A DNA stretch of 64,000 bases, from the NCBI RefSeq assembly GCF_012927305.1, contig NZ_JABBGH010000002.1, positions 186,001-250,000 of the forward strand. The letters run 5' to 3'. A program made the translations under genes and the position numbers. The stretch's first letter is position 1; each line of letters begins with the position of its first letter. The notes under the pieces are model-generated. The model did no database searches. It was given only the letters and a program-made list of their open reading frames with translations, and was not told the origin of the DNA. The stretch comes from Hymenobacter polaris. GTDB lineage: Bacteria; Bacteroidota; Bacteroidia; Cytophagales; Hymenobacteraceae. This document shows, one piece after another, positions 1 to 64,000 of this stretch.

Positions 1-2
1 CG

Positions 3-542
3 CTCGAAGCCACCGATTTTGAGGAGCTGAAAGCCGTGGCCTTCAACCCCGAGCTGTGGCGCTACACCCTCACCCGCGCCGACGATACCGTGAGCCTGGC
101 CGCCTACATGGCCGACGCCATTCAGCTGCGGCACGAGGAAAAGCGCTATCCGTTTGCCATTATTGACCGGGCTACGGGGCGGCTGGCGGGCAGCACCAGC
201 TACTACCACATCGTGCCCGCCGACCAGCGCCTGAGCATCGGCTACACCTGGGTGGGCGCCGATTTTCAGCGCACCGGCCTCAACCGCGCCGCCAAGCACC
301 TGCTGCTGAGCTACGCCTTCGACCAACTGGGCTTCGAGCGCGTGGAGCTGGAAACCGATAGCCGCAACCATAAGTCGCAAACCGCCATGCGCCGCATGGG
401 CGCCACCGAGGAGGGCACCCTGCGCAGCCACCGCATCACGCAGGGCAACCTGCGGCGCGACACGGTGATTTTCAGCATTATTCGGCCCGAGTGGGACGAG
501 CTGCGCCGCACCACCTTTGCCGAGTATGATGCCCGCGGCTAG
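3..542 (+). CDS. GNAT-family N-acetyltransferase (RimJ/RimL-like), 5' end outside window
   Basis: The reading frame is open from the first bases of the window, so the true start lies upstream; the leading residues LEATDFEELKAVAFNPELW are the usual early part of RimJ/RimL-type acetyltransferases. The visible part has the GNAT core: a beta-strand region with GSTSYYHI, then IGYTWVGADFQRTGLNRAAK, where the acetyl-CoA pyrophosphate loop is expected, and the C-terminal RMGATEEGTLRSH signature that is common in this subgroup. The family transfers acetyl groups from acetyl-CoA to N-terminal or small-molecule amines; the substrate here cannot be told. The stop codon overlaps the start of the next gene, suggesting translational coupling. 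Confidence 0.85.
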   Translation, partial: LEATDFEELKAVAFNPELWRYTLTRADDTVSLAAYMADAIQLRHEEKRYPFAIIDRATGRLAGSTSYYHIVPADQRLSIGYTWVGADFQRTGLNRAAKHLLLSYAFDQLGFERVELETDSRNHKSQTAMRRMGATEEGTLRSHRITQGNLRRDTVIFSIIRPEWDELRRTTFAEYDARG

Positions 543-966
543 CTTTCCAGACCCCCTAGGGCCGGCCCCCAACCCGGTGCCGCCCGCCCGGCGGCCGGGG
601 CTGCTGCGCCGCCGGGCGGCCAGCTTCGGCCACGCCCTGCGCGGGGTGACGGTGGCGCTGCGCACCGAGCTGCACCTGCAGTTTCACGCGGCGGCTTCGG
701 TAGTGGTACTGGCCCTAGGGGCCTACCTGGGCCTTAGCCGCCTCGAGTGGGCGCTGGTGGCGCTGGCCGTGGGCGGCGTGTGGACGGCCGAGCTGGTGAA
801 CACCGCTATCGAGGCGCTCACCGATTTGGTGTCGCCGGGCTACCACCCGCTGGCGGGCAAGACCAAGGACGTGGCCGCCGGGGCTGTGCTGCTGGCCGCG
901 CTGGCGGCGCTGGCGGTGGGGCTGCTGGTGTTTGGGCCCAAGGTGTGGGCGCGCTGGGGGCCCTAG
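526..966 (+). CDS. Diacylglycerol/undecaprenol kinase family protein
   Basis: Small integral membrane kinase of the DgkA family, which phosphorylates diacylglycerol or undecaprenol at the inner membrane. The core FGHALRGVTVALRTELHLQF, the hydrophobic segments VVVLALGAYLGL and WALVALAVGGVWTAELVNTA, and the signature ELVNTAIEALTDL followed by KTKDVAAGAVLLAAL are all typical. Length (about 146 aa) is slightly above the usual 120 because of a Pro-rich cytoplasmic N-terminus. I chose ATG 526 (ATG 529 is equally possible) over the TTG at 517. It overlaps the preceding acetyltransferase by 17 bp. Gram-positive homologues act on undecaprenol; which lipid is used here is not visible. Confidence 0.85.
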   Translation: MMPAASFPDPLGPAPNPVPPARRPGLLRRRAASFGHALRGVTVALRTELHLQFHAAASVVVLALGAYLGLSRLEWALVALAVGGVWTAELVNTAIEALTDLVSPGYHPLAGKTKDVAAGAVLLAALAALAVGLLVFGPKVWARWGP

Positions 967-990
967 GGCCGCGCTAACTATTGGGCGCGC

Positions 991-1021
991 TTGGCGTAAA
1001 GCAGCGAAGCTTTTACCTTTT
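991..1021 (+). promoter_or_regulatory. Candidate Bacteroidota promoter (TTG-N20-TACCTTTT)
   Basis: TTG at 991-993, a 20-nt spacer and TACCTTTT at 1014-1021 match the Bacteroidota sigma pattern (-33 TTG, -7 TAnnTTTG) with one deviation in the last base. It lies 15 nt before the ATG of the lipoprotein gene at 1037. Short matches of this kind arise by chance, so this is moderate support. Confidence 0.45.
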
Positions 1022-1036
1022 ACGCTGCTTCGCACT

Positions 1037-1498
1037 ATGCGTTCTTTACTTCTTTCGGGGGCCACCGGCCTGGCGCTGCTGCTCGGGGCCTGCCAGCAGG
1101 ATGTGGTGGTGAACACGCCCACCACGCCGCCCGTTTCGGGCTTAGTGAGCGATGAAACCGTAGCCCCCACCAGCGCCAACACCGTAGACCCCGTGCCCGA
1201 GCGGGCCATGCGTCTCGATAGCTCCTCCCGGCCGCTGTGGCTGCGCCAGCGCATCCAAAACATCCTTTCTACCCATAAGCGCAGCCCGGTTATTCGCATC
1301 ACGCGCTACCGCTACCGCGACCAGACGGTGTACTATGAATCGGCGCCGTGCTGCGACCAGTACTCAACCCTCTACGACGAGAATGGCGCCGTGCTCTGCC
1401 ACCCCGAAGGCGGCATCACGGGCCGCGGCGACGACCGCTGCGCCAATTTTAACAAGCGCAGAACCAACGAGCTGCTCGTGTGGCAAGACCCGCGGTGA
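1037..1498 (+). CDS. Lipoprotein of unknown function (DUF6970-like)
   Basis: A 153-aa exported lipoprotein. The N-terminus MRSLLLSGATGLALLLGAC is a type II signal peptide with lipobox LGAC, so Cys19 should be lipidated. A low-complexity Thr/Pro/Val linker follows. The conserved part runs from about residue 75: RITRYRYRDQTVYYESAPCCDQYS, then LYDENGAVLCHPEGGITGRGDDRC, with four further cysteines that may form disulfides. I recognise this CCDQ and GGITGRGD pattern from small Bacteroidota lipoproteins assigned to DUF6970, with no known function. The ATG at 1037 was chosen because it gives a clean signal peptide, although the frame is open further upstream. Confidence 0.7.
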   Translation: MRSLLLSGATGLALLLGACQQDVVVNTPTTPPVSGLVSDETVAPTSANTVDPVPERAMRLDSSSRPLWLRQRIQNILSTHKRSPVIRITRYRYRDQTVYYESAPCCDQYSTLYDENGAVLCHPEGGITGRGDDRCANFNKRRTNELLVWQDPR

Positions 1499-1513
1499 GG
1501 TAGTCTTTAAAAT

Positions 1514-1544
1514 AAAGAACGTCAGATGAGCATGACGTTCTTTT
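1514..1544. repeat. Short palindrome, outer stem of REP-like family A; likely terminator
   Basis: AAAGAACGTCA (1514-1524) and TGACGTTCTTT (1533-1543) form a perfect 11-bp stem with an 8-nt loop, followed by T. The stem equals the outermost arms of the larger family A palindrome at 43022-43114, so this looks like a minimal or internally deleted copy. It sits between two plus-strand genes and could end the upstream transcript. Confidence 0.7.
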
Positions 1545-1576
1545 GCGTTTGATTACCAATTTCATCCTCTCCCCTC

Positions 1577-2068
1577 ATGATTAACACCATTGCCAAGCTG
1601 GGTACCTTCAATGTGTGGGCCAACGAAACGCTGCTGCGCCGCATGGACTCGTCGGTGGCCGCCGGCAAAGAGATTCCGCACGGTGCGCTGCGCATTTTCA
1701 GCCACGTTATCAACGCCCAGGCCATCTGGATTGCTCGCCTCGGCGGTACCCAAAGCCCCCTCAAGGTGTGGCAGGAGCACGACCTGGCCGGCCTGCACCA
1801 CTGGCATGAGCAAACCTCGCAGCGCTTTGCCGACCTCTGCCAAACCACCGACGAAGCCGAGCTGACCCGCCACATCCAGTACAGCAACTCGCAGGGCGAC
1901 GCCTTCGATAGCCAGGTAAGCGACATCCTCACGCACTGCGTGGTGCACGCCAGCTACCACCGCGGCCAAGTAGCCACCAAAATGCGCGAGGGTGGCCTGG
2001 AGCCCGTTAACTCCGACTTCATCACCTACTGCCGCGAAATGAGCGGCCAAGTGCAACCGCAACTCTAA
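1577..2068 (+). CDS. DinB family protein
   Basis: A 163-aa four-helix-bundle protein of the DinB/YfiT superfamily. These metalloproteins bind a divalent metal through three histidines; the pattern is visible as His43 (in FSHVINAQ) and His124/His128 (in HCVVHASYHRGQVA), the C-terminal HxxxH pair being diagnostic. Members include thiol-dependent S-transferases and DNA-damage-inducible proteins of unknown activity, so the reaction cannot be assigned. The ATG at 1577 begins MINTIAKLGTFNVWAN, the usual first helix. The stop codon lies directly against the left arm of a family C repeat. It appears to be a single-gene unit. Confidence 0.88.
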   Translation: MINTIAKLGTFNVWANETLLRRMDSSVAAGKEIPHGALRIFSHVINAQAIWIARLGGTQSPLKVWQEHDLAGLHHWHEQTSQRFADLCQTTDEAELTRHIQYSNSQGDAFDSQVSDILTHCVVHASYHRGQVATKMREGGLEPVNSDFITYCREMSGQVQPQL

Positions 2069-2080
2069 TCACTGATTGGC

Positions 2081-2213
2081 GCGGATTTTTCCGGATTTCA
2101 CGAATTTTGTGGACGTAAAAAAGGCTGTCTAATCAGGCAGCCTTTTCTTTTTAGCGAGCTTAGTTTAGCTGTTTGTAACCATCCATAAAATCCGTGTAAT
2201 CCGATAAATCCGC
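2081..2213. repeat. Family C inverted repeat (GGATTT/AATCCGT type)
   Basis: The left arm at 2081-2115 (GCGGATTT...TTTTGTGGACG) and right arm at 2183-2213 (CCATAAAATCCGTGTAATCC then GATAAATCCGC) are imperfect reverse complements. The same arm sequences recur at 56665-56844 and, in variant form, at 61078-61239, 4811-4869 and 5424-5484. The loop contains an intrinsic terminator. The arms fall immediately after the DinB stop and about 20 bp from the stop of the convergent TlpA-like gene. Confidence 0.75.
2117..2152. terminator. Bidirectional intrinsic terminator
   Basis: AAAAAAGGCTG and CAGCCTTTTCTTTTT form an A/T-flanked GC stem around a 10-nt loop between the convergent genes for DinB (plus) and the first TlpA-like protein (minus). 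A-run on one side and T-run on the other fit termination in both directions. Confidence 0.8.
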
Positions 2214-2234
2214 TTTAATCCGCGGTTCAGACAA

Positions 2235-3383
2235 TTACTGCGCGGCGGCGGGCAGCACGGCGGCCAGCTTCTGGCTTAGCTCTTCGCCACGGAGGTTTTT
2301 GGCCACTATGCGCCCATTGGGGTCGATAAGTAGGTTTTGCGGAATAGCTTGAATGTCATATAATTGGGCCACCTCGTTGTTCCCTCCTTTCAGGTCCGAC
2401 AGCTGGGTCCAGGTCAGGTGGTCGGCCTCGATGGCCTTGAGCCAGTCTTCGCGGCCGCTGAGCTGGTCGAGCGACACGCTCAGCACGGTAAAGTTCTTGT
2501 CCTTGAACTTGTTGTAGCTGGCCACCACGTTGGGGTTCTCCTGGCGGCAGGGGCCGCACCAGCTGGCCCAGAAGTCCACCAGCACGTACTTGCCGCGGTA
2601 GTCACTCAATTTCACCGGTTTGCCGTTGGGGTCGTTCTGGGTAAAGTCGGGGGCTAGGTTGCCCACGGCCAGCTTGCGCGCCCTGGCCAGCTTGATGGCA
2701 TACTCTTGGCCAAGCTTGCTATTGCGCACGGCCGGGGCCAAGCCATCAAACAGGGGGCCCATCACGGCGGGGTCGAGGATATTGTAGCTGAGCTCATCAA
2801 GGACGAACAAGCTCACCATGCTTTGCGGGGTGCTTCGGATGAACTGTTTCTGCCCGGCCTTCTCGTCGTCCCAGGCAGCATGTAAGCGTCGGTCTTGGTC
2901 CGCGGCAAATACTGTGTCTTGCAGCTTGGGCGAGTTGTTGCGGAACGCTGCCCCCAAGGCCCACGCACGCTCGCTGATGGGGCGCAGCTGGGTTGCAAGG
3001 CGAGCCTGGGCTACGTTGAGCGGGGTGCCGGATAGCGTAGCGTTGGGTAGCGAATCGGGGCTGCTCAGCTTGATGGTGCCCGGTTCCAGATAAAGCTTGT
3101 AGCTGCGATTAGCAAGGCCAGTGGGTTTGGTGCCCGGCCGTAGCACAAACAGGTAGGCTGGCATAGGGTCAGTTACTTGGCCCTTAAAAGTGAAGCGCCC
3201 TTTCACTACCTCGGCTGAATCTGCCACAATCTTTTGGGCTACCCAGTAGCGTAAGTAAGCCTTGGTAGCCGGCGTTTTTGGATTGAGCCGGCCCTGCACG
3301 GTGTAGGAACCACCCTGGGCCAGCAGGGTAGTGGGGGCCAGCAGGGTGGCCAAGGCGAGAGGCAGCAGGCGAGTTAGTTTCAT
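2235..3383 (-). CDS. TlpA-like thiol-disulfide oxidoreductase with N-terminal DUF4369-type domain (copy 1)
   Basis: A 382-aa exported protein. The signal peptide MKLTRLLPLALATLLA... is removed near LLAQ; the N-terminal half (YTVQGRLNPKTP..., about 25-130) resembles DUF4369, and the C-terminal 140 residues are a thioredoxin fold of the TlpA/ResA type: GKYVLVDFWASWCGPCRQENP with the CxxC active site, then IQAIPQNLLIDPNGRIVAKN with the cis-Pro. Such proteins reduce periplasmic disulfides or handle apocytochromes; the electron donor is unknown. ATG 3383 was chosen over an upstream alternative because it starts the signal peptide. It lies 142 bp downstream of a close paralogue on the same strand. 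Confidence 0.85.
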   Translation of the reverse strand: MKLTRLLPLALATLLAPTTLLAQGGSYTVQGRLNPKTPATKAYLRYWVAQKIVADSAEVVKGRFTFKGQVTDPMPAYLFVLRPGTKPTGLANRSYKLYLEPGTIKLSSPDSLPNATLSGTPLNVAQARLATQLRPISERAWALGAAFRNNSPKLQDTVFAADQDRRLHAAWDDEKAGQKQFIRSTPQSMVSLFVLDELSYNILDPAVMGPLFDGLAPAVRNSKLGQEYAIKLARARKLAVGNLAPDFTQNDPNGKPVKLSDYRGKYVLVDFWASWCGPCRQENPNVVASYNKFKDKNFTVLSVSLDQLSGREDWLKAIEADHLTWTQLSDLKGGNNEVAQLYDIQAIPQNLLIDPNGRIVAKNLRGEELSQKLAAVLPAAAQ

Positions 3384-3524
3384 GAGTAGCAGGGGTAGCG
3401 AAGTAGCGTAAAACGGGCCGTAAGCCAATAGGAATAGGCAACTGACTCGCCGCTGAGTAGGCCGGCCACCGGCCCGGGGTAGCCACTAGGCCGCCCAGTG
3501 TTGCTGCTGCTTCGCGGTTCAGAC

Positions 3525-4694
3525 CTACTGCGCCGAGGCAGTGGGCAGCACGGCGGCTAGCTTCTGGCCCAGCTCCTCGCCGCGGATATTCTTGGCCACG
3601 ATGCGGCCGTCGGGGCCGATGAGCAGGTTTTGCGGAATGGCCTGGATGTCGTAAAGTTGGGCCGCCTCATTCTTCCAGCCTTTCAGGTCTGATACCTGCG
3701 TCCAGGCCAGCCCGTCGGTGTCGATGGCTTTTAGCCAAGCGTCGCGGCCGCTAGGCTGGTCGAGCGACACGCCTAGTACGGTGAAATTCTTGTCCCTGAA
3801 CTTGTTATAATTAGCCACCACGTTGGGATTTTCCCGGCGGCAGGGGCCGCACCAGCTAGCCCAGAAGTCTACCAGCACGTACTTGCCGCGGAAGTCGCTC
3901 AGCTTCACCTGCTTGCCAGTAGCATCGGCTTGAGTGAAATCGGGGGCGACGGCACCGATAGCCAGCTTGCGAATCTTGTCGAGCTTGGTAGCATAGCGTT
4001 GCCCGCGAGCCGACTGGCGTACGCTTGGTGTCAGCCCCTCGAAGATGGGCCCTACCACAGCCGCGTCGGGCGCGAAGCCGCCTAGGTCTTCTAGCGCATA
4101 AAGACTAACGAGGCTGTTGGGATGGCTTTGGATGAACTGTTTCAGTAGCACGTTGTTAGCCGCCTCGGCTTCGTCGTTGCGCTTGTCGATGCTGTCTTCA
4201 AAGGCCTTGTCCTTACGCTTTTCGGGCGTGGCAGCGCGCCACTCGGCCATTACGGCATCCATGCGGGCGGTAGTAAGCTGCGTCAGTTGCTTGAGGCGCT
4301 GCTGGTCAACGTTGAGCGCTGTGCCGCCGATGGTAGCATGAGCCAGTGAATCGGGACTGAGGACGCGCGCGGTGCCCGGCTCCAGGAATATCGTAATGGG
4401 TTGATAATGACTAGGACGGTTCAGGAAGAAGGGATGGCCGGGCTGGGCTACTAACAGCTGTGCTTTTACGGGGGCGGTCACATTGCCCTTAAAAGTGAAA
4501 CGCCCCTTGTTTACGGCTGCCGAATCGAGCTGAAAGCCAGTGGGGCTGGGCATGAGGATGTAAGCTTTGCCAGTCGGCAGTTTTTTGCTGAGCTGGCCCT
4601 GCACGGTGTAGGCGCCGCCTTGGGCAAACAGCAGGGTAGGGGCCCCTAGGGACAGAGCCAGCGACAAAGCGCGGCGCGTGGGCAATGTTTTCAT
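3525..4694 (-). CDS. TlpA-like thiol-disulfide oxidoreductase with N-terminal DUF4369-type domain (copy 2)
   Basis: A 389-aa paralogue of the gene downstream, with the same plan: signal peptide ending near LLFAQ, a DUF4369-like N-terminal domain (YTVQGQLSKKLPTGKAY), a charged helical linker (about 150-190, rich in K/E/R), and a thioredoxin domain with DFWASWCGPCRRENP and IQAIPQNLLIGPDGRIV. The thioredoxin halves are nearly identical between the two copies while the N-terminal halves have drifted, which points to tandem duplication followed by divergence of the substrate-facing domain. The ATG at 4694 starts a good signal peptide (MKTLPTRRALSLALSL). Confidence 0.85.
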   Translation of the reverse strand: MKTLPTRRALSLALSLGAPTLLFAQGGAYTVQGQLSKKLPTGKAYILMPSPTGFQLDSAAVNKGRFTFKGNVTAPVKAQLLVAQPGHPFFLNRPSHYQPITIFLEPGTARVLSPDSLAHATIGGTALNVDQQRLKQLTQLTTARMDAVMAEWRAATPEKRKDKAFEDSIDKRNDEAEAANNVLLKQFIQSHPNSLVSLYALEDLGGFAPDAAVVGPIFEGLTPSVRQSARGQRYATKLDKIRKLAIGAVAPDFTQADATGKQVKLSDFRGKYVLVDFWASWCGPCRRENPNVVANYNKFRDKNFTVLGVSLDQPSGRDAWLKAIDTDGLAWTQVSDLKGWKNEAAQLYDIQAIPQNLLIGPDGRIVAKNIRGEELGQKLAAVLPTASAQ

Positions 4695-4810
4695 AATACC
4701 ACAGGCAGGGTGCTTGCCCCCAAGGGGTTACCCTAGATTAGTGAGCCCGCAATATACACGCTGGCGCCCCTGCCCCTAGCTTAGCACCCACACTATTCTT
4801 TCACGGCTAC

Positions 4811-4869
4811 GTAGCCAGCTTGCGCTAGCAAGCGTATCCACGAAATCAGTTAAATCCGTTTAATCTGCG
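4811..4869 (+). repeat. Family C solitary arm with hairpin, leader of sixA
   Basis: This stretch begins GTAGCCAGCTTGC, holds a small hairpin (GCTTGC/GCAAGC), then CGAAATCAGTTAAATCC and TTTAATCTGCG, and abuts the sixA ATG. A nearly identical 60-bp copy lies before ppk1 at 5424-5484. Unlike the other family C copies there is no inverted partner nearby. Confidence 0.75.
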
Positions 4870-5367
4870 ATGAAGACCCTGTACCTCATGCGCCACGCCA
4901 AGTCGAGTTGGAGCTTCGACGAGCTGCGCGACCAAGAGCGCCCCCTCAACGACCGCGGCCGCGACGACGCCCCCCGCATGGGCCAGGCCCTGGTGAAGCG
5001 CGATATTCACCCCGATTTGCTGGTCAGCTCGCCCGCCGTGCGCGCCCTGAGCACCGCCGTGCTGGTGGCCCGCGAGCTGGGCTACGAGCGCGACACTATT
5101 CAGATTGAGCCCGCCATCTACCAGGCCGACCTCGACACGCTGCTGGGCGTGGTGCGCGCCCTGCCCGACACCGCCGAGGCGGTACTGCTCACGGGTCACA
5201 ACCCCACCATCTCCGACGTGGCCAACCATCTCTCGCCCTCGCCCCTGCACGGCGAAATGCCCACGGCTGCCATCATGTGCCTGCGCTTCACCGCCGATAA
5301 GTGGGCTGACGTGAAGCAAGCCAACGCCGAGTTTTACTTCTACGACTACCCCCGCAACGAGCGCTAG
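4870..5367 (+). CDS. sixA: SixA-type histidine phosphatase
   Basis: A 165-aa protein of the histidine phosphatase (phosphoglycerate mutase-like) superfamily. The phosphate pocket signature is LMRHAKSSW, with Arg8 and the phospho-accepting His9; the second basic pair is in LLTGHNPTISD near residue 118. E. coli SixA removes phosphate from a phosphohistidine of the nitrogen phosphotransferase system; the target here is unknown. The gene directly precedes ppk1, and both have the same leader repeat, so they may respond together in phosphate or polyphosphate metabolism (inference). Confidence 0.85.
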   Translation: MKTLYLMRHAKSSWSFDELRDQERPLNDRGRDDAPRMGQALVKRDIHPDLLVSSPAVRALSTAVLVARELGYERDTIQIEPAIYQADLDTLLGVVRALPDTAEAVLLTGHNPTISDVANHLSPSPLHGEMPTAAIMCLRFTADKWADVKQANAEFYFYDYPRNER

Positions 5368-5423
5368 CCCTAGACCCTAGGCCCCTAGTAGCCACCCAAA
5401 TGCCCCTAAGCCCTAGGGTCCGC

Positions 5424-5484
5424 GTAGTCAGCTTGCCACCGGCAAGCGTATCCGCGAAATCAGTTAAATCCGTTAAATCTGCGG
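5424..5484 (+). repeat. Family C solitary arm with hairpin, leader of ppk1
   Basis: Direct repeat of 4811-4869: GTAGTCAGCTTGCC, hairpin GCTTGCC/GGCAAGC, then CGAAATCAGTTAAATCC and GTTAAATCTGCGG, ending one base before the ppk1 ATG. The hairpin keeps base pairing despite sequence changes in its loop (CTAG-type versus ACC), suggesting the structure matters. Confidence 0.75.
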
Positions 5485-5485
5485 T

Positions 5486-7591
5486 ATGGAAATTCTGCCT
5501 CGCGACCTGAGCTGGCTGCGCTTTAATGCCCGCGTGCTGCAAGAGGCGCAGTGCCCCACGGTGCCGCTGCTCGAGCGCCTCAAGTTCCTGGCCATCTTCT
5601 CGGCCAACCTCGATGAGTTTTTCAAGGTGCGGGTGGCTACGCTGCGGCGCCTGGTCAAGCTCAAGAAGAAAACCCGCGCCCAGCTGCCCCAGGCCCGCCC
5701 CAAGCGCCTGCTGGCTGAGGTGCTGGCCGAAGTGCAGCGCCAGCAGGAGCTGTTTGGCCGCACCTTCCGCGAGGAGCTGCTGCCGGCCCTGAAAGCCGCT
5801 GGCATCTGCCTGCTCGAACCCGAGGAGTTGACGGCCGCCGAGCGCGAGTGGGTGCAGCACTACTTCGAGGACGAGGTGCGCAACCTGCTTTCGCCGGTGG
5901 TGCTGGATGATACCCTGCACCACCTGTTTCTGAAAGACCAGGCCAGCTACCTCACCTTTCACCTCACCCGGCCCCTAGGCCCCGCCAAGGGCAGCAGGGC
6001 CAAGAAAGCGCCGGCCGAGCGCGTGGTGGTGATGGAGCTGCCCACCAAGCGCCACGGCGGCCGCTTCGTGGCGCTGCCCGGCGGCGCGGGCACCCCCGAT
6101 AGCCCGCACCGCGTGCTATTCCTCGACGATGTAGTGCGGGTGGGTGCCCCCGGCATGTTTGAGGGCTACCAGCAGGTGGCCGTCAACGCCATCAAGCTGA
6201 GCCGCGACGCCGAGCTGGACATCGAGGAAGAAGTATCGGGCGACTTGCTGGCCAAGATTCGCAGCAGCCTGGCCAAGCGCGCCACCGGCTACCCCGCCCG
6301 CCTGCTCTACGACCCCGCGATGCCCCCCGCCGTGCTGCGCGCCGTGAAGCACAAAACCGGCATCACCGACGAGGAGCTGGTGGCCGGCAGCCGCTACCAC
6401 AACTTCCGCGATTTCTTCGGCTTCCCCGACTTTGGGCGCCGCGACTTGCTGAACCCCGCCTGGCCCGCGCTGCCCCACCCCACGCTGCCGCGCACCGGCC
6501 CGCTGCTGCCCGCCGTGCTGCGGCGCGACCACCTGCTGCACCCGCCCTACCAGCGCTTCGAGGTGCTGACGCGCCTGCTGCGCGAAGCCGCCCACGACCC
6601 GAGGGTGAGCGCCCTCAGCATCACACTCTACCGGGTGGCCAGCAAGAGCGCCGTGGTCAAGGCCCTGCTCAAAGCCCTCAAAAACGGCAAGCAGGTGACG
6701 GTAGTAGTGGAGCTAAAGGCGCGCTTCGACGAGGAAAACAACACCTTCTGGGCCGAGAAGCTGCAGCGCGCCGGTGCCCACGTCATCTTCACCCCGCCCG
6801 AGCTGAAGTGCCACGCCAAGCTGCTGCTCCTCACGCGCCGCGACGAGGCTACCGATGAGCCCCGCCGCCTGGCCTACCTCAGCACCGGCAACTTCAACGA
6901 GAGCACCGCCGACCTCTACGCCGACCACGGCTTGTTTACGGCCCACGAGGAAATGACCGCCGAGGTTGACCAAGTGTTTCGCTACTTCCAAACCGGCGCC
7001 GCGCCCACCCACCTGCGCCACTTGCTGGTGGCGCCCTTCACGCTGCGCGCCCAGCTGCTGCGCCTCATCGGGGCCGAGGTCGAACGGGCGCGCCGGGGCG
7101 AGGAGGCCTACATCATCTTGAAAATAAACTCCTTGGAAGACCCCGGCATGATGGCGGCGCTCTACGAAGCCAGCCAGGCCGGGGTGCACATCGAGCTGCT
7201 GATTCGGGGCATTGGCTGCCTGGTGCCGGGCCTGCCTGGCCAGAGCGAAACCATCAGCCAGCGGGGCCTAGTGGACCGCTACCTCGAGCACGCCCGCATC
7301 TACGTGTTTGCCAATGGCAGCGAGGAGAAAATCTATTTGTCGTCGGCCGACTTTATGACCCGCAACCTCGACCGGCGCGTGGAGGTGGCCTTCCCGGTGC
7401 TCGACGAAAGCCTGCGCGCCGAAGTGCGCCAGCTGCTGGACCTGGAGCGCCACGACAACGTGAAAGCCCGCGGCTTCGATAACGAATACCTCATCAACGG
7501 CCAGCCGCCGCTGCGCGCCCAGGAAGCCGAGTACCGCTACCTCAAAAAGCTGGCCCGGCCGCGCCGCGCCAAAAAGCCTAGGGCTGGTTAA
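5486..7591 (+). CDS. ppk1: Polyphosphate kinase 1
   Basis: A 701-aa PPK1, which reversibly polymerises the gamma phosphate of ATP into polyphosphate. All domains are present: the N domain beginning LPRDLSWLRFNARVLQEA, the head domain, and the two phospholipase D-like C domains. The autophosphorylated histidine is His443 in ELKCHAKLLLL and the second conserved histidine is His602 in LEHARIYVF. Further signatures are SITLYRVA, ELKARFDEENN and STGNFNE. Length matches the family (about 690-720). ATG 5486 follows the leader repeat by one base. It is the second gene of a sixA-ppk1 pair with a 118-bp gap. Confidence 0.97.
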   Translation: MEILPRDLSWLRFNARVLQEAQCPTVPLLERLKFLAIFSANLDEFFKVRVATLRRLVKLKKKTRAQLPQARPKRLLAEVLAEVQRQQELFGRTFREELLPALKAAGICLLEPEELTAAEREWVQHYFEDEVRNLLSPVVLDDTLHHLFLKDQASYLTFHLTRPLGPAKGSRAKKAPAERVVVMELPTKRHGGRFVALPGGAGTPDSPHRVLFLDDVVRVGAPGMFEGYQQVAVNAIKLSRDAELDIEEEVSGDLLAKIRSSLAKRATGYPARLLYDPAMPPAVLRAVKHKTGITDEELVAGSRYHNFRDFFGFPDFGRRDLLNPAWPALPHPTLPRTGPLLPAVLRRDHLLHPPYQRFEVLTRLLREAAHDPRVSALSITLYRVASKSAVVKALLKALKNGKQVTVVVELKARFDEENNTFWAEKLQRAGAHVIFTPPELKCHAKLLLLTRRDEATDEPRRLAYLSTGNFNESTADLYADHGLFTAHEEMTAEVDQVFRYFQTGAAPTHLRHLLVAPFTLRAQLLRLIGAEVERARRGEEAYIILKINSLEDPGMMAALYEASQAGVHIELLIRGIGCLVPGLPGQSETISQRGLVDRYLEHARIYVFANGSEEKIYLSSADFMTRNLDRRVEVAFPVLDESLRAEVRQLLDLERHDNVKARGFDNEYLINGQPPLRAQEAEYRYLKKLARPRRAKKPRAG

Positions 7592-7780
7592 GCTCGGCAG
7601 TAGGACCCTAGGCGCCCGCTGTAAGGCTTGGAATAGGTAATGTTATTATTCGGATACTGGACGGTAAAAAAACGGTTGCCGCCTTGGTGCGGAACTACTT
7701 AGAAGCCGCTGCACTTTGCGTAACTTGCGTGCCTTCCCTTTCTATTTTTAAATCCGGCGCGTATTCCAGCAACTCTACCT

Positions 7781-10366
7781 ATGAAATTTTGCGTTTCGCT
7801 GCTGTTGCTGGCTTGCCTGGTGCAGAGCCGGCTGGCGGTAGCCCAACGAATTGTCATTGCGGGGCAGGTAGTAGAGGCCGCCACGGGCGAGCCCGTGCCC
7901 TTCGCGTCCATCTTCGTGCCGCGCACCTCCACCGGCATCACCGCCGACGTGGAGGGGCGCTTCAAGCTGGCGCTGGGCAGCCCGGCCGATTCGCTGGCGG
8001 CCTCGGCCCTAGGGTTTCTGCGGCTGGCCAAGCACCTGAGCGCCGACCCCACCCAAACCGTGCTGTTCCGGCTGAAGAAGGGCGGCGGCGTGGCCCTGGG
8101 CGAAGTGGTGGTGTCGTCGCGCCAGCCCGAAAACCCCGCCTGGCGCATCCTGCGCGAGGTGCAGAAGCACAAGCCCGAAAACGAGCGCACCAGCCTCACC
8201 TCGGCCGAGTTTAGCTCTTACAACCGCATCGAGGTGAGTTTGGCCGACATCCCGAAGGCCCTGGCTAACCGCAAGGTGGTGAAAGACATGCGGGCGCTAG
8301 CCGCCCGCCACGGCGCCGCCGCCGCCGCCGATGCCGACGCACCCCTGCCGCTGTTTGCCTCCGAGGTGGGCTCGAAGGTGTACGTGAAGTACGGCCCGCC
8401 CCTGCACCGGCGCGAGGACATCGAGCACAAGCAGATGCGCGGCGCCGGCCCTCGGGAGGGCTCGGTGCTGAGTCAGATGCTGGGCTCGAACTTCCAGAAC
8501 TTCGACTTCTATCCCAACTGGCAAAACATTCTGGGTAAGGACTTTGCCTCACCCATTGCGGCCGGCTGGCGCCTCACCTACGACTACGACCTGCAAGACT
8601 CGGTGCTGGTGGGGCCGGATGTGTGCTACCGCATTGGGGTAAAGCCCAAGCGCGACCACGACCTGGCCTTTACGGGCACCATCTGGATAACCAAGGAGCA
8701 CTACGCGCTGCGCCGCATCGACGTGATTGCCAGCGAGCACGCCAACCTCAACTTCGTTACCGACCTGCGCATCTTTCAGGAGCTGACCCCCCCTAGCCAG
8801 GGGCCGGGCCTGGCCCAGCGCACCCGCCTGGTGGTGGCCGTGCGCCCCGGCGACAAGCAAGCCGCCATGCGCGTGCGCTTCACCACGCTTAATTCTAATT
8901 TTGAGCGCAACGTGGCGCACGAGGGCAGCTTCTACAACCAGCCCATCGTGAACACCGTGATGGAGCCGGGCACCGACAACGAAACCAGTGGCCTGGTGAG
9001 CGGCATGCTGCGCAAAGGCGAGTCGGAGGGCTACTTCGATAAAAACCGGCCCGATACCCTGAGCTTGAGCGAGCGCCAAACTTTCGCCGTGCTCGACTCG
9101 GCCCGCGAGCTGCCCGCCGTGCGAAGCACCCTCGACTGGATTGACTTGTTCATCAACGGCTACCGCCGGGTGGGCAACCACGGCCTAATTGAGCTGGGGC
9201 CCATCATTAACACCTTTGCCTACAACAACTTCGAGGGCGCGCGCTTCCGCCTAGGGTTTCGCACCACACCGGCCTTTAGCCGCAACTGGGTGCTGCAGCC
9301 CTACGTGGCCTACGGCACCAAGGACGGCCGCTTTAAGTACGGGCTGCGGGCCAACTACATTGCCGAACGCCAGCACTGGACGGTGCTTACAGGCGAATTT
9401 CGGCACGATGTGGAGCAGTACGCGCTCCTCGACAACGACTTTTTGCCCGACAACAACCTCTTCGTAGCCGCTTCGCGCTGGGGCCGCTTTAAGGAGGGCC
9501 TACCCATTCTGCGCGACCTGGCGCTGCTAAGTGCCCAGCGCGACTTGTTCCATGGCTTCACCCAAACCGTGACGTTGCGCTACCAGAATAGCGTGCCGCA
9601 GTTTCAGGTGCGTACCCAGCCTAGGCCCGGTGGCGACCCCGACATGCTGACGCCCGAACGCCTGCACCAAACGGAGGTGGTGCTGGAGTCGCGCTACGCA
9701 CCCGACGAAAATCTGGTGCAAGCCGAAAACCGTCGTCGTGCCATCGGCCTCAAGCGTTGGCCGGTGTTCACCTTCCGCTACACCTTCGGCACTATCGACT
9801 GGTTTCGGGGCAATAACACGTACAACAAGTATAACCTGCTGATGACGCACAGCTTTTCGGCGGGTCACTTCGGGCGCCTCAACTACCGCGTCGAGGGCAG
9901 CTATATTCCGTCGGAGGTGTCGTACCTGCTACTGAAAACGCCGCTCGGCAACCAGACGCCCTTCTACAACGCTAACTCGTTTAACCTGCTCAATTACTTC
10001 GAGTTCGTGACCGACCGCTCGGTGTCGCTGCGCCTCGACCACCACTTTGAGGGCGTTATCCTGAACGCTATTCCGGGCGTGCGTAGCCTCAACTGGCGCC
10101 TAGTGGCCACGGCCAATTTTCTCTACGGCGGCCTCACCGATGCCAACAAGCTCTCGCCCATCGACGGGCGCGGCAACCAGTTTGCGCTGCCCTCGCTGGG
10201 CCGTCAGCCCTACATTGAGGCTGGCTACGGCATCGAGAATATTTTCAAATTCCTGCGGGTCGATTTCATCCACCGCATCACCTACCGCGACCAGCCGCCT
10301 ACCACGCGCGGCGGTGTGGCGCCCCCCAATTTTGGGGTGAAAGTGGGCGCACAGTTCCGGCTGTAA
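7781..10366 (+). CDS. DUF5686/carboxypeptidase-like regulatory domain outer-membrane protein
   Basis: An 861-aa outer-membrane protein typical of Bacteroidota. After a signal peptide (MKFCVSLLLLACLVQSRLAVAQ) comes a CarboxypepD_reg-like beta-sandwich of about 85 residues (IAGQVVEAATGEPVPFASIFV, with ITADVEGRF), then the DUF5686 region containing AWRILREVQKHKPEN and EFSSYNRIEVSL, and a C-terminal beta-barrel of alternating aromatic strands ending in FGVKVGAQFRL, with a terminal aromatic/hydrophobic residue pair suited to BAM recognition. The function is unknown; DUF5686 proteins are often grouped with TonB-dependent-like receptors. It stands alone and is followed by a strong terminator. The 189 bp before it hold no further gene. 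Confidence 0.85.
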   Translation: MKFCVSLLLLACLVQSRLAVAQRIVIAGQVVEAATGEPVPFASIFVPRTSTGITADVEGRFKLALGSPADSLAASALGFLRLAKHLSADPTQTVLFRLKKGGGVALGEVVVSSRQPENPAWRILREVQKHKPENERTSLTSAEFSSYNRIEVSLADIPKALANRKVVKDMRALAARHGAAAAADADAPLPLFASEVGSKVYVKYGPPLHRREDIEHKQMRGAGPREGSVLSQMLGSNFQNFDFYPNWQNILGKDFASPIAAGWRLTYDYDLQDSVLVGPDVCYRIGVKPKRDHDLAFTGTIWITKEHYALRRIDVIASEHANLNFVTDLRIFQELTPPSQGPGLAQRTRLVVAVRPGDKQAAMRVRFTTLNSNFERNVAHEGSFYNQPIVNTVMEPGTDNETSGLVSGMLRKGESEGYFDKNRPDTLSLSERQTFAVLDSARELPAVRSTLDWIDLFINGYRRVGNHGLIELGPIINTFAYNNFEGARFRLGFRTTPAFSRNWVLQPYVAYGTKDGRFKYGLRANYIAERQHWTVLTGEFRHDVEQYALLDNDFLPDNNLFVAASRWGRFKEGLPILRDLALLSAQRDLFHGFTQTVTLRYQNSVPQFQVRTQPRPGGDPDMLTPERLHQTEVVLESRYAPDENLVQAENRRRAIGLKRWPVFTFRYTFGTIDWFRGNNTYNKYNLLMTHSFSAGHFGRLNYRVEGSYIPSEVSYLLLKTPLGNQTPFYNANSFNLLNYFEFVTDRSVSLRLDHHFEGVILNAIPGVRSLNWRLVATANFLYGGLTDANKLSPIDGRGNQFALPSLGRQPYIEAGYGIENIFKFLRVDFIHRITYRDQPPTTRGGVAPPNFGVKVGAQFRL

Positions 10367-10387
10367 GGGCCCTAGGGCAAGGGCAGT

Positions 10388-10427
10388 AAAAAAGGCGGCC
10401 GAAGCAATTGCTTCGGCCGCCTTTTTT
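10388..10427. terminator. Bidirectional intrinsic terminator, perfect palindrome
   Basis: An exact palindrome: AAAAAAGGCGGCCGAAGCAA facing TTGCTTCGGCCGCCTTTTTT, with no unpaired loop bases beyond the turn. It separates the DUF5686 gene from the minus-strand tRNA-Arg and HD-PycTM gene, serving both directions. Confidence 0.9.
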
Positions 10428-10462
10428 ATTTAAAAGCTCAAGCTTTATTAAAGGTAACTATG

Positions 10463-10534
10463 TAGCCACGAGCAGATTCGAACTGCTATCAAGCGTTTAG
10501 GAAACGCCTATTCTATCCCTTGAACTACGCAGCC
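10463..10534 (-). tRNA. tRNA-Arg (anticodon CCT)
   Basis: On the minus strand the sequence folds as a 72-nt tRNA: D stem GTTC/GAAT, anticodon stem GGCGT/ACGCT with loop TTCCTAA (anticodon CCT, reading AGG), and T arm AGCAG-TTCGAAT-CTGCT. The acceptor GGCTGCG pairs with CGTGGCT but with three G-U wobbles. No CCA is encoded after discriminator A. Confidence 0.88.
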
Positions 10535-10566
10535 ATTCCGTAAAAATACGCTACTTAGCGCAGTCA

Positions 10567-11868
10567 CTACATCTTATACGCCAATACAATCAAAAACGAA
10601 AGCGTAGTGAGGATGAGGCCTACCATGAAGATGGAATAGCTTACGCGCAGCAGCTTGTACTTGCGGTCGAGCACTTCGCCCAGGTAGTACACGTCAGTTA
10701 CCATGTTGTTGTAGAGCATATCTTTCTGGCGCATCAGCTCGCGCATCCCTTCTTGGAAGTGCTGAAGACTGAGCTTGGTGAACTGCCCGAAAAAGAGCAG
10801 GTTAACGCGGCGGTTAGTGGCGATTTCGGGGTTGCGCTTCAGCCACTTGAAACTCGTGACGTCGGGTTGGGCCGACAGGATGGCCGACGTGACCGAGGCC
10901 AGCGCCGTGAGTAGCAAAATGCCCATGGGCACGGCCAGAATGGGGTTACGCGTGAAGCTGGTGCCACCCGTGGGCGCCAGCACCGACGACTTGGCCCCCA
11001 GGTAGGTGATAATCACCGACATGATAACCGCGTTAAGCGAAATCATCATGCTGGCTTTCTTGTCGGCCATGTCGCTCAGCTTCATGTGGTTGGAGTACAT
11101 AGTGCGGAACATGGTTTCGATGCCGCGCTTGGGCTGGGCAAAGGTGTCGACCTGCTCCTTCTCCTTCTTCTTGGCCTTTTTCTCGGCCTTTTTGAGGTGG
11201 TCGCGCTGGTCCTCGATGTTGGCCTTGAGCGCCTTTTTATAGCGCTCCTTGCCCACTTCCGACTGGTACTTGTGGGCCAGCATGAAGGTGAGCTGCAGCT
11301 CGGCCCAGTCGGGGGTGCTGTACGACTTGTCGAGGGCCAGCTCCCACTCGGTGCGGATAAGCTCGGCGCGGGCGCGGTAGTCGTCGGCAGCCAGGTTGCT
11401 CATGTCGGCATCCACCATCATTTTCTCCAGCTCGGTGGTGGCTAGTTCGTTGCGGTGGGTAGCCCGGATGAGGTTCTTAATCAGCTTAATGCGCGCCGTC
11501 CCTATGCCCTTTTCTTGCAGCCAGGCTTCGGCGCGGGCTTGGCTCTTGTACTCGTGCCCGTCGTAGGTATCGAGGTAGCCCGAGTCGTGAAACCAGGCGG
11601 CCAGCAGCAGGTTTTCGGTGTCTTCGGCGCTCAGCTTGGCGGCGTCGGCCAGGCTGTGGGCCTGCTTCACCACGTACTGGGTGTGGGCCAGGGTGTGGTA
11701 GGTAAGGCACGGGTCGAGGCCGGCGGGCAGTAGCTTTTCGAGGTAGGCCTGCGCCTGCTGCACCAGCGCCGACGGTTCGGAGCGGGGAGCCTTCGCGGAT
11801 TTAGCTTCCGCCGGCAGGGCGGTAGGCTCGGTGGTGGCGGGCTCGGCCGGTAGGGTAGTAGTAGCCAT
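10567..11868 (-). CDS. HD phosphohydrolase fused to PycTM (DUF5706) membrane effector domain
   Basis: A 433-aa two-part protein. Residues about 50-190 are an HD-superfamily metal-dependent phosphohydrolase with YHTLAHTQYVV and LLAAWFHDSGY supplying the metal-binding H...HD. A Lys/Glu-rich coiled segment follows (about 215-245). The C-terminal 170 residues match the DUF5706/PycTM membrane module: DKKASMMISLNAVIMSVIIT (TM1), NPILAVPMGILLLTALAS (TM2), LLFFGQFTKLSLQHF, YYLGEVLDRKYKLLRVSY and a last TM helix. PycTM is the membrane-disrupting effector domain of Pycsar anti-phage systems, activated there by cyclic pyrimidine nucleotides. No nucleotide cyclase is adjacent, so a defence role is uncertain. 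ATG 11868 was preferred to the TTG at 11892. Confidence 0.85.
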   Translation of the reverse strand: MATTTLPAEPATTEPTALPAEAKSAKAPRSEPSALVQQAQAYLEKLLPAGLDPCLTYHTLAHTQYVVKQAHSLADAAKLSAEDTENLLLAAWFHDSGYLDTYDGHEYKSQARAEAWLQEKGIGTARIKLIKNLIRATHRNELATTELEKMMVDADMSNLAADDYRARAELIRTEWELALDKSYSTPDWAELQLTFMLAHKYQSEVGKERYKKALKANIEDQRDHLKKAEKKAKKKEKEQVDTFAQPKRGIETMFRTMYSNHMKLSDMADKKASMMISLNAVIMSVIITYLGAKSSVLAPTGGTSFTRNPILAVPMGILLLTALASVTSAILSAQPDVTSFKWLKRNPEIATNRRVNLLFFGQFTKLSLQHFQEGMRELMRQKDMLYNNMVTDVYYLGEVLDRKYKLLRVSYSIFMVGLILTTLSFLIVLAYKM

Positions 11869-11957
11869 ATTCAACGCAAGAAACAACGGCAACCGGGTAA
11901 GTGGTTCGGCCCTTTCAACGCGGCCCGGCCGGTGCGGGTTGGTGCAGCCTAGGGGGT

Positions 11958-12000
11958 GCGGCCGGCCCTAGGGCGCCCGGTGTGCCCCAGGGCCGGCCGC
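11958..12000. other. GC-rich hairpin in the divergent 303-bp gap 11869-12171
   Basis: GCGGCCGGCCCT (11958-11969) and AGGGCCGGCCGC (11989-12000) pair perfectly over 12 bp. The gap separates divergent genes and carries three CCTAGG sites, one inside this hairpin. A weak promoter candidate (TTG at 12139, TAATTTTA at 12159) lies so close to the ATG at 12172 that the transcript would be almost leaderless. Nothing else is recognisable. Confidence 0.4.
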
Positions 12001-12171
12001 CAGCCAGCAACTGCCTGGTGGCGTGCGGCTTGGGGCGCTAAGTTAACCCTACGGCCGAGCTTTGCGTAGCAGCGCCTTGCGCAGCTGAGCCGGCCCCGGC
12101 TTGGCGTGGCCTGGAGGCCCTAGGGGCGCTTGCCTATTTGCGCCGTGCTGGTGTAGCGTAATTTTATCCTT

Positions 12172-15100
12172 ATGATGCTTTTTTACCGCCTGGTTTTCTG
12201 CCTGGGCCTGCTTGCTTCGTTGCCGCTTATTGCCCACGCCCAACTAGAAGAGTTGGGCGAAGCCGGCGAATCGGAGTTTAATCCCCCCGCCAGCTACAAG
12301 CCCAACTACCGCGGTAAGGCGCGGGGCTGGGAAAAAAACCTGCCGCCCGACTCGACTCGCATTCGCTACTCGGTGTTTCTGATTGGCGACGTGGGCAGCC
12401 CGATTCTGGTCGATAGGGGAGGGGAGCCGTCGCTCAATTTTTTGCACCAGCAGCTGCTGGCGGCCGGCCGCCGCAGCGCCACCGTGTACCTGGGCGATAA
12501 TATTTACAACCAGGGCATGCCGCCCACCGACGCCTACGACCGCAAAACGGCCGAAGCGCGCCTGCGCGCCCAGCTCGACGTGTTTCGGGGTACCAAGGGC
12601 GAGAAGTACATGGTGCCCGGCAACCACGACTGGATTCAGGGCATCAAGGGCGGGGCCGAGCAAATGAAGCGCGAGCAGGACTACGCCGAGTACTACCTGG
12701 CCAGCGACTCGGCGGCCTTTGCCTACACCGGCGATTTTATCGTGCCACGCGGCAGCTGCTCGGGGCCCTACGAAATCCGGCTGCGCGACGATTTGGTGAT
12801 GATTGCCCTCGACTCGCAGTGGTTCTTGACCGACCCGGCCAACCGGCCCGTGGGCGACGCCTGCGGGGCCAGCACCCCCGACGAGGCCTTTGCGCAAATC
12901 GAGCAGATTATCAAGGACAACCAGGACAAGCACATCCTGCTGGTGGCCCACCACCCCATGTACTCGGATGGCATTCACGGCGGCTACTTCACGTTTGCCG
13001 ACCACGTGTTTCCGCTCAGTATCGTGAGCAAGTACGCCTATTTGCCGCTGCCCATTATCGGCTCTATTTACCCCCTGGCGCGCATGTACGGCGGTATTGC
13101 CCAAGACATTGCGGCGCCCGTGTACCAGGCCTACCGCAAGGGGCTGCTCGACATTATGGCGCGTTACCCCAACATTATTTACGCCAACGGGCACGAGCAC
13201 AACCTGCAATACTTCGAGAATCCCGACGTGCAGGGCTACTTCATCACCAGCGGCTCGGGCTGCAAAACCCAGCACGTGAAGCCCGGCGCGGGCGGCGACG
13301 CGCTGTTCTCGGACAAGGAGAAGGGCCTGGCCAAGCTCAACTACTACGACGACGGCCAGGTGTGGGTGGAGTACCTGGTGCCCAACGACGCTGACCAGGG
13401 CAAAACCGCCCGCCGCGTGTATCGCCAGCAGGTGTACGATAAGCTGAGCCGGGGCCGCGCCACGGTGGCTACCACCGGGCCGGGCGCCCCCGTCAGCCCC
13501 CTCAAGCCCGACGCGGGCCCCGTGCAGGGCACCCGCGCCCCAGCCAATACCAAGCAAACCCGCCGGGGCAAGCAAAGCAAGGACGACCTGGAAACCGCCG
13601 CCGCCCGCGCCGCCGGCCTACCCACCGGCGCCCCGGTAGTTACCTCTACCGCCCGGCGCCCCAACTACCGCGACAGCGTGGTAGTAACGGCCGTAAACCC
13701 CGCCTACAACCAGCACGGCAAGTTTCACGACTGGCTGCTGGGCCGCCACTACCGCGCCGAGTGGGCCACGCCGGTGGCCTTTCCGGTGCTCGACATCAAG
13801 ACGGCCGAGGGCGGGCTGATTCCCTACAAAGTGGGCGGCGGCAAGCAAACCGCTTCGCTGAAGGTGCGCAACGAGGACGGCCGCTACTTCACGGTGCGCG
13901 GCATCGACAAAGACCCCACTGCCGTGCTGCCCGCGGGCTTCCGCACCGGGCTGGCCCTGGCCGTGCTGCAAGACCAGATTTCGGCCCAGCACCCCTACGC
14001 CTCGTTTGTGCTGCCCCCGCTGGCCACGGCGGCGGGCATCCTGCACACCAGTCCGCGCCGGGTATTTATTCCTAACGACCCGGCCCTAGGGCAGTACCAG
14101 CAGCGCTTTGCCAACACGCCGGCCGCGCTCGAAGAAGACGCCAAGGGCAACCAGGACATGGACGAAGCGCTGGGCTACAGCAAGAAGCTGGTAAGCACCG
14201 ACAAGCTGCTGGAAGAGCTGCTGCAAGACAACGACAACCGCGTGGACCAGTCGGCCTTTGCCCGCTCGCGCCTGTTTGATATGTGGATTGGCGACTGGGA
14301 CCGCCACGAAGACCAGTGGCGCTGGGCCCAGCGCAAAACCAAGGACGGCGACAAGGTATTTACGGCCGTGCCCGAAGACCGCGACATTGCCTTCTTCTCG
14401 GGCGACGGGGTATTGCCCTCGCTGATTTCCAAGAAGTTCGCGGTGCGCAACTTCCAGAACTTCGGCTATACCTACGGCGACTACAAGGGCCTCAACCAAA
14501 CCGGCCTCAGCAACGACCGCTTGTACTTGAGCGCCGTCACGCGCGCGGAGTGGATAAAGCAGGCCGAGATTATGAAAAGCCTGCTGACCGATGAGGTGAT
14601 TGAGAAGGCTTTTGCCGAAAAGTGGCCCAAGCAGATTTACGCCGAACACGGGGCCGAGATTGTGGCCAAGCTGAAGAGCCGCCGCGCCCTGCTGCCCGAC
14701 GTGGCCGGCAAGTACGCCGACCTGCTGGCCGACATCGTGGAGGTGCGCGGCTCGCAGAAAAACGAGCAATTCACCGTGACGCGCCTGCCCGACCACCAGA
14801 CGCGGGTGGTGATGCAGAAAATCAGCAAGAAAGGCCAGCTCACTAAAGTGCTCTACGACCGCACCTTCGACCGCAAAACCGACGAGATTCGCCTCTACGG
14901 CATTGCCGGCGAGGATGTGTACCACCTAAGCGGCGACGAGCACCAGGGCCACAAGATTCGCATCATTGGCGGCATTGGGCACGATACCATCATCGACGAT
15001 TCGCGGGTGGCGGGCTTCCGGCACCGCACCCAGGTTTACGACGCCGACACGGGCAACGTCATCCGCAACCTGCGCGGCGAGGCCCGCCTGCGCCTGCAAG

Positions 15101-16287
15101 ACGGCATTGAGGTGAGCCGCTACGACCACCCACATCGCTTTGACCTCAAGGACTACCGCCTCAACTACACCGGCCCGGCACTGTTCTTCGGCTACAACAT
15201 CGACGATGGCGTGCTCATCGGCGGCGGCGTCACGCACCGGCGCTACGCCTTCCGGCGCGAGCCCTTTGGTTCGGAGCAAACCCTGACGGCCAACTACGCG
15301 CCCGCCCGCGAGGCCTACAATATTCGCTACAGCGGGCAGTTTACGAGCGTGTTTGGGGGTAAAACCGACTTGCACGTGGCCTCGCAGTACTACGGCCCGC
15401 AGTTGCTCTACAACTTCTTCGGCATCGGCAACAACACCCAGAATTACGCCGTGGATGGCCACGACGAGATTAGCAACCGCTCGGTCAACAGCGCCTACCG
15501 CGTGCGCTTCGACCGCTTCTACGTGGCGCCCACCTTCGAGCAGAAGCTATTTACCTTCGGCAAAATCGGCTTTGGCCCGCAGTACGACCGGTTTCGGGTC
15601 GAGCAGTCGCCCCTAGGGTCGGTTATTGCCGATAGCATCAACGCCAACGGTAGCCGGCCGGGCCCGCGCTACCAAAACCAGCGCTTCGGCATCCGGCAGT
15701 CTGATTTCCAGGCCAACAACTACCTGGGCGCGCTACTCTACATCGACTTCGGGGCCCAGTCGAGCCCCAAGGACCCGCGCATCGGTATTCAGTGGCACAA
15801 CGAGTTTCAGTACAACTTTCAACTTGACCGCGAGCGCCTGACTTACGGCCGCTTCGCTACCGAGCTGAAAGCCTACCTCACGCCCAACTTCCCCTTCCGC
15901 CTCACCTACGCTGGCCGCGTGGGCTGGATGCACAATATTGGCGACTACCGCTTTTACCAGGCCAACACCCTAGGGGGCACCACCAACCTACGGGGCTACC
16001 GCCGCACGCGCTTCGCGGGCCGCGACGTGCTCTACGGCAACTTCGAGGCCCGCCTGCACCTCTTCAAGTACAACGCCTACCTCTTCCCCGGCACCTTCGG
16101 CGTGCTGGGCCTAGCCGACGTGGGCCGCGTGTACTCGGGCAACGACACGCGCACCGGCCTCGACGCGTTCCACACCGGCTTCGGCGGCGGCGTATTCACC
16201 AACATCCTCGACCAAACAGTTATCAACGTCACGTACTCGGTAGGCGAGGAGCGGCTGGTGTTTGTGGGGTTCGACTTCCTGTTTTAA
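12172..16287 (+). CDS. Giant fusion: calcineurin-like phosphoesterase, kinase-like middle region, BamA/TamA-type outer-membrane barrel
   Basis: A 1371-aa exported protein. After a signal peptide ending LIAHAQ, residues about 60-370 are a metallophosphoesterase: GDVGSP, LGDNIYN (Asp109), PGNHDW (Asn151-His152), AHHPMYSD and NGHEHNLQ, a complete set of metal ligands. A Pro/Thr/Lys-rich linker follows (about 430-500). The middle region (about 510-960) contains MWIGDWDRHEDQW (Asp710-Arg-His) and PEDRDIAFF (Asp738), reminiscent of catalytic and metal-binding motifs of HipA/FAM20-type kinase-like folds. The last ~350 residues are a surface-antigen-type barrel (TTNLRGYRRTRFAGRDVLYG, ending VGFDFLF). 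Homologues of this layout exist in Bacteroidota as metallophosphoesterase/BamA-family proteins; substrate unknown. Confidence 0.85.
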   Translation: MMLFYRLVFCLGLLASLPLIAHAQLEELGEAGESEFNPPASYKPNYRGKARGWEKNLPPDSTRIRYSVFLIGDVGSPILVDRGGEPSLNFLHQQLLAAGRRSATVYLGDNIYNQGMPPTDAYDRKTAEARLRAQLDVFRGTKGEKYMVPGNHDWIQGIKGGAEQMKREQDYAEYYLASDSAAFAYTGDFIVPRGSCSGPYEIRLRDDLVMIALDSQWFLTDPANRPVGDACGASTPDEAFAQIEQIIKDNQDKHILLVAHHPMYSDGIHGGYFTFADHVFPLSIVSKYAYLPLPIIGSIYPLARMYGGIAQDIAAPVYQAYRKGLLDIMARYPNIIYANGHEHNLQYFENPDVQGYFITSGSGCKTQHVKPGAGGDALFSDKEKGLAKLNYYDDGQVWVEYLVPNDADQGKTARRVYRQQVYDKLSRGRATVATTGPGAPVSPLKPDAGPVQGTRAPANTKQTRRGKQSKDDLETAAARAAGLPTGAPVVTSTARRPNYRDSVVVTAVNPAYNQHGKFHDWLLGRHYRAEWATPVAFPVLDIKTAEGGLIPYKVGGGKQTASLKVRNEDGRYFTVRGIDKDPTAVLPAGFRTGLALAVLQDQISAQHPYASFVLPPLATAAGILHTSPRRVFIPNDPALGQYQQRFANTPAALEEDAKGNQDMDEALGYSKKLVSTDKLLEELLQDNDNRVDQSAFARSRLFDMWIGDWDRHEDQWRWAQRKTKDGDKVFTAVPEDRDIAFFSGDGVLPSLISKKFAVRNFQNFGYTYGDYKGLNQTGLSNDRLYLSAVTRAEWIKQAEIMKSLLTDEVIEKAFAEKWPKQIYAEHGAEIVAKLKSRRALLPDVAGKYADLLADIVEVRGSQKNEQFTVTRLPDHQTRVVMQKISKKGQLTKVLYDRTFDRKTDEIRLYGIAGEDVYHLSGDEHQGHKIRIIGGIGHDTIIDDSRVAGFRHRTQVYDADTGNVIRNLRGEARLRLQDGIEVSRYDHPHRFDLKDYRLNYTGPALFFGYNIDDGVLIGGGVTHRRYAFRREPFGSEQTLTANYAPAREAYNIRYSGQFTSVFGGKTDLHVASQYYGPQLLYNFFGIGNNTQNYAVDGHDEISNRSVNSAYRVRFDRFYVAPTFEQKLFTFGKIGFGPQYDRFRVEQSPLGSVIADSINANGSRPGPRYQNQRFGIRQSDFQANNYLGALLYIDFGAQSSPKDPRIGIQWHNEFQYNFQLDRERLTYGRFATELKAYLTPNFPFRLTYAGRVGWMHNIGDYRFYQANTLGGTTNLRGYRRTRFAGRDVLYGNFEARLHLFKYNAYLFPGTFGVLGLADVGRVYSGNDTRTGLDAFHTGFGGGVFTNILDQTVINVTYSVGEERLVFVGFDFLF

Positions 16288-16313
16288 GGCCCTAGGGGCC
16301 CTAGCTTGCTGCT

Positions 16314-16380
16314 AGCCCCGGCGTTTTCCGCGCACACCGCTTCGGCCAACCAAAGCACGGCGCGCGGGAACGCCGGGGCT
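16314..16380 (+). terminator. Long hairpin, probable terminator
   Basis: AGCCCCGGCGTT (from 16314) pairs with AACGCCGGGGCT (to 16380), extended inward by imperfect TCCGCGC/GCGCGGG pairing, and is followed by TATT. It lies between the giant phosphoesterase gene and the metalloprotease gene, both on the plus strand. Confidence 0.65.
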
Positions 16381-16448
16381 TATTGCATTTATCATTTATT
16401 CTTCATAACTAGGTACTTCTATTTCCCTATTCCCACGCCTGCACTCGC

Positions 16449-17789
16449 ATGAAAAAACTCTACTTATCGGTGTTGGCCGCGGCTAGCTGCCTAGCCCCTC
16501 TCTTTGCCCACGCTCAGGCGCCCGAGCAGCTGCGCACCACCGCCCAGCGGACCGACGTGGCCGCCGACCGGCCCCCGGTCATCACTCGCCGCGCCTGCGG
16601 CACCATGGAAGTGCTAGCCGCCCAGCTTGCTGCCAACCCTGAACAGGCCCAGCGCATGGCCGCCATCGAGGCGCACGCCAAGCGCCTGGTGCAAAGCGGC
16701 GGCGCTACCACCCGCGCCACGGCGGCCACTAGCGGCCCCGTGGTTATTCCGGTGGTGGTGCACGTGCTCTACAACACGGCCGCGCAGAATATTTCGGATG
16801 CGCAGGTGCAGTCGCAGCTTGCCGTGCTCAACGAGGACTACCAGCAGCTGAACGCCGACAATACCAAAACGCCCGGCCTCTACGCTGGGCTGGTGGCCAA
16901 CGTGGGCGTGCAGTTTGTGCTGGCCCAGCGCGACCCCAGCGGGGCCGCCACCACGGGCATCGTGCACAAGTCCACCAAAGTGAAATCGTGGAGCACCAAC
17001 GACGCCGTAAAAAGCTCGAAGCGCGGCGGCGACGACCCCTGGGATGCCACCCAGTACCTGAACCTGTGGGCCTGCAACCTGGGCAACGGCCTGCTGGGCT
17101 ACGCGCAGTTTCCGGGCGGCGCGGCCAGCACCGACGGCGTAGTTATCCTGTACTCGGCCTTCGGTAGCCGCGCCAAATACGCGGGCGGCACCTACAGCAG
17201 CAGCTACGACCTGGGCCGCACCGCCACCCACGAAGTAGGCCACTGGCTGAACCTGCGCCACATCTGGGGCGACGACAACGGCGCCTGCACCGGCTCGGAC
17301 CAGGTAAGCGACACGCCCAACCAGGCCAGCGAAAACTACGGCTGCCCCGCGTTTCCGCACGTGAGCTGCTCGAACCAGGGCGACATGAGCATGAACTACA
17401 TGGACTACGTGGACGACGCCTGCATGTACATGTTCTCGACCGGCCAGAGCGCCCGCATGAATGCCCTCTTTGCCAGCGGCGGGGCTAGGGCTGCCATCCT
17501 GACCTCGAAGGGCGCCACCGCCGTGGCTATGCTGGCCGCTACCTCGCCCGCTACCCGGCTGGCCCTCTACCCCAACCCCGCCACCGATAAGCTGACCCTC
17601 GACCTGCCCGCCGGGGTAGATGCCGCCCGCGCCGCCGTGCACGTGTACGACTTGCGCGGCCGCGAGATGACCGAAGCCCGCTACGACGGCCAGGGCCAGG
17701 TGCAGCTAGCTAGCCTGCCCAAGGGCCTCTACTACGTGGCCGTGGATACTGGCGCGGGCGTGCTGCGCCAGCAAGTGGTAAAGGAGTAG
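16449..17789 (+). CDS. Secreted M43 (cytophagalysin/pappalysin-like) zinc metalloprotease with type IX sorting domain
   Basis: A 446-aa secreted protease. Signal peptide MKKLYLSVLAAASCLAPLFAHAQ, a pro-region to about residue 95, then the catalytic domain. Zinc ligands sit in HEVGHWLNLRH (His261, catalytic Glu262, His265, His271), and the Met-turn is in MSMNYMDYVDDACMYMFS. Four cysteines in the loop CTGSD...YGCPAF...VSCSN are typical of M43B. Residues about 371-446 (LALYPNPATDKLTLDLP ... GLYYVAVDTGAGVLRQQVVKE) form a Por-secretion C-terminal sorting domain, so export through the type IX system and surface anchoring or release is expected. The substrate is probably extracellular protein. Single gene followed by a terminator. 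Confidence 0.93.
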   Translation: MKKLYLSVLAAASCLAPLFAHAQAPEQLRTTAQRTDVAADRPPVITRRACGTMEVLAAQLAANPEQAQRMAAIEAHAKRLVQSGGATTRATAATSGPVVIPVVVHVLYNTAAQNISDAQVQSQLAVLNEDYQQLNADNTKTPGLYAGLVANVGVQFVLAQRDPSGAATTGIVHKSTKVKSWSTNDAVKSSKRGGDDPWDATQYLNLWACNLGNGLLGYAQFPGGAASTDGVVILYSAFGSRAKYAGGTYSSSYDLGRTATHEVGHWLNLRHIWGDDNGACTGSDQVSDTPNQASENYGCPAFPHVSCSNQGDMSMNYMDYVDDACMYMFSTGQSARMNALFASGGARAAILTSKGATAVAMLAATSPATRLALYPNPATDKLTLDLPAGVDAARAAVHVYDLRGREMTEARYDGQGQVQLASLPKGLYYVAVDTGAGVLRQQVVKE

Positions 17790-17816
17790 CCCCCTAGGCC
17801 GATAAGGAGGAAACAT

Positions 17817-17857
17817 CGAGAAGCCCCGGCTGCCAGTGAGGCGGCCGGGGCTTCTCG
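17817..17857 (+). terminator. Intrinsic terminator after the metalloprotease gene
   Basis: CGAGAAGCCCCGGC and GCCGGGGCTTCTCG form a perfect 14-bp stem around a 13-nt loop, followed by GTGTTTTG. It ends the metalloprotease transcript and also marks the left edge of the accessory island. Confidence 0.75.
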
Positions 17858-17950
17858 GTGTTTTGATAGCTTGTAATGGCCGCCTGAGTTTAATCTAGGC
17901 GAAGTACCTTAGCAGTGAACGATGCCAACTGTTTTAGCTACTCTGTATTG

Positions 17951-18235
17951 ATGCTTACCGAGCTTATTGAAGAAACCCTGACGCCCAAACTGCGCGGTGG
18001 TTATTACACTCCACCCATTATTGCGCAGTTCCTAGCCGACTGGGTAGTTCAACGTCCTACCGATACAGTGCTAGAGCCAAGCTGTGGCGACGGCGAGCTA
18101 GCAGTGGCCGCAGCGGCTAAGCTACTAGCGCTCGGAGCAACTCCGCGAGCAGCAGGGTAACAATTACGCGCTACTAAGTTATTTGAATCTGAGGCTCGCG
18201 TAGCCTACCAGCAGCCAAGAATAGCAAGGAGTTAG
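17951..18235 (+). pseudogene. 5' remnant of an N6-adenine DNA methyltransferase
   Basis: From ATG 17951 the product MLTELIEETLTPKLRGGYYTPPIIAQFL... reads into DTVLEPSCGDGELAVAAAAKL, the start region and SAM-binding motif I of class I N6-adenine DNA methylases. A TAA at 18158-18160 interrupts the frame, but the same frame continues with a plausible homologous segment (KLFESEARVAYQ) until TAG at 18233. Everything after motif I, including the catalytic (D/N)PPY motif, is gone; the sequence passes directly into an AT-rich segment with opposite-strand genes. I read this as a type II methylase killed by a nonsense change and truncated by insertion or replacement. The partner endonuclease may be the gene at 19467. 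Confidence 0.75.
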
Positions 18236-18258
18236 TTGTAGTCTTTTGTAGAAGCAGA

Positions 18259-19209
18259 TTAACCTACTTTGTTTTCAATTGCAGCAATAAATGCAGACAG
18301 CTGATTTTCATTTTGAATAAACACTTCGTATCGCTCATTACCTACACTGCCCTTCTTTTTTTGACCCGGCCGTATCCGGTCAACCGTTGTGAAATTAATG
18401 CTATCAGTAAAAGCCAAGTCAGTATTAATTTGTAAAAAAGCCTTGTATCCTCCCTTGCCTGTATTTGCAATTATAGAGAAAGTTAGGCCATTAGGAGTTG
18501 ATAATTTTATTTTAGAGCTTTGTACTAGCACTTCTGGCAACCCATACTTTGCCAAGAAATTATAGAATATATTATACAGACGGCTGCTTTCGTGAAGTAC
18601 CCCAAAATACAAATCTACTTCAGTAGTTACTGGCTTGCCATCGATTACATTTTTAATTTTACGTATTTTCTCGCTATTCTCCTTCTCAATCCCATCATCA
18701 GGGTCATTATTTAGAAAATCTAGTAAAAAATAACCTTCCTCGTACCACCCGTAGCGGATAAGCGTGATTACTTCTTTTTTCTTACGAGCACGCTCTATAT
18801 CTGGCTGGCTAAAGGCCTGAGCTATTAAAACAACTTCTACATCCTTAGATATTAATGTAGACTTGGGAAGAATTATTTCGTGCTGTTCTAAAGCAAGTAA
18901 GTAAATCGCGGCGAAATTATCTTCGATAAATTCGCGGTAATCACTCGCTTGGTCGTTAATATTCTTATCCCTATCTTTTTTGAGTTCTATAACTATAAAC
19001 CGCTTTGTGGATGGATTGTAAGCTAGAATGTCAACTCTTCCAGCTGTACCTCTACTGCGCACTTGCCCATCTAATTTGAACTCGCGAGTAATAAATGTAT
19101 AGTTAGGAAAAAGCATGACCCAATGCTCTGCCAAAAAACGACTCAGTTCTGCCTCAGTTTTACGTAATGGCTGTAATAGCTTCTTTGCTTTCGTACTAAG
19201 CAATTTCAT
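18259..19209 (-). CDS. Predicted PD-(D/E)XK nuclease (NucS/DUF91-like domain), AT-rich
   Basis: A 316-aa protein. The N-terminal 130 residues hold a nuclease core: FKLDGQVRSRGTAGRVDILA followed by KRFIVIELKKDRD, giving the D...ExK metal site seen in NucS/DUF91-like endonucleases. The C-terminal half (about 190-316) is unrecognised and ends in a short beta-rich part (NERYEVFIQNENQLSAFIAAI). The gene is markedly AT-richer than its surroundings (roughly 38-40% GC by eye against above 60%), with different codon use, a sign of recent transfer. It overlaps the end of the upstream small gene by 14 bp, so the two form one operon. ATG 19209 was preferred to an upstream start without homology-like sequence. 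A DNA-defence role is an inference. Confidence 0.7.
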   Translation of the reverse strand: MKLLSTKAKKLLQPLRKTEAELSRFLAEHWVMLFPNYTFITREFKLDGQVRSRGTAGRVDILAYNPSTKRFIVIELKKDRDKNINDQASDYREFIEDNFAAIYLLALEQHEIILPKSTLISKDVEVVLIAQAFSQPDIERARKKKEVITLIRYGWYEEGYFLLDFLNNDPDDGIEKENSEKIRKIKNVIDGKPVTTEVDLYFGVLHESSRLYNIFYNFLAKYGLPEVLVQSSKIKLSTPNGLTFSIIANTGKGGYKAFLQINTDLAFTDSINFTTVDRIRPGQKKKGSVGNERYEVFIQNENQLSAFIAAIENKVG

Positions 19210-19444
19210 TAGAAATACTGGTTGAGAAGGGGCGTATAATACGAACCAACTTAGTACAAATTTGCTGTAATTCAGCGTAGTCTTCGGTTGACCAAAGGCT
19301 ATCTTCTGGCAGTGCCGCCTCCAACAAATCATATTCTGCTATAGCTAGGCGAAGATGCTCAGCGGATTCTGCCGGGATAGTCATCTGTTTCATGTAATGC
19401 GGTAGTGGCTCATCTACTAAAATGACACGCAAAGTAAGCAGCAT
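19196..19444 (-). CDS. Small hypothetical protein, first gene of the AT-rich pair
   Basis: An 82-aa protein (MLLTLRVILVDEPLPHYMKQ...), mostly helical, acidic in the middle (AIAEYDLLEAALPEDSLW). No family recognised. Its last 14 bp overlap the nuclease gene start, which argues for translational coupling and a shared function, for instance a small partner or control protein. It begins 22 bp from the divergent restriction endonuclease-like gene at 19467, so any promoter for it lies inside or very near that gene. Composition is intermediate between the AT-rich nuclease and the GC-rich flank. Confidence 0.55.
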   Translation of the reverse strand: MLLTLRVILVDEPLPHYMKQMTIPAESAEHLRLAIAEYDLLEAALPEDSLWSTEDYAELQQICTKLVRIIRPFSTSISNEIA

Positions 19445-19466
19445 CTAGTAGGCGATTCTTCAACCC

Positions 19467-20165
19467 ATGCCCGCGCTGACGATTGCGCCGGAACAACTAC
19501 TGGATTTTGGAGTAGCTTGGACAGCCAAAGGGGGTAGTTTAGGTCGCACCTCACCTTTTTCTTCTAGCGACTTGGGCCGCCTATTCGATGTCACGGTTGG
19601 CCGGGCGTTAGCCGCTATGCTGGGTGGCATCCCAATTGACTATGCGCCCAGCGCTACCGCTCTCAAGCCCGCCCAGCCCGATTGCGTGGAGGTTGGCCCG
19701 GTGCGCGTCATTGGTGGCGTGCGACCCCAAAATTTTGACGTTGGCTATCGTCCCGATGGTATCCGCTTCACCTTCGACTCCAAGACGTTGAATGATGCTA
19801 AAAGCGTAGGTAAGAACTGGCAGAACATGGTGAATGACCTTGCCACGGAAGCCACGATGGTACACACGCGGTTTCCACATGCAGTAGTTGGATTTATGGT
19901 TATTATTCCTGCTCCGTGCATCAGCCCAGCCCGGCTATCGGCATTGGTTCAAACGCTGGAACGCCTAACCGGCCGCACCAACGTAAGTGATTCTTTTCAT
20001 CGGGCCGAAGTAGCGGCACTGGTAATCTGGAACCCCGACACAGGTGAGCTAAGCGGCGAGGCTCCTAGGGCAGATTCGCCCCTACGCTTAGAATCTTTTT
20101 CGGCGCAGGTGCAAGCTATTTATAATAGCCGTTACAAAGGACTGCCGCCCCACGCAGGAGAATAA
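19467..20165 (+). CDS. Probable type II restriction endonuclease (PD-(D/E)XK-like), partner of the broken methylase
   Basis: A 232-aa protein with a likely nuclease site: NFDVGYRPDGIRFTFDSKTL places an Asp on one strand and DSK (as E/DxK) on the next, followed by a long helix (NWQNMVNDLATEATMVHTRF) and a hydrophobic strand VVGFMVIIP. This arrangement resembles stand-alone type II restriction enzymes. The orientation and position fit an original methylase-endonuclease pair with the methylase remnant at 17951, now separated by the AT-rich segment. No intact cognate methylase is present in the window, so either protection is supplied elsewhere or the enzyme is inactive. I cannot name the family. 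Confidence 0.5.
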   Translation: MPALTIAPEQLLDFGVAWTAKGGSLGRTSPFSSSDLGRLFDVTVGRALAAMLGGIPIDYAPSATALKPAQPDCVEVGPVRVIGGVRPQNFDVGYRPDGIRFTFDSKTLNDAKSVGKNWQNMVNDLATEATMVHTRFPHAVVGFMVIIPAPCISPARLSALVQTLERLTGRTNVSDSFHRAEVAALVIWNPDTGELSGEAPRADSPLRLESFSAQVQAIYNSRYKGLPPHAGE

Positions 20166-20167
20166 AT

Positions 20168-21247
20168 TTACCCCAGCCGCGCCAGCAACTCAAACAGCGG
20201 CTGGTTGACGTAGTAGTTGCTCTTGCCGAGCTTGTGCTTCTGCAACAGGCCACCGGGCGCAGCCAATTGATTGAGGTAGGCGCCGGCCGTGAGGCGGCTC
20301 ACGCCCAGCTCTTGCTGCACGAACTCGATGCGGGTGTAGGGGTAGCGAAACAAGTGATAAAGCAGGTCCTGGCTATAAAACTTATAGCCCCGCAACTGCT
20401 GCTGGGTCTGCTGCATCAGCTGGCGCATAGCCTTGATGAGGGCGATGGTTTCCTGGGCGGTTTGCTCTACGCCCGCGATGAGATAAAGCAGCCACGGCTC
20501 CCAGTTGCCGGTGTCGCGCACCTGCTGCAAGTGGTGGTAATAATCAGCCTTGTGCTGGGTGATGAAGCGGCTGAGGTACAGTACCGGCAAATCGAGCAGG
20601 CCTTTCAGCACCAGGTACAAGATATTTAGAATACGGCCGGTGCGGCCGTTGCCATCATAGAAGGGATGGATACTCTCGAACTGGAAATGCAGAACGGCCA
20701 TTTTCACCAGGGGGTCGGCATCGCTCAGGTTATCATTATTGAGGTACTGCTCAAGGTTGCTCATCAAGTCCAGAATAGTAGCATGGTCTTGAGGTGGCGT
20801 GTATATCACCTCGCCGGTTTTGTCATTCTTGAGCGTGGTGCCGGGCAGGCGGCGGTAGCCGGCGTTGTTGTGCTCTAGCGCGGCCTGCACCTGCACCAAG
20901 TGGTTGCTGCTTAAAAAGCCGTGCTGGCGAATCAAGTCAAATCCTAGCTGCAAAGCCGCCGCATAATTCTGCACCTCTTTGGCGGCCTGGGTAATGGGCG
21001 CGTTGGCTTGCACAGCCGCCTGAAACAATTCGTCGTGGGTAGTAATGATGTTTTCGATTGCTGAGCTGTCTTTGGCTTCCTGCAAAGGCAGCGTGTGCAG
21101 CAAAATCTCGGCATCGGGGAGCGTCCCCAGAATGCCTTTTAGCTCAGCCAGCGCCCGGTGGGCGGTAGCCAGCTTTTTAAGTATGGCCCGCGTTTCCAAC
21201 TCGCCGGCGGGTGGTAGCGGGGTAGGTTGCCACGAGGAAGCCGTCAT
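20168..21247 (-). CDS. Fic family protein (class II, N-terminal inhibitory motif, C-terminal winged helix)
   Basis: A 359-aa Fic protein. The catalytic loop is HPFYDGNGRTGR, with His194, an exact match to HxFx(D/E)GNGRxxR, so AMP transfer (or removal) on a protein hydroxyl is expected. The inhibitory helix is present at the N-terminus as SSAIEN (Ser61...Glu65-Asn66), the class II (S/T)xxxE(G/N) motif that blocks ATP binding. Residues about 285-359 look like a winged helix (FVQQELGVSRLTAGAYLNQL), common in Fic proteins that regulate their own promoter. A 29-bp perfect inverted repeat lies 33 bp upstream of the start and could be the operator. It converges on the endonuclease gene with a 2-bp gap. 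Confidence 0.92.
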   Translation of the reverse strand: MTASSWQPTPLPPAGELETRAILKKLATAHRALAELKGILGTLPDAEILLHTLPLQEAKDSSAIENIITTHDELFQAAVQANAPITQAAKEVQNYAAALQLGFDLIRQHGFLSSNHLVQVQAALEHNNAGYRRLPGTTLKNDKTGEVIYTPPQDHATILDLMSNLEQYLNNDNLSDADPLVKMAVLHFQFESIHPFYDGNGRTGRILNILYLVLKGLLDLPVLYLSRFITQHKADYYHHLQQVRDTGNWEPWLLYLIAGVEQTAQETIALIKAMRQLMQQTQQQLRGYKFYSQDLLYHLFRYPYTRIEFVQQELGVSRLTAGAYLNQLAAPGGLLQKHKLGKSNYYVNQPLFELLARLG

Positions 21248-21279
21248 TAGTTATTGAAGAGTAACATATCTATAACGTA

Positions 21280-21345
21280 TAAAGAAACTACCGATTTTCT
21301 TTACACGTTATCAGTTACGTGTAAAGAAAATCGGTAGTTTCTTTA
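21280..21345. repeat. 29-bp perfect inverted repeat upstream of the Fic gene
   Basis: Arms 21280-21308 and 21317-21345 are exact reverse complements around an 8-nt spacer. Each arm starts TAAAGAAACTACCG and ends TTTCTTTACACGT, and the sub-motif TTTCTTTAC occurs repeatedly, so several protein-binding half-sites may overlap. It lacks a T-run and precedes the Fic start codon, so an operator or a small mobile-element footprint is more likely than a terminator. Confidence 0.8.
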
Positions 21346-21349
21346 CATG

Positions 21350-21740
21350 AAGGTAACCTGCTGGTTCAGTGCTTGGGTGAAAATTCAAAAAAGCATATCT
21401 CTGCCTGCGCTGCGTGGCCGCCACGGCATCGAGGCCGCGCACAAATTCTCCGTACTAGGTAAGAAGGGGGCAGTTTGGCGGGTAGCATGTTGGTGAGAGT
21501 GTAAGTAGCAACGTTGGCAGGCTTGGTTGCGCTACCGGTTTTGCACGTCGCGCAGGGTGAGGCAGTCAAAAGCGATAGCAGGCTAATGTGGCGTGAACGG
21601 CAGTTAGCGAGTAGCAACTCATTCTAGCTGCGCCAGTTCTTCTGGAGACGCCGCTGCCGCTACCTGCCCCTAGGGCCGATGCCAACCCCCCTGGGCCCTG
21701 CCCGTACACCCTAGGAAAATCACCCTTTCCTTTCCCACAC
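21350..21740. other. Intergenic stretch without a supported gene
   Basis: About 390 bp at the right edge of the accessory island. I find no convincing coding region, RNA or repeat. Short open frames exist but lack start context and family resemblance; the stretch may be decayed sequence. Two CCTAGG sites lie near its right end (around 21671 and 21709). Confidence 0.4.
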
Positions 21741-22121
21741 ATGGCCAACAATCCTCCCTCCCAAGCGCCGGCCGACGGTAGCGACGCCGCCACCCCCGCC
21801 AACAAAAGCGGCGTGAACCCCCAGCAGCAAGGCAGCCACCAGCAAACCAAGCCCGCCAGCGACAGCGCAGGCCACCACGGCGGCAACCACGGCAACGATG
21901 TAAATGACGAGGGAGCCCCCGCTTACTCGGCCAAAGGCAGCAGCCACGCGGGCACCCAAGTGCCGGCCGCCAACCGCAACGATGGCGGCGGCTCAGACCA
22001 AGAGCACAAGAACGAAACCAAGAATACCACCGCCTATAACTCGGAGTATGGCGAAGGCAACGCGGCCTCTAGTTCAGCCAACGACGGCGGCAAAATTGGC
22101 GACGCCGACAATCCGGCGTAA
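21741..22121 (+). CDS. Small hydrophilic, disordered (hydrophilin-like) protein
   Basis: A 126-aa cytoplasmic protein made almost wholly of Gly, Ala, Asn, Ser, Asp, Gln, His and Lys, without cysteine or tryptophan and nearly no large hydrophobic residues. It starts MANNPPSQAPADGSDAATPA and contains GHHGGNHGND and SDQEHKNETKN. No domain is recognisable. The composition meets the usual description of hydrophilins/LEA-like proteins, which protect against drying or osmotic stress; that would suit a desiccation- and radiation-tolerant genus but is only inferred from composition. A terminator follows directly, which supports a real single-gene unit. Confidence 0.65.
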   Translation: MANNPPSQAPADGSDAATPANKSGVNPQQQGSHQQTKPASDSAGHHGGNHGNDVNDEGAPAYSAKGSSHAGTQVPAANRNDGGGSDQEHKNETKNTTAYNSEYGEGNAASSSANDGGKIGDADNPA

Positions 22122-22145
22122 GCCGACCCAGTACCTTAGCTAGAA

Positions 22146-22179
22146 TAGCCCTGCTGCCACGCGGTAGCGGGGCTTTTTT
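22146..22179 (+). terminator. Intrinsic terminator after the hydrophilin-like gene
   Basis: AGCCCTGCTGCC and GGTAGCGGGGCT pair around ACGC with two imperfect positions and are followed by TTTTTTG. Confidence 0.8.
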
Positions 22180-22316
22180 GCTTTTTGGTCGGTCCCGCCC
22201 AGGCCCGTTAGCAACTTCGCAACCGCTGGGGGCCTAGGGGCGGGGCGGTCAGGCGCGGGTATTATCCATCCACCAAAGCTTCACGTAAGTATCCCGCTAT
22301 CCGTTTGGTTCTGCGT

Positions 22317-23441
22317 ATGTCTAGCTCGTCGCCTTTAACTGTAAAAAGCTGGTTGATAGGTGGCTGCCTGCTGGGAACTGCTGGTGCGCAGGCGCAGCAG
22401 GTGCCGCGCATCTACCCCGAGCCGGCGCCCACGCCGCTCGATTCGACTCGCCACGCTCCCGACTTGCGCGATAAGCAGCAGTTTGCCGTGCCTTCGGTAA
22501 TAGGCATGGGGCCTAGCAAGGGCATTATCCTGCACTACGAGCGCACGGCGCCGTTCAGTGTCAACGCTACGGCCCAGGTGAGCGGAGTCAATGACTTCCA
22601 AACCCAGGCGCGCCGCAATGGGCGGCTGATTTTCAAAGGCTACATCCCGGCCTGGAACCGCCCCCACCTCAAGGTAATTGTGGGGTTGAATTACGACCGT
22701 GAAGAGTTCAAGTTTGAAGACCGCCCCACCAACTACAGCCTCTTCGACAACATCGAGAACAAGGGTCTGAAAAGTACCGGCGTGCAGCTGGCCGTCATTC
22801 GGCCCGTCGATGCCGTGCACTGGTACTTGGCCCGCGTCAAGGGCGAGTTGTCGGGCGATTACAACTCGGGCCAGGACTTGCAAAACGGCACCAACTACCT
22901 GCGCGCCTCGGCCGAGGCATTTTACGGCTGGAAGCGCAGCCCACGCTTCGCCTGGGGCGTGGGCTTTCAGTACGGCTACACCTTCGGGCGGCTCAGTTTG
23001 TATCCGGCCATCATCTACAACCGCACCTTCAACGACCGCTGGGGCCTGGAGGCGCTGTTTCCGGCTCGCGTAGCGGCGCGCTACAACGCCTCCGACCGCT
23101 CCATCTTCTACGGCGGCTACAGCGTTGACGGCGCCAACTACCTCATTGCCCTGCGCCAGGAGCTACCCTTAGGGCCCGAAAAGCAGCCCCTGCGCACCCT
23201 GGAGCTGCGCGAAACCGAGGTAAAGCTGCGCCTGCGCTGGGAGCGCGAGCTACTCTCCTTTTTGTGGCTAGGGGCCGAAGGCGGCTTCCGCTACAACTAC
23301 GCCTTCGACGCCTTCGACCACACCAACGCCACGCGCGAGCGAATTATCCGCACCAAGCTCGGCGGCACGCCCTACGTCAGCATCGAGCTATTTGCCGTGC
23401 CCCCGCGCAAGCTGCTCGAAAAAGCCGGCGTGCGGCGCTAA
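22317..23441 (+). CDS. Outer-membrane beta-barrel protein (DUF6268-like)
   Basis: A 374-aa exported protein. The signal peptide region (SWLIGGCLLGTAGAQAQ) is followed by a Pro-rich stretch and then about 300 residues of amphipathic strands rich in Tyr, Phe and Arg, for example HLKVIVGLNYDREEF, FAWGVGFQYGYTFGRLS and GAEGGFRYNYAF, ending TPYVSIELFAVPPRKLLEKAGVRR. I place it in the DUF6268 group of Bacteroidota barrels from overall layout; function unknown. ATG 22317 was preferred to the TTG four codons upstream. It converges on the GH1 gene, with a family A palindrome between acting as terminator. Confidence 0.7.
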   Translation: MSSSSPLTVKSWLIGGCLLGTAGAQAQQVPRIYPEPAPTPLDSTRHAPDLRDKQQFAVPSVIGMGPSKGIILHYERTAPFSVNATAQVSGVNDFQTQARRNGRLIFKGYIPAWNRPHLKVIVGLNYDREEFKFEDRPTNYSLFDNIENKGLKSTGVQLAVIRPVDAVHWYLARVKGELSGDYNSGQDLQNGTNYLRASAEAFYGWKRSPRFAWGVGFQYGYTFGRLSLYPAIIYNRTFNDRWGLEALFPARVAARYNASDRSIFYGGYSVDGANYLIALRQELPLGPEKQPLRTLELRETEVKLRLRWERELLSFLWLGAEGGFRYNYAFDAFDHTNATRERIIRTKLGGTPYVSIELFAVPPRKLLEKAGVRR

Positions 23442-23456
23442 AGCGTAACCCTTAGC

Positions 23457-23556
23457 AAAAAAGCAGCCCGTCATGCTGAGCCTGCCGAAGCATCTCTACC
23501 GAACAATACGGCGTGATAGAGATACTTCGGCAGGCTCAGCATGACGGGCTTTTTTA
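23457..23556. repeat. REP-like family A palindrome (copy 1), bidirectional terminator
   Basis: Left arm CCCGTCATGCTGAGCCTGCC then GAAGCATCTCTACCG; right arm reads back GATACTTCGGCAGGCTCAGC then ATGACGGGCTTTTTT. Arms pair over about 35 bp with one mismatch and are flanked by A- and T-runs. It separates convergent genes, a typical REP position. Confidence 0.9.
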
Positions 23557-23571
23557 ATGATTTATTGCCCG

Positions 23572-24906
23572 CTAAATCTCCACCTTTAGCGTGGCGGGCC
23601 GGGATGTTACCTCGAACAACTCGCCGTGGGGCACTATAGTAATCTGGCCGTACTCTTGCAGTAGCATCCTGTAGGCATCGGCTACGGGGCGGGGCTTGCG
23701 GTCGAGGTCGTAGAGGCCGCAGGCGTTTGCTACGCCGTTTTTTTTGGCCAGGCCCGTGTCCCAGTCCACCTGGTCGATAAGCGAATACCAGGTGAAGCCC
23801 AGCACCGGCACCCCATCCTTACGCATGCGCAGAATGTTGGTCCACTGCTTCCACAGCCAGTTGGGGGCCTCCTTGGCGTCGAAGACGTTGGTTTCGGTGT
23901 GCATCACGGGCTTGCGGTAGCGCCGGTAGTAATCGCTCGTAATGGTATACCAGCCCAGCACGTCCATGCTGGTGCAGATTTCCCCGTTAGGCAGCATGAT
24001 TTTCTCGTTGCGGCCGTAGTAGTCGTTGCCCATCACCTGGTAGCCGGGCGGCTCGCCGGCCATAAACCAGTCGTACTCCTTGCGCGTCATACCGTTGTCG
24101 TACAAATAGTTGAGTACCTCGCCGCTGGGCTGATGGGCATACAGCAGGTCGAGCGACAGAAAACGGAGCGAGTTTTCCATCTGCACGGCGGGCGTGTGCT
24201 CGGCGTGCAGCTCGTGCATAAACTCAGCCGACTCGCTTTGCACAATCACGCAGTCCGGCCGCTGCTTGGCAATTTGCTGGGTGCCCATGATGCTGGCCGC
24301 CACCGTGTGCTTCATGGCCGTCACAAACGCTTTGTCATCCTTGAGCTGCTCGTTCCACACCCCATCCTTGGCGCTCGACTTGGCCGTGACGTAAATCTCG
24401 TTTACGGGCGTGTAGAACCGCACCCAGGGGTAGCGCTTGGCCACCTGCTCGCAGTAGTCAGCAAAGTGCACCGGCAGCTCGGGGTTCTGGAAATTGCCTA
24501 GCCAGTCGGGCACGCCAAAGTGCATCAGGTCGAGGATGGGCGTGATGCCCAGGCGCTGCATCTCGGCCATGGCCAAATCGGCAAACTCCCAGTCGTACTT
24601 GCCCGGCGCCTGCTGAATCTTGTAGTACGGCAGGCCGTAGCGCAGCACCTTCAGGCCCAGCTCCTTTACCAGCCCTAGGTCTTCCTTGTAGCGGTTATAA
24701 TGGTCGCACTCGGCCAGCTGGTCGCGGCGAGTTTTGCCGTGGTCGATAGTAGGGTAGCTACACTCGATGCCCGTAGCAAACATAAAGTTGTTGGGCAAGC
24801 CCGTGGGCAGCCCGTTGCCGTTGTGCCCGGCGGCCCCGCCGTACTGGTCGCCCTCGTAGCCGTGGTCGCCATACTTGGCTGTTATATCAGAAAGAAAGGA
24901 TTTCAT
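23572..24906 (-). CDS. GH1-like beta-glycosidase
   Basis: A 444-aa TIM-barrel glycosidase resembling family 1. FMFATGIECSYPTIDHGKTR is the N-terminal barrel entry, YTPVNEIYVTAK supplies the acid/base Glu (TxNE type), and VMHTETNVFD supplies the nucleophile Glu. It has no signal peptide, so it acts in the cytoplasm. It retains the overall retaining-glycosidase layout but differs from classical beta-glucosidases around the sugar pocket, so the substrate is open. It lies downstream of a GMC oxidoreductase and its small subunit on the same strand, suggesting sugar or glycoside oxidation followed by cleavage (inference). ATG 24906 was chosen because the longer frame reads through a family B repeat. 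Confidence 0.75.
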   Translation of the reverse strand: MKSFLSDITAKYGDHGYEGDQYGGAAGHNGNGLPTGLPNNFMFATGIECSYPTIDHGKTRRDQLAECDHYNRYKEDLGLVKELGLKVLRYGLPYYKIQQAPGKYDWEFADLAMAEMQRLGITPILDLMHFGVPDWLGNFQNPELPVHFADYCEQVAKRYPWVRFYTPVNEIYVTAKSSAKDGVWNEQLKDDKAFVTAMKHTVAASIMGTQQIAKQRPDCVIVQSESAEFMHELHAEHTPAVQMENSLRFLSLDLLYAHQPSGEVLNYLYDNGMTRKEYDWFMAGEPPGYQVMGNDYYGRNEKIMLPNGEICTSMDVLGWYTITSDYYRRYRKPVMHTETNVFDAKEAPNWLWKQWTNILRMRKDGVPVLGFTWYSLIDQVDWDTGLAKKNGVANACGLYDLDRKPRPVADAYRMLLQEYGQITIVPHGELFEVTSRPATLKVEI

Positions 24907-24925
24907 GGCGTGGAAAAATGAGAGA

Positions 24926-25034
24926 CTGTCCTTGCGAGCGCAGCGAAGCAATCGCACTACAATAACTAAATGGCGCAAAGCCATCGTGGCGGCCCCGTTC
25001 TGGTGCGATTGCTTCGCTGCGCTCGCAAGGACAG
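24926..25034. repeat. REP-like family B palindrome (copy 1)
   Basis: CTGTCCTTGCGAGCGCAGCG then AAGCAATCGCAC at 24926-24957 is the exact reverse complement of 25003-25034 (32 bp), with a 45-nt loop. A second, diverged copy lies at 59823-59922. It fills the gap between the GMC oxidoreductase stop and the glycosidase start. Confidence 0.9.
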
Positions 25035-25038
25035 GCTA

Positions 25039-26721
25039 CTACTTATCGCGCCGCCGCTGGCGCTCCAAAAACTTATCGGCGGTGCGCAAGCTCAGCGCCA
25101 TGATGGTGAGCGCAGGATTCACGCTCAGCGCGCTCGGGAAGGTCGAGTTGTCGCTGATGTAGAGGTTGGGCACGTCAAAGGCGCGGCCGTCGCGGTCCAC
25201 CACGGCATCGTCGCCGCTCAGGCCCATGCGCGCCGTGCCAATCACGTGGGCGTAGCGCATGAAGTCCCACACATCGGTAGCTCCGGCAGCCTCCCAAATG
25301 CGGCGCATAATAGCGGAGGCATGCTTGTTCATGCGCTGCTCGTTTTCCTGGGCCGTGAAGTGAAGGCGCGGCTTGCGCACCTGCTTGCCATCTAGCTCAT
25401 CGCTCAGTTCCAGGTAGTTGCTGGCGTGCGGCAGGCAGTCGCCCAGGATGTTGATGCCCGCAATATGGTTGAACTGCCGCATGTAGTCGCGCAACGGCTG
25501 GCCCCAGAGCTTGCGTCCCCGCGCCACCTGACCGGCAAACGTAACTGGCATTACGCCAATACTTTGCAGCAGGTAGCCGCCCGCAAAATCCGCATCCTTT
25601 GGCCGGTGCGTATCCTGCGAAATAAGCCCGCCCGGAATGCCCTTGTTGGGCCGCACCTCCTCGGGAAAGGTACCCCAGACCTGCACGCCGGTGTGCGCCA
25701 TCAGGTTGCGGCCCACTTGCCCGCTGTTCAGCGCCAGCCCGTTGAGCAGCAGCAGCCTAGGGGTTTCTACCGAGCCGGCGCAGATAAAGAGGTGGCGGCA
25801 GGGCAGGCGGTGGGGTTGGCCATTTTGGGTGTACACCACCGCCGACACCTCACCCCGCTCGTTCTTCTCAATCTCCGTTACGTAGCTATTGGGCCGAATA
25901 TCAGCCCCGTAGCGCACGGCCAGCGGGATATACGTCACGTCCATACTGGCCTTGGCGCCGTTCGAGCAGCCGGCCTGGCAAAAGCCTCGGTTGGTGCAAG
26001 CCTGGCGCCAGCCCACGCCCTCCTGGTAGTAGGGGCCCGAAAGGGCCGCGTTGGCCGCTGGCGAGGTGTTGATGCCAATTTTCTCGGCCCCGTGCACCAT
26101 CAGCTGGGCGGCGCTATTGAGAGGCAGCGGCGGTAGGGCATAACCCTTGGACCGGGCGGGGCCCCAAGGGTAGGGCGTGGGGCCCGACACGCCCAAAAAC
26201 TGCTCTACCTCTTCAAAGTACGGCGCCAGGTCATCGTAGGTCAGCGGCCAGTCCTCGCCCACCCCAAAGTCGCGCTTCAGGTGCAGGTCGTCGGGCAGGG
26301 GCCTAGGAGTGTAGGCAGTGTAGTGCAGCGTCGAGCCACCCACGCCGGTGCCCGAGTTGTTTTTGCCCATCGCCAGCGGGTCCTGGCCCGCGCTCAGGCG
26401 CTCGTCGTTCCAAAACAGGAAGTTCTGGGCCATCTCGTCGGTGGCAAATTCTTTTTCGGGGTTGTGCCAGGGGCCGGCTTCCAGGGCCACCACCTGTAGC
26501 CCGGCCTGGGCCAGGCGAGCCAGCAATGGCGCCCCGCCCGCTCCTAGCCCAATGACCACGCAATCAACCTCCTCGCTGGGGCTGGCTATGGGCTGGGGCT
26601 GCTCCTGGGGCGTATCGGCGGGCGCGGCGTTTTCGGCCAGCAGCTCGCGCAGCAGCGGGTCTTGCACGGCCGGCTCGGTGGGCGTCAGCAGGCCTTCTTC
26701 GGCAACTTCTTCGTCAGGCAT
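25039..26721 (-). CDS. GMC-family FAD-dependent oxidoreductase
   Basis: A 560-aa flavoprotein that oxidises sugars or alcohols. The FAD-binding motif is VIGLGAGGAPLLARLAQAG with VVALEAGP following; the second GMC-type signature is NNSGTGVGGSTLHYTAYTPR; a cysteine-rich stretch CTNRGFCQAGCSNGAKAS resembles that of membrane-linked gluconate/sorbitol dehydrogenases; the C-terminal catalytic part has GTARMGLSGDDAVVD and LYISDNSTFPSALSVNPALT. A Glu/Pro-rich N-terminal extension precedes the flavin domain. It pairs with the subunit-3 gene upstream, as in gluconate 2-dehydrogenase complexes, whose cytochrome subunit is not seen here. ATG 26721 was preferred to an upstream start. Confidence 0.9.
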   Translation of the reverse strand: MPDEEVAEEGLLTPTEPAVQDPLLRELLAENAAPADTPQEQPQPIASPSEEVDCVVIGLGAGGAPLLARLAQAGLQVVALEAGPWHNPEKEFATDEMAQNFLFWNDERLSAGQDPLAMGKNNSGTGVGGSTLHYTAYTPRPLPDDLHLKRDFGVGEDWPLTYDDLAPYFEEVEQFLGVSGPTPYPWGPARSKGYALPPLPLNSAAQLMVHGAEKIGINTSPAANAALSGPYYQEGVGWRQACTNRGFCQAGCSNGAKASMDVTYIPLAVRYGADIRPNSYVTEIEKNERGEVSAVVYTQNGQPHRLPCRHLFICAGSVETPRLLLLNGLALNSGQVGRNLMAHTGVQVWGTFPEEVRPNKGIPGGLISQDTHRPKDADFAGGYLLQSIGVMPVTFAGQVARGRKLWGQPLRDYMRQFNHIAGINILGDCLPHASNYLELSDELDGKQVRKPRLHFTAQENEQRMNKHASAIMRRIWEAAGATDVWDFMRYAHVIGTARMGLSGDDAVVDRDGRAFDVPNLYISDNSTFPSALSVNPALTIMALSLRTADKFLERQRRRDK

Positions 26722-26726
26722 AAAAT

Positions 26727-26807
26727 AAATGAGTAAATGAGCGGATTGGTGAAGACTGGGCAGCATGAGCAAGCGAAATCATTCGCTCAGTCACTCATTT
26801 ACCCATT
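26727..26807. repeat. Small inverted repeat, family E (GAGTAAATGAG)
   Basis: AAATGAGTAAATGAGCG near 26727 faces CACTCATTTACCCATT near 26792. The same sub-motif recurs at 57683-57768. It fills the 88-bp gap between the two dehydrogenase subunit genes. Confidence 0.6.
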
Positions 26808-26809
26808 CA

Positions 26810-27379
26810 CTACTGCTCCCTAGGGTCTTTTTCGTTAAGGCCGATGCGCTCCCAGCGGGGCAGGTCGGCGTAGCCAGTGTAGCCAATTTCGTCCTGGGCC
26901 CAGGGGTGGGCATAGTAGGTTTCAGTCAACTCGGCCAGCATCTCCTCAAAAAAGCGGTTGGCCGGCAGCTCCTGCCACGCCTCGCCGGGCGGGTTGCCGC
27001 CAGCCAGGCTCTTGAGCACCTCATCCTGCTGGGCGGGGCCTAGGGCCTCAAAATCAGTTTGAAATAGCGCCTGCGCAATTTGCCCGATGCCACCCAGGCC
27101 TAGGCGATACGCCTCGCGGTCGGGCGGCATGGCGTCGTAGCGCCAGCCGTCGGAGCCGCCCTTGGCCAGGCGCTTATCAACGGCCGGGGCCAGCGGAATG
27201 GGCTGCGGCCGGTCGGGCTGCGGAAACAAGCGGGCCGCCACGGCTTCGAGCAGCCGAAAGGTTTCAGGAGCTAACAACTGGGGCTCGTAGGGCTCGGTAG
27301 TTTCGGCCAGCCGCTGGCTTAGGGCCGCGCGGGTAGGCTCCGACACGTGGTCGGTTGGCAGCAGTTCCTCGAAGGACAT
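26810..27379 (-). CDS. Gluconate 2-dehydrogenase subunit 3 family protein
   Basis: A 189-aa partner of the GMC flavoprotein. Recognisable parts are ETFRLLEAVAARLFPQPD..., PLAPAVDKRLAKGG, YRLGLGGIGQIAQALF, FEALGPAQQDEVLKSLAGG and, at the end, AQDEIGYTGYADLPRWERIGL, the usual layout of subunit 3. In characterised enzymes this small subunit helps export or electron transfer of the flavoprotein. No twin-arginine signal is visible at its N-terminus, which is unusual for family members that are exported. Encoded upstream of the flavoprotein gene on the same strand. Confidence 0.88.
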   Translation of the reverse strand: MSFEELLPTDHVSEPTRAALSQRLAETTEPYEPQLLAPETFRLLEAVAARLFPQPDRPQPIPLAPAVDKRLAKGGSDGWRYDAMPPDREAYRLGLGGIGQIAQALFQTDFEALGPAQQDEVLKSLAGGNPPGEAWQELPANRFFEEMLAELTETYYAHPWAQDEIGYTGYADLPRWERIGLNEKDPREQ

Positions 27380-27542
27380 ACGGAAAGAAGACGTGAAAAC
27401 GAAGCAACGAGCTAGACCAACTGGTGCTCAGCGGTCGGCCGCCCCCTGGGGAGCAGCGGGCCCGCTGCCGAGGCTAGCGAGTAGGCGGTTCTGCCTCAGT
27501 GCTACCAGCTAACCATTACCCTTGCAGACTTGTTGTAGCTAC

Positions 27543-27550
27543 CAAACGTA
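27543..27550 (-). promoter_or_regulatory. Candidate -7 promoter box TACGTTTG
   Basis: On the minus strand TACGTTTG is an exact TAnnTTTG match, followed by about 165 nt before the subunit-3 ATG. A TTG lies 25 nt upstream, longer than the preferred 19-21 spacing, so support is modest. No other feature is visible in the 249-bp gap 27380-27628. Confidence 0.3.
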
Positions 27551-27628
27551 AAAAAATAACCTGGGTTGCTGTCCACAATCCGGTTGGCTTTAGGAGTGCC
27601 CCAGGCCCTAGGGGCGCCCCGCCGCAAG

Positions 27629-28531
27629 CTACTCGTCGCTGCTCAGCTTGCCGCCCGTCACGTGCACCAGCGCCCCGGTCATAAACGAGCCGTCCTGCGA
27701 AGCCAGCAGTACGTAGGCCGGTGCTAGCTCCTCGGGCTGGCCGGGGCGCTTCAGCGCCACCTCGTGCCCATACTTGCGAATTTCGGAGTCAGGCATGGTG
27801 CCCGGAATATTGGGCGTCCAGATGGGGCCCGGTATCACGGCGTTCACCCGAATGTTTTTCTCACCTAAGTACATAGCCAGCGACTTGGTAAGGGCGTGGA
27901 TACCCGCTTTGCTGCAGGTATAGTCCACTAGAATCTTGTTGCCCACGATGCCCACGATGCTGCCCGTGTTGATGATGCAGTCGCCATCCTGCAGGTGCGG
28001 AATAGCCGCCTGCGCCATCCAGATATACCCGAGGATGTTGGTATCGAACGTGCGCCGAATCTGGGCCTCGGGAATATCCTCAAACTTCTCCTGGCTCATC
28101 TGGTAAGCCGCATTATTCACCAGAATATTGAGCCCGCCCAGCTCGGCCCGCACTAGCCGCACCGCCTGAAAGGCCTGCTCCCGGTCGCGCACGTCGAGCT
28201 GCAGCAGCTGGCACTGGCGGCCCTCGGCTTCGCACATTTTCTGCGTTTGCTCGGCATCCGCGCGGTTTTCGTTGAAGAGGATGGCCACGTTGGCGCCCTC
28301 CTTGCAAAAGGCCACCGCCACGGCCCGCCCAATGCCCGAGTCGCCGCCCGTAATCAGGGCCACCTTGCCTTCAAGCTTGCCCGCGGCGCGGTAGGCGGCC
28401 AGGCTGCTTTGGGGCTGCAGCTCCATGTCGGCCTGCTTGCCGGGGTAGGGTAGCTTCTGGCGGTGGTGCTCCATGTCTTTAGCGGTGGGGCGCTTGGGTG
28501 GGGCAGGGGGGGCGGGCTTCTTGGCAGGCAT
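27629..28531 (-). CDS. Short-chain dehydrogenase/reductase (YghA/general-stress type)
   Basis: A 300-aa NAD(P)-dependent oxidoreductase with an N-terminal Pro/Lys tail (MPAKKPAPPAPPKRPTAKDM) and the longer leader (LPYPGKQADMELQPQSS) typical of the YghA/YdaD/YhxC subgroup. Motifs: cofactor loop TGGDSGIGRAVA, NNAA, catalytic Ser in NTGSIVG, Tyr and Lys in DYTCSKAG, and PGPIWTPNIPG. In Bacillus such proteins belong to the general stress regulon; the substrate is unknown. The ATG at 28531 is the only suitable start. Confidence 0.93.
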   Translation of the reverse strand: MPAKKPAPPAPPKRPTAKDMEHHRQKLPYPGKQADMELQPQSSLAAYRAAGKLEGKVALITGGDSGIGRAVAVAFCKEGANVAILFNENRADAEQTQKMCEAEGRQCQLLQLDVRDREQAFQAVRLVRAELGGLNILVNNAAYQMSQEKFEDIPEAQIRRTFDTNILGYIWMAQAAIPHLQDGDCIINTGSIVGIVGNKILVDYTCSKAGIHALTKSLAMYLGEKNIRVNAVIPGPIWTPNIPGTMPDSEIRKYGHEVALKRPGQPEELAPAYVLLASQDGSFMTGALVHVTGGKLSSDE

Positions 28532-28624
28532 AGCGAAAAAAAGAGATTTTTAGGTGGCTAAGGCTTACGTAAAAATGGCGGCCACGGCTAGCAAAAGGCG
28601 CTATTATGGTGCCGCGCTACTATT

Positions 28625-28654
28625 TTGCGAGGTATTATCCCACCGGTATTTTAC
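28625..28654 (+). promoter_or_regulatory. Candidate promoter (TTG-N19-TATTTTAC)
   Basis: TTG at 28625-28627, 19-nt spacer, TATTTTAC at 28647-28654, 22 nt before the hydrolase ATG. Six of eight -7 positions agree with TAnnTTTG. Confidence 0.4.
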
Positions 28655-28676
28655 GCTCTTAGCCGCTTGCTATTTT

Positions 28677-30191
28677 ATGTGGAAATTATACTTTTTGCTG
28701 ATTGCCAGCCTCCTATTTAACGCCCGCTCCAGCTCGGCGCAGGCGCCCGACGCTTTGCGCCTCAACGGCCAGTGGCAGGGCCCGCTGAAAGTGCCGGGCG
28801 GCGCGCTTTCGCTCAGCATCACCATCGTGCCGCTCAGCAACGGCACCTACTACGGGGCCCTCGATGTGCCGCAGCAGCGCATTGCCCGCATGCCCATCGA
28901 AGTCACCCTAAAAGATGACAACATCACCCTTGGCATCGAGCAGGCCGGCAGCCGCTTCGTGGGCAAGGTGCTGGCCGGTGGTGCCCGGCTGGAAGGCACC
29001 TGGCAGCAGCCGGGCCTAAGTGCCCCGCTGGTGCTAGAGAAAAGCGCCGCGCCGGCCGCCGCCCAGGCCGCCCGCCAAATGCGCCTCACCCCGCCCTACC
29101 GCGAGTCCGACGTAACATTCTTCAACTCGGAGGGCAAGTTTAAGCTGGCGGGCACGCTCACCGTGCCCGCCGGCGAGGGGCCCTTCCCGGCCGTCGTGCT
29201 GCTGTCCGACTCGGGCCCGCAGGACCGCGACGCCGACCTGCAGGGCTACCACCTGTTTGGCATCCTGGCCGACTACCTGACGCGGCGCGGCATCGCGGTG
29301 CTGCGCTTCGACGACCGCGGCGTGGGCAAGAGCGGCGGCGACTACCAGCGCGCCACCACCGCCGACCTCGTAACCGACGCTCAGGCCGCGATGGGCTTCT
29401 TACGCAGCCGCCCGCTCATTGCCGCCAACCAAATTGGCCTGCTCGGCCACGGCGAAGGCGCCAACGTGGCCCTACTGGCCGCCGCCGACCCCGGTACCGA
29501 GCCCGCCTTTGTCGTATCACTGGCCGGCTACGGCCAGCCCGGCCGCGAGGTGCTACGCCGCCAGCAGGGCGAGATTATGCGCCTTATTGGGGCCGATGGC
29601 AGCCAGGTAAAAGCCGCCCAGCAGCTCTACGACCGCATTATCGACGCCGTGCGCCAAACTCCTAACCAGGCCGCCGCCCGCACCAAGGTGATAGCCCTGC
29701 TGCGCAGCAGTAACACCGCCCTCGACGAGCCCATGGCCCGCGCCCGCGCCGCGCAAATCACCTCGCCCTGGTCGCGCTTCTTCCTCGACTTTGACCCCGC
29801 CGCCCGCCTGGCGGCCGTGCGCTGCCCGGTGCTGCTGCTCAGCGGCGCCGCCGACTTGCAAGTAGCCGCCAGCCGCAACCTGAACGTGCTGCAAAAAGGC
29901 CTGCGCCAGACCCCCTACGGCGTCGAAGCCCACAAGCTGGCGGGCGTCAATCACTGGTTTCAGGGCGACCCCGCTCAATGGCCTATTGTGGCCGGCGAGC
30001 GCCAGGCGGCGTTTTCGCCCGAAGGCCTCGAGTACCTGCGTACCTGGCTGCAGGCCCACACTAAGCCCGCCCACGCCCCCCTGCCCGTAACCGTGCGCCG
30101 CCCCCCAGCGGCGGCCCCTAAAACTAAGGCAAGCGCCGCCACCAAGCGGCGGAGCCTGGCTTCTAGGCCCAGCGCGGCGCCCAAAGGCTAG
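28677..30191 (+). CDS. Alpha/beta hydrolase with missing nucleophile serine
   Basis: A 504-aa exported protein: signal peptide MWKLYFLLIASLLFNARSSSAQ, an N-terminal beta domain (LNGQWQGPLKVPGGALSLSI), then an alpha/beta hydrolase domain with VLLSDSGPQDRDAD, VLRFDDRGVGKSGGD, and late Asp (SGAADLQV) and His (AGVNHWFQ) of the triad. The nucleophile elbow, normally GHSEGG in this esterase/peptidase group, reads GHGEGA, with Gly259 where Ser is expected. Either the protein is catalytically dead or another residue is used. The C-terminal tail is basic and Pro/Ala-rich. ATG 28677 was chosen for the signal peptide. Convergent with the DUF2007 gene, three bases away. Confidence 0.82.
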   Translation: MWKLYFLLIASLLFNARSSSAQAPDALRLNGQWQGPLKVPGGALSLSITIVPLSNGTYYGALDVPQQRIARMPIEVTLKDDNITLGIEQAGSRFVGKVLAGGARLEGTWQQPGLSAPLVLEKSAAPAAAQAARQMRLTPPYRESDVTFFNSEGKFKLAGTLTVPAGEGPFPAVVLLSDSGPQDRDADLQGYHLFGILADYLTRRGIAVLRFDDRGVGKSGGDYQRATTADLVTDAQAAMGFLRSRPLIAANQIGLLGHGEGANVALLAAADPGTEPAFVVSLAGYGQPGREVLRRQQGEIMRLIGADGSQVKAAQQLYDRIIDAVRQTPNQAAARTKVIALLRSSNTALDEPMARARAAQITSPWSRFFLDFDPAARLAAVRCPVLLLSGAADLQVAASRNLNVLQKGLRQTPYGVEAHKLAGVNHWFQGDPAQWPIVAGERQAAFSPEGLEYLRTWLQAHTKPAHAPLPVTVRRPPAAAPKTKASAATKRRSLASRPSAAPKG

Positions 30192-30194
30192 GTT

Positions 30195-30635
30195 CTAAAA
30201 GTTGAGGCCGCAGCCGAAGCAGTGGTTGGCACCGGTAGCCAGCAGCTGGTTGCGCCGCAGCCAAGTGCGCAGGCCCGCCCACCAACTGCCCGTGCCAGCC
30301 TGGGCCGCTTCCTCGTCGCGCCCCACCTCGGCCGAGCCGCAGCGCGGGCACGTGAGGGCCACCCCGGCTGCGGGGGCGGCCGCCAGCCCACCGCGCTCGG
30401 CGTGCATGTGGGGCAGCTCGCGCAGTACCTCGGCAGCCCGAGGTGCGTCGCGGGCGTACACGTGCAGGCGCACTCCGCCCGCCACCGGGCTATACATGCG
30501 GTTGAGCGACACCAGGTTCTCGTTGCTTAAAAAGCACGCGATGCCGGCCGCCTCTAGCTGGGTGCGCGCCAGGTGCGCCGCCACGGGCTCGTAGTAAGTG
30601 CCGAGCACAATAATATTTTCGGTTGCCGAAGCCAT
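30195..30635 (-). CDS. DUF2007 domain protein with C-terminal zinc-ribbon
   Basis: A 146-aa cytoplasmic protein. Residues 5-75 match DUF2007 (IVLGTYYEPVAAHLARTQLE, AGIACFLSNENLVSLN, GGVRLHVYARDAPRAAEVL), a ferredoxin-like fold annotated as putative signal-transducing. The C-terminal part carries CPRCG and CFGCG, four cysteines arranged as a zinc ribbon. Function unknown. It lies upstream of the hydrolase's convergent end and downstream of a lipoprotein gene on the same strand. Confidence 0.75.
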   Translation of the reverse strand: MASATENIIVLGTYYEPVAAHLARTQLEAAGIACFLSNENLVSLNRMYSPVAGGVRLHVYARDAPRAAEVLRELPHMHAERGGLAAAPAAGVALTCPRCGSAEVGRDEEAAQAGTGSWWAGLRTWLRRNQLLATGANHCFGCGLNF

Positions 30636-30691
30636 GCGTAAAAAGCCGGTGCTAACTGCCGGCTACGTAGAAGCCTAACGCGCCGCGCCAG

Positions 30692-31240
30692 CTAATCATT
30701 CTTATCCTGCTTGGTAGCCGTCTGCAAATCTTTGGCCGTGCGCCTGGCCCGCAGCGCCACAAATTCGGCCTGCCAGGCCCGAATGCGCACCTCGCTGCGC
30801 GCCGGCAAATCCAGCCGGATGCGCGCCAGTTGCTGGTTGAGGCGCTGGTAGGTGTTCTGGGCGTAGTCCCAGTCGCGCAGCTGCCAGCCGCCTTGGCGCA
30901 CCCGCGTGGCCCGCAGCAGCTCGCCGTAGGCCCCCGCGATAGTCTGCACCGTTAGCTCGCCGATGTGGTCGGCGTAGCCGCCCAGCAGCTGCTGGTCCAT
31001 AATCCGCTGCTCGCGTGGGCTTAGGGGCGTGGCGCGCCGGGCGCGGTTGGCTGCATCGTAGGCCACTGCTTGGCGGCCTAGGCGGTGCAAGGTGCGGCCG
31101 CCGTTGCGGGCCGCTGTGTCGAGCTTGGCTAGCTCCTGGCGCGCCACGGCCTGGCGCTCGCGCGGCGTCGAGTCGCAGGCCGTCAGCAGCAGCGCCAGGC
31201 CGGCTGCGCCTAGGGCTGCCCAGCTATAAAAGGCTTTCAT
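30692..31240 (-). CDS. Lipoprotein of unknown function
   Basis: A 182-aa lipoprotein with signal peptide MKAFYSWAALGAAGLALLLTAC (lipobox LTAC, Cys22). The mature part is strongly helical and rich in Arg, Gln and Ala (for example LAKLDTAARNGGRTLHRLGR and YAQNTYQRLNQQLARIRLDL), suggesting a coiled coil or helical bundle. No family recognised. It is separated from the DUF2007 gene by 56 bp. Confidence 0.7.
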   Translation of the reverse strand: MKAFYSWAALGAAGLALLLTACDSTPRERQAVARQELAKLDTAARNGGRTLHRLGRQAVAYDAANRARRATPLSPREQRIMDQQLLGGYADHIGELTVQTIAGAYGELLRATRVRQGGWQLRDWDYAQNTYQRLNQQLARIRLDLPARSEVRIRAWQAEFVALRARRTAKDLQTATKQDKND

Positions 31241-31411
31241 ACCGCCAAACTACGGCCGCCGCTACGCTCGTAGCTCCAAGCCCCGCCGCCTGGCTGGGGT
31301 GGCTGCCCTAGGGCCGGGTTGGCTGGGTGGCCTCATAGCTACGGCGCTGGCCGCTACTTGGCGCCGCGATGCTACCAATGGGGCCGGGCCCTAGGCCCCT
31401 CAACACGCAAA

Positions 31412-31442
31412 AGCCCGCCGACCAGGAATAGGTCGGCGGGCT
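31412..31442 (-). terminator. Intrinsic terminator of the fasciclin gene
   Basis: AGCCCGCCGACC and GGTCGGCGGGCT pair perfectly over 12 bp with a 7-nt loop; on the minus strand TTTTG follows. It lies 28 bp past the fasciclin stop codon. Confidence 0.85.
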
Positions 31443-31469
31443 GACAAAAGGGGCGGTTAGGCCAGGGCA

Positions 31470-32033
31470 CTAGGGCATCAGCACTTTGTCGATAACGTGA
31501 ATCACGCCGTTGCTTTGCATTACGTCGGGGATGGTTACCGTAGCGATGCCGCCTTTCTCGTCCTTCAGTTCAATTTTCTTGCCTTTCATCATGGCCGTCA
31601 GGGTTTCGCCCTGCACGGTTTTGAGCATGGCCTTACCGCCGCCAGCCTTGATGGCCTTCATGAGGTCGGCGGCCGTCATGCGGCCGGCTACCACGTGGTA
31701 GGTCAGGATTTTGGTAAGGGTTTCTTTATTTTCGGGCTTCACCAGCGTTTCTACCGTGCCGGCGGGCAGCTTGTTGAAGGCCTCGTTGGTGGGGGCAAAC
31801 ACGGTGAAGGGACCAGGGCCCGACAGCGTTTCTACCAGGCCCGCGGCTTTCACGGCGGCTACCAGCGTGGTGTGGTCTTTCGAGTTAACGGCGTTCTCGA
31901 TGATATTCTTGGAGGGGTACATGGCCGCGCCGCCTACCATCACGGTTTTTTCCATGGTTTGGGCCGAGGCAGCCTGGATGCTAGCGGTACCGAGCAGCGT
32001 TACCAGCGCCAGCGAAGCAAAAGAGAATTTCAT
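31470..32033 (-). CDS. Secreted fasciclin (FAS1) domain protein
   Basis: A 187-aa exported protein: signal peptide MKFSFASLALVTLLGTASIQ... ending ASAQ, followed by a single FAS1 adhesion domain of about 135 residues. The two conserved FAS1 boxes are visible: FTVFAPTNEAFNKLPAGTVE (H1) and NGVIHVIDKVLMP (H2), with LTYHVVAGRMT between them. FAS1 domains mediate cell adhesion or matrix binding; in bacteria many are surface or periplasmic with unknown ligands. ATG 32033 was chosen for the signal peptide. The 257-bp upstream gap is AT-rich and divergent from tRNA-Gly; I could not pin its promoter. Confidence 0.93.
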   Translation of the reverse strand: MKFSFASLALVTLLGTASIQAASAQTMEKTVMVGGAAMYPSKNIIENAVNSKDHTTLVAAVKAAGLVETLSGPGPFTVFAPTNEAFNKLPAGTVETLVKPENKETLTKILTYHVVAGRMTAADLMKAIKAGGGKAMLKTVQGETLTAMMKGKKIELKDEKGGIATVTIPDVMQSNGVIHVIDKVLMP

Positions 32034-32223
32034 AAGGAAATGAAAAAGGGGAGTGGATGAATGATGCCTCACCTACGGCCTTGGTTCCCGACGCGGATTT
32101 AGCGGTTGTAAAAAAACTCCTTGCCAGCTGGGCGGTCAGTAAAAAAACCTGAGTACAGCAAATTTTTTTGGCCTGAGAATGAACTGAAAACGTTCGGCCG
32201 CCGACTGAAATAGTCTTGCCTAC

Positions 32224-32253
32224 TTGCTCAGTAGTAAAAAAAGCGTACCTTTG
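32224..32253 (+). promoter_or_regulatory. Promoter of tRNA-Gly (TTG-N19-TACCTTTG)
   Basis: TTG at 32224-32226, exactly 19 nt, then TACCTTTG at 32246-32253, a perfect match to the Bacteroidota -33/-7 consensus. It lies 37 bp upstream of the mature tRNA 5' end, the best promoter in the window. Confidence 0.75.
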
Positions 32254-32290
32254 CATCATCATTCGCCGCCCACCAGCGAATTGACTTTTA

Positions 32291-32366
32291 GCGAGAGTAG
32301 CTCAGTTGGTAGAGCGCGACCTTGCCAAGGTCGAGGTCGCGAGTTCGAACCTCGTCTCCCGCTCCA
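32291..32366 (+). tRNA. tRNA-Gly (anticodon GCC), CCA encoded
   Basis: GCGAGAG acceptor, D arm GCTC/GAGC, anticodon loop with GCC (CTTGCCAAG), T arm GCGAG-TTCGAAC-CTCGT, discriminator T and an encoded CCA. The acceptor 3' strand is CTCCCGC, so position 4 is an A facing C, a mismatch where tRNA-Gly normally has G-C (GCGGGAG). Confidence 0.95.
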
Positions 32367-32372
32367 AATAAG

Positions 32373-32397
32373 ACGCCACCCTAGGGTGGCGTTTTTG
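32373..32397 (+). terminator. Terminator of tRNA-Gly built on a CCTAGG palindrome
   Basis: ACGCCACCCTAGGGTGGCGT followed by TTTTG: a 19-20 bp palindrome whose centre is CCCTAGGG. Folding as RNA leaves CTAG as a four-base loop. Confidence 0.85.
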
Positions 32398-32443
32398 TTT
32401 TTATGGCTTTATAGTCGCTCCATGCAAATGGTGAGGCACTAGC

Positions 32444-32810
32444 GCCGAGTTTCGGCAGGCTGTGGCTGCCCGCCTATCGGTGCGGCAGGTGCTAAAGCGC
32501 ATCAGCTTGGTGTCAACGGGTGGCAAATACAAAACGGAGCCTAGCCGCCTGCTCGTTGGGCGGAAATCGTAGTCAAAAATTCCGCTTACAGCTTCGCTTA
32601 TGAACTGAAGAAGCGGCTACTTAACGAAGAGATGAAAGCCTGGCGCCGTGAGGAATGTGGCCTGCACAAATGGCGAAGCCAGTCGATTACGCTGGAATTG
32701 CACCCCTGCGCTGGCATCGATAACGACTGCCGATTAGAAAATTTGCAGTTACTTTGCCCCGACTGCCACGCGCTGACCGGAAGCTATTGCGGTAAAAATA
32801 GGGTTGTAGT
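32444..32810 (+). pseudogene. Degraded HNH endonuclease gene
   Basis: Two frames together give an HNH-type protein. Frame one (from 32444) reads AEFRQAVAARLSVRQVLKRI then SLVSTGGKYKT; frame two reads NSAYSFAYELKKRLL, then CGLHKWRSQSITLELH and, after a corrupted HHIxGDN centre (HPCAGIDND), RLENLQLLCPDCHALTGSYC. These blocks occur in this order in intact HNH endonucleases of prophages and Bacteroidota. The frame change, the internal stop near 32570 and the damaged HNH core show it is dead. It lies between tRNA-Gly and tRNA-Leu, a common integration neighbourhood. Confidence 0.7.
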
Positions 32811-32827
32811 AGTAAATAACTGCTTGA

Positions 32828-32910
32828 GCCAGAGTGGTGTAATGGTAGCCACGAGGGACTTAAAATCCCTTGTCTTCACGGACGTACGGGTTCGAGTCCC
32901 GTCTCTGGTA
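32828..32910 (+). tRNA. tRNA-Leu (anticodon TAA)
   Basis: An 83-nt class II tRNA: acceptor GCCAGAG/CTCTGGT (one G-U at the end), anticodon stem AGGGA/TCCCT with loop CTTAAAA (anticodon TAA), a long variable arm (TGTCTTCACGGACGT region) and T arm ACGGG-TTCGAGT-CCCGT. Discriminator A; CCA is not encoded. Confidence 0.95.
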
Positions 32911-32931
32911 CAATAGCCGACAACCGGAAGA

Positions 32932-32979
32932 CCCGGAAAACCGCTTCTCGCGTCGTAGAAGCGATTTTCCGGGCTTTTT
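32932..32979 (+). terminator. Terminator of tRNA-Leu
   Basis: CCCGGAAAACCGCTTCT pairs with AGAAGCGATTTTCCGGG with one mismatch around an 8-nt loop; CTTTTTG follows. Confidence 0.85.
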
Positions 32980-33285
32980 GCGTAAAGGCCAATCGGTACT
33001 TCTGGATGAGAAGAGTGGCGTTTAGGAAGGGAACTTCGCCATTTCTATGCTGCCTAGTTATCTACTGTGCGCAGCAGTAGAAAAAATGCAGCCGGTGGTG
33101 CCCGGTGTACGTGTGCCTCGACGGGGCACGACTGGCGTGTGCGACGGGCAGCAGTTTCGGCGCCCATTTAATTAATACCAGCCAGCACCTGGTGTGGCCG
33201 GCGGCCGGAGAAGTAAGCACCGCTCCGGCCTAGGGCATCGAGCACTTACGCAAGAGTAGCAGCCTCGGCCCCGTGTAGGAAACAG
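32980..33285. other. About 300 bp without a recognisable feature
   Basis: Between the tRNA-Leu terminator and the ABC ATPase gene. Only short palindromic patches (TCGACGGGGCACGA region near 33118) and one CCTAGG site are visible; no coding region or RNA could be supported. Confidence 0.4.
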
Positions 33286-33293
33286 TATTTTTG
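33286..33293 (+). promoter_or_regulatory. Candidate -7 box TATTTTTG for the ABC ATPase gene
   Basis: Exact TAnnTTTG match 23 nt upstream of the ATG at 33317. No TTG at the expected -33 position, so support is modest. Confidence 0.4.
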
Positions 33294-33316
33294 CCTTCCC
33301 GCCACCTCCCCGCTAC

Positions 33317-34312
33317 ATGACTTCCGCTGCTCCGCTTTTGCTCGTCACCAACCTTAGCTTGGCCGAGCAGGGCGTGCAGGTACTGGCGCCACTTAGCTTC
33401 GAGCTGGCGGCGGGGCAGCGCCTGGCGGTGGTAGGTGCCAGCGGGGCCGGCAAAAGCACGCTGCTGCAGCTGCTGGCGGGACTAGTGCAGCCCAGCACCG
33501 GCGACGTGCGCGTGGCCGGCCGGCGCGTGATGCGGCCCGCCGATGCGCTGGTGCCTGGCCACCCCGGCGTAGCCTACCTGTCCCAAAAGTCTGATTTGCC
33601 GCGCTTTCTGCGGGTCGAGCAGGTGCTGCGCTATGCCAGCCAGCGCCCAGCCGCCGAAACCCAGCGCCTGCTGGTGCTGTGCCGCATAGCCCACTTGCTG
33701 CCGCGCAAAACCCACGAGCTGAGCGGCGGCGAGCAGCAGCGCGTGGCCTTGGCCCGGCTGCTGCTGGGGTCGCCTAGGCTGCTGCTGCTCGACGAGCCAT
33801 TCTCGAACCTAGACCGGGGCCACAAGCGCGAACTGCAGCAGGTGCTGGAAGATGTGGGCAGCCAGTTGGCCATCACCAGCGTGCTGGTATCGCACGATGC
33901 CACCGACACCCTAGGCTGGGCCGACGAGCTGCTGGTGCTGCACCGGGGCCGAGTGGTGCAGCGCGGCACGCCTCAGCAGCTGTACCAGCAGCCTGCCAAC
34001 GCCTACGTGGGCGGCCTGCTGGGCGATTTTAGCTTGCTGCATGGCCCCGACCGGCCCGACCAAGCTACGGCCGCGCTGGCTACTGCGCTGCTGCTGCGCC
34101 CCGAGCAGTTGCGCCTGACGCGGTCTAAGACCGCCGGCCAGCCAGGGCGGGTGCGGGCCGTGCGCTACCAGGGCGGCTACTATGAAGTAGAAGTGCAGCT
34201 GGCGGCCAGCGTAGTGCGGGTGCCCGCCAGCGCACCGCTCGCCGTAGGAGCTGCCTGCACGGTAGCGTTGGCCGCCCCTGGCTGGCCCGTGCCGCTAGCC
34301 GACGGCGAGTAG
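33317..34312 (+). CDS. ABC transporter ATP-binding protein with TOBE-like C-terminal region
   Basis: A 331-aa ABC ATPase. Walker A GASGAGKST (residues 40-48), Q-loop in YLSQKSD, signature LSGGEQQR, Walker B LLLLDEPFSNLD, H-loop VSHD. After the nucleotide-binding domain (to about 225) a C-terminal region of about 90 residues (LLRPEQLRLT ... VRYQGGYYEVEVQL) resembles the TOBE domain of importer ATPases of the CysA/PotA/FbpC group. No permease or binding protein is adjacent, so the substrate is unknown. It ends 9 bp from the convergent GDSL esterase gene. Confidence 0.88.
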   Translation: MTSAAPLLLVTNLSLAEQGVQVLAPLSFELAAGQRLAVVGASGAGKSTLLQLLAGLVQPSTGDVRVAGRRVMRPADALVPGHPGVAYLSQKSDLPRFLRVEQVLRYASQRPAAETQRLLVLCRIAHLLPRKTHELSGGEQQRVALARLLLGSPRLLLLDEPFSNLDRGHKRELQQVLEDVGSQLAITSVLVSHDATDTLGWADELLVLHRGRVVQRGTPQQLYQQPANAYVGGLLGDFSLLHGPDRPDQATAALATALLLRPEQLRLTRSKTAGQPGRVRAVRYQGGYYEVEVQLAASVVRVPASAPLAVGAACTVALAAPGWPVPLADGE

Positions 34313-34321
34313 CCGGAACTG

Positions 34322-34915
34322 CTAGGCGGGCGTATGGCGCTGGGCTAGCAGCGGGGCCAGCACCGCCCATACGTTGGCTGCCAGCACCTGCTGGCCGGCG
34401 GCGTTGGGGTGCACGCGGTCGGGCAGGTTTAGCTCGGGGCGGCCCAGCACGCCGGCCAGCAGGTGCGGAATGAAGGCGACGCCCTCGGCCGCGGCTAGCT
34501 GGCGAAACAGGCCGCCAAATTCCTGGGCATAAGTGCGCAGGGCTGGCACGCCCAGCGGGCCCAGGTCGAAAGGAAACTCGAGGCCCGCCAGCACCAGCAG
34601 GGCCGCCGGAAACTGCTGCCGCACCGCCTGTAGGATGGCTCGCAGGTTGGCGGTAGTATCGCGCAGGGGCACGCCGCGCAGGCCGTCGTTGGCCCCTAGG
34701 GCCAGCACAAATACGTCGGGTGCCTGGCGGGCCAGCACCGCGGGCAGGCGCTGGCGGCCCCCGGCGCTAGTTTCGCCGCTTACGCCGTAGTTGAGGGCGC
34801 GGTAGGGCAGGCCCGCCGCGTCGAGCTTGTGCTGCACGCGGGCCGGGAAGCTATCGGCGGCCGGCAGGCCGTAGCCGGCCGTTAGGCTATCGCCAAAGAA
34901 AATAATGTTTTGCAT
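34322..34915 (-). CDS. GDSL/SGNH arylesterase (TesA-like)
   Basis: A 197-aa SGNH hydrolase. Block I FFGDSLTAGYGL has the nucleophile Ser10, block II NYGVSGETSAGG the oxyanion Gly, block III LGANDGLRG the Asn, and block V LPDRVHPNAAGQ the catalytic Asp and His. The closest functional type is TesA/arylesterase, a thioesterase/lysophospholipase. E. coli TesA is periplasmic, but no signal peptide is visible here (MQNIIFFGDSL), so the protein appears cytoplasmic or uses a start I did not identify. Confidence 0.93.
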   Translation of the reverse strand: MQNIIFFGDSLTAGYGLPAADSFPARVQHKLDAAGLPYRALNYGVSGETSAGGRQRLPAVLARQAPDVFVLALGANDGLRGVPLRDTTANLRAILQAVRQQFPAALLVLAGLEFPFDLGPLGVPALRTYAQEFGGLFRQLAAAEGVAFIPHLLAGVLGRPELNLPDRVHPNAAGQQVLAANVWAVLAPLLAQRHTPA

Positions 34916-35025
34916 AAGAAAGCTGCCCCGCCCACCGGCCCCCTAGGGAGCTGGCGGCCGGGCAGCAGCAGAAAGTTAGACGGCAGGGGCGGCCGCGGGC
35001 TTGCTACCGAGCCAGCCCCTAGGGC

Positions 35026-35640
35026 CTACATGCGGGCAAAGTGCCCGGCGGCTTGCCGGGCGCCCTCGTCGGTGCACAGGCCCCGGATGTAATACAAAAA
35101 AACGCTCCGAAATATCTCCGCGGAGGACGCCATCGGTGGGAAAATATTGGGCGTGAGCACGATGCCTAGCTGCTGCACGATGATGATGGTGACCAGCTGA
35201 ATATTGATGTCACTGCGAAACAGCCCCTGCCGGATGCCATCGTTGAGCAGCTGTTGCAACTGCGGCGAGGAGTAAGCCGCCAGGTGGTCTTGCAACAGCT
35301 CCCAGGCCGGCGCGTGCTGGCGCAGGTCGGCCAGGTACTGCGGGCTGGTAGCGGCCAGGTCGGTGATGGAGTAGCCAATCAGCCCAAAAAGCCGCTCCAC
35401 GGCCGATGGAAACACTTGGTAAAGGCGCACGTGGTCGAGCTTCTGGCGCTCCAGGTCGAGCTGCAGGGCGTGGCGCAGCAGCTCGGTGCGGGTGGGGTAG
35501 CGGGCAGCAAAGGCGGCGGCCGGCAGGTTTTCGGCCTGGGCCAGGTCGGTCTCGCTGGGCGCGGCCACGCCCTGCTGGCGTAGCAATACCATAGTAGCCG
35601 CGGGCGGGGTGGGAAGGAAGGGAGCGGTAGCCGTGGCCAT
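35026..35640 (-). CDS. TetR-like regulator with divergent DNA-binding domain
   Basis: A 204-aa all-helical protein. The middle and C-terminal part (about 60-204: LLRHALQLDLERQKLDHVRLYQVF ... LGIVLTPNIFPPMASSAEIF) resembles TetR ligand-binding domains, with the pattern of nine helices. The N-terminal 55 residues align in layout with a TetR helix-turn-helix (LRQQGVAAPSETDLAQAENL PAAAFAARYPTRTELLRHAL) but lack the usual conserved Gly and aromatic residues of the recognition turn. It may still bind DNA or may have lost that activity. It lies upstream of nothing on its strand and next to cruF; control of pigment genes is possible but unproven. Confidence 0.55.
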   Translation of the reverse strand: MATATAPFLPTPPAATMVLLRQQGVAAPSETDLAQAENLPAAAFAARYPTRTELLRHALQLDLERQKLDHVRLYQVFPSAVERLFGLIGYSITDLAATSPQYLADLRQHAPAWELLQDHLAAYSSPQLQQLLNDGIRQGLFRSDINIQLVTIIIVQQLGIVLTPNIFPPMASSAEIFRSVFLYYIRGLCTDEGARQAAGHFARM

Positions 35641-35692
35641 AACGAAAAGAGATAGTGCGAGTACCACTCAAACGGTGCGCCCTAGGCCCCGG

Positions 35693-36391
35693 TTAGGCTA
35701 GCAGCCAACCCAACCCGAAAAAGAATAGCAGCTGCACCAAATAAACCAGCGGCACCAGCGCATTGCGCTTGACGAAGCCGGCGCGCACAAACAGCAGCTG
35801 CGTGACGAGCGCAAGCAGAAACCAGTCGCGGAAGTTCTTGAGCGGAATAATGTTGCCCGCCCACTGCCAGAAATCGAGGCGGCTGGCTACCGGCTCCAGG
35901 CACAAATCGAAGCCCACCATGAGGGCGGCGCCCACCAACACCCGCACCCAGCTGGGCACCGGCAGGTAGGCGGCCAGCATACCGGCCAAGTACGTCACTA
36001 CCACCCAGTTCAAGCCAATTAGCCAGGGCACGTCGCCCCACTGCGGGCCTAGGGTGTGGCCATAGGCGTAGCTGCCGAAAAGGATGGGCCCGTGCACCCC
36101 CAGCAGGCGCGCAATGATGTCGCCGTGCACGCCCACAAACTCGGCCAGGAAGCCTAGCAGAAACACCTGCACCGCAAACAGCCAGAACAGCACGCCCCGC
36201 CCCGGCTGAAACGCCGCCAGCAGCCCCGCCGTCAGCAGCAGCGTGAGGGGCGTGAACCTGAGGTAGAAGGCCGGGTCGTGGCTGAAAGCTAACCCCACAA
36301 ACCCGGTGAGGTGAAACAGCAGCACCAGTCCCTGCGCCAGCCGCAGCCGTGTGGGGGTAGCCGGCGGCGCGGGTATAGTCGAAAACTCCAT
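35693..36391 (-). CDS. cruF: Carotenoid 1',2'-hydratase-like membrane protein
   Basis: A 232-aa integral membrane protein with about seven hydrophobic helices. Conserved polar residues in membrane segments match the CruF/bisanhydrobacterioruberin-hydratase family (DUF422): LAEFVGVHGDIIARLLGVHG, FGSYAYGHTLGPQWGDVPWL, LNWVVVTYLAG, and MVGFDLCLEPVASRLDFWQW. CruF adds water across the 1',2' double bond of a psi end group. Together with the CrtD-like desaturase encoded just upstream, it would give 1'-hydroxy-3',4'-didehydro ends as in flexixanthin-type pigments (inference from the pair). The two genes are separated by 87 bp holding a small inverted repeat. Confidence 0.8.
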   Translation of the reverse strand: MEFSTIPAPPATPTRLRLAQGLVLLFHLTGFVGLAFSHDPAFYLRFTPLTLLLTAGLLAAFQPGRGVLFWLFAVQVFLLGFLAEFVGVHGDIIARLLGVHGPILFGSYAYGHTLGPQWGDVPWLIGLNWVVVTYLAGMLAAYLPVPSWVRVLVGAALMVGFDLCLEPVASRLDFWQWAGNIIPLKNFRDWFLLALVTQLLFVRAGFVKRNALVPLVYLVQLLFFFGLGWLLA

Positions 36392-36402
36392 AATTCGCTT
36401 TG

Positions 36403-36473
36403 AATTATGAATTAGAAATTACGAATTGCTGACTAAGTCATTATGTCAATTCACAATTTTCTAATTCATAATT
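36403..36473. repeat. AT-rich inverted repeat between crtD-like gene and cruF
   Basis: AATTATGAATTAGAAATT (36403-36420) and AATTTTCTAATTCATAATT (36455-36473) are near-perfect reverse complements around a 34-nt spacer. It is the only strongly AT-rich stretch within the carotenoid pair and sits 5 bp beyond the desaturase stop. Confidence 0.75.
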
Positions 36474-36478
36474 AACTC

Positions 36479-37987
36479 TTAACCAATTAGCTCGGCCACG
36501 ATTTTGGCCGAAAGTAAACACAAGGGAATGCCGCCGCCCGGATGCACCGAGCCGCCGCAAAAGTACAGCCCATCGAGGCGGCCCGAAAAGTTGGGGTGCC
36601 GCCAAAAGGCCGCCAGCGCGTTGTTGCTGGCGCTGCCGTAGAGGGCACCCCCTAGGGAGGAGGTGTCGGCCGCAATCTGGGGGGGCGTCCATACCTTCTC
36701 GGCAGCAATAAGCGGTTCTACATCAACGCCCAGGGCCCGGTGCAGGCGGGCCAGCACGGCGCGCCGGGTGCGCTGCGTGAGGGCGGCCCAGTCCTGGCCC
36801 TGGTCGTGGGGCACGTTCACCATCACAAACCAGTTTTCGTGCCCTGGGGGCGCGTCGGCGGGCGTTTTCTTGCTGGTGATGTTCACGTACACTGTCACGT
36901 CGTCGGCCAGGGTTTTCTGTTGGAAAATGGCGTCGAACTCGGCTTTATAGTCTTGCGAGAAGAAGATGTTGTGCACGTCCAGCTCGGCAAACTCGCGGGT
37001 GATGCCCCAGTAAAAAATAAGCGCCGAAGAAGAGCGGGGCTGCGCAAGGGTACGCTCGGGGGCGGGGTGGCTGGGCAGCAGGCGGCGGTAGGTGGGCACC
37101 ACGTCCATGTTGCTCACTACCAGCCCAAAATCGTATACGTCGTGGTCGGTGCGCACGGCCGTGATGTGCCCGCCGGCCGCGATAATCTCGCGCACGGGCT
37201 CGTTGAAGCGGAACTTCACCCCAAACTCCTCGGCCAGGCGGTGCAGGCTGCTGGCAATGGCGTAGATGCCGCCCTCGGGGTAGAAGGCGCCGATGCCGTG
37301 CTCGAGGTGCGGAATAAGCGAGAGTGTGGCCGGCGCCTGGTAGGGGTCCGAGCCGTTGTAGGTGGCGTAGCGGTCGAAGAGCTGCACCAGGCGCGCATCC
37401 TGCCCGAAGGCTTTTTGGTGGCGCGCGTGCATGGTGCTGGCCAGCCCTAGGGAGGGCAGGGCGGCCACGGCCTTCAGGGTTTCGGCGCGCAGGTAGGTGC
37501 CGGGCCGGTGCAGCGACTTGTGCAGGAAGGTGCCCGCCGTGGCGTCGTAGGCGCGCCCGCTGCGAGTTAGAAACTGCTCGACTTCCGGGGCCGGCACGCC
37601 CAGCTTGGCTTCTACCTCGGCCGCGAAGCGCGGGGCGTCGGCCCAGGCCGTGAGGCGGGTGCCATCGGCAAAGAAGTACTGGGTGATGGGGTCGAGGCGC
37701 TCGTAGCGGAAGTAATCGGTGGGTTCGCGGTGAGCCAGCCGAAAAATATCGTCCACCAGCTGCGGCAGCGTGAACAGCGAGGGGCCCGCGTCGAAGCGGT
37801 AGGCGCCGGCCGGCCCCCCTAGGCTGAACTCGTGCATCTTGCCCCCAAACGAAGCGGCGGCCTCGAACACCGTAACCGGGTGCCCGGCCACGGCCAGCCG
37901 CACCGCCGCCGCCAGCCCCGCCACGCCGGCCCCAATAATGGCCACGGGCTGCCGCGGGGTTGGGCTTTTTTGTTTTGTCGTAAACAC
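36479..37987 (-). CDS. crtD: Phytoene desaturase family FAD oxidoreductase, CrtD-like
   Basis: A 502-aa flavoprotein of the CrtI family. The dinucleotide-binding motif is VAIIGAGVAGLAAAVRLAVAG, followed by VFEAAASFGGKMHEF and FDAGPSLFTLP; the C-terminal signature is LYFCGGSVHPGGGIPLCLLS. Among CrtI relatives the HPGGGIP end and the neighbouring cruF point to CrtD (1-hydroxycarotenoid 3,4-desaturase) rather than primary phytoene desaturase, though the split is not certain from motifs. ATG 37987 starts MFTTKQKSPTPRQPVAIIG. The upstream region is divergent from the riboswitch at 38108. Confidence 0.8.
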   Translation of the reverse strand: MFTTKQKSPTPRQPVAIIGAGVAGLAAAVRLAVAGHPVTVFEAAASFGGKMHEFSLGGPAGAYRFDAGPSLFTLPQLVDDIFRLAHREPTDYFRYERLDPITQYFFADGTRLTAWADAPRFAAEVEAKLGVPAPEVEQFLTRSGRAYDATAGTFLHKSLHRPGTYLRAETLKAVAALPSLGLASTMHARHQKAFGQDARLVQLFDRYATYNGSDPYQAPATLSLIPHLEHGIGAFYPEGGIYAIASSLHRLAEEFGVKFRFNEPVREIIAAGGHITAVRTDHDVYDFGLVVSNMDVVPTYRRLLPSHPAPERTLAQPRSSSALIFYWGITREFAELDVHNIFFSQDYKAEFDAIFQQKTLADDVTVYVNITSKKTPADAPPGHENWFVMVNVPHDQGQDWAALTQRTRRAVLARLHRALGVDVEPLIAAEKVWTPPQIAADTSSLGGALYGSASNNALAAFWRHPNFSGRLDGLYFCGGSVHPGGGIPLCLLSAKIVAELIG

Positions 37988-38063
37988 TGGGCTGATAACC
38001 GTTGGGGCCGGGGTAGAAGTTGCCCGGCCCGGACGAAAATACCGCCCGGCGGCCGCCGCGCCC

Positions 38064-38071
38064 TACCTTCG
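38064..38071 (+). promoter_or_regulatory. Candidate -7 box TACCTTCG ahead of the riboswitch
   Basis: Seven of eight positions match TAnnTTTG, and it lies about 37-45 nt before the first conserved riboswitch bases, a sensible distance for its transcript start. No clear -33 TTG. Confidence 0.3.
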
Positions 38072-38107
38072 GGGCGGTTTACAGCTGCTTCGATTTCAAC
38101 AATCAAC

Positions 38108-38290
38108 CAGCGGACGGTTTTTGGCCCTCGGGCCAGAATGAAAAGGGAAGCGGGTGAAACTCCCGCACAGACGCGCTACTGTAAGTGCCATTGCGGCCTC
38201 CGCCCCCTAGTTTTCCATTGGCTAGCCCTAGGGCCGGCTGAGAAGGAAGGGCGGCCGGCCGGCACAGAGTCAGGAGACCTGCCGGCCGCC
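38108..38290 (+). promoter_or_regulatory. Cobalamin (AdoCbl-type) riboswitch
   Basis: The conserved B12 aptamer landmarks occur in order: AATGAAAAGGGAAGCGGGTG followed by AAACTCCCGC, then the B12-box region CGCTACTGTAAGTGCCATTG, a GAGAAGGAAGGGCG block equal to the GGGAAGG element, and near the 3' end AGAGTCAGGAGACCTGCC, the hallmark of the class. Closing stem partners are GC-rich. It is oriented toward the acyl-CoA thioesterase gene at 38459; no cobalamin synthesis, transport or B12-dependent enzyme gene follows. The 168 nt between aptamer and gene contain a GC hairpin (CGGCCAGC/GCTGGCCG) and a possible 23-codon frame. Confidence 0.88.
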
Positions 38291-38458
38291 ATTTGATGCT
38301 TCCTCCGCGCTTTGAGGCTCCGCATCAGGTTTGGCACGCCGGCGGCCAGCGGCTGCCCGGCGCAGCGGCTGGCCGGGGCGTAGCTGGGCCTATATGAAGG
38401 AGTTAGGGTGGGCAGGAGGTGAGTCGGGCGCTGGGCCATTACCCCTCAACTGCTACCC

Positions 38459-38863
38459 ATGCTAGCCCTCGCCGACCAGATTGCCCGCGCCGAAACGCGC
38501 ATCTTCAAAGCCGTTTTTCCGAACACGGTCAACCACTACGATACGCTGTTTGGCGGCGCCACGCTGCACATGATGGACGAAGTGGCCTTCATCACGGCCA
38601 CGCGTTTTTCGCGCCTGAAAATGGTAACGGTATCTTCCGACAAAGTCGATTTCACCCACCCCATTCCGGGAGGTACGCTGGTCGAGCTGATTGGCAACGT
38701 GGTGCGGGTAGGCACTACCAGCCTGCAAGTGCGCGTCGAATTATTTGTGGAGCAGATGTACTCGGAGGACCGCCTGCTGGCCGTAACGGGCTCGTTCACA
38801 TTCGTGGCCGTAGACGACCAGCGCCGGCCCACGCCCATTCGGCCGGTGGCCGCCGCGGGGTAA
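38459..38863 (+). CDS. Acyl-CoA thioesterase, hotdog fold (YciA-like)
   Basis: A 134-aa single hotdog domain. The signature FPNTVNHYDTLFGGATLHMMDE matches the active-site loop of YciA/BACH thioesterases, with the catalytic Asp/Glu at the DE end, followed by ITATRFSRLKMVTVSSDKVDF and the strand GTLVELIGNVVRVGTTSLQV. It hydrolyses acyl-CoA to free acid and CoA; chain preference cannot be told. It is the first gene downstream of a cobalamin riboswitch, an unexpected partner. Its ATG overlaps the end of a 23-codon frame (38394-38465). A short family A palindrome follows. Confidence 0.9.
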   Translation: MLALADQIARAETRIFKAVFPNTVNHYDTLFGGATLHMMDEVAFITATRFSRLKMVTVSSDKVDFTHPIPGGTLVELIGNVVRVGTTSLQVRVELFVEQMYSEDRLLAVTGSFTFVAVDDQRRPTPIRPVAAAG

Positions 38864-38875
38864 ACGTAAGAGCAG

Positions 38876-38914
38876 AAAGAACGTCGTGCTGACGCAGGAA
38901 GCATGACGTTCTTT
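38876..38914. repeat. Short family A palindrome (terminator-like)
   Basis: AAAGAACGTCGTGCT and AAGCATGACGTTCTTT are imperfect reverse complements, equal to the outer arms of the family A REP-like element. It lies between the convergent thioesterase and rlmI genes. Confidence 0.75.
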
Positions 38915-38930
38915 ACTGGTTATTGACAGC

Positions 38931-40142
38931 TTACTCCACGGCCAGCACCAGGCCCTTGAGGTAGGCGCCCTCGGGGTGGAAGAGGCTCACGGGGTGGTCG
39001 GCGGGCTGGGTGAGGCGGTGCAGGATGCGCGCCGGCCGCCCGGCCTCGATGGCGGCGGCCAGCACGGCGCCTTCAAACAGCTCGGGGCTAACCACTTGCG
39101 AGCACGAGAAGGTGAACAGCAGCCCGCCCGGCGCCAGGTGGCGCAGGCCGGCCAGGTTGAGGCGCTTGTAGCCCATCAGGGCGTTGTGGCGGGCGCTCAG
39201 GTGCTTGGCGTAGGCCGGTGGGTCCAGAATAATGAGGTCGTAGGGCTGCTCGCTCGCCGGGTTTTTGAAGAAGTGCTGCACGTCTTGCGCAAATGCCTCG
39301 TGGCGGGCCTGGTAGCCGCTCAGCTCCACGTTGCGCTCGGTCAGCTCGATGGCGCGCTTGCTGGCATCCACGGAGTGCACCAGCGCGGCGCCGGCCGCCA
39401 GCGCGTACACCGAGAAGCCGCCCGTGTAGCAAAAGGTGTTGAGCACCCGGCGGCCGGGCGCGTAGCGGGCCAGCAGCTCGCGGTTGTCGCGCTGGTCGAT
39501 GAAGAAGCCCGTTTTCTGGCCCGTTTCCCAATCCACGGCAAACTGGTGGCCGTTTTCGTGCACCAGGTGCTCGTGGCCGCTGGCCTCGCCCAGCAGGTAG
39601 CCGTTGCGGGCGTCGGGCGCCGCCTGGGCGGGCACGGTTTCGGCGCTCTTGTCGTAAATGGCCCGCACGTCGTCGCCCAGTACGGCTTTAATGGCCGCCG
39701 CTAGCTCGTGGCGGGCGTAGTACATGCCGGGGCTGTGGGCCTGAATAACGGCCACGTCGCCGTACACGTCCACGATGAGGCCGGGCAGGCCGTCGCCCTC
39801 GCCGTGCGCCAGGCGGTACACGTTGGTGGGGGCGGCGGGGCTAGGGCCGCTGGCTAGCCCTAGGCGCTGGCGCAGCTGGTAGGCGTTGCGCAGGCGCGCT
39901 TCCCAAAAGGCGGGGCTGGGCAGCTGGGCCGCGGGCCCGAAGTCGAACAAGCGCACCGCGATGGAGCCGCCCGGCGAGAAATGCCCGGTGCCCAGCAGCT
40001 CGCCGCCGGCGGCCTCTACGCGCACAGCCTCGCCCTCGCGGGCCTCGCCCAGCAGGCGGGCAATGGCGCCCGAAAATACCCAGGGGTGGCGGCGGCGGGG
40101 CGACTGGTCTTTGCCGGGCTTGAGAACGACGGTAGCGGGCAT
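38931..40142 (-). CDS. rlmI: Class I rRNA large-subunit methyltransferase (RlmI-like)
   Basis: A 403-aa protein with an N-terminal PUA-like domain (VVLKPGKDQSPRRRHPWVFSG, EGEAVRVEAAGGELLGTG), a central region (VYRLAHGEGDGLPGLIVDVY) and a Rossmann methyltransferase: WETGQKTGFFIDQRDNR, motif I LNTFCYTGGFSVYAL, motif II VHSVDASKRAIEL, motif IV IILDPPAYAK. This layout matches RlmI, which methylates C5 of a cytidine in 23S rRNA. A catalytic cysteine is expected near the C-terminus (LFTFSCSQVV). It stands alone, convergent with the thioesterase. Confidence 0.92.
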   Translation of the reverse strand: MPATVVLKPGKDQSPRRRHPWVFSGAIARLLGEAREGEAVRVEAAGGELLGTGHFSPGGSIAVRLFDFGPAAQLPSPAFWEARLRNAYQLRQRLGLASGPSPAAPTNVYRLAHGEGDGLPGLIVDVYGDVAVIQAHSPGMYYARHELAAAIKAVLGDDVRAIYDKSAETVPAQAAPDARNGYLLGEASGHEHLVHENGHQFAVDWETGQKTGFFIDQRDNRELLARYAPGRRVLNTFCYTGGFSVYALAAGAALVHSVDASKRAIELTERNVELSGYQARHEAFAQDVQHFFKNPASEQPYDLIILDPPAYAKHLSARHNALMGYKRLNLAGLRHLAPGGLLFTFSCSQVVSPELFEGAVLAAAIEAGRPARILHRLTQPADHPVSLFHPEGAYLKGLVLAVE

Positions 40143-40268
40143 AGCTTTTAGTGCTTAACGAGTAGTGCGTAATGGCGGTCGAAGCCGCAAAGGTCGCACC
40201 GCAAGGCTGCGCGGAATGCCAACGTGCCAGTGGTCGGTAAGCACCTACTGCCTGCTACTTGCTCAGCA

Positions 40269-40715
40269 CTAAGTATTAAACACCCTCTTGTACACCGGGC
40301 CGCGCAGCCGGAACTGCCCCCACATGGCGGGGTAAATGAGGTAGTCGAGCCAGGCGCGGCCGGTGCTGAAGGTGATGTCCTCCACGATGACGCTGCCGCC
40401 CCTAGGCCCCCCTGGCTCGATGAGGTGGCGGTGGCGCCACTGGCGTAGCGGCGCGGGCAGCTCCTGGCCCTCGTCCACGAAGTAGTGGGTACCGTCGGGC
40501 AGCACGCCGTCGTCGGTGATGCGCGACACCCAGCGCCAGCGCTTCGGGCCCAGGCGCAGCTCAATGGCCACCGTGTCGCCGGTGCGGTTGCCGTCGTAGC
40601 GCAGCAACCGAGACTTGGGGAAGGGCGGGGCCAGGGCCTCGAACAGCGCCTGGGTGAAGCCCGCTGCTACCTGGGCCGGCGGCTGGCCCACCGGAAAGCG
40701 AAGAAGCAAGTGCAT
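40269..40715 (-). CDS. SRPBCC-family ligand-binding protein, last gene of the cytoskeletal/motor operon
   Basis: A 148-aa single-domain protein. MHLLLRFPVGQPPAQVAAGF, VAIELRLGPKRWRWVSRITD, HYFVDEGQELPAPLRQWRHR and the C-terminal VIVEDITFSTGRAWLDYLIY match the START-like SRPBCC fold (ligand-binding subgroup), which binds hydrophobic molecules in a deep cavity. Ligand unknown. Its ATG at 40715 lies only 13 bp beyond the MotB-like stop, so it is probably co-transcribed with the operon upstream; whether it belongs functionally is open. A longer upstream frame exists but reads through the MotB-like gene. Confidence 0.72.
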   Translation of the reverse strand: MHLLLRFPVGQPPAQVAAGFTQALFEALAPPFPKSRLLRYDGNRTGDTVAIELRLGPKRWRWVSRITDDGVLPDGTHYFVDEGQELPAPLRQWRHRHLIEPGGPRGGSVIVEDITFSTGRAWLDYLIYPAMWGQFRLRGPVYKRVFNT

Positions 40716-40728
40716 GGCCCCTATACGG

Positions 40729-41415
40729 CTAGCGGGCCCTAGGGGCCGGCGCGCTGTCGAGCGAGCCAATCTTGGGTTGAATCTGGATGATGAAGCGCTT
40801 GTTGAGCTGCTCCTGCTGGTAGCCGCCGTAGCGGCCGGCGCCGCGGTAGCCACTGCCGGCGGGCAGCACCTCAATGTTTTTAGGAAACTGCAAGCCCGCC
40901 TGCTGCCACAGGTACACCACGGCCAGGGCGCGGTTGTAGCTCAGCTCGCGCACGGCCTGCAAATCAGCGTTTTGGGGCGCGGTGAGCGCAAAATTGGGGT
41001 TCATGGCCGCCCGCCCCTCAATGATGACCAGGTACTGAATGCCGTCGTTGCGCAGGCTCTGCATCTGATTGAGCAGGAAGCGGCCGGCCTGCACCAGCGG
41101 CTGCTGGGCGGCGGGCGGCAAGTCGTAGCGGCCGGGCTGAAATAGCACGTCGAAATTCAGCTCGTAACGCTTAAACGTCTGGTTGTAAGTGAAGTAGCGC
41201 GAGTTGTCGAGCCGCTTCAGGGCCTCCTTTATCTCGTCAATCTTGCGCTTCTCGCGTAGCTGCACCTTCAGCTGGGCGTTGGCCGATTCCAGGTCCGTCT
41301 GCTTGTCGTGGAACAGCTTGTAGCTCAGCACGAACAGCACCAGCATGATGAGGAACAGCGCCGTCATCAAATCGACGTAGCTGGGCCAGAAGAAGTCGCG
41401 GCGGCTTTGGTTCAT
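40729..41415 (-). CDS. MotB/ZorB-like membrane protein with OmpA-type domain
   Basis: A 228-aa protein. One N-terminal TM helix in the sequence FFWPSYVDLMTALFLIMLVL; Asp15 lies where the proton-carrying Asp of MotB (YADFMT) sits. A coiled segment (about 38-66, LESANAQLKVQLREKRKIDE) follows, then an OmpA/peptidoglycan-binding-like domain: FDVLFQPGRYDLPPAAQQPL, IEGRAA, LSYNRALAVVYLWQQAGL, and NKRFIIQIQP at the end (compare RAxxVxxYL and NRRV in OmpA). It directly follows the MotA-like gene, as in motAB and zorAB. Probable role: stator subunit that couples proton flow to movement or force in the envelope (inference). Confidence 0.85.
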   Translation of the reverse strand: MNQSRRDFFWPSYVDLMTALFLIMLVLFVLSYKLFHDKQTDLESANAQLKVQLREKRKIDEIKEALKRLDNSRYFTYNQTFKRYELNFDVLFQPGRYDLPPAAQQPLVQAGRFLLNQMQSLRNDGIQYLVIIEGRAAMNPNFALTAPQNADLQAVRELSYNRALAVVYLWQQAGLQFPKNIEVLPAGSGYRGAGRYGGYQQEQLNKRFIIQIQPKIGSLDSAPAPRAR

Positions 41416-41432
41416 GGGAGCGTCTAGGCAAT

Positions 41433-41527
41433 AAGGCGGTCATGCTGAGCTTGCCGAAGCATCTCTATCACGCTGCCTAGGGTCTCGTTCGGTAGAGATG
41501 CTTCGGCAAGCTCAGCATGACCGCCTT
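41433..41527. repeat. REP-like family A palindrome (copy 2), MotA/MotB-like gap
   Basis: AAGGCGGTCATGCTGAGCTT then GCCGAAGCATCTCTA; the right arm GTAGAGATGCTTCGGCAAGC then TCAGCATGACCGCCTT is its reverse complement. The loop contains a CCTAGG site. It occupies most of the 137-bp gap between two genes expected to be co-transcribed. Confidence 0.92.
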
Positions 41528-41552
41528 TTATGTTACGTTAACTAGTATCTTT

Positions 41553-43001
41553 CTACCCCACCAGGCGTTGCAGCCAGTTGCGCTGCGTCAGCTTCTCCAG
41601 CAGGGCGTTGGTGCGGTCGGTTTGGCGCAGCAGCTGCTCCTGTATCTGGCGGTTTTGCTCTAGGGGCTGCTGCAGGGCGGCCAGGGCCTGGGCGCTACGG
41701 CGGGCCTGCTCTTCCTGCAGTTGGTTGAGGGCCCGCTGCTGGGCGGGTAGCTGCTGAAACGGATTCAGGTACTCGGTGATTTTCTGGTAGATGTTATCCT
41801 GGTTGAGTTGGCGGAAGTAGGCGCCCCACTGCGCGTGGGCCGCCTGGGCCTGGGCCTCAAACTCCTCGCGGCGGCGGGTCAGCACCTGGTTCATTTGGGC
41901 GGCGTCCTCGCTCAGGGCCTGGTTTACGCCCTGGCTCATCTTGGCCAAGATGGCCTGGTGCTGCCCAAAAAACTGCGCCTGCTCCCGAATGCGGGCGTCG
42001 TGCTCCTGCAAATACTGCGGTACCAGGTTCAACGATTTTTCGAGGCTGCCTAGCCGGTCGAGCAGGGCCGTGACGGTGCGGGCCGTGTCGGCGCCCTGCT
42101 GCACGCTCACGTTCAGCGCCTGCTGGTACCCTAGGAACTTCTCAAACGAAGCCGCACTCTCGTCCACCCGGTCAAATACCTTGATGGTGGCGTTGGCTAG
42201 CTCGGTGTAGCCGATGGTTTGTAGCTTCTCCAGGAAGTCTTTTTGGATGCTGATATTCTCGGTAATGCGCCCGATAAGCGGCGTAAACTCGGCCACCTTG
42301 GCAAAGAAATCTTGCTGAATCTTGGCGAAGAAATCCTGATTGAACGTGTCGAGCACGCTCTTCAAGTTGCTCATGCTCTGCTGCATGTCCGAGTTGAGGC
42401 GCGGCAGCAGGGCCCGCTGCAAGAAGCTGTAGTAGTCGTTCTTGAGGCGGTCGCGGCGGGCCCGGGCCCCTTTTAGCAGCTGGTTGCCCCCTAGGGTCAG
42501 CAGCAGGCCCATAAAACTGCCGCCCATGGCAATGAGCACGCCACCCAGAAAGTGCGTCACGTCGGCGTTGCCGAAGCTGGTGCCCGCACTGCTGAGTGGG
42601 TTTACTAGCGCCAGCAGCCCGATAATGGCTCCTAGAAACGTGCCCAGCAGCCCTAGGTACAGGGGAGTCGAGAGCTGGGCCTGAATCTCCTCGTCGAGCA
42701 GCGTGGCCTCGCGCTCCGAAATGTCGCGCAGGGTGTTGAAGTCGGCCGCCGCGCCCTTGTTGGCTTGCAGGTAGTCGTTGGTGTCGGCCACCACGCGCCC
42801 AAACTCGGGGCTGGCGCCGCCCACCGTCAGGGCGTCGTAGCTGGCGCCGTCGGGCGTGTAGGCGGGGCTCACCCCTAGGCGGGCCACCGGCGGATACATG
42901 CTGCCCACCCGCTCGATGAGTTGGCGGTTGCCCCAGAACACGAACAGCTGCCAGCCCACCAGGGCCAGAATAAGGACGATTTCGAGGAGTTGGAGGGTCA
43001 T
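41553..43001 (-). CDS. MotA/TolQ/ZorA-like proton channel protein with long cytoplasmic tail
   Basis: A 482-aa protein. TM1 at about residues 5-23 (LLEIVLILALVGWQLFVFW), TM2 at 115-134 and TM3 at 151-171; the pair YLGLLGTFLGAIIGLLAL and FLGGVLIAMGGSFMGLLLTL is the MotA/ExbB/TolQ channel signature. The remaining 300 residues are cytoplasmic, Gln- and Glu-rich, with heptad-like coiled-coil segments (SMSNLKSVLDTFNQDFFAKI, LNQLQEEQARRSAQALAALQ). Flagellar MotA has no such tail; ZorA of Zorya defence systems does. With the MotB-like gene next to it, this predicts a proton-driven rotary or pulling unit. ATG 43001 was chosen as the start of TM1. Confidence 0.85.
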   Translation of the reverse strand: MTLQLLEIVLILALVGWQLFVFWGNRQLIERVGSMYPPVARLGVSPAYTPDGASYDALTVGGASPEFGRVVADTNDYLQANKGAAADFNTLRDISEREATLLDEEIQAQLSTPLYLGLLGTFLGAIIGLLALVNPLSSAGTSFGNADVTHFLGGVLIAMGGSFMGLLLTLGGNQLLKGARARRDRLKNDYYSFLQRALLPRLNSDMQQSMSNLKSVLDTFNQDFFAKIQQDFFAKVAEFTPLIGRITENISIQKDFLEKLQTIGYTELANATIKVFDRVDESAASFEKFLGYQQALNVSVQQGADTARTVTALLDRLGSLEKSLNLVPQYLQEHDARIREQAQFFGQHQAILAKMSQGVNQALSEDAAQMNQVLTRRREEFEAQAQAAHAQWGAYFRQLNQDNIYQKITEYLNPFQQLPAQQRALNQLQEEQARRSAQALAALQQPLEQNRQIQEQLLRQTDRTNALLEKLTQRNWLQRLVG

Positions 43002-43021
43002 GGATGCACAGAGAGTAGTAC

Positions 43022-43114
43022 AAAAGAACGTCATGCTGAGCCTGCCGAAGCATCTCTACCGCGCCGCTAGTGTTCGGTAGAGATGCTTCGGCAGGCTCAG
43101 CATGACGTTCTTTT
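43022..43114. repeat. REP-like family A palindrome (copy 3), upstream of the MotA-like gene
   Basis: AAAAGAACGTCATGCTGAGC then CTGCCGAAGCATCTCTACC; the right arm GGTAGAGATGCTTCGGCAGG then CTCAGCATGACGTTCTTTT is its exact reverse complement (39 bp), with a 15-nt loop. Best-preserved copy in the window. Confidence 0.95.
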
Positions 43115-43149
43115 TTGGGTGTAATACGCGGCGGCTCGGTTCAGCACTG

Positions 43150-44418
43150 CTAGCTCACCACCAGCCAGGCGCGCTCCAGCACCTGCCAGCCGTCGCCTTG
43201 GCGTTGCAGCAGGCCGGGCTCGGCGGCTTCTACCAGGGTGGCGCGCCCTAGGGTCGGCTCGTACTCAAAAAACTGCTCGAGGCGCGTCAGCCCGTCGCCG
43301 ATGAGCATGGCTTGGTTGACGTGCGGGTTAAGCGTGAAAGAGGCCTGCGCGGGGTTATTGGGGTCGGGCAGCAGCATCAGGGCCAACTGGGGCAGCGGGT
43401 CGTCGGTCAGCTTGCGGTCTTCGAGGTAGGGCGTCTCGGGCACCGGGCCGTAGCGGGCGGGCGGCGCATCGGCCGCTGGCGCGGCTTCGGTCGTTGGGGC
43501 CGGGACGGCCTCGGCCGATGGGTGCGGCATTTCGGCTGGGGCCACGGGCGGCGCCAGGGCGGGCTCGGGCACGGCGGCCGGAGTACTAGCCAGGGCCGCA
43601 TCGGCCGGATTGGCATTTTCGTAGTGCAGAAGCTTGGCTTCCAGCTGCTTGATGTAGTGCGTTAGGCGCTGCACTTCATCTTGCAGCCGCAGTACTTCCG
43701 ACGAGTCGGGCGGGGTGGTGTTCATGCTGAAAGGGGTGGCTAAGGTTTCGGGCGAGCGGCGGCTGTGGTGGCGCGAGCGCGGCCGCAGCGCGCGCCGGGC
43801 CGCCGTTACCAGCGCGGCGCCCACCAGCACGCCCAGCAGGCCCGCCAGCCACGGGTGCCGGTCGAAAAAGCCGCCGCTCGTGGTGGTGGTGAGTGTGCCG
43901 GTGGCGGGCGCTGGCGCCGCCATAGCCGAGTCGTTGGTGGCCAGCACCGGCGGGGCGGCGCGGCGGGCAGTATCGGCGGCAGCGGCAGGCAGGGCGGCGG
44001 TAGGCGTTACTTTTTGCAAGGCGGCTTGCAGGGCAGGCAGGTCGAGCCTTTGCAGCCAGGCGCGGCTTTTGGGCGGCTGGCTGGCCTCGGCCAGGATGGC
44101 CTGCGCCACCTGGGCGGCCGTGGCGGGGTGGCCCGCGCCCAACTGCCGCACCACGTCGCCCCGCAGCAGGCCGATGCCGCTTTTCTCCTTTTTGCCTTCC
44201 TGGTTGAGCCAGCTCGTGAAGGCCGCGTTGGTGGGCCAGGCGGCCGGCTGCGGCGCCCTCGGCTTAGTATCGGCCCAGATGCGCTGGGCGGTGGCCGTCC
44301 ACACGCGGCCCTTCAGGCTGTCGTCGCGGGTGGCCGGGGCCTGGGCGTGGCCTAGGGTGCTGGCCAGCAGCAAAGGGGCGGCCAGCAAGAGGCGGTGGGC
44401 TTGGGCGGGTAAGGTCAT
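43150..44418 (-). CDS. Single-pass membrane coiled-coil protein of the operon, unknown family
   Basis: A 422-aa protein with no family I recognise. Signal peptide (RLLLAAPLLLASTLGHAQA), then about 170 extracytoplasmic residues (TAAFTSWLNQEGKKEKSGIG-like region, AQAILAEASQPP), one TM helix around HPWLAGLLGVLVGAALVTAA preceded by FFDR and followed by an Arg-rich stop (RRALRPRSRHHSRR), a short coiled coil (EVLRLQDEVQRLTHYIKQLE), a long Ala/Pro linker (about 290-345) and a C-terminal globular part of about 75 residues (LALMLLPDPNNPAQASFTLN, ERAWLVVS). The layout suits a bridge from periplasm to cytoplasmic partners. Start ATG 44418 chosen for the signal peptide. Confidence 0.7.
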   Translation of the reverse strand: MTLPAQAHRLLLAAPLLLASTLGHAQAPATRDDSLKGRVWTATAQRIWADTKPRAPQPAAWPTNAAFTSWLNQEGKKEKSGIGLLRGDVVRQLGAGHPATAAQVAQAILAEASQPPKSRAWLQRLDLPALQAALQKVTPTAALPAAAADTARRAAPPVLATNDSAMAAPAPATGTLTTTTSGGFFDRHPWLAGLLGVLVGAALVTAARRALRPRSRHHSRRSPETLATPFSMNTTPPDSSEVLRLQDEVQRLTHYIKQLEAKLLHYENANPADAALASTPAAVPEPALAPPVAPAEMPHPSAEAVPAPTTEAAPAADAPPARYGPVPETPYLEDRKLTDDPLPQLALMLLPDPNNPAQASFTLNPHVNQAMLIGDGLTRLEQFFEYEPTLGRATLVEAAEPGLLQRQGDGWQVLERAWLVVS

Positions 44419-44465
44419 GGAAAGGCGGGTGTTTGGATAGGATGGTGCTGGCCGAGTTTTATAAA

Positions 44466-44580
44466 CGAACGTCATGCTCATCTGGCGTCCGCCTGCCGAA
44501 GCATCTCTACCGCGTAGCTAATCCAAACGTTAGAATTACTTCCGCGGTAGAGATGCTTCGGCAAGCTCAGCATGACGTGC
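44466..44580. repeat. REP-like family A palindrome (copy 4), with an insertion in one arm
   Basis: The right arm CGCGGTAGAGATGCTTCGGC then AAGCTCAGCATGACG is intact. The left arm starts CGTCATGCTCATCTGGCGTC before resuming with GCCTGCCGAAGCATCTC, a 12-base interruption relative to other copies. Gap between the membrane coiled-coil gene and the actin/Hsp70-like gene. Confidence 0.9.
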
Positions 44581-44606
44581 TTTTTTAAGCTGACTGGTTT
44601 ATAACT

Positions 44607-47600
44607 CTACCCCGGCAGGCCGTGCAGCACCTGCGAGAGCACGTAGAGCGCGTTTTTGAAGGGCAAAAAGAACAGGGTTTCGGGTACGGGCTCGCCGGCG
44701 GGCAGCGTGTTGGCATATTGCTGGCGGGCCAGGTTGAACGAGTCGGCCAGGGCGGCTTGCAGCTCGTGCAGCACCAGGCCGGGCGGGTTTTTGATGCCTA
44801 GGCTGCTTTGGGCGGCTACTAGTTCGGGGTCGGTGAGCAGCAGCGTGAGGCAGCGCTCCACGTTGGCCAGCACGGCGGCTTTCACCTCCTCGGTGATGTC
44901 GCTCGGGAACAGCGGGCGGGCCTCGGTGGCGTCGAGGGCGCCGGTGCCGATGGGCTGCACGATGGGTGGCACCTGGGCCGTGCTCTCGGCGTCGAGGCCG
45001 GTGGCCAGCACGCCGCCGTTGGCGGTGGTTTGCTTGGGGTCGTCGGCCAGGATAATCTTGAAATTGGCCGGGGCGGGCGCGCCCATCACCTCGCTCAGAA
45101 TGCGGCTGGCCACTTGCTCGAGGGGCCGCAGGCTGCCGGGGCACAGCAGGCGCAAATACAGGCTGCCGCGGCCCGTGAAGCACAGGTAGCGCGGGGCCGC
45201 CAACCCGCGCAGGGCCGTGAGCTGCCCTAGGTGGTACACCAGCGCCCCGAAGTGCAGGTAAAACAGCACCCGCAGGTGCTGGGCGCGCAGCAGCCGCTCG
45301 CCAAACTGAAACTCCTTCTCGTAGTTAAACAGCAGACTAGCTACCTCTTCCGAGCCAAAGCTCGGGTTAGCCAGCACTACGCGCAGGCACTTCTGGGCCA
45401 GCTCGGCGGCCTTGGTGGTGGGAACCGGGTTTTGCGCCAGACTGTCGAGGCCAAAGCGCACCAGGCCGTTGTCTTTGCCGCCCCGCACTTCGGCCGCGCC
45501 GTCGCCCCACAGGTCGTTGCCGGCAAAGCGGAACGAGGTGCTGTAGGCCGGCTGGTGGCGCCTAGGGCCGCCCGGCGCGGCGGGCTGGTCGGCGTAAAAC
45601 AGCACGTCGGAAGTGCCGCCGCCAATGTCCACAAACGCCGCGTTCTCGCCGGGGCCAGGCGTGACGAGTCCGCGCCGCGTGAGGAAGAAATAGGGCGCCG
45701 ACGACTCGGGCAAATACGTAGTGGCGCGGTCGGTGTGAAATACCTCGCGGAACAGCCCGTCCCACTCGCGGCGGTACAACTCGCGGTTGAAGTCGCTGAA
45801 GCTCAGAGGTGCGAACCACACCACCTGGGTGGCGGCCAGGTTGCCGCCGTGCAGGGCCGCCTTGCAGCGGAAGAGCAGCAACATCTCGCGGAAAAACTCG
45901 CGCACGCGGTGGCGGGCCGCCTCGGTAGTTTCGCCCCACTTCAGGTTGGTGTGGTACGAGTCGCTGGTTTCCTCCTCGGTGTTGATGCCGAAGCCCACGT
46001 TCACGTTGGCCAGCAGCTTGGGCGTTTCGATGCTGAACGCGGCCGCCTCGCTGCTGGCCGTGCGGATGGGGAACTGGTAGGGCGAGCCGGCCGCGCCCAG
46101 GTAGGGCGGCACAAACTCGCGCTGCTGGTAGCGCTGCCAGCGCCGCAGCTGCACGCCGTGGGCGGGGTCGTCCTCGATGCCGCGGTAGAGGCGCTCGTAG
46201 GGCGAGTAGTCGATTTCCTCGGTCGGTTTTTTGAGCAGCGCCACCGGCGTGTCGTCGGGCTCGAACCCTAGGGGCTGGGGCGGCTGGCTGGGCGCGTCGT
46301 GGTAGGCCACGTGCGTGTTGGTGGTGCCAAAGTCGATGGCGAAGCGGAACGTCTTGGTGCCCTGGCGCACCTCGGGCCAGCGCGGCACCACCAGCGCCTG
46401 CCCGGCGGCCGGGGCCGGATTATTTACCCGCAGGTAATCGAAGTGGGTGCCGCGCACTTCGTAGTAGGTGCTGCCCTCGTCGCTGGCGGTTTTGGTGGTG
46501 CGGCGGTAGGCGGTGGCGCTCTGCTCGGTGCCGGTGCCCGACAGCAGGCGGCCCTGCACGCCAAATTCCAGCTCCACCGGCTTGTTCACCAGGCTCAGGT
46601 CGGTGTTGTTGGCGTCCACCAGCATCACCTTGTACCAGTCGTTGTACTGGGGTGCGTCGGCCACTTTCAGGAAGGGGAAAACCGACAAGCCCACGTTGGT
46701 CGTCAGCAGCCGCCCTAGGTCCTTGAGCTGCGGATTGGGGTAGTAGGCGCGTTCGTAATCAACCGTGAAGCCGCCCTGCACTGGCAGGCGCAGGCGCACC
46801 CGCACGCAGGCCGGCTCCAGCTCCAGCGTCAGCTGGGTGGCCAAGTCGTGGGTGGTGAAATAGTCAAAATACGCGGGCTTGATGGGCAGCAGCGGCCAGC
46901 AGGTGGGCCGGTAGCCCGAGGCCACCCGCACCTGCCCGGTCACGAAGCGCGCATCATCCACCTGATAGGGTACGGTCAGCAGCGTATCCTCCAGCAAGTC
47001 ATTGACCGTCAAGTAAGGGTAGTTCAGCTCGGGGCCGGGCAGGGTGCGCTCGGGCAGAGCCCTAGGATCGGCCACGGGCACCTTGGCGCCGCTGTCGCCG
47101 AGCAGCGTGTTGTTGTAGTACTGCTTGCCCGGCGCCTGCAAGCCCGGCCGCAGCACCAGCGGCAGGGGCGTAGGCAGGGGCCAGCTAGGCGTCGGCTGCC
47201 GAGTGGGCGCAATAGTGAAGTCGGAGCTGCGCACCACGCCCTCGTCGGGCCGCACGCGCAGCACCACGCCGGCCACCGCGACGGGGTTGCCCACGTGGTC
47301 GGTCAGCACCGGGTAGTTGCTGAGCTGGGCCGTGCCATCGAGGTCCCACTTATTGAGCAGGCTCGGGTCGAGGGCGTTGCGTACGGCCGGGGCCAGGCGG
47401 GCCAGCTCGCGGTCGGCCACAAACAGTTGGTACACATAGTCCTGAAACGCCCGCTCGCGCTGCCCTAGGGCCACGTAGCGCCCGTCGAAGTAGTGGCCGC
47501 CGCCCTCGGGCCGCTGCACCGGTAGCGGGGCCACGGCCGGCGCCGGAAAAAACAGCGTGAGCGGCGAAGTGCCGCCTAGCAGTTGCGGCGGCTGCTGGGG

Positions 47601-48074
47601 CGTGGCGCCCGGCCAGTACAGCAAGTGCAAATCGGCCAGGCCTGCAAAGCGCCGGTCGTTGAGGTACAGTGCCAGGGCCTGGGCCAGCGGGCGCGTGTGT
47701 GGATTGGCCTCTAGGGCGGCCAGCTCGGCCTGGCGGTTCCAGGTGCGCACCAGCAGGCGCTGGCCCGGCTGCCGCCGCTGGTAGTAGTTGAAGGTCAGCT
47801 CCCACAAATCCCAGAACTGGCCCACCAGGCGGTGATGCACCGTGTCGGTAGCCCCGCTGGCGCCCGGCCCGCTCACGTAAGCCAAGGCCGTCTCGACCAG
47901 GTGCAGGCGCGCAAACGGCGACGGAATGGCCACCGCCACGCGCTCGGCCCGCCCGCCCTCGGGGTCCTGGATGCCGCCGGAGCCTTCAATCTCGTTCCGG
48001 CCAAGTTTGCCGGTGCGGCCCCAGCCCTCGTGGGTGCTTGAGCCGGTGCGGTGCAGGCGCAGTATTTTGGGCAT
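44607..48074 (-). CDS. Giant protein with C-terminal actin/Hsp70-type ATPase domain
   Basis: An 1155-aa protein. The first ~570 residues are unrecognised, rich in aromatic and beta-type segments, with no signal peptide. From about residue 578 comes an actin/Hsp70/sugar-kinase ATPase core: phosphate-1 loop FRFAIDFGTTNTHVAYHD, phosphate-2 loop AAFVDIGGGTSDVLFY (about 812-827), and a late YLCFTGRGSLYLRLL resembling the adenosine loop. The insert between them (ETPKLLANVNVGFGINTEEE...) is longer than in DnaK. No peptide-binding domain or EF1-type tail follows, so a chaperone role is unlikely; actin-like assembly or an ATP-driven switch is more plausible. ATG 48074 starts MPKILRLHRTGS. Largest gene of the operon. 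Confidence 0.8.
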   Translation of the reverse strand: MPKILRLHRTGSSTHEGWGRTGKLGRNEIEGSGGIQDPEGGRAERVAVAIPSPFARLHLVETALAYVSGPGASGATDTVHHRLVGQFWDLWELTFNYYQRRQPGQRLLVRTWNRQAELAALEANPHTRPLAQALALYLNDRRFAGLADLHLLYWPGATPQQPPQLLGGTSPLTLFFPAPAVAPLPVQRPEGGGHYFDGRYVALGQRERAFQDYVYQLFVADRELARLAPAVRNALDPSLLNKWDLDGTAQLSNYPVLTDHVGNPVAVAGVVLRVRPDEGVVRSSDFTIAPTRQPTPSWPLPTPLPLVLRPGLQAPGKQYYNNTLLGDSGAKVPVADPRALPERTLPGPELNYPYLTVNDLLEDTLLTVPYQVDDARFVTGQVRVASGYRPTCWPLLPIKPAYFDYFTTHDLATQLTLELEPACVRVRLRLPVQGGFTVDYERAYYPNPQLKDLGRLLTTNVGLSVFPFLKVADAPQYNDWYKVMLVDANNTDLSLVNKPVELEFGVQGRLLSGTGTEQSATAYRRTTKTASDEGSTYYEVRGTHFDYLRVNNPAPAAGQALVVPRWPEVRQGTKTFRFAIDFGTTNTHVAYHDAPSQPPQPLGFEPDDTPVALLKKPTEEIDYSPYERLYRGIEDDPAHGVQLRRWQRYQQREFVPPYLGAAGSPYQFPIRTASSEAAAFSIETPKLLANVNVGFGINTEEETSDSYHTNLKWGETTEAARHRVREFFREMLLLFRCKAALHGGNLAATQVVWFAPLSFSDFNRELYRREWDGLFREVFHTDRATTYLPESSAPYFFLTRRGLVTPGPGENAAFVDIGGGTSDVLFYADQPAAPGGPRRHQPAYSTSFRFAGNDLWGDGAAEVRGGKDNGLVRFGLDSLAQNPVPTTKAAELAQKCLRVVLANPSFGSEEVASLLFNYEKEFQFGERLLRAQHLRVLFYLHFGALVYHLGQLTALRGLAAPRYLCFTGRGSLYLRLLCPGSLRPLEQVASRILSEVMGAPAPANFKIILADDPKQTTANGGVLATGLDAESTAQVPPIVQPIGTGALDATEARPLFPSDITEEVKAAVLANVERCLTLLLTDPELVAAQSSLGIKNPPGLVLHELQAALADSFNLARQQYANTLPAGEPVPETLFFLPFKNALYVLSQVLHGLPG

Positions 48075-48263
48075 GGTTCGTAAAGAAGCTAATAGGTAGG
48101 GCGCTGCCAATCAAGCAGTTGATTTTGACGCGCAATCCGAAGTTTTTAAAAAGGGTACACCGCAGTATAAAGTCAGTACTCACGGGTACAAAAGCACGGG
48201 CGAGTTCCAAGAGCAAGCCGAGGGCTGATTATGAGGAAAGAGGCCCCAGGGCCCGCTATGCGA

Positions 48264-49748
48264 CTAATCGTATTGCAGCTTGGTTTCCACTACCCGCGCG
48301 GTGGCTTTATTGAAGGCCTCCACTAGCCAGCGCAGGGTGCGGGCGGCGTCGGGGTCGTCGAGGTTGGTTTTACCCACGGCGTCGTTCAGCTCGCCGCGCA
48401 GCACGTCGTCGGTCAGGCCTTTGTTGAAGAAGCCGGTGCTGATGGGCTTGTCGGCCACCATCTTGTTGAAGTCGGCCTCGTCGGGGTGCAGCGCGCCGAA
48501 GCGGCGCTCGTTAGTACCTAGCTCGCGCAGCCAGGCTTCATAGTCGGCCACAAAGGTGCTTAGCTCGGCTAGTGGGCCGGCCGTGGCGCCTAGGTGCTGC
48601 CCTAGGCCCCCACCCTTGTAAATAGGCGCACTTTTCTCGCTGGGCAAGTGCTGGCGGTAGTAGCGGGCGAAATAGTGGAACTGGATGAGCGGCCGAGCCA
48701 CCTCGCGGCGCAAGTTGGGCGGCAGCTGCCCAAAGTCGAAGGTCGGTCGGTCGTCCTTCAACCCAAACTCGTGGTAGGCGGGCGCGGCGCGGTCGAGCTG
48801 GCTGGCCGGCTGACCCAGGAAGTGCGGGATGGCCAGCGCCCCTAGTAGCTCCAGCAAGTGGGCCTGGTTGCGCTGCTCAGCCCGGCCGGGGTGGTTGGGC
48901 AGCGGCTGCCCGGCCTGGTCGCCGAGGTAGTAAATGGCCTCCAGCCCCTCCAGATTATCGGCGTAGTAGCTGAGCGCCGTTTTAGTCTTGGTGATGAAGG
49001 TATTGGAGTCGATGAAGTCTTGGCCGTTGCGCTTTTCCTCGGCCGAGGGCTGCTGCAGCTTGAAATAAGGCAGCAGCACCAGCGCCCCGGCCGGCACGGC
49101 GGCCCGCACCGACGGTTGGGGCAAGTCCACGGCCGGGTCACGCAGGTTCTTCACCAGCAGCGGGAAGCCCGCCGCGCCCGTGCCTCCGAAGATGCTGCTG
49201 ATGAAAAACACCCGGTCGTCGGGGTTCAGGCTCTGGGCCAGGTAGCGCATTTCCTTGGCTTGCACCAGTGAGTTGAGCACCACCGAGCCCACGTTGGGCG
49301 AGCCCCGGAAGCCGAGGTCGAGGCTGGCGTTGAGGCTATCGGGGGTGAAGAGCAGGTCGAGCAGGCCGCGCGTTTCCACACTCGCCTCCTGGTAGTGGAT
49401 GTAGTCCTTAAACGACTGGCTGATACCGCCGAAGTCGTACACAAAGGAGTTGCTAAGCTGCTCGGTGCCAGTGGTGTGCAGCTGCCCTAGGGTGGTGAGC
49501 TGCTGCCCAAAGAAGCCCTCGCCGCGCGGGTGCTGCCCGTCCTGATGCAGCGCGTCGTGAATGGCGGCGTAGCGACGCATCAGGGCCACGGTGCGGGTCA
49601 CGTCACCGTTCTGGGTGTCGGGGTCTACCAGTACGGGCACCACCTGGTCGCAGTCGGGCAGCTTGAGGCCGGCGGCCAGCAGCATTGTGAGCGAGCGCAG
49701 CACCCGGGCGCCAGTGCCGCCCACGGCGAAGATGAAAAGACGAGCCAC
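48264..49748 (-). CDS. Tubulin/FtsZ-like GTPase
   Basis: A 494-aa protein with a Rossmann-like N-terminus LFIFAVGGTGARVLRSLTML, VPVLVDPDTQNGD, and at about 185-192 the tubulin signature as SSIFGGTGAAGFPLLVKNL (GGTGxG loop binding the nucleotide phosphates). It is much longer than TubZ-type minimal proteins in its second half, which is helical and unrecognised. It resembles the bacterial FtsZ-like families found beside vWA and OmpA-type genes and proposed to remodel membranes. The start is GTG 49748: an in-frame TAA lies two codons upstream and the next Met would remove the first glycine loop. The 189-bp gap after it toward the ATPase gene holds no palindrome. Confidence 0.82.
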   Translation of the reverse strand: MARLFIFAVGGTGARVLRSLTMLLAAGLKLPDCDQVVPVLVDPDTQNGDVTRTVALMRRYAAIHDALHQDGQHPRGEGFFGQQLTTLGQLHTTGTEQLSNSFVYDFGGISQSFKDYIHYQEASVETRGLLDLLFTPDSLNASLDLGFRGSPNVGSVVLNSLVQAKEMRYLAQSLNPDDRVFFISSIFGGTGAAGFPLLVKNLRDPAVDLPQPSVRAAVPAGALVLLPYFKLQQPSAEEKRNGQDFIDSNTFITKTKTALSYYADNLEGLEAIYYLGDQAGQPLPNHPGRAEQRNQAHLLELLGALAIPHFLGQPASQLDRAAPAYHEFGLKDDRPTFDFGQLPPNLRREVARPLIQFHYFARYYRQHLPSEKSAPIYKGGGLGQHLGATAGPLAELSTFVADYEAWLRELGTNERRFGALHPDEADFNKMVADKPISTGFFNKGLTDDVLRGELNDAVGKTNLDDPDAARTLRWLVEAFNKATARVVETKLQYD

Positions 49749-49783
49749 AGGTTAGAAGGTGGAAATGTGGAAAGAATGTGGAT

Positions 49784-49956
49784 AATGTACTGATGTGGGG
49801 GGATGTAGAAAATGTAGAAATGGAACGTCATGCTGAGCTTGCCGAAGCATCTCTACCGCTTCACTAATTCTTGGCGTTAGGATTACTTACGCGGTAGAGA
49901 TGCTTCGACAAGCTCAGCATGACGTTCTATTTCTACATTCCCCACATCAGTACATT
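49784..49956. repeat. REP-like family A palindrome (copy 5) inside a longer nested palindrome
   Basis: The family A core (GGAACGTCATGCTGAGCTTG ... AAGCTCAGCATGACGTTC) is flanked by additional complementary arms: AATGTACTGATGTGGGG at the left (from 49784) and CCCCACATCAGTACATT at the right (to 49956), with GTAGAAA/TTTCTAC between. The total is about 173 bp, the longest palindrome in the window. Confidence 0.9.
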
Positions 49957-49960
49957 AGAA

Positions 49961-50371
49961 TTAAAAGGGCGTGCGGCGGGCGTGCGTCGAGCCCCACTTC
50001 AGGGCCAGCGAGAGCAGCGCGAACCAGAGCGGCGCAATCACCGTGTTCACGATGATGAAGTAGCGCAGGTAGGGGTCGGGAGTGGCGCCTAGGGCCAGGC
50101 TGCCGCGCCAAGCCAGCAGGGCGCCCAGGCCGGCCGCGCCCACCAGCACCAGCAGCCAGTGCTGGGGCCGGTACAGCCCCAGGTGGGTGAGGGGCGCAAT
50201 GCGGTAGTTGAAGATGTAGTAGAACACCAGCACCAGGGCCAGCGCTACCAGCAGCGTGTTGAAACCTACGGTATTAAAGATTTCAGCTTTGTAGAGGCCG
50301 TAGAGCGGCGTTTTGCGGTCGTAGAGCAGCCCGATGCTGATAGTGTAGAGACTGTTAAAGAATTGTTGCAT
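49961..50371 (-). CDS. Three-TM membrane protein of the operon, unknown family
   Basis: A 136-aa integral membrane protein: TM segments near FNTLLVALALVLVFYYIFNY, WLLVLVGAAGLGALLAW and YFIIVNTVIAPLWFALLSLA, with the N-terminal ~35 residues (MQQFFNSLYTISIGLLYDRK) amphipathic. No family recognised. The ATG lies 6 bp after the stop of the vWA-like lipoprotein gene, tight coupling that argues the two act together. Its stop sits 5 bp from the end of a long palindrome. Confidence 0.7.
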   Translation of the reverse strand: MQQFFNSLYTISIGLLYDRKTPLYGLYKAEIFNTVGFNTLLVALALVLVFYYIFNYRIAPLTHLGLYRPQHWLLVLVGAAGLGALLAWRGSLALGATPDPYLRYFIIVNTVIAPLWFALLSLALKWGSTHARRTPF

Positions 50372-50377
50372 CGCGGG

Positions 50378-51673
50378 TTAGCTGGCAGAAAGCGTGAAAG
50401 TGGCGGTGAACACGGGCGGGAGTTGAGCCGGAAACGCCTCGCGCACGCCGTTCAGTATTTCTTGCAGGCGGTAGGTGCGGGGCTGGGCGCCGGGCTGGTT
50501 GTCGTTTTCGGTGCTCCAGCGGCTCACCCAGGCCGGCACGCCCGGCGCGGGTAGCGCTAGCGTAAGCGTGGCCCCGCCCTTGGGCAGGGCGCTCAGGTGC
50601 AGGCGCAGGGCGTGGGTGTAGCCGTCGAGGCCGGGCGTGCCCCCTAGGGCCCGCACCGAGCCGGGCAGCAGCTGGGCCGCGCCGCCGGGCAAAGTCACGC
50701 GCAGGTTCTGGGCCAGGAAGGCTGGCTCGCGCCAAGCGGCCGGCAGCTGGCTGAGGTCGAGCGCCACCGTAAAGTCCACGCCCTCTTTCACATCCGATAC
50801 TTCCAGGCTGGTGCTGGCCTGCGCCCCGGCGTAGCTGATGGAGCCCGCGCCGCTGGGCGCCAGGGGACTGCCGGCCGTCACTTGCGTAAGCACCGCCGCG
50901 TAGGGCACCTGCTTGAAATTCAGGCCAAAGTAGGCTTGCTCGGCACTGTTGGCGCTGGCCGGCACTACCTCGTTGAGGTAGCGGCCCACGGCGGCGGGCG
51001 GCCCCAGCACCCACAGGTAGTAGGGCAGGGTGGCGCCCTTTAAGGTTTGCTGGCGGCGCGGCGTTTTGACGGCCGGGAAGTAGGTGCCGCTAAAGCGTGA
51101 GGTTTCGCCGAGCACCGCCACGGCCAGCTGGTTTTTAGTGGCGGCCGCCAGCGCGTCGGTGATGCGCACGTTCATCAGCGCCACGTCGGAGGGTTTGTCG
51201 GGGCCATAAATGAAGTCCGACGTCAGCACGCTCACCTTACTCGTGGCTCCGGGCAGGGCCAGCGTTTTTTCGAGCATCGTGGGTAGCTCGGTGCCGAGGG
51301 CTGCCTCACGGGTGTCGCCCTGCACTACGTCGCGGAAGTGCGCGTAGGGCACCGTCGTGGGCGCGTCCTTGCGCACCAGCCAGAAGCGCGCCTCCTGCAC
51401 CGCCGGGCTGCTGTGCGTGCGCGAGGCCAGCTGGCTCACCAGTTGCTGAAACGCCGTGGGCTGCTGGGCCGCCGTGGTCACGGGCATGAAGCCCTTCATG
51501 CCGCCCGATAGCTCCAGCAGCATGTTCACTTGCAGCGGCGCGGCTTTGGCGGCGGGCTTGGTGGCTGCCGGGGCCGGGGCAGTTTGGGTGGTGTCGGCAC
51601 TGTCGCCGCCGCAGCCGGCCAACAGTCCGCTGAACCCTAGGGTGAGAAGCGCGTGCGCAAGGGGTATCCGCAT
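50378..51673 (-). CDS. Lipoprotein with degenerate von Willebrand A-like domain
   Basis: A 431-aa lipoprotein: signal peptide MRIPLAHALLTLGFSGLLAGC (lipobox LAGC), a Thr/Pro/Ala linker, and from residue 48 a vWA-like domain. The strand-plus-loop LQVNMLLELSGGMKGFMPVT sits where vWA proteins have DxSxSM; here Asp is Glu and the second Ser is Gly, so metal binding is doubtful. KVSVLTSDFIYGPDKPSD resembles the later vWA strand with Thr/Ser and Asp. The last ~190 residues are beta-rich (SLEVSDVKEGVDFTVALDLS, LRVTLPGGAAQLLPGSV) and unrecognised. First gene of the operon by position; ATG 51673 is the only start with a signal peptide. Confidence 0.75.
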   Translation of the reverse strand: MRIPLAHALLTLGFSGLLAGCGGDSADTTQTAPAPAATKPAAKAAPLQVNMLLELSGGMKGFMPVTTAAQQPTAFQQLVSQLASRTHSSPAVQEARFWLVRKDAPTTVPYAHFRDVVQGDTREAALGTELPTMLEKTLALPGATSKVSVLTSDFIYGPDKPSDVALMNVRITDALAAATKNQLAVAVLGETSRFSGTYFPAVKTPRRQQTLKGATLPYYLWVLGPPAAVGRYLNEVVPASANSAEQAYFGLNFKQVPYAAVLTQVTAGSPLAPSGAGSISYAGAQASTSLEVSDVKEGVDFTVALDLSQLPAAWREPAFLAQNLRVTLPGGAAQLLPGSVRALGGTPGLDGYTHALRLHLSALPKGGATLTLALPAPGVPAWVSRWSTENDNQPGAQPRTYRLQEILNGVREAFPAQLPPVFTATFTLSAS

Positions 51674-51809
51674 AGGTGAAACCAGCTACTTGGTAGTAAC
51701 AACTACCGTTGAGGACGCAAGTAACAACTTTTCGCGTAAAGGGATGCGCGGGCTGACCCGATGGCCATGCCTATACTCAAGTAAATTCAGCGGTTGAAGC
51801 TACCCCCAC

Positions 51810-52238
51810 TTAGTTGATAAGCGGCCTTGAATCGGTCCGCAGGTGGAAGTCGAGGCGCACGGAATCGCCTTGGTAAACCCGCAAGGGTATATCGACGCGC
51901 ATCAGACCCGGCAGCCCCACTCGAAGCCGATGGCGCCCAGTAGTCAGCTTGAAGCTATAAGTGCCATCGGGTTGCGAGTTGAATAGAACGCCGTCAATGG
52001 CCAGCACCGCAAAGTTTTGGATGCCTCTAGCTATTGCTGGTGAATAACGGCTACCATCGGACTGCCGCTGGTCGATGGCTCCTGAAATAAGTGGCGCACT
52101 TGCTGGATTGTGGCTCTTAAAGCGCGTAAGCTCATAGGCCGGCGAGTAATTGGCCTTGGCTAAGCGCTGGGCACAACTGGCCCCTAGGCTTAGCAAAAAT
52201 GCGCTAACTAACGGGCAATAGGTAGAAACGCGGGACAT
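51810..52238 (-). CDS. Small exported protein, PEGA-like C-terminal part
   Basis: A 142-aa protein with an N-terminal signal (LVSAFLLSLGASCAQ; possible lipobox LGASC). The second half, FAVLAIDGVLFNSQPDGTYS followed by FKLTTGRHRLRVGLPG, resembles short PEGA-type beta domains found in bacterial surface proteins, but the match is weak. It is encoded between the SNF2 helicase gene (49 bp upstream) and the vWA-like lipoprotein gene (136 bp downstream), on the same strand. Function unknown. Confidence 0.6.
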   Translation of the reverse strand: MSRVSTYCPLVSAFLLSLGASCAQRLAKANYSPAYELTRFKSHNPASAPLISGAIDQRQSDGSRYSPAIARGIQNFAVLAIDGVLFNSQPDGTYSFKLTTGRHRLRVGLPGLMRVDIPLRVYQGDSVRLDFHLRTDSRPLIN

Positions 52239-52287
52239 AGTAACGAAGCCTTTTGAGCGGCAGGGCGTTAAACAGATGCCCCTAGGG

Positions 52288-55200
52288 CTACCCCAGCAGT
52301 TCCTCGATGTCCTCCCGCGTCAGCGACTTTATCACCGCTTCGTCGGTGGTTATCAGGTCGCTCACCAGTTGCAACTTGCGTTTTTGCAGGGCCAGGATTT
52401 TCTCCTCGACTGTGTTCTGGCTAATGAATTTGTAGACAAACACCGGGCGCTGCTGGCCGATGCGGTGGGCGCGGTCGATAGCCTGGGCTTCCACGGCGGG
52501 GTTCCACCAGGGGTCGAGGATGAACACGTAGTCGGCGGCGGTGAGGTTGAGGCCCACGCCGCCCGCCTTGAGGCTGATGAGGAAGATTTTGAGGTCGGGG
52601 TCGCGCTGAAAACGCTCCACCTCAGCCTGCCGGTCGCGGGTGTGGCCGTCGAGGTAGGCGTAGGGCAGCTGGCGCTCATCAAGGCCGGCGCGTACCAAAG
52701 CCAGGTGCTGCACAAACTGGCTAAACACCAGTACCTTGTGGCCCTCGCTGATGACGCTGCGCAGCATCCGCAGTATCTCGCGCATCTTGCCCGATTCGCC
52801 CTCGTAGGTATCGTCGGCCAGGCGCGGGTGGTTGGCAATCTGGCGCAGGCGGGTGAGGCCTTGCAGCAGCAGCAACTGGGTGCCGCCAGCCGGCGTGGGG
52901 GCGTGGCCCTCCAGGCTCTCTAGTATCTTGTTGCGGTAGAAGCTCTTGGTTTCCTCGTAAAACTGGGCTTGCTCCTCGGTGAGCGGGCAGTAGCTGAGGT
53001 GCTCGGTTTTGGCGGGCAGCTCGCTGGCTACCTGCGCCTTGTGGCGGCGCAGCACGAAGGGCTTGATGAGGGCGTGCAGCTTGCGGGTGCGGCCCTCGTC
53101 CTGGTTCTTCTCGATGGGTTTCACGAACTCCTTGCGGAAGAACGCCTGCGTGCCCAGCAAGCCGGGGTTGATGAACGACATCTGGCTCCAGAGGTCCATC
53201 GTGCTGTTTTCTACCGGCGTGCCCGTCAGAATGAGGCGGTGCCGCGCCCGCAGCTGGCGCACGGCCTGCGCCGTGGTCGAGCCGGGGTTTTTGATGGCCT
53301 GCGACTCGTCCAGAATCACGTAGTCGAAGTAGTAGGAGGCCAGCAGCTCGGTATCCAGCCGCACGATGCCGTAGCTGGTCAGCACGATGTCGTAGTCGGC
53401 AAACTGCGCCGCGTTTTTATCGCGGTATGTACCAGTGTACACCAGCAGGCGCAGGCTGGGCGTGAACTTGCGCGCCTCCGCCATCCAGTTGTAAACCAGC
53501 GAGGTAGGCAGCACCAGCAGCGAGGCCGCGCCCTGGCTGGCGCCGCTTTCCTGGCGCTCGAGCAGCATGGCCAGCGTCTGCAAGGTCTTGCCAAGCCCCA
53601 TGTCGTCGGCCAAGCAGGCGCCCAGCTGGTAGTCTTGGGCAAAGCGCAGCCAGTTGTAGCCCGCGTGCTGGTAGGGGCGCAGGGTGCCGCGCAGGCCCAC
53701 GGGCAGCGGGCGCTCCTCCACTACGGCAAAGTCGCGCAGCTTTTCCAGCCGGCGCGTTAGCGTCACGGTGGCCAGGTTCTCGTTTTCCAGGTCCGTTACC
53801 AGGGCCAGGTGGTGGCGGCGCAGGGCCAGGGGCTGGCCTTCGCCGTTTTCTTCAGCAAAAGCAAACAGCTCCAGGTAGTCCGTGAACCACTCGTCGGGAA
53901 TGAAGGCGACCTGGCCGTTGGGCAGGCGGTACTCGCGGCGGCGCTGCAAAATGTAGGGCCGCAGCCGAATAAACGGCACCGCGTACTCGCCAAACCACAC
54001 CGTGCCGCGCACGTCGAACCAGTCGCCGCGCTCCTCAATGCCCACCTCTACCCGCACCGGGCCAATGAAGTAGTCCTGGCTGGCCGTGTCGCTGCCCTGC
54101 ACCTGGAAGCCCAGCTCGCCTAGGGCCGGCGCGTGGTCGTGCAGCCACTTAAAGGCCTCGGCCTTAGGTAGGGAGGTGTGGCCCTCGGCGTCGAGGGGCA
54201 GGCCGCGTTGGCGCAACTCCTCAGCGCGGTTGTTTTCCTCTTTGGCCGAGCGCAGCAGGCGCCGAAAAATGTATGAGTCGCCGTCTTCCTCCAGCTGCAC
54301 GCTCATGGCGCGGGGCGGCGTCAGGGGCAGGTCGTAGGCCCCGTAGCGGAAGGTGAGGCTGAAAAACAGCGGGGCCTCGTCGGTGCCCGCGCCGGGCACT
54401 ACCAGGGGCTTGGGCAGCGGCACCCGCCCGCGGCGCGGCGGGCCGGGCGGGCGCACGGGCACCGCCGCCGCGGCCGCCGTGAGGGCCGCCGGCGGCACGT
54501 CCGAAAACGTGAGGTGGGGCCGCGCAATGTAGCGCTCGGTGCGAATGTCGAAGCCCCGCGCGTGCACGTCGAACGACTCCATGAGCGGGGCCACGAACTT
54601 CTGGAAGTAGCTCTTTTCCACGGCCCTCGGCACTACCACAAACTTCTTGTTCAGAAACGGCAGCAGCTTGCGCCCGTCGATGGCGTGGCGGAAGTGGTAG
54701 AGCACCGTGTCAAGCAGCAGCCAGGCCGGCTGCTGGCACACCAGCACGGCATTTTTAAACTGAAAATCCAGCTTTTGATTCTGGTACTGGATGGTGGGGA
54801 AGTAGTGCGTGCCCTCCTCGTTGCGCCGGAAGTGAAACAGCACCGACGCCGGCGCCTCGGCCAGCGACAGCTCGCGCCAGGTGGGCTCGCCGTCGCGCCC
54901 CATCACGAAGACGTGCTTGCCCTGCAGCCCCGCCAGCAGCTTGCCTAGCCGGCTTTGCACGTAGCGGCTAATGGCTTCTTGTAGCGGCTTATCGCCCTTG
55001 TCGGGGTTGTAGGTTTTGAGGAAAAACTCGGCCGTGGTGATTTTGCGGGGCCAAAACTCCTTTACCACCGCATCCTGCTGCAGCTCGTCGCAAAGCTTAA
55101 TCAGCTCGTAATCGTCGGGCTCTAGGCCGGCGGCAAACTCGGGCGCGTTCTTGCTCGACACCATCTGGTGTTGCAAGGTGAGCTGCCCGCGCGCACTAAG

Positions 55201-55293
55201 CTGTACTACGTGCGCCGTAAACAGATGACCCAGATACTCGTGCGCAAACAGCGAGTAAACTAATTGAAAGGGTAGCGTAGTGGAAACATTCAT
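52288..55293 (-). CDS. SNF2/SWI2-family DEAD/H-box helicase
   Basis: A 1001-aa double-stranded DNA translocase. The N-terminal ~470 residues are a variable helicase-associated region. The ATPase core follows: GYNWLRFAQDYQLGACLADD, Walker A in MGLGKTLQTLA (Lys near 568), Walker B DESQ in VILDESQAIKN (near 661), LILTGTPVENS, and in the second RecA domain KVLVFSQFVQHLALV, LISLKAGGVGLNLT, DPWWNPAVEAQAIDRAHRIG. No Mrr or HNH nuclease domain is visible, unlike ZorD. Very similar stand-alone proteins are widespread in Bacteroidota, so a link to the motor operon downstream is only suggested by position and strand. Confidence 0.92.
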   Translation of the reverse strand: MNVSTTLPFQLVYSLFAHEYLGHLFTAHVVQLSARGQLTLQHQMVSSKNAPEFAAGLEPDDYELIKLCDELQQDAVVKEFWPRKITTAEFFLKTYNPDKGDKPLQEAISRYVQSRLGKLLAGLQGKHVFVMGRDGEPTWRELSLAEAPASVLFHFRRNEEGTHYFPTIQYQNQKLDFQFKNAVLVCQQPAWLLLDTVLYHFRHAIDGRKLLPFLNKKFVVVPRAVEKSYFQKFVAPLMESFDVHARGFDIRTERYIARPHLTFSDVPPAALTAAAAAVPVRPPGPPRRGRVPLPKPLVVPGAGTDEAPLFFSLTFRYGAYDLPLTPPRAMSVQLEEDGDSYIFRRLLRSAKEENNRAEELRQRGLPLDAEGHTSLPKAEAFKWLHDHAPALGELGFQVQGSDTASQDYFIGPVRVEVGIEERGDWFDVRGTVWFGEYAVPFIRLRPYILQRRREYRLPNGQVAFIPDEWFTDYLELFAFAEENGEGQPLALRRHHLALVTDLENENLATVTLTRRLEKLRDFAVVEERPLPVGLRGTLRPYQHAGYNWLRFAQDYQLGACLADDMGLGKTLQTLAMLLERQESGASQGAASLLVLPTSLVYNWMAEARKFTPSLRLLVYTGTYRDKNAAQFADYDIVLTSYGIVRLDTELLASYYFDYVILDESQAIKNPGSTTAQAVRQLRARHRLILTGTPVENSTMDLWSQMSFINPGLLGTQAFFRKEFVKPIEKNQDEGRTRKLHALIKPFVLRRHKAQVASELPAKTEHLSYCPLTEEQAQFYEETKSFYRNKILESLEGHAPTPAGGTQLLLLQGLTRLRQIANHPRLADDTYEGESGKMREILRMLRSVISEGHKVLVFSQFVQHLALVRAGLDERQLPYAYLDGHTRDRQAEVERFQRDPDLKIFLISLKAGGVGLNLTAADYVFILDPWWNPAVEAQAIDRAHRIGQQRPVFVYKFISQNTVEEKILALQKRKLQLVSDLITTDEAVIKSLTREDIEELLG

Positions 55294-55415
55294 AACCAGG
55301 CACGGGAAGCGTGCAAGTTAGCTATACTAGCTATTTCCCCAAGCGGTTGAGGTTAAGGAGTAGTGCGTACTAAGCAGTAGGCAAGTTCGTTACCCCCAAT
55401 GCACCGCCCGCTACC

Positions 55416-56648
55416 CTACAGGTTCTCCCGAATTTGCATGCGGCCCGCATTCAGGGCCGGGCGAATGCTGACCCCTAGGGTAATGGAGATGATGGCCAGC
55501 GAGATAAAGAAGATATCCAGCGGCTGCATCTTCACCGGGTACGAGTCGATGACGCTCGTGGCCATGCCCATCTTTACGAGGTGGAAGGTTTGCTGCACCC
55601 AGCAGATGGCCACCCCAAATACCAGGCCCGCCACCGCGCCCACCAGCGCCACAATGGCGCCCACCAGCAAGAAGGCCTCCCGAATAAGCTTCTCGGTGGC
55701 CCCAATAGCTTGCAGCACGGCAATATCTTTCTTCTTATCAATCACCAGCATCGAGAGCGAGAAGAAGATGTTGAGCGAGGCAATGAGCAGGATAAAGGCG
55801 AAGGTGATGAACACGAACAGCTTCTCAATCTTGATGGCCTTGAGCAAGCTCACGTGCTGCTCGTCGGAGTCGAGCACGGTGAAACTGGGCCCTAGGCGCT
55901 CGCGCAGGTCGGCCTGCACCGCGCTCAGCTTAAAGCTCTTGCCTACGTGCACGTAGAAGGCCGTGCGGCGCGGGCCGTAGCCCAGCAGCCGCTGCGCAAA
56001 GCTGAGGGGCACAAACAGATAGCTGTCGTCGAGGTGCTGCTCGATGCGAAAGACGCCGCCGGCCACAATATTTTCCTCGTTGAAGGCCTTGTCGGGGTTG
56101 AAGCTGAGCGTTTTGCGGCCCGGCTCCTGGTGCGGATACAGCAGGTGCAGGGGGGCTAGGCGGTTGTCGAGCGTGATGCCCAACTCTTGCTGCACGCCCT
56201 GGCCCACCAAGGCAAACTCCTCGTCGCCGCGCTGCAGGCGGTGGTCGCCAGCCACTAGGTTCGAATCCACTGGAATTTGGCCGAAGTAGTTGCCCGACAG
56301 GCCGCGCATCTTCACCACCATCTGCCGGTCGTGGTATTGCAGCAGGGCGTTGTCCTCAATTACCTCCGTAAGCAGGGCCACGCCGGGCGCGTTCTGCACC
56401 TTGTTCAGCAACAAGGTATTGACAGGGAAGGACTTGCCGGTGCGGGCCGTAATCACCAAATCGGGGTCGCTTTTGCCGTAGAGCGAGCGCACGAGGTCTT
56501 CCAGCCCGTTGAACACCGAGAGCACGATAATGAGCGCCGCCGTGCCCACCGCCACGCCCACCATCGAAATGTTGGAAATGATGGTAATGATGTTGCGCTT
56601 CTTCTTCGAGAGAAAATAGCGCTGCGCAATGAGAAGAGGTACGTTCAC
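55416..56648 (-). CDS. LolC/LolE-type ABC transporter permease (FtsX family)
   Basis: A 410-aa inner-membrane permease: TM1 near NISMVGVAVGTAALIIVLSV after the typical IAQRYFLSKKKRNIITIISN, a large periplasmic domain (about 50-255) with MRGLSGNYFG, then three TM helices in FITFAFILLIASLNIFFSLS, VGAIVALVGAVAGLVFGVAI and IFFISLAIISITLGVSI. The cytoplasmic loop IDKKKDIAVLQAIGATEKLI is the coupling helix for the ATPase. The family moves lipoproteins from the inner to the outer membrane. The ATPase partner is not next to it. ATG 56648 begins the N-terminal arm. Confidence 0.88.
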   Translation of the reverse strand: MNVPLLIAQRYFLSKKKRNIITIISNISMVGVAVGTAALIIVLSVFNGLEDLVRSLYGKSDPDLVITARTGKSFPVNTLLLNKVQNAPGVALLTEVIEDNALLQYHDRQMVVKMRGLSGNYFGQIPVDSNLVAGDHRLQRGDEEFALVGQGVQQELGITLDNRLAPLHLLYPHQEPGRKTLSFNPDKAFNEENIVAGGVFRIEQHLDDSYLFVPLSFAQRLLGYGPRRTAFYVHVGKSFKLSAVQADLRERLGPSFTVLDSDEQHVSLLKAIKIEKLFVFITFAFILLIASLNIFFSLSMLVIDKKKDIAVLQAIGATEKLIREAFLLVGAIVALVGAVAGLVFGVAICWVQQTFHLVKMGMATSVIDSYPVKMQPLDIFFISLAIISITLGVSIRPALNAGRMQIRENL

Positions 56649-56664
56649 AGAATCACGGATTACG

Positions 56665-56844
56665 CGGATTTAAACGGATTGCACGGATTTTGTGGACGAC
56701 TTTACCTTGCTTGTGGCATCGCCTAGGGCGCAGCGCGGGGAGTACAACTGGTTTTGGCGGCTACCGGCCCGGCTGCGCCTCAACCCGGCGGCTGTGCTTT
56801 ACGAATTTTACGTCCACAAAATCCGTGCAATCCGTTTAAATCCG
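56665..56844. repeat. Family C inverted repeat, 34-bp perfect arms
   Basis: 56665-56698 (CGGATTTAAACGGATTGCAC then GGATTTTGTGGACG) and 56811-56844 are exact reverse complements, separated by 112 nt. It lies between the permease start and the methyltransferase stop on the same strand. The loop holds no gene. Confidence 0.92.
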
Positions 56845-56859
56845 TGCTAATCAGTGGTC

Positions 56860-57714
56860 CTATTTCCACGCCTTCACGATGAGGCCGGTGCCCGAGTCGT
56901 GGGTAATGCGGGCATCGAGCCAGTTGAGCAGCAGGCAAAAGGGGAAGGTAACGGCGTAGTAGAAGGGGAGCAGCGCGAAAAACCAGCGCGACTTGCCCAG
57001 CATCAGAATGGGGTACTTCATGCTGAGGCGCCACGAAATCTGGCCCGGCTCACCGTAGCTGTACTTGGCCTCGATGCGCTCGAAGCCGGCCGTGCGCAGC
57101 TTCTGCTGAATCTCGTGAATATTGTAGCCGTCGCGCACGTGCTCCTCAATAAAGCTGGTTTCCGAGTCGTCGTGCACGTCGGAGCCACCCTGGTCGCTGG
57201 GGGTCGAGATGAGCAGCATACCGCCGTCCTTGAGCGAGGCGTGGATATTGCGAAACACCTCCACATCTTCCAGAATGTGCTCCATCACGTCCACCGCCAG
57301 CGCCAGGTCGAAGGTGTTGGGCTCCTGGTAGAGCACCAAATCCTGCACCGCGAACTGCACCTGCGGCCGCCCGATGGCCCGGAAGAAGTCGTTGGAGTCC
57401 TTCACCTGCTCCTCCTTCACATCCACCGCCAATATGTGCCAGGCGCTGCTCAGGCTGCTGAGCCAGTAGCTGTACTGGCCGTAGCCGGCGCCAGCATCCA
57501 GTAGCTGCAGCGGCTCGCGGAGGCGGCCCCGCGCCCACTGGCGCAGCTCGCGGTGCACGTGCCAGGTGCGCAGCAGCAGTAGGTCGAGCAGGTGGTAAAA
57601 CAAGCGCCGCAGCCACGGCGAGCGGTTGAATACATTGCCGAGGCTGCGCTTAATGGGGTCGTAGTACAAGGTGGTAAGTGCGTAGTTGAGTAAGTGAGCA
57701 AATAAGGTTGCCAA
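56860..57714 (-). CDS. Class I SAM-dependent methyltransferase
   Basis: A 284-aa methyltransferase. Motif I is LLDAGAGYGQYSYWL, motif II HILAVDVKEEQV, motif IV FDLALAVDVMEHILEDVEVF and post-motif LKDGGMLLISTPS. The C-terminal ~60 residues are hydrophobic (WFFALLPFYYAVTFPFCLLL), suggesting membrane association, and the N-terminal YYDPIKRSLGNVFNRSPWLR is typical of lipid or isoprenoid-type methyltransferases of Bacteroidota. Substrate unknown. The start is TTG 57714; no ATG precedes motif I, and the first codons read through the arm of a family E repeat, so the true start may be a later TTG near 57675. Confidence 0.78.
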   Translation of the reverse strand: MATLFAHLLNYALTTLYYDPIKRSLGNVFNRSPWLRRLFYHLLDLLLLRTWHVHRELRQWARGRLREPLQLLDAGAGYGQYSYWLSSLSSAWHILAVDVKEEQVKDSNDFFRAIGRPQVQFAVQDLVLYQEPNTFDLALAVDVMEHILEDVEVFRNIHASLKDGGMLLISTPSDQGGSDVHDDSETSFIEEHVRDGYNIHEIQQKLRTAGFERIEAKYSYGEPGQISWRLSMKYPILMLGKSRWFFALLPFYYAVTFPFCLLLNWLDARITHDSGTGLIVKAWK

Positions 57715-57768
57715 GCAAGTAATTGACTAAGGCTTACTCAATTACTCAATTGTTCATTTACTCAATTA
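57683..57768. repeat. Family E inverted repeat overlapping two gene ends
   Basis: TAGTTGAGTAAGTGAGCAA (57683-57701) faces TTGTTCATTTACTCAATTA (57750-57768), imperfect reverse complements. The left arm lies inside the methyltransferase N-terminal codons and the right arm contains the rbfA stop codon. Confidence 0.6.
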
Positions 57769-58181
57769 AAGAGCCTAGGGCGCTCGGGCTCGTCGGATGC
57801 GTCGTCGGCTTCGTCCTCGGGCGGGGCGGGCGGAATGTCCAGCTGGTTAAGCACCTGGTCCATGTGGGCGGCGTAGGCGGCGCTGTCGTCGTGAAAGAAC
57901 GTCAGCTCGGGCACCACCCGCGCCTGGTTGCGGATGCGCTTGCCCAGCGCGTGCCGAATTTCCTTGGTGTGCTCCTGAATCTGGGCCAGGCGGGCGCTGG
58001 CATCCGGGCCCAGCAGCAAGCTCAAATACACGCGGGCCACGCCCAAGTCGGGCGATACGTGCACGGCGCTGATGCTGGGCACCAGGCCGCCGGCCAGCAC
58101 GTGCGGCAAGTCGCGCTGCAGTACCTGGGCCAGCTCCTGCTGCAGCAGGCTGGCCATTTTTTGCTGTCGTTTGCTTTCCAT
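57762..58181 (-). CDS. rbfA: Ribosome-binding factor A
   Basis: A 139-aa RbfA, a KH-like protein needed for 16S rRNA 5' maturation and cold adaptation. Typical elements: MESKRQQKMASLLQQELAQV, ISAVHVSPDLGVARVYLSLL, KEIRHALGKRIRNQARVVPE and LTFFHDDSAAYAAHMDQVL, where the AxG-type kink and the FxxDxS motif are visible. The acidic C-terminal tail (PPAPPEDEADDASDEPERP) is longer than in E. coli. Its TGA stop is supplied by the arm of a family E repeat. The methyltransferase gene follows 47 bp downstream. Confidence 0.93.
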   Translation of the reverse strand: MESKRQQKMASLLQQELAQVLQRDLPHVLAGGLVPSISAVHVSPDLGVARVYLSLLLGPDASARLAQIQEHTKEIRHALGKRIRNQARVVPELTFFHDDSAAYAAHMDQVLNQLDIPPAPPEDEADDASDEPERPRLFN

Positions 58182-58198
58182 AGCTTTTCTCTAAACCC

Positions 58199-58206
58199 CA
58201 AAGGTA
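58199..58206 (-). promoter_or_regulatory. Candidate -7 box TACCTTTG for rbfA
   Basis: On the minus strand TACCTTTG is an exact TAnnTTTG match, 17 nt before the rbfA ATG. The region further upstream is GC-rich and lacks a clear TTG. Confidence 0.4.
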
Positions 58207-58349
58207 CGGCGAGTACCGAACGTGGTGCCCGGCCCCGCGCGGGGCCCTAGGCCCCGGTGGCCGCCCCCGGCTGGGGGCGCCCGTGCCGCGCCCGGCCCGG
58301 CAGTACGTTCTTTGTTTGCACAATGCTTCCCTAAAAGACTACCTGCCCC

Positions 58350-59774
58350 TTGCTTCGCTTTTTCAAAAGCTCGCTGCCCGCCCCGCTGTTTGTGCTGCTG
58401 CTGCTGGTGCTGGCCCTGCGCCTGCCGCTGCTGTGGGCGGGCCTGCCCACCACGGCCGCCGAGCTGCGCCTGCTGCTGCTGGGCGAGGGCGTGGGAGCCG
58501 GCGCCTGGCCCTACCGCGACCTCTACGATAGCACCGCGCCGCTGGCCGCCAGCCTGGGCGGCGTGCTGCAGCTGGCCTGGTCGCGTCCGCTGGCTTTGTA
58601 CCGCGCCCTGGCCCTAGGGCTGCTGCTCTTCCAGGCCCTGCGCCTCAACACGGTGCTCAACCGCCTCGATGTGCACCCCGAGCGCAGCTACCTGGCGGCC
58701 CTCACCTACCTGGTGGTGGGCAGCAGCAGCAGCGAGCTGGATGCGCTGTCGCCGCTGCTGCTGGGCCAAACGTTTATTATCTTGGCTTTGAGCGCGTTGG
58801 TGACTACCTCGCGCGAGGGCTACGACAACCGGCGCCTGTTTCGGGCCGGGTTCCTGATTGGGCTGGCGGGCCTTTGCTACCTGCCTTTGGTGCTGTTTGT
58901 GGCCCTAGGGCTGTTCGCGGTGGTATTGTTCGCGGCCAACTCGTTTCGCAGCGGCCTGCTGCTGCTGTGCGGGGCGCTGTCGCCAGCGGCCCTCGTGAGC
59001 ACGGCCTTCCTGTACGTGGGGGCGCTGCCCAATTTCTGGCAGCTGTGCCTGGCCCGCGGCTTCGGTCCCGGCGCCACCCTCGACGGACTGCCGCCGGCCG
59101 TGGCCTGGCCGCTGCTGGGCGGTGTGGCCGTGCTGCTGCTGCTGGCCGCGCTGCAGGCCCTAGGCACGGCGATGGGGCTGGTGTTTCAAGCCAAATTCCG
59201 GCAGCTGATGCTGGTGTGGCTGCTGGTGGCGCTGGCGGTGCTGGCGGTGGGGCAGGGGCGGGCGCCGGGCTCGCTGGTGCTGCTGCTGGCGCCGCTGGCC
59301 TACTTCAGCCTGTTTTTGTGGCAGCGGCGGCCCGGCCGGCCGGGGCTGGTGCCCGAGCTGCTGTGGCTGGCGGTGTTGGCTAGCGTGGTGGTGGTGCGCT
59401 ACCGGGGGCTGGTGCCGGGCCTGCCGGCTTTGCTGCGCCTGCCCCTCGAAACGGCCGCCGCGCCCCAGCCCGCCCCCGCCTACGCCCGCCTGGCGCCGGG
59501 CCGCCCAGTATTGGTGCTGGGCCCCGACCGCCGCATTTACTTGCAGCACTCCGCCGCCCGCCCCTACGTAGACTGGCCCCTAGCGCAGGCCGATTTTGGC
59601 CACCTTAACGAGTATGCGGCCCTGGTGCGCATCAACCGCAGCCTGGGGCCGCGCCCGGTGCCCTACCTGCTCGACCAGGCCAACCTGCTGCCGCGCCTGC
59701 GCTACCTGCTGCCGGCCGCCTTTGGCCGCTACCAGCCGGTGCCGGGCGTGCCGGGCGCCTATGCTTGGCAGTAA
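58350..59774 (+). CDS. Polytopic membrane protein, GT-C-like
   Basis: A 474-aa integral membrane protein with about nine or ten hydrophobic helices and a C-terminal soluble part of about 120 residues (RLAPGRPVLVLGPDRRIYLQ, AFGRYQPVPGVPGAYAWQ). The first loop WPYRDLYDSTAPLAASLGGV resembles the catalytic loop of GT-C glycosyltransferases (YRDxxDxxxPL), which use lipid-linked sugars, so a periplasmic glycosyl- or similar transferase is possible; this is a motif-level guess. Start TTG 58350: an in-frame ATG at 58323 is stopped after two codons. Divergent from rbfA. Confidence 0.6.
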   Translation: MLRFFKSSLPAPLFVLLLLVLALRLPLLWAGLPTTAAELRLLLLGEGVGAGAWPYRDLYDSTAPLAASLGGVLQLAWSRPLALYRALALGLLLFQALRLNTVLNRLDVHPERSYLAALTYLVVGSSSSELDALSPLLLGQTFIILALSALVTTSREGYDNRRLFRAGFLIGLAGLCYLPLVLFVALGLFAVVLFAANSFRSGLLLLCGALSPAALVSTAFLYVGALPNFWQLCLARGFGPGATLDGLPPAVAWPLLGGVAVLLLLAALQALGTAMGLVFQAKFRQLMLVWLLVALAVLAVGQGRAPGSLVLLLAPLAYFSLFLWQRRPGRPGLVPELLWLAVLASVVVVRYRGLVPGLPALLRLPLETAAAPQPAPAYARLAPGRPVLVLGPDRRIYLQHSAARPYVDWPLAQADFGHLNEYAALVRINRSLGPRPVPYLLDQANLLPRLRYLLPAAFGRYQPVPGVPGAYAWQ

Positions 59775-59822
59775 GCAGCGCAAGGGAGTAAGCTGCTAGT
59801 TAGAAGCGTACGCAAAATCGGC

Positions 59823-59922
59823 TGTCATTGCGAGCAATGCGAAGCAATCGCACCAGAACAAGCTGTTTGGGTATCGTTTTGGTGCGATTGCCGCGCCACA
59901 CTTCGTTGCGCTCGCAATGACG
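59823..59922. repeat. REP-like family B palindrome (copy 2)
   Basis: TGTCATTGCGAGCAATGCGA then AGCAATCGCACCA faces TGGTGCGATTGCCGCGCCAC then ACTTCGTTGCGCTCGCAATG. Compared with 24926-25034 the core GCGAGC...GAAGCAATCGCAC is kept, but the right arm carries an extra CCGCGCCACA segment. Confidence 0.85.
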
Positions 59923-59948
59923 CATAAGTTCTAATTAAGTAAAGAACA

Positions 59949-59985
59949 GGGCCGCCGCCCCGAGCTAAGTGCGGAGCGGCGGCCC
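59949..59985. terminator. GC hairpin between convergent genes
   Basis: GGGCCGCCGCCCCG and CGGAGCGGCGGCCC pair with one mismatch around a 9-nt loop. It separates the membrane protein gene (plus) and tatC (minus); the T-run is weak (CTTG), so termination may also rely on the adjacent family B palindrome. Confidence 0.6.
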
Positions 59986-60036
59986 TTGCCGGAAAGTGCG
60001 GCATAGCCTTAGCGGCCAGGCTTGCCCTAGGGGGCC

Positions 60037-61071
60037 TTACATGGGCAGGCCGCCATTGCCGGGGTAATTGCCCGAGCTACTCGAATAGCTGCCGCGCTCG
60101 ATGGTGGCGGGCGCCGGCTGGTAGGGCGGCGGGGTGCCCGGCTGGCCCGGCAGGCTCATGGGCGGCACCGGCGGGCTGGGCGGGGGCGGACCCTGCTGCT
60201 GCCGGTTGGCCAGCTCGGCGTTGAGGGCGGCGGTGCGGTCGCGCTTCACCACGTGGGCAATGTAAATGCTTAGCTCGTAGAGCAGTAAGATGGGAATAGT
60301 AACGATAATCTGGGCCGAGATGTCGGGCGGGGTGATAACGGCCGCGATAATCAAAATAACCACGATGGCGTGCTTGCGGTAGAGGCGCATCAGCTCGGGT
60401 GTCACGATGCCCGCCTTGGCTAGGAAGAACACTATCATCGGCAGTTCAAATACGAAGGCGCACGAAAGCGTCATCGTGGTGAGCGTGCTGATGTAGCTCT
60501 GCAAGTCCATCTGGTTCTGGATGGTGGGGTCAACTGTATAGTTGGCCAGAAACTGGATGCTGAGCGGCGCGGCGATGTAGTAGCCAAAGAGCAGCCCAAA
60601 CCCAAACAGCAGCGACACGAAAAACACCGCTCCCCGCGAATTCTGGCGCTCGTGCGGGTACAGGCCGGGCTTAATGAAGCGCCACAGCTCCCAGAACAGG
60701 TAGGGGAAGGTGAGGCAGAGGCCCGCGATAAACGCCGCCGAGATGTGCAGCGTGAGCTGCCCGCTCATCTCGCGGTTCTGAATGATGAAATTAATCTGGT
60801 TTTCGCACGGTTCAGTGGAGCCGAAGAAGTGCCCCACCTTGCAAAACATCTGGTAGGTCCAGAAGTCGGGCCGCGACGGCCCTAGAATGAGCGTGTGGAA
60901 CAGGAACTGCTTGTTCAGAAACGCGACCAGCGTGAACACCACCACCGCGATAGCCGCCCGGATGATGTGCCAGCGCAGCTCCTCCAGGTGGTCGATAAAG
61001 GACATCTCCGCCCCTTCTTCGCCCTGGGCGGCGGCGCGGTTCTGCTGAAATTTTTGCGTGGGAGAAGCCAA
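60037..61071 (-). CDS. tatC: Twin-arginine translocase subunit TatC
   Basis: A TatC with six TM helices, receptor for twin-arginine signal peptides. Signatures: EMSFIDHLEELRWHIIRAAI (Glu in HLEELR), TFPYLFWELWRFIKPGLYPH, CAFVFELPMIVFFLAKAGI, and VILIIAAVITPPDISAQIIV. An insert between TM1 and TM2 (FFGSTEPCENQINFIIQ) and a long Pro-rich tail (about 285-344, PPPPSPPVPPMSLPGQP) are extra relative to E. coli. The reported start is TTG 61071; ATG 61005 (MSFIDHLEELR) is a strong alternative. No tatA lies nearby. Confidence 0.93.
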   Translation of the reverse strand: MASPTQKFQQNRAAAQGEEGAEMSFIDHLEELRWHIIRAAIAVVVFTLVAFLNKQFLFHTLILGPSRPDFWTYQMFCKVGHFFGSTEPCENQINFIIQNREMSGQLTLHISAAFIAGLCLTFPYLFWELWRFIKPGLYPHERQNSRGAVFFVSLLFGFGLLFGYYIAAPLSIQFLANYTVDPTIQNQMDLQSYISTLTTMTLSCAFVFELPMIVFFLAKAGIVTPELMRLYRKHAIVVILIIAAVITPPDISAQIIVTIPILLLYELSIYIAHVVKRDRTAALNAELANRQQQGPPPPSPPVPPMSLPGQPGTPPPYQPAPATIERGSYSSSSGNYPGNGGLPM

Positions 61072-61077
61072 TGGGGA

Positions 61078-61239
61078 CCGCAGATTAAACTGATTTTAAC
61101 GGATTGAACGGATGTTTTGTGGTTCGGCCAACTGGGCAGCAAACGGGTTTAATGAACTGCACAAGACTTTCTAGAGGCGCTTAAACAAGCGGCACTCCAA
61201 AAAATCCGTTCAATCCGTTAAAATCAGTTTAATCTGCGG
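61078..61239. repeat. Family C inverted repeat, 36-bp perfect arms, overlapping glyA
   Basis: 61078-61113 (CCGCAGATTAAACTGATTTT then AACGGATTGAACGGAT) and 61204-61239 are exact reverse complements with a 90-nt loop. The right arm carries the last codons and the TAA stop of glyA. Confidence 0.93.
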
Positions 61240-62542
61240 TTTGAAACAGCGGGTAGCTGGGCAGCCACTCGTTTACCTGGTGGCGCACGGCCAGCAGGCG
61301 GGCGGGGTCGGCGTGGTGGGTCAGGGCCTCGTCAATCAACTCCACGATGCGCGCCATGTCGGTTTCCACCAGCCCGCGGGTAGTTACGGCGGCCGAGCCA
61401 ATCCGGATGCCGCTGGTCACGAAGGGCGACTTATCGTCGAAGGGCACCATGTTTTTGTTGATGGTGATGTCGGCCTGCACCAGGGTGTTCTCGGCCAGCT
61501 TGCCGGTCAGCCCCTTCGAGCGCAAGTCAATCAGCATCAGGTGGTTGTCGGTGCCGCCCGAGATAATGTCGTAGCCGCGGTTCAGAAATTCCTTGGCCAG
61601 GGCCTGGGAGTTGCGCTGCACCTGATGGGCGTAGCGCGTGAAACCCTCCCCTAGGGCCTCGCCGAACGCTACGGCCTTGGCGGCAATGACGTGCTCGAGC
61701 GGGCCGCCCTGGGTGCCGGGGAACACGGCCGAGTCGAGCAGGGCCGACATGGGGCGGGTTTCGCCCTTAGGCGTCTTCAAGCCGAAGGGATTATCGAAGT
61801 CCTGGCCCAGCAGGATGAGGCCGCCGCGAGGGCCGCGCAGGGTTTTGTGGGTGGTGGTGGTTACGATGTGGCAGTGCTCGAACGGGTTGTTGAGCAAGCC
61901 CTTGGCAATGAGGCCGGCGGGGTGCGAGATGTCGGCCAGCAGCAGGGCGCCCACCTCGTCGGCGGCGCGGCGCAGGGCGGCGTAGTTCCAGTCGCGCGAG
62001 TAGGCCGAGGCCCCGCAGATAATAAGCTTGGGGCGCTCGCGGCGGGCAGTGTCCACCACCTTGTCCCAGTCGATGAGGCCGGTTTCCTTCTCCACCCCGT
62101 AGAAGCTGGGCTGGTAGAGCTTGCCCGAGAAGTTGACCGGCGAGCCGTGGGTGAGGTGGCCGCCGTGGCTGAGGTCGAACCCTAGGATTTTGTCGCCGGG
62201 CTGCAGGCAGGCCAGCATCACGGCGGCGTTGGCCTGGGCGCCTGAGTGGGGCTGCACGTTGGCCCAGGACACCCCAAATAGCTCCTTGATGCGGTCGATG
62301 GCCAGCTGCTCTACCTGGTCAACCACCTCGCAGCCACCGTAGTAGCGCTTGCCGGGCAGGCCCTCGGCGTACTTATTGGTGAGCACCGAGCCCTGGGCCG
62401 CCATTACCTGGTCCGAGACGTAGTTTTCGGAGGCAATCAGCTCCAGGCCGTGGGTTTGGCGCTGGCGCTCCTGGGCAATGAGGTCGAACACGGCCGTATC
62501 GCGCACGGCGGCGGGGGCGGTAGTGGGGGCAGTGGCTTGCAT
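61229..62542 (-). CDS. glyA: Serine hydroxymethyltransferase
   Basis: A 437-aa PLP enzyme that interconverts serine and glycine with tetrahydrofolate, source of one-carbon units. Landmarks: [53 protein letters not shown], and the PLP lysine in [14 protein letters not shown] (Lys233). Length is close to the family (about 415-430). The ATG at 62542 ([20 protein letters not shown]) was preferred to an upstream start. The C-terminal FQTAD and stop codon are encoded within the arm of a family C repeat, so the last residues are probably non-native additions. Confidence 0.97.
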
Positions 62543-62546
62543 AGCC

Positions 62547-62554
62547 CAAAAGTA
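62547..62554 (-). promoter_or_regulatory. Candidate -7 box TACTTTTG for glyA (near-leaderless)
   Basis: On the minus strand TACTTTTG exactly fits TAnnTTTG and ends 4 nt before the glyA ATG. If used, transcription would start at or just inside the start codon. No clear -33 TTG is visible. Confidence 0.35.
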
Positions 62555-62667
62555 CGACTGCGGAAGAAGGTAGCAGAAAAGTACCCTAGCAGATAGCCAG
62601 ATGAAGGCAACACGAGTCACCTGGCCTGTACTTTCGCCAAGAAGTCCGCCTATACTTAATCAATCCA

Positions 62668-63171
62668 ATGCGAATGGTTGCTACTTTATTTCGTAGCCGG
62701 GCACGGCTTACCCTAGGGCTATTGTTGCTCGCCACCGCTTGCTCCAAGGATAAAGCAACTCCGGCGCCGGCCAACAGCTGGCAGGTGGATGGACAGGCGC
62801 AGCAGGCCGCGAAAGTGACGGTGGAGGTTGGCACTCCCGCGATGAACGCGGGTATGCTGACCATCCATATCTGGCAGGATATCAGCAACGCTAACTCGAC
62901 TGGCTCGGCGGTGGCCGTTTACTTGTTTGTGCCAAACCGGGTGGGTACGTACAGCCTGACCGCTGCTAGCACCAGCGCGAGTGCCGGCTACTCCGACTAC
63001 GTAAGCCCCGGCGCGGGCAGCAACTTGTATGAGGCAACGAGCGGGTCGGTTACCATCACGGCCCTGACCAGCAATTCCGTAACCGGCACATTCACCTTCA
63101 CGGCGGCGGAGGTATTTACCCCCCAGCACACCAGGCAGATTACCAACGGGCAGTTTAGTACCACGTTCTAG
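62668..63171 (+). CDS. Lipoprotein, DUF6252-like
   Basis: A 167-aa lipoprotein: signal peptide RLTLGLLLLATAC with lipobox ATAC, then a beta-rich domain. The middle is typical of DUF6252-like Bacteroidota lipoproteins: LTIHIWQDISNANSTGSAVA and a repeat-like Thr/Ser part GSVTITALTSNSVTGTFTFT ending ITNGQFSTTF. Function unknown. The gene is divergent from glyA; TACTTTCG at 62629 could serve as its -7 box. ATG 62668 was used; ATG 62674 is also possible. Confidence 0.72.
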   Translation: MRMVATLFRSRARLTLGLLLLATACSKDKATPAPANSWQVDGQAQQAAKVTVEVGTPAMNAGMLTIHIWQDISNANSTGSAVAVYLFVPNRVGTYSLTAASTSASAGYSDYVSPGAGSNLYEATSGSVTITALTSNSVTGTFTFTAAEVFTPQHTRQITNGQFSTTF

Positions 63172-63206
63172 CAGGCGAGCCCAGGAATTGGCGAAAGCTC
63201 GCAGCC

Positions 63207-63914
63207 TCATTTTTTGGCAATGGGGTAGGGCTCCTCGCGGTTCTCGGCCAGGTGCAGCTGCCAGGTGTCGAGGTTGAGGGCGGCGAGGTGGCGTAGCTCG
63301 GGGTTGTGGCGGTACACGCAGCCGCAGTCGAGCCCTAGGGCCTCGGCGTGGGCGCGGGCGCCGGCTTGCACCTGGGCTACAGGCGTGGGCACGTGGCCGT
63401 GCAGCAGGCGCTTGCCCGCCAGTCGTGAGGCGTCGAACACGAACTCCTTGGTGTAGAGCATACTGTGCTCATCGTGGCGCAGCTCGGCGGGCGGCAGGGC
63501 GAAGTTGAAACCGGCGTGCACCAGCACAAAATCGGGCAGCTCCAGCGTGAGGGGCAGGGCTTGCATCCAAGCCACATAGTGGGCCGGTATGTCGGCCGGC
63601 TGCGCCACGCCGAAGCTGCCCAGCACCAGCTCGCGCTCGGCCGCAGCCTTCCACATATCGTTGGCATTGGGCTGCCCGGCGATGGTGTCGAGCAGCTCTT
63701 TTTCGTGGTTGCCCTTCAGGCAGTGCACCCGGTAGCCCGCGGCTTGCAACTGCATGAGGTAGTCGAGCACGCCGCGGCTGTCGGGGCCCTTGTTCACATA
63801 GTCGCCCAGCAGGTAGAGGGTGTCGTCGGGGCGCAGGCGCAGCTCGCCTTCCACTAGGTAGCGGAAGGTGCGCAGGCAGCCGTGCAGGTCGGTGGCGGCA
63901 AAGCGGCGGGGCAT
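63207..63914 (-). CDS. Calcineurin-like metallophosphoesterase (serine/threonine phosphatase type)
   Basis: A 235-aa cytoplasmic phosphatase. Metal-site motifs in order: ATDLHGCLRTF (D-x-H), LLGDYVNKGPDSRGV (GDxVxxG), LKGNHEKEL (GNHE), LVHAGF, and LLHGHVPTP (HGH). This is the PP2A/PrpE-like layout seen in bacterial Ser/Thr phosphatases and Ap4A hydrolases; the physiological substrate is unknown. ATG 63914 lies at the right end of the window; the 86 bp after it hold only a short palindromic patch with CCTAGG. Confidence 0.93.
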   Translation of the reverse strand: MPRRFAATDLHGCLRTFRYLVEGELRLRPDDTLYLLGDYVNKGPDSRGVLDYLMQLQAAGYRVHCLKGNHEKELLDTIAGQPNANDMWKAAAERELVLGSFGVAQPADIPAHYVAWMQALPLTLELPDFVLVHAGFNFALPPAELRHDEHSMLYTKEFVFDASRLAGKRLLHGHVPTPVAQVQAGARAHAEALGLDCGCVYRHNPELRHLAALNLDTWQLHLAENREEPYPIAKK

Positions 63915-64000
63915 GAGTGGTATTAAAAAAGGCGAACGAATGAGATACGGGCCGTACCTGCCCTAGGGCCTTGCTACGCATAAAAGCCCCGCCTGGCAGT

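Follow-up and report, generated by a model that had tools for sequence, protein, structure and literature searches.

A conserved unit of seven minus-strand genes was identified in the window, the 64,000-nucleotide stretch of Hymenobacter polaris DNA analysed here, which joins a MotA/MotB-like pair to a tubulin-like GTPase and a giant actin/Hsp70-type ATPase. The genes run in the order vWA-like lipoprotein, small protein with three predicted transmembrane (TM) helices, tubulin-like GTPase, giant ATPase, single-pass membrane protein, MotA-like protein and MotB-like protein (Table 1). As the earlier note had supposed, no named system was found to match this combination: literature searches, made mostly without subscription papers and without preprints, listed no paper that describes an ion motor, a tubulin and an actin-type ATPase together. 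The seven-gene set may therefore encode a force-using machine of the envelope, for sensing or for defence, that has so far gone unrecognised.

Table 1. Features of the operon region, in window positions.
Feature	Position	Strand	Basis or remark
vWA-like lipoprotein, 431 aa	50378..51673	-	LAGC lipobox; ELSGGMKGF and SDF resemble a degenerate MIDAS
Small membrane protein, 136 aa, three predicted TM helices	49961..50371	-	hydropathy
REP/MITE-like paired inverted repeat	49802..49948	.	in the gap between the three-TM and tubulin genes
Elements similar to this repeat	44491-44587, 43022-43115, 41430-41536
Tubulin/FtsZ-like GTPase, 494 aa, GTG start	48264..49748	-	AlphaFold, VIA, alignment of 18 rows
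Giant actin/Hsp70-fold ATPase, 1155 aa (start ATG 48074)	44607..48074	-	AlphaFold, Foldseek, VIA
Single-pass protein, TM residues 210-228	43150..44481	-	translation may begin at a later Met, 44418
MotA/TolQ/ExbB-like channel, about 310 residues past the last helix	41553..43034	-	alignment, three helices
MotB/ZorB-like protein, Asp15 in single TM helix, OmpA-like periplasmic domain	40729..41415	-	ZorB1, OmpA
Flanking gene, family unconfirmed (SRPBCC in the earlier note)	40269..40715	-	outside the conserved unit

Eight minus-strand reading frames are present at the coordinates given in the earlier note, with inter-gene gaps, from the lipoprotein gene downwards, of 6, 212, 189, 125, 115, 137 and 13 bp (ATPase start at ATG 48074, eighth gene at 40715). 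The proposal that all eight form one unit held for seven of them. All seven occur in the same order in 63 of the 65 relative loci that are long enough, a count for which genes were assigned by iterated profiles, adjoining repeat matches to the same model were treated as a single match and a 'cc' match just before the lipoprotein gene was left out. The complete ordered operon was also found in 20/20 sampled operons from six genera of the window's family, Hymenobacteraceae. Gene order is thus conserved outside this genome, and the seven-gene arrangement exceeds chance. The eighth gene was excluded from the unit because it is found in only 8 of 74 loci, each time adjoining an SNF2 gene, and because in locus L082 a 467-aa ORF on the opposite strand separates it from motB; it also occurs in genome G053. 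Its assignment to SRPBCC could not be confirmed, as Pfam gave no match up to E 1. The SNF2 neighbour was considered as a ZorD and rejected, since its PADLOC helicase matches are unspecific (ZorD1 models 7.1e-116, DpdE models better at 1.4e-148) and it adjoins the operon in only 10/74 loci. The nameable neighbours in the window, their names read by eye, look like housekeeping genes. Promoter and terminator scans gave results at chance level.

The AlphaFold model of the tubulin-like GTPase (pLDDT 82.6, pTM 0.88) aligned in VIA with FtsZ 9lfx_B (Z 16.2, rmsd 3.1, 195 residues), and 50 of the 50 VIA matches listed were FtsZ, CetZ or tubulins. With Foldseek the best match had E 1.7e-3, none fell below 0.001, and some unrelated folds were among the matches. 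The GGTG loop (T4 signature) within SSIFGGTGA is invariant over 18 alignment rows. A tubulin/FtsZ fold in this predicted GTPase is supported by the model. Membership of FtsZl1 (PF13809) was rejected: the window protein scored 12.7 bits and the best of four distant relatives scanned (L115) 26.6 bits, below the curated Pfam cut-off of 27, and against two PF13809 proteins, of 1138 and 1215 aa, the only matches were short and lay at the GGTG loops. The genome also has a conventional FtsZ-type match at another place (PF00091, E 1.1e-49).

In the giant ATPase the nucleotide-binding domain spans approximately residues 573-1035 and follows about 570 N-terminal residues without an assigned fold. Its AlphaFold model (pLDDT 76, pTM 0.63) matched DnaK in Foldseek (E 9.3e-8) and MamK in VIA (Z 16.1, rmsd 4.0, 277 residues). 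The residues D581, G583 and T584 (DxGT), D816-T821 (DIGGGT) and D823 are invariant in 19 alignment rows. An actin/Hsp70 fold is thereby supported at the level of the predicted model, so that both NTPase folds claimed in the earlier note, as well as the length of 1155 aa, stood. SrfB (PF07520) was set aside as the family of this protein, being a weak lead only: it matched weakly in 2/19 relatives (best E 0.0042) and the window protein had no match.

A simple hydropathy scan predicted three hydrophobic stretches in the MotA-like protein and one in the MotB-like protein. A MotA-like channel with a long tail, as read earlier, would fit the alignment, these helices and the roughly 310 residues that follow them; in the libraries the window protein had no MotA (PF01618) or ZorA match of its own. 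Among its relatives, PF01618 matched 3/17 (best 9.7e-5, 22.6 bits vs a cut-off of 22.9), and ZorA models matched two of the four scanned, L086 (ZorA2, E 2.6e-9) and L117 (ZorA1, 1.3e-8, mostly over the coiled part); L111 and L118 gave no ZorA match. The L117 motor protein also reached Pfam MotA_ExbB at 1.2e-4, just below the cut-off, and with hhalign matched the MotA profile over a coiled coil only (probability 2%). A PDB profile search with the MotA-like protein returned mostly coiled-coil and helical chains and no named ion motor. The start first read for this gene, ATG 43034, falls within a repeat found 300 times in the genome; residue 12 (43001) is the more likely start, judging from the sequence, because it also fits the relatives better, whose own start sites were chosen by a rule set in this analysis. 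A lone MotA-like match was seen in genome G147 (E 3.4e-6).

The MotB-like protein matched ZorB1 (E 1.3e-11) and PDB chain 8vvn_B (E 2.4e-8), and a PDB search with its profile, at E up to 0.1, brought up just two chains, both of the ZorB type; its OmpA match (E 5.9e-5) lies below the curated cut-off. The proton Asp, Asp15, is kept in 18/18 rows, as expected from the earlier reading of a MotB-like OmpA protein. By sequence, this protein is closest to ZorB of Zorya. In OmpA-like peptidoglycan-binding domains a loop Asp and a helix Arg bind the peptide. The helix Arg is kept in all 18 rows, but the canonical Asp is absent at its place in 18/18, with an Asp one residue later in L077 and L089, which makes wall binding by the MotB-like protein doubtful. 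The MotB of L117 retains GHTD.

The lipoprotein, so named for its lipobox, is probably vWA-like, judging from its motifs and from cyanobacterial relatives, two of three of which carry DxSGSM (DGSGSM in L174, DASGSM in L175) where the window protein has ExSxG. It has no Pfam match, VWA_CoxE appeared in 1/19 relatives at a non-significant E of 0.23, and a PDB profile search with it found nothing. The small three-TM protein is present in 92/94 loci (iterated profile). The single-pass protein, with an N-terminal signal-peptide-like stretch (by eye) and a C-terminal cytoplasmic-type region, is fast-evolving and gave profile matches in 65/94 loci; among the 94, L001-L020 are too short to contain the gene. 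No recognised effector domain was found in the eight window proteins.

The tubulin was matched in 52 of the 60 genomes of the window's family (52/59 near-complete ones; one of the eight genomes without a match is incomplete). This near-universality, together with the seven ordered genes in every sampled operon, suits a housekeeping envelope-remodelling or shape machine, in which motor and periplasmic parts would work on the wall or outer membrane and a tubulin/actin-type scaffold would place that work. Consistent with such a role, the distances of five operon proteins correlate with those of rpoB (Mantel r 0.56-0.65, 0/2000 permutations as high), although Spearman values are only 0.17-0.53, and the tubulin tree keeps four of six genera whole and leaves a fifth without resolution. 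Membrane remodelling was also proposed for FtsZl1 systems by Makarova and Koonin (2010, PMC2875224). Against a housekeeping role stand the eight family genomes without a match and the sporadic occurrence elsewhere, in 13/395 genomes of a phylum sample, four of them in the window's own genus. A housekeeping machine would further not be expected to be swapped at one site for a much diverged version, as seen between G000 and G053. These genomes are sisters in a 20-genome rpoB tree (rpoB 95.8% identical) and share flanks (LolCE, SNF2, START, RlmI) that are 78-91% identical, whereas the six comparable operon proteins at that site are only 36-62% identical. This difference, in sequence terms, points to whole-operon exchange between genomes. 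In the same conflict-like direction, the label of the window's genus has to change at least three times on the tubulin tree but only once on the rpoB tree; G053 and G056 sit on long branches of the tubulin tree, which makes their placement unsure. The housekeeping reading is less probable than not, though not far behind the reading favoured below.

Without the motor, a core of tubulin, giant ATPase and vWA lipoprotein occurs in Bacteroidota as well as on cyanobacterial plasmids, and therefore the motor looks like an add-on to this core; a plasmid search with the ATPase of L116 gave no match. In three of 12 sporadic loci the neighbours, picked by eye and without comparison with chance, include McrBC (L118 and L125) or TerD (L116). 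Both these few neighbours and the divergence of the operon at a shared site incline towards a role in conflict or stress. One such reading is a response to stress or intoxication akin to the tellurite-resistance (TerD) and DO-GTPase systems, in which the tubulin and the Hsp70-like ATPase would together act as a threshold chaperone assembly, with membrane energy read by the motor. It would fit the TerD gene that accompanies the core in L116 (PF02342, E 4.9e-51), the DnaK-type HSP70 gene in L119 (2.3e-77) and the tubulin + vWA and HSP70 themes described by Kaur et al. (2020, PMC7159879). It is nevertheless quite improbable, since none of the eight window proteins matched DO-GTPase, GAP1, FNIII or TerD (coverage of DO-GTPase/GAP1 models by the libraries was unchecked) and a TerD-like reading in L115 was rejected for want of a Pfam match.

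Tentatively, and at somewhat less than even probability, we favour a Zorya-like, proton-powered envelope sensor/transducer with an assembly of tubulin- and actin-type NTPases as its cytoplasmic partner. Such an envelope-spanning machine would work like the Zorya motor but pass its signal to cytoskeletal-type NTPases, not to a nuclease or helicase. In the inner membrane, five MotA-like and two MotB-like subunits would make up a rotary motor. The MotB-like domain, together with the vWA lipoprotein, might sense disturbance of the periplasm or wall, for instance when a phage enters or the envelope is damaged. By rotating or by coming to a halt, the MotA tail bundle could then act on the giant ATPase and the tubulin-like GTPase, both of which may be tethered at the membrane by the small TM and single-pass proteins. 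These NTPases would assemble, disassemble or remodel a membrane target, with sealing, containing or killing as the outcome. Because the motor-free core is more widespread, the motor may be just one among several modules that this core has taken on. The sensor/transducer reading is favoured by the conserved gene set and order, the NTPase folds of the predicted models, a motor with its proton Asp that is nearest to ZorB, the conflict-like evolution of the diverged operons and the McrBC/TerD neighbours. It is disfavoured by near-universality in the family, which is unlike a typical discretionary defence system, as well as by the housekeeping-like neighbours, the lack of an effector domain, the missing wall-binding Asp, the lack of a MotA or ZorA match for the window's MotA-like protein and the lack of a ZorA match in L111 and L118. 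A bolder version, in which a proton rotary motor acts directly on a tubulin and an actin/Hsp70 homologue together, across the envelope, as a new coupling of rotary ion motors to cytomotive proteins, and is exchanged like an immune allele, with the motor-free core founding a new class, is unlikely. Bacteroidota use a GldLM motor in type 9 secretion, but a comparable machine for motility, adhesion or secretion is very improbable here, since the MotB profile found only the ZorB-type chains and no secretion or adhesin gene was recognised within the conserved unit. If the proteins form one complex, the sensor/transducer would show membrane energy feeding into bacterial cytoskeletal NTPases and would add a cytoskeletal output to the nuclease triggering of Zorya-type motors. 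Sister genomes with diverged operons at a shared site offer a natural experiment on the operon's recognition target.

The description of the operon as uncharacterised holds in that no named system was found, but not entirely, since tubulin-vWA-OmpA and tubulin + vWA/HSP70 systems have already been published. The former association is described without a proton motor in the consulted part of Makarova and Koonin (2010, PMC2875224). Like the FtsZl1 (PF13809 Tubulin_2) operons, the present unit has a divergent tubulin-superfamily GTPase adjoining vWA-like, OmpA-type and membrane proteins, and a conventional FtsZ-type match (PF00091) elsewhere in the genome. Unlike in these systems, the tubulin has only 494 aa with a sub-cut-off PF13809 score, the operon adds the actin/Hsp70 ATPase and the MotAB-like pair, and no P-loop GTPase or kinase match was found among the eight window proteins. 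With Zorya it shares a ZorB-like MotB with a TM Asp and, as predicted, a MotA-like channel that continues into a long tail in the cytoplasm. Zorya requires the ZorB periplasmic domain, the ZorA tail and ion flow, according to PMC11890865, which also names type 9 secretion and gliding motors. Membership of Zorya was rejected, as the eight window proteins have no ZorC, ZorD or ZorE match; the cytoplasmic partners here are tubulin and actin/Hsp70 NTPases, and the canonical wall-binding Asp is absent. The GTPase-centred systems in the consulted sections of Kaur et al. (2020, PMC7159879) comprise tubulin + vWA and, separately, HSP70, with no proton motor in those sections, and the two themes are called non-overlapping and occur in other phyla. 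The unit resembles the DO-GTPase GAP1-N2 systems described there in having a tubulin with a vWA-like protein near the membrane, HSP70 being found in sister systems, but differs from them in that both folds stand in one operon, together with a proton motor.

The operon is a real and conserved unit without a match to a named system. When the minus strand of the window was read and translated, seven genes were found in a row, for a vWA-like lipoprotein, a small three-TM protein, a tubulin-like GTPase, a giant ATPase, a single-pass protein and MotA- and MotB-like proteins, plus one more gene beyond them. Pfam, NCBIfam, PADLOC and PHROGs returned few matches for the operon proteins: the MotB-like protein matched ZorB1 (1.3e-11) and OmpA (5.9e-5, below the cut-off), the tubulin-like protein gave sub-threshold matches to Tubulin_2 (E 0.073) and Tubulin (E 0.095), and the rest were coiled-coil and other weak matches. 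Seventy-four loci with relatives of the operon were fetched by name; all seven genes were in order in 63 of the 65 long enough for a gene-order count. In locus L086 the single-pass gene alone was not recognisable, and in L089 motB was placed in front and the single-pass and MotA genes were not recognised. Of 60 Hymenobacteraceae genomes, 52 had the tubulin gene, and 20 of these 52, chosen across six genera, all had complete and ordered operons. A search with the tubulin gave Hymenobacter as its closest named relatives. These counts bear out seven of the eight genes that the earlier note had read as one unit. Because presence in the family is near-universal, a housekeeping role stays alive. The Bacteroidota sample of 395 genomes had the tubulin gene in 13, four of them Hymenobacter.

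Four of the operon gaps each hold a REP/MITE-like element, often an inverted pair, and one element supplies the ATG taken as the MotA start. Their core, GATGCTTCGGCARGCTCAGCATGAC, has 300 exact copies in the genome (reversed control, 0).

Locations of the operon genes, repeat elements and genes at related loci
Location	Strand	Feature
window 51673-40729	minus	seven operon genes
window 40715-40269	minus	one further gene
window 41430-41536		REP/MITE-like element
window 43022-43115		REP/MITE-like element
window 44491-44587		REP/MITE-like element
window 49802-49948		REP/MITE-like element
window 23470-23545		REP/MITE-like element
window 52288-55293		SNF2-family protein
L021:6213-7945		AAA_21/AAA_15 ATPase gene (H. 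setariae)
L116:1174-3074		TerD-like genes
G147:C17:243732-244103		lone MotA-like match (L181)

Predicted structures place the GTPase in the tubulin superfamily and the giant ATPase in the actin/Hsp70 superfamily. The tubulin-like model, built from an 18-row alignment (pLDDT 82.6, pTM 0.88), ranked tubulin, CetZ and FtsZ chains top in Foldseek with some other folds intermixed, E never falling below 0.001 and TM scores being low. After structural re-alignment of these candidates, FtsZ reached Z 16.2 over 195 residues at 3.1 A, and each of the 50 entries displayed was FtsZ, CetZ or tubulin. The cyanobacterial tubulin of L174 aligned with the tubulin profile of the operon over 336 columns (probability 99.9). 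The model of the 1155-residue ATPase, from 19 rows (pLDDT 76, pTM 0.63), matched 213 chains with E <= 0.001, DnaK being best (9.3e-8) and MreB, ParM and BeeR among them; on re-alignment MamK scored Z 16.1, with FtsA, MreB, PilM, actin, sugar kinases and DnaK just below. The similarity spans approximately residues 573-1035, and the match of the sequence profile to MreB 7bvy (E 0.0014) agrees with the structural result. FtsA was matched by 12 of 19 ATPase relatives (best 1.6e-5). Residues 1-51 and 660-714 had poor model confidence, and the model gave no fold assignment for the first 570 residues.

The ATPase profile matched 24 of 390 genomes. Tubulin was present in all nine strongest (E 1e-50 or better) and in G366 (1.0e-11); in the remaining 14 genomes the matched ORFs were 419-473 aa long and aligned solely within profile positions 806-847, the result that FtsA would be expected to give. 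Judged from this distribution, the giant ATPase seems to belong specifically to the tubulin module. Counter to this, four tubulin genomes (G341, G241, G446 and G366, the last weak only) are without a strong match, and in G341 (L115) a 1167-aa ORF matches the ATPase model weakly (9e-11).

The lipoprotein residues S56, M59, G61, S152 and D153 are invariant over 19 rows, a pattern that resembles a degenerate vWA MIDAS. The lipoprotein model matched relatives on three cyanobacterial plasmids (1.1e-9, 7.3e-7 and 2e-6, E for a 19-protein set). Two of these three carry DGSGSM or DASGSM, and the annotated start Met of the third falls inside the motif of a close relative. Pfam support for vWA is absent or weak, so the name "vWA-like" rests on motifs.

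In the MotA-like protein, three hydrophobic helices are followed by ~310 residues. PF01618 matched three of 17 MotA relatives, the best (9.7e-5) scoring 22.6 bits where the cut-off is 22.9, and did not match the window protein; ZorA models matched L086 and L117, with no match in L111 or L118. MotB Asp15 is present in 18/18 rows. The periplasmic domain is alignable to OmpA, with the Arg conserved in 18/18. At the position of the canonical loop Asp, Asp occurs in none of the 18 MotB rows; one residue further on it occurs in L077 and L089. The MotB of L117 retains GHTD. Against the PDB at E <= 0.1, the MotB profile matched two sequences only, 8vvn_B (2.4e-8) and 8qyd_F (1.3e-4), 8VVN being the Shewanella type I ZorAB of the Zorya motor study by Mariano et al. 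(PMC11890865). The MotA profile matched six of 390 genomes, four of them Hymenobacter, together with G416 and, weakly, G147. The lone match in G147 (E 3.4e-6, ORF of 388 aa) possibly belongs to another motor system; this genome is absent from the tubulin matches of the phylum sample.

Fifteen distant loci were examined (L109-L119, L125 and L173-L175, the last three from five cyanobacterial records). Seven of them (L109-L113, L118, L125) have the lipoprotein, the small TM protein, the tubulin and the ATPase in order, each recognised by its model; the ATPase of L110 is truncated by a contig end, and this locus counts neither for nor against a motor. L119, L173 and L175 have a small gene at the expected place without a model match, as does L174, where the lipoprotein gene is inverted (divergent) too. 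Some core parts of L116 and L117 were assigned by length and motif only, L115 starts at a contig end, and in L114 the ATPase is absent and a stop splits the tubulin. The motor pair was found in four of the 15 (L111, L114, L117 with weak matches, L118) and not seen in ten of the scanned stretches (L109, L112, L113, L115, L116, L119, L125, L173-L175). On the cyanobacterial plasmids L173-L175, which carry the core, the scan covered neighbouring genes, and no motor gene was recognised among them; genome-wide, G306 (L109) and G428 (L112) gave no MotA-profile match. TerD-like genes lie behind the tubulin/giant-ATPase core of L116 with a 502-aa gene between (one tested, PF02342 4.9e-51; the others read by eye), and L119 has a DnaK-type HSP70 gene with the core. 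These loci point to a core whose partners can be exchanged: the ZorAB-like motor, the TerD genes of L116 or the HSP70 gene of L119.

Tubulin and rpoB trees were compared for 20 genomes. One branch of the rpoB tree separates Hymenobacter from the others, whereas in the tubulin tree this label has to change three times or more, the long G053 and G056 branches being of uncertain position according to a program warning. Both trees keep four further genera whole, and one genus, g3, is not resolved in the tubulin tree. Distances of five operon proteins correlated with those of rpoB (Mantel r 0.56-0.65, 0/2000 permutations as high; Spearman 0.17-0.53). G053, the sister of the window genome in the rpoB tree (rpoB 95.8% identical), shares its flanks (SNF2 90.8, LolCE 84.0, START 79.3, RlmI 77.8%), the window's 142-aa gene being missing there. 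The operon proteins are far less alike: tubulin 46.2, ATPase 39.9, lipoprotein 36.5, TM protein 40.3, MotA 48.2 and MotB 61.5%, with no direct match for the single-pass protein. In contrast, G044, with rpoB 91.0% identical, has a tubulin 83.8% identical to the window's, and the flanks shared with G053 are absent from the stretch read. Both types occur among named loci at the SNF2 site (L021-L025, L051 and L085 at ~85-88%; L082-L084 at ~41%). These comparisons are most simply read as replacement of the whole operon at a fixed site; a less simple alternative is deep paralogy with differential loss.

Of the 74 loci, 10 have the SNF2 gene with the operon; the SNF2 protein of the window matched PADLOC DpdE (1.4e-148) and ZorD1 (7.1e-116). 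In L021 the operon is parted from the SNF2 gene by an AAA_21/AAA_15 ATPase gene (best PADLOC match HEC-01A, 2.7e-41) and a 218-aa gene without library match. The window flanks are housekeeping-like genes, judged by eye. McrBC (PF10117, 1.2e-61 and 1.1e-50) stands beside the second copy of G058 (L118, G058:C1) and the Prevotella copy (L125, NC_022111.1), two sporadic copies in different Bacteroidota among 12 operon-holding loci; these neighbours were picked out by eye and may be there by chance. We favour an envelope-linked response to conflict or stress over a housekeeping role, given that sister genomes carry different whole operons at one site and that restriction or stress genes neighbour some of the sporadic copies; this function is inferred.

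Among the papers listed by literature searches, none joins an ion motor, a tubulin and an actin-type ATPase. Makarova and Koonin (PMC2875224) reported vWA, GTPase and OmpA partners for FtsZl1, and their main text contains none of the words "MotA", "TolQ" and "Hsp70". Kaur et al. (PMC7159879) treated a tubulin and vWA theme and an HSP70 theme separately, "MotA" not being present in the text available, and the accessible part of a paper on MotAB evolution (PMC12505986) mentions neither tubulin nor Bacteroidota. By the membership tests made, the operon is not Zorya and its tubulin is not PF13809; in its working it would resemble a Zorya motor coupled to NTPases of the FtsZl1-like and actin-like kinds.
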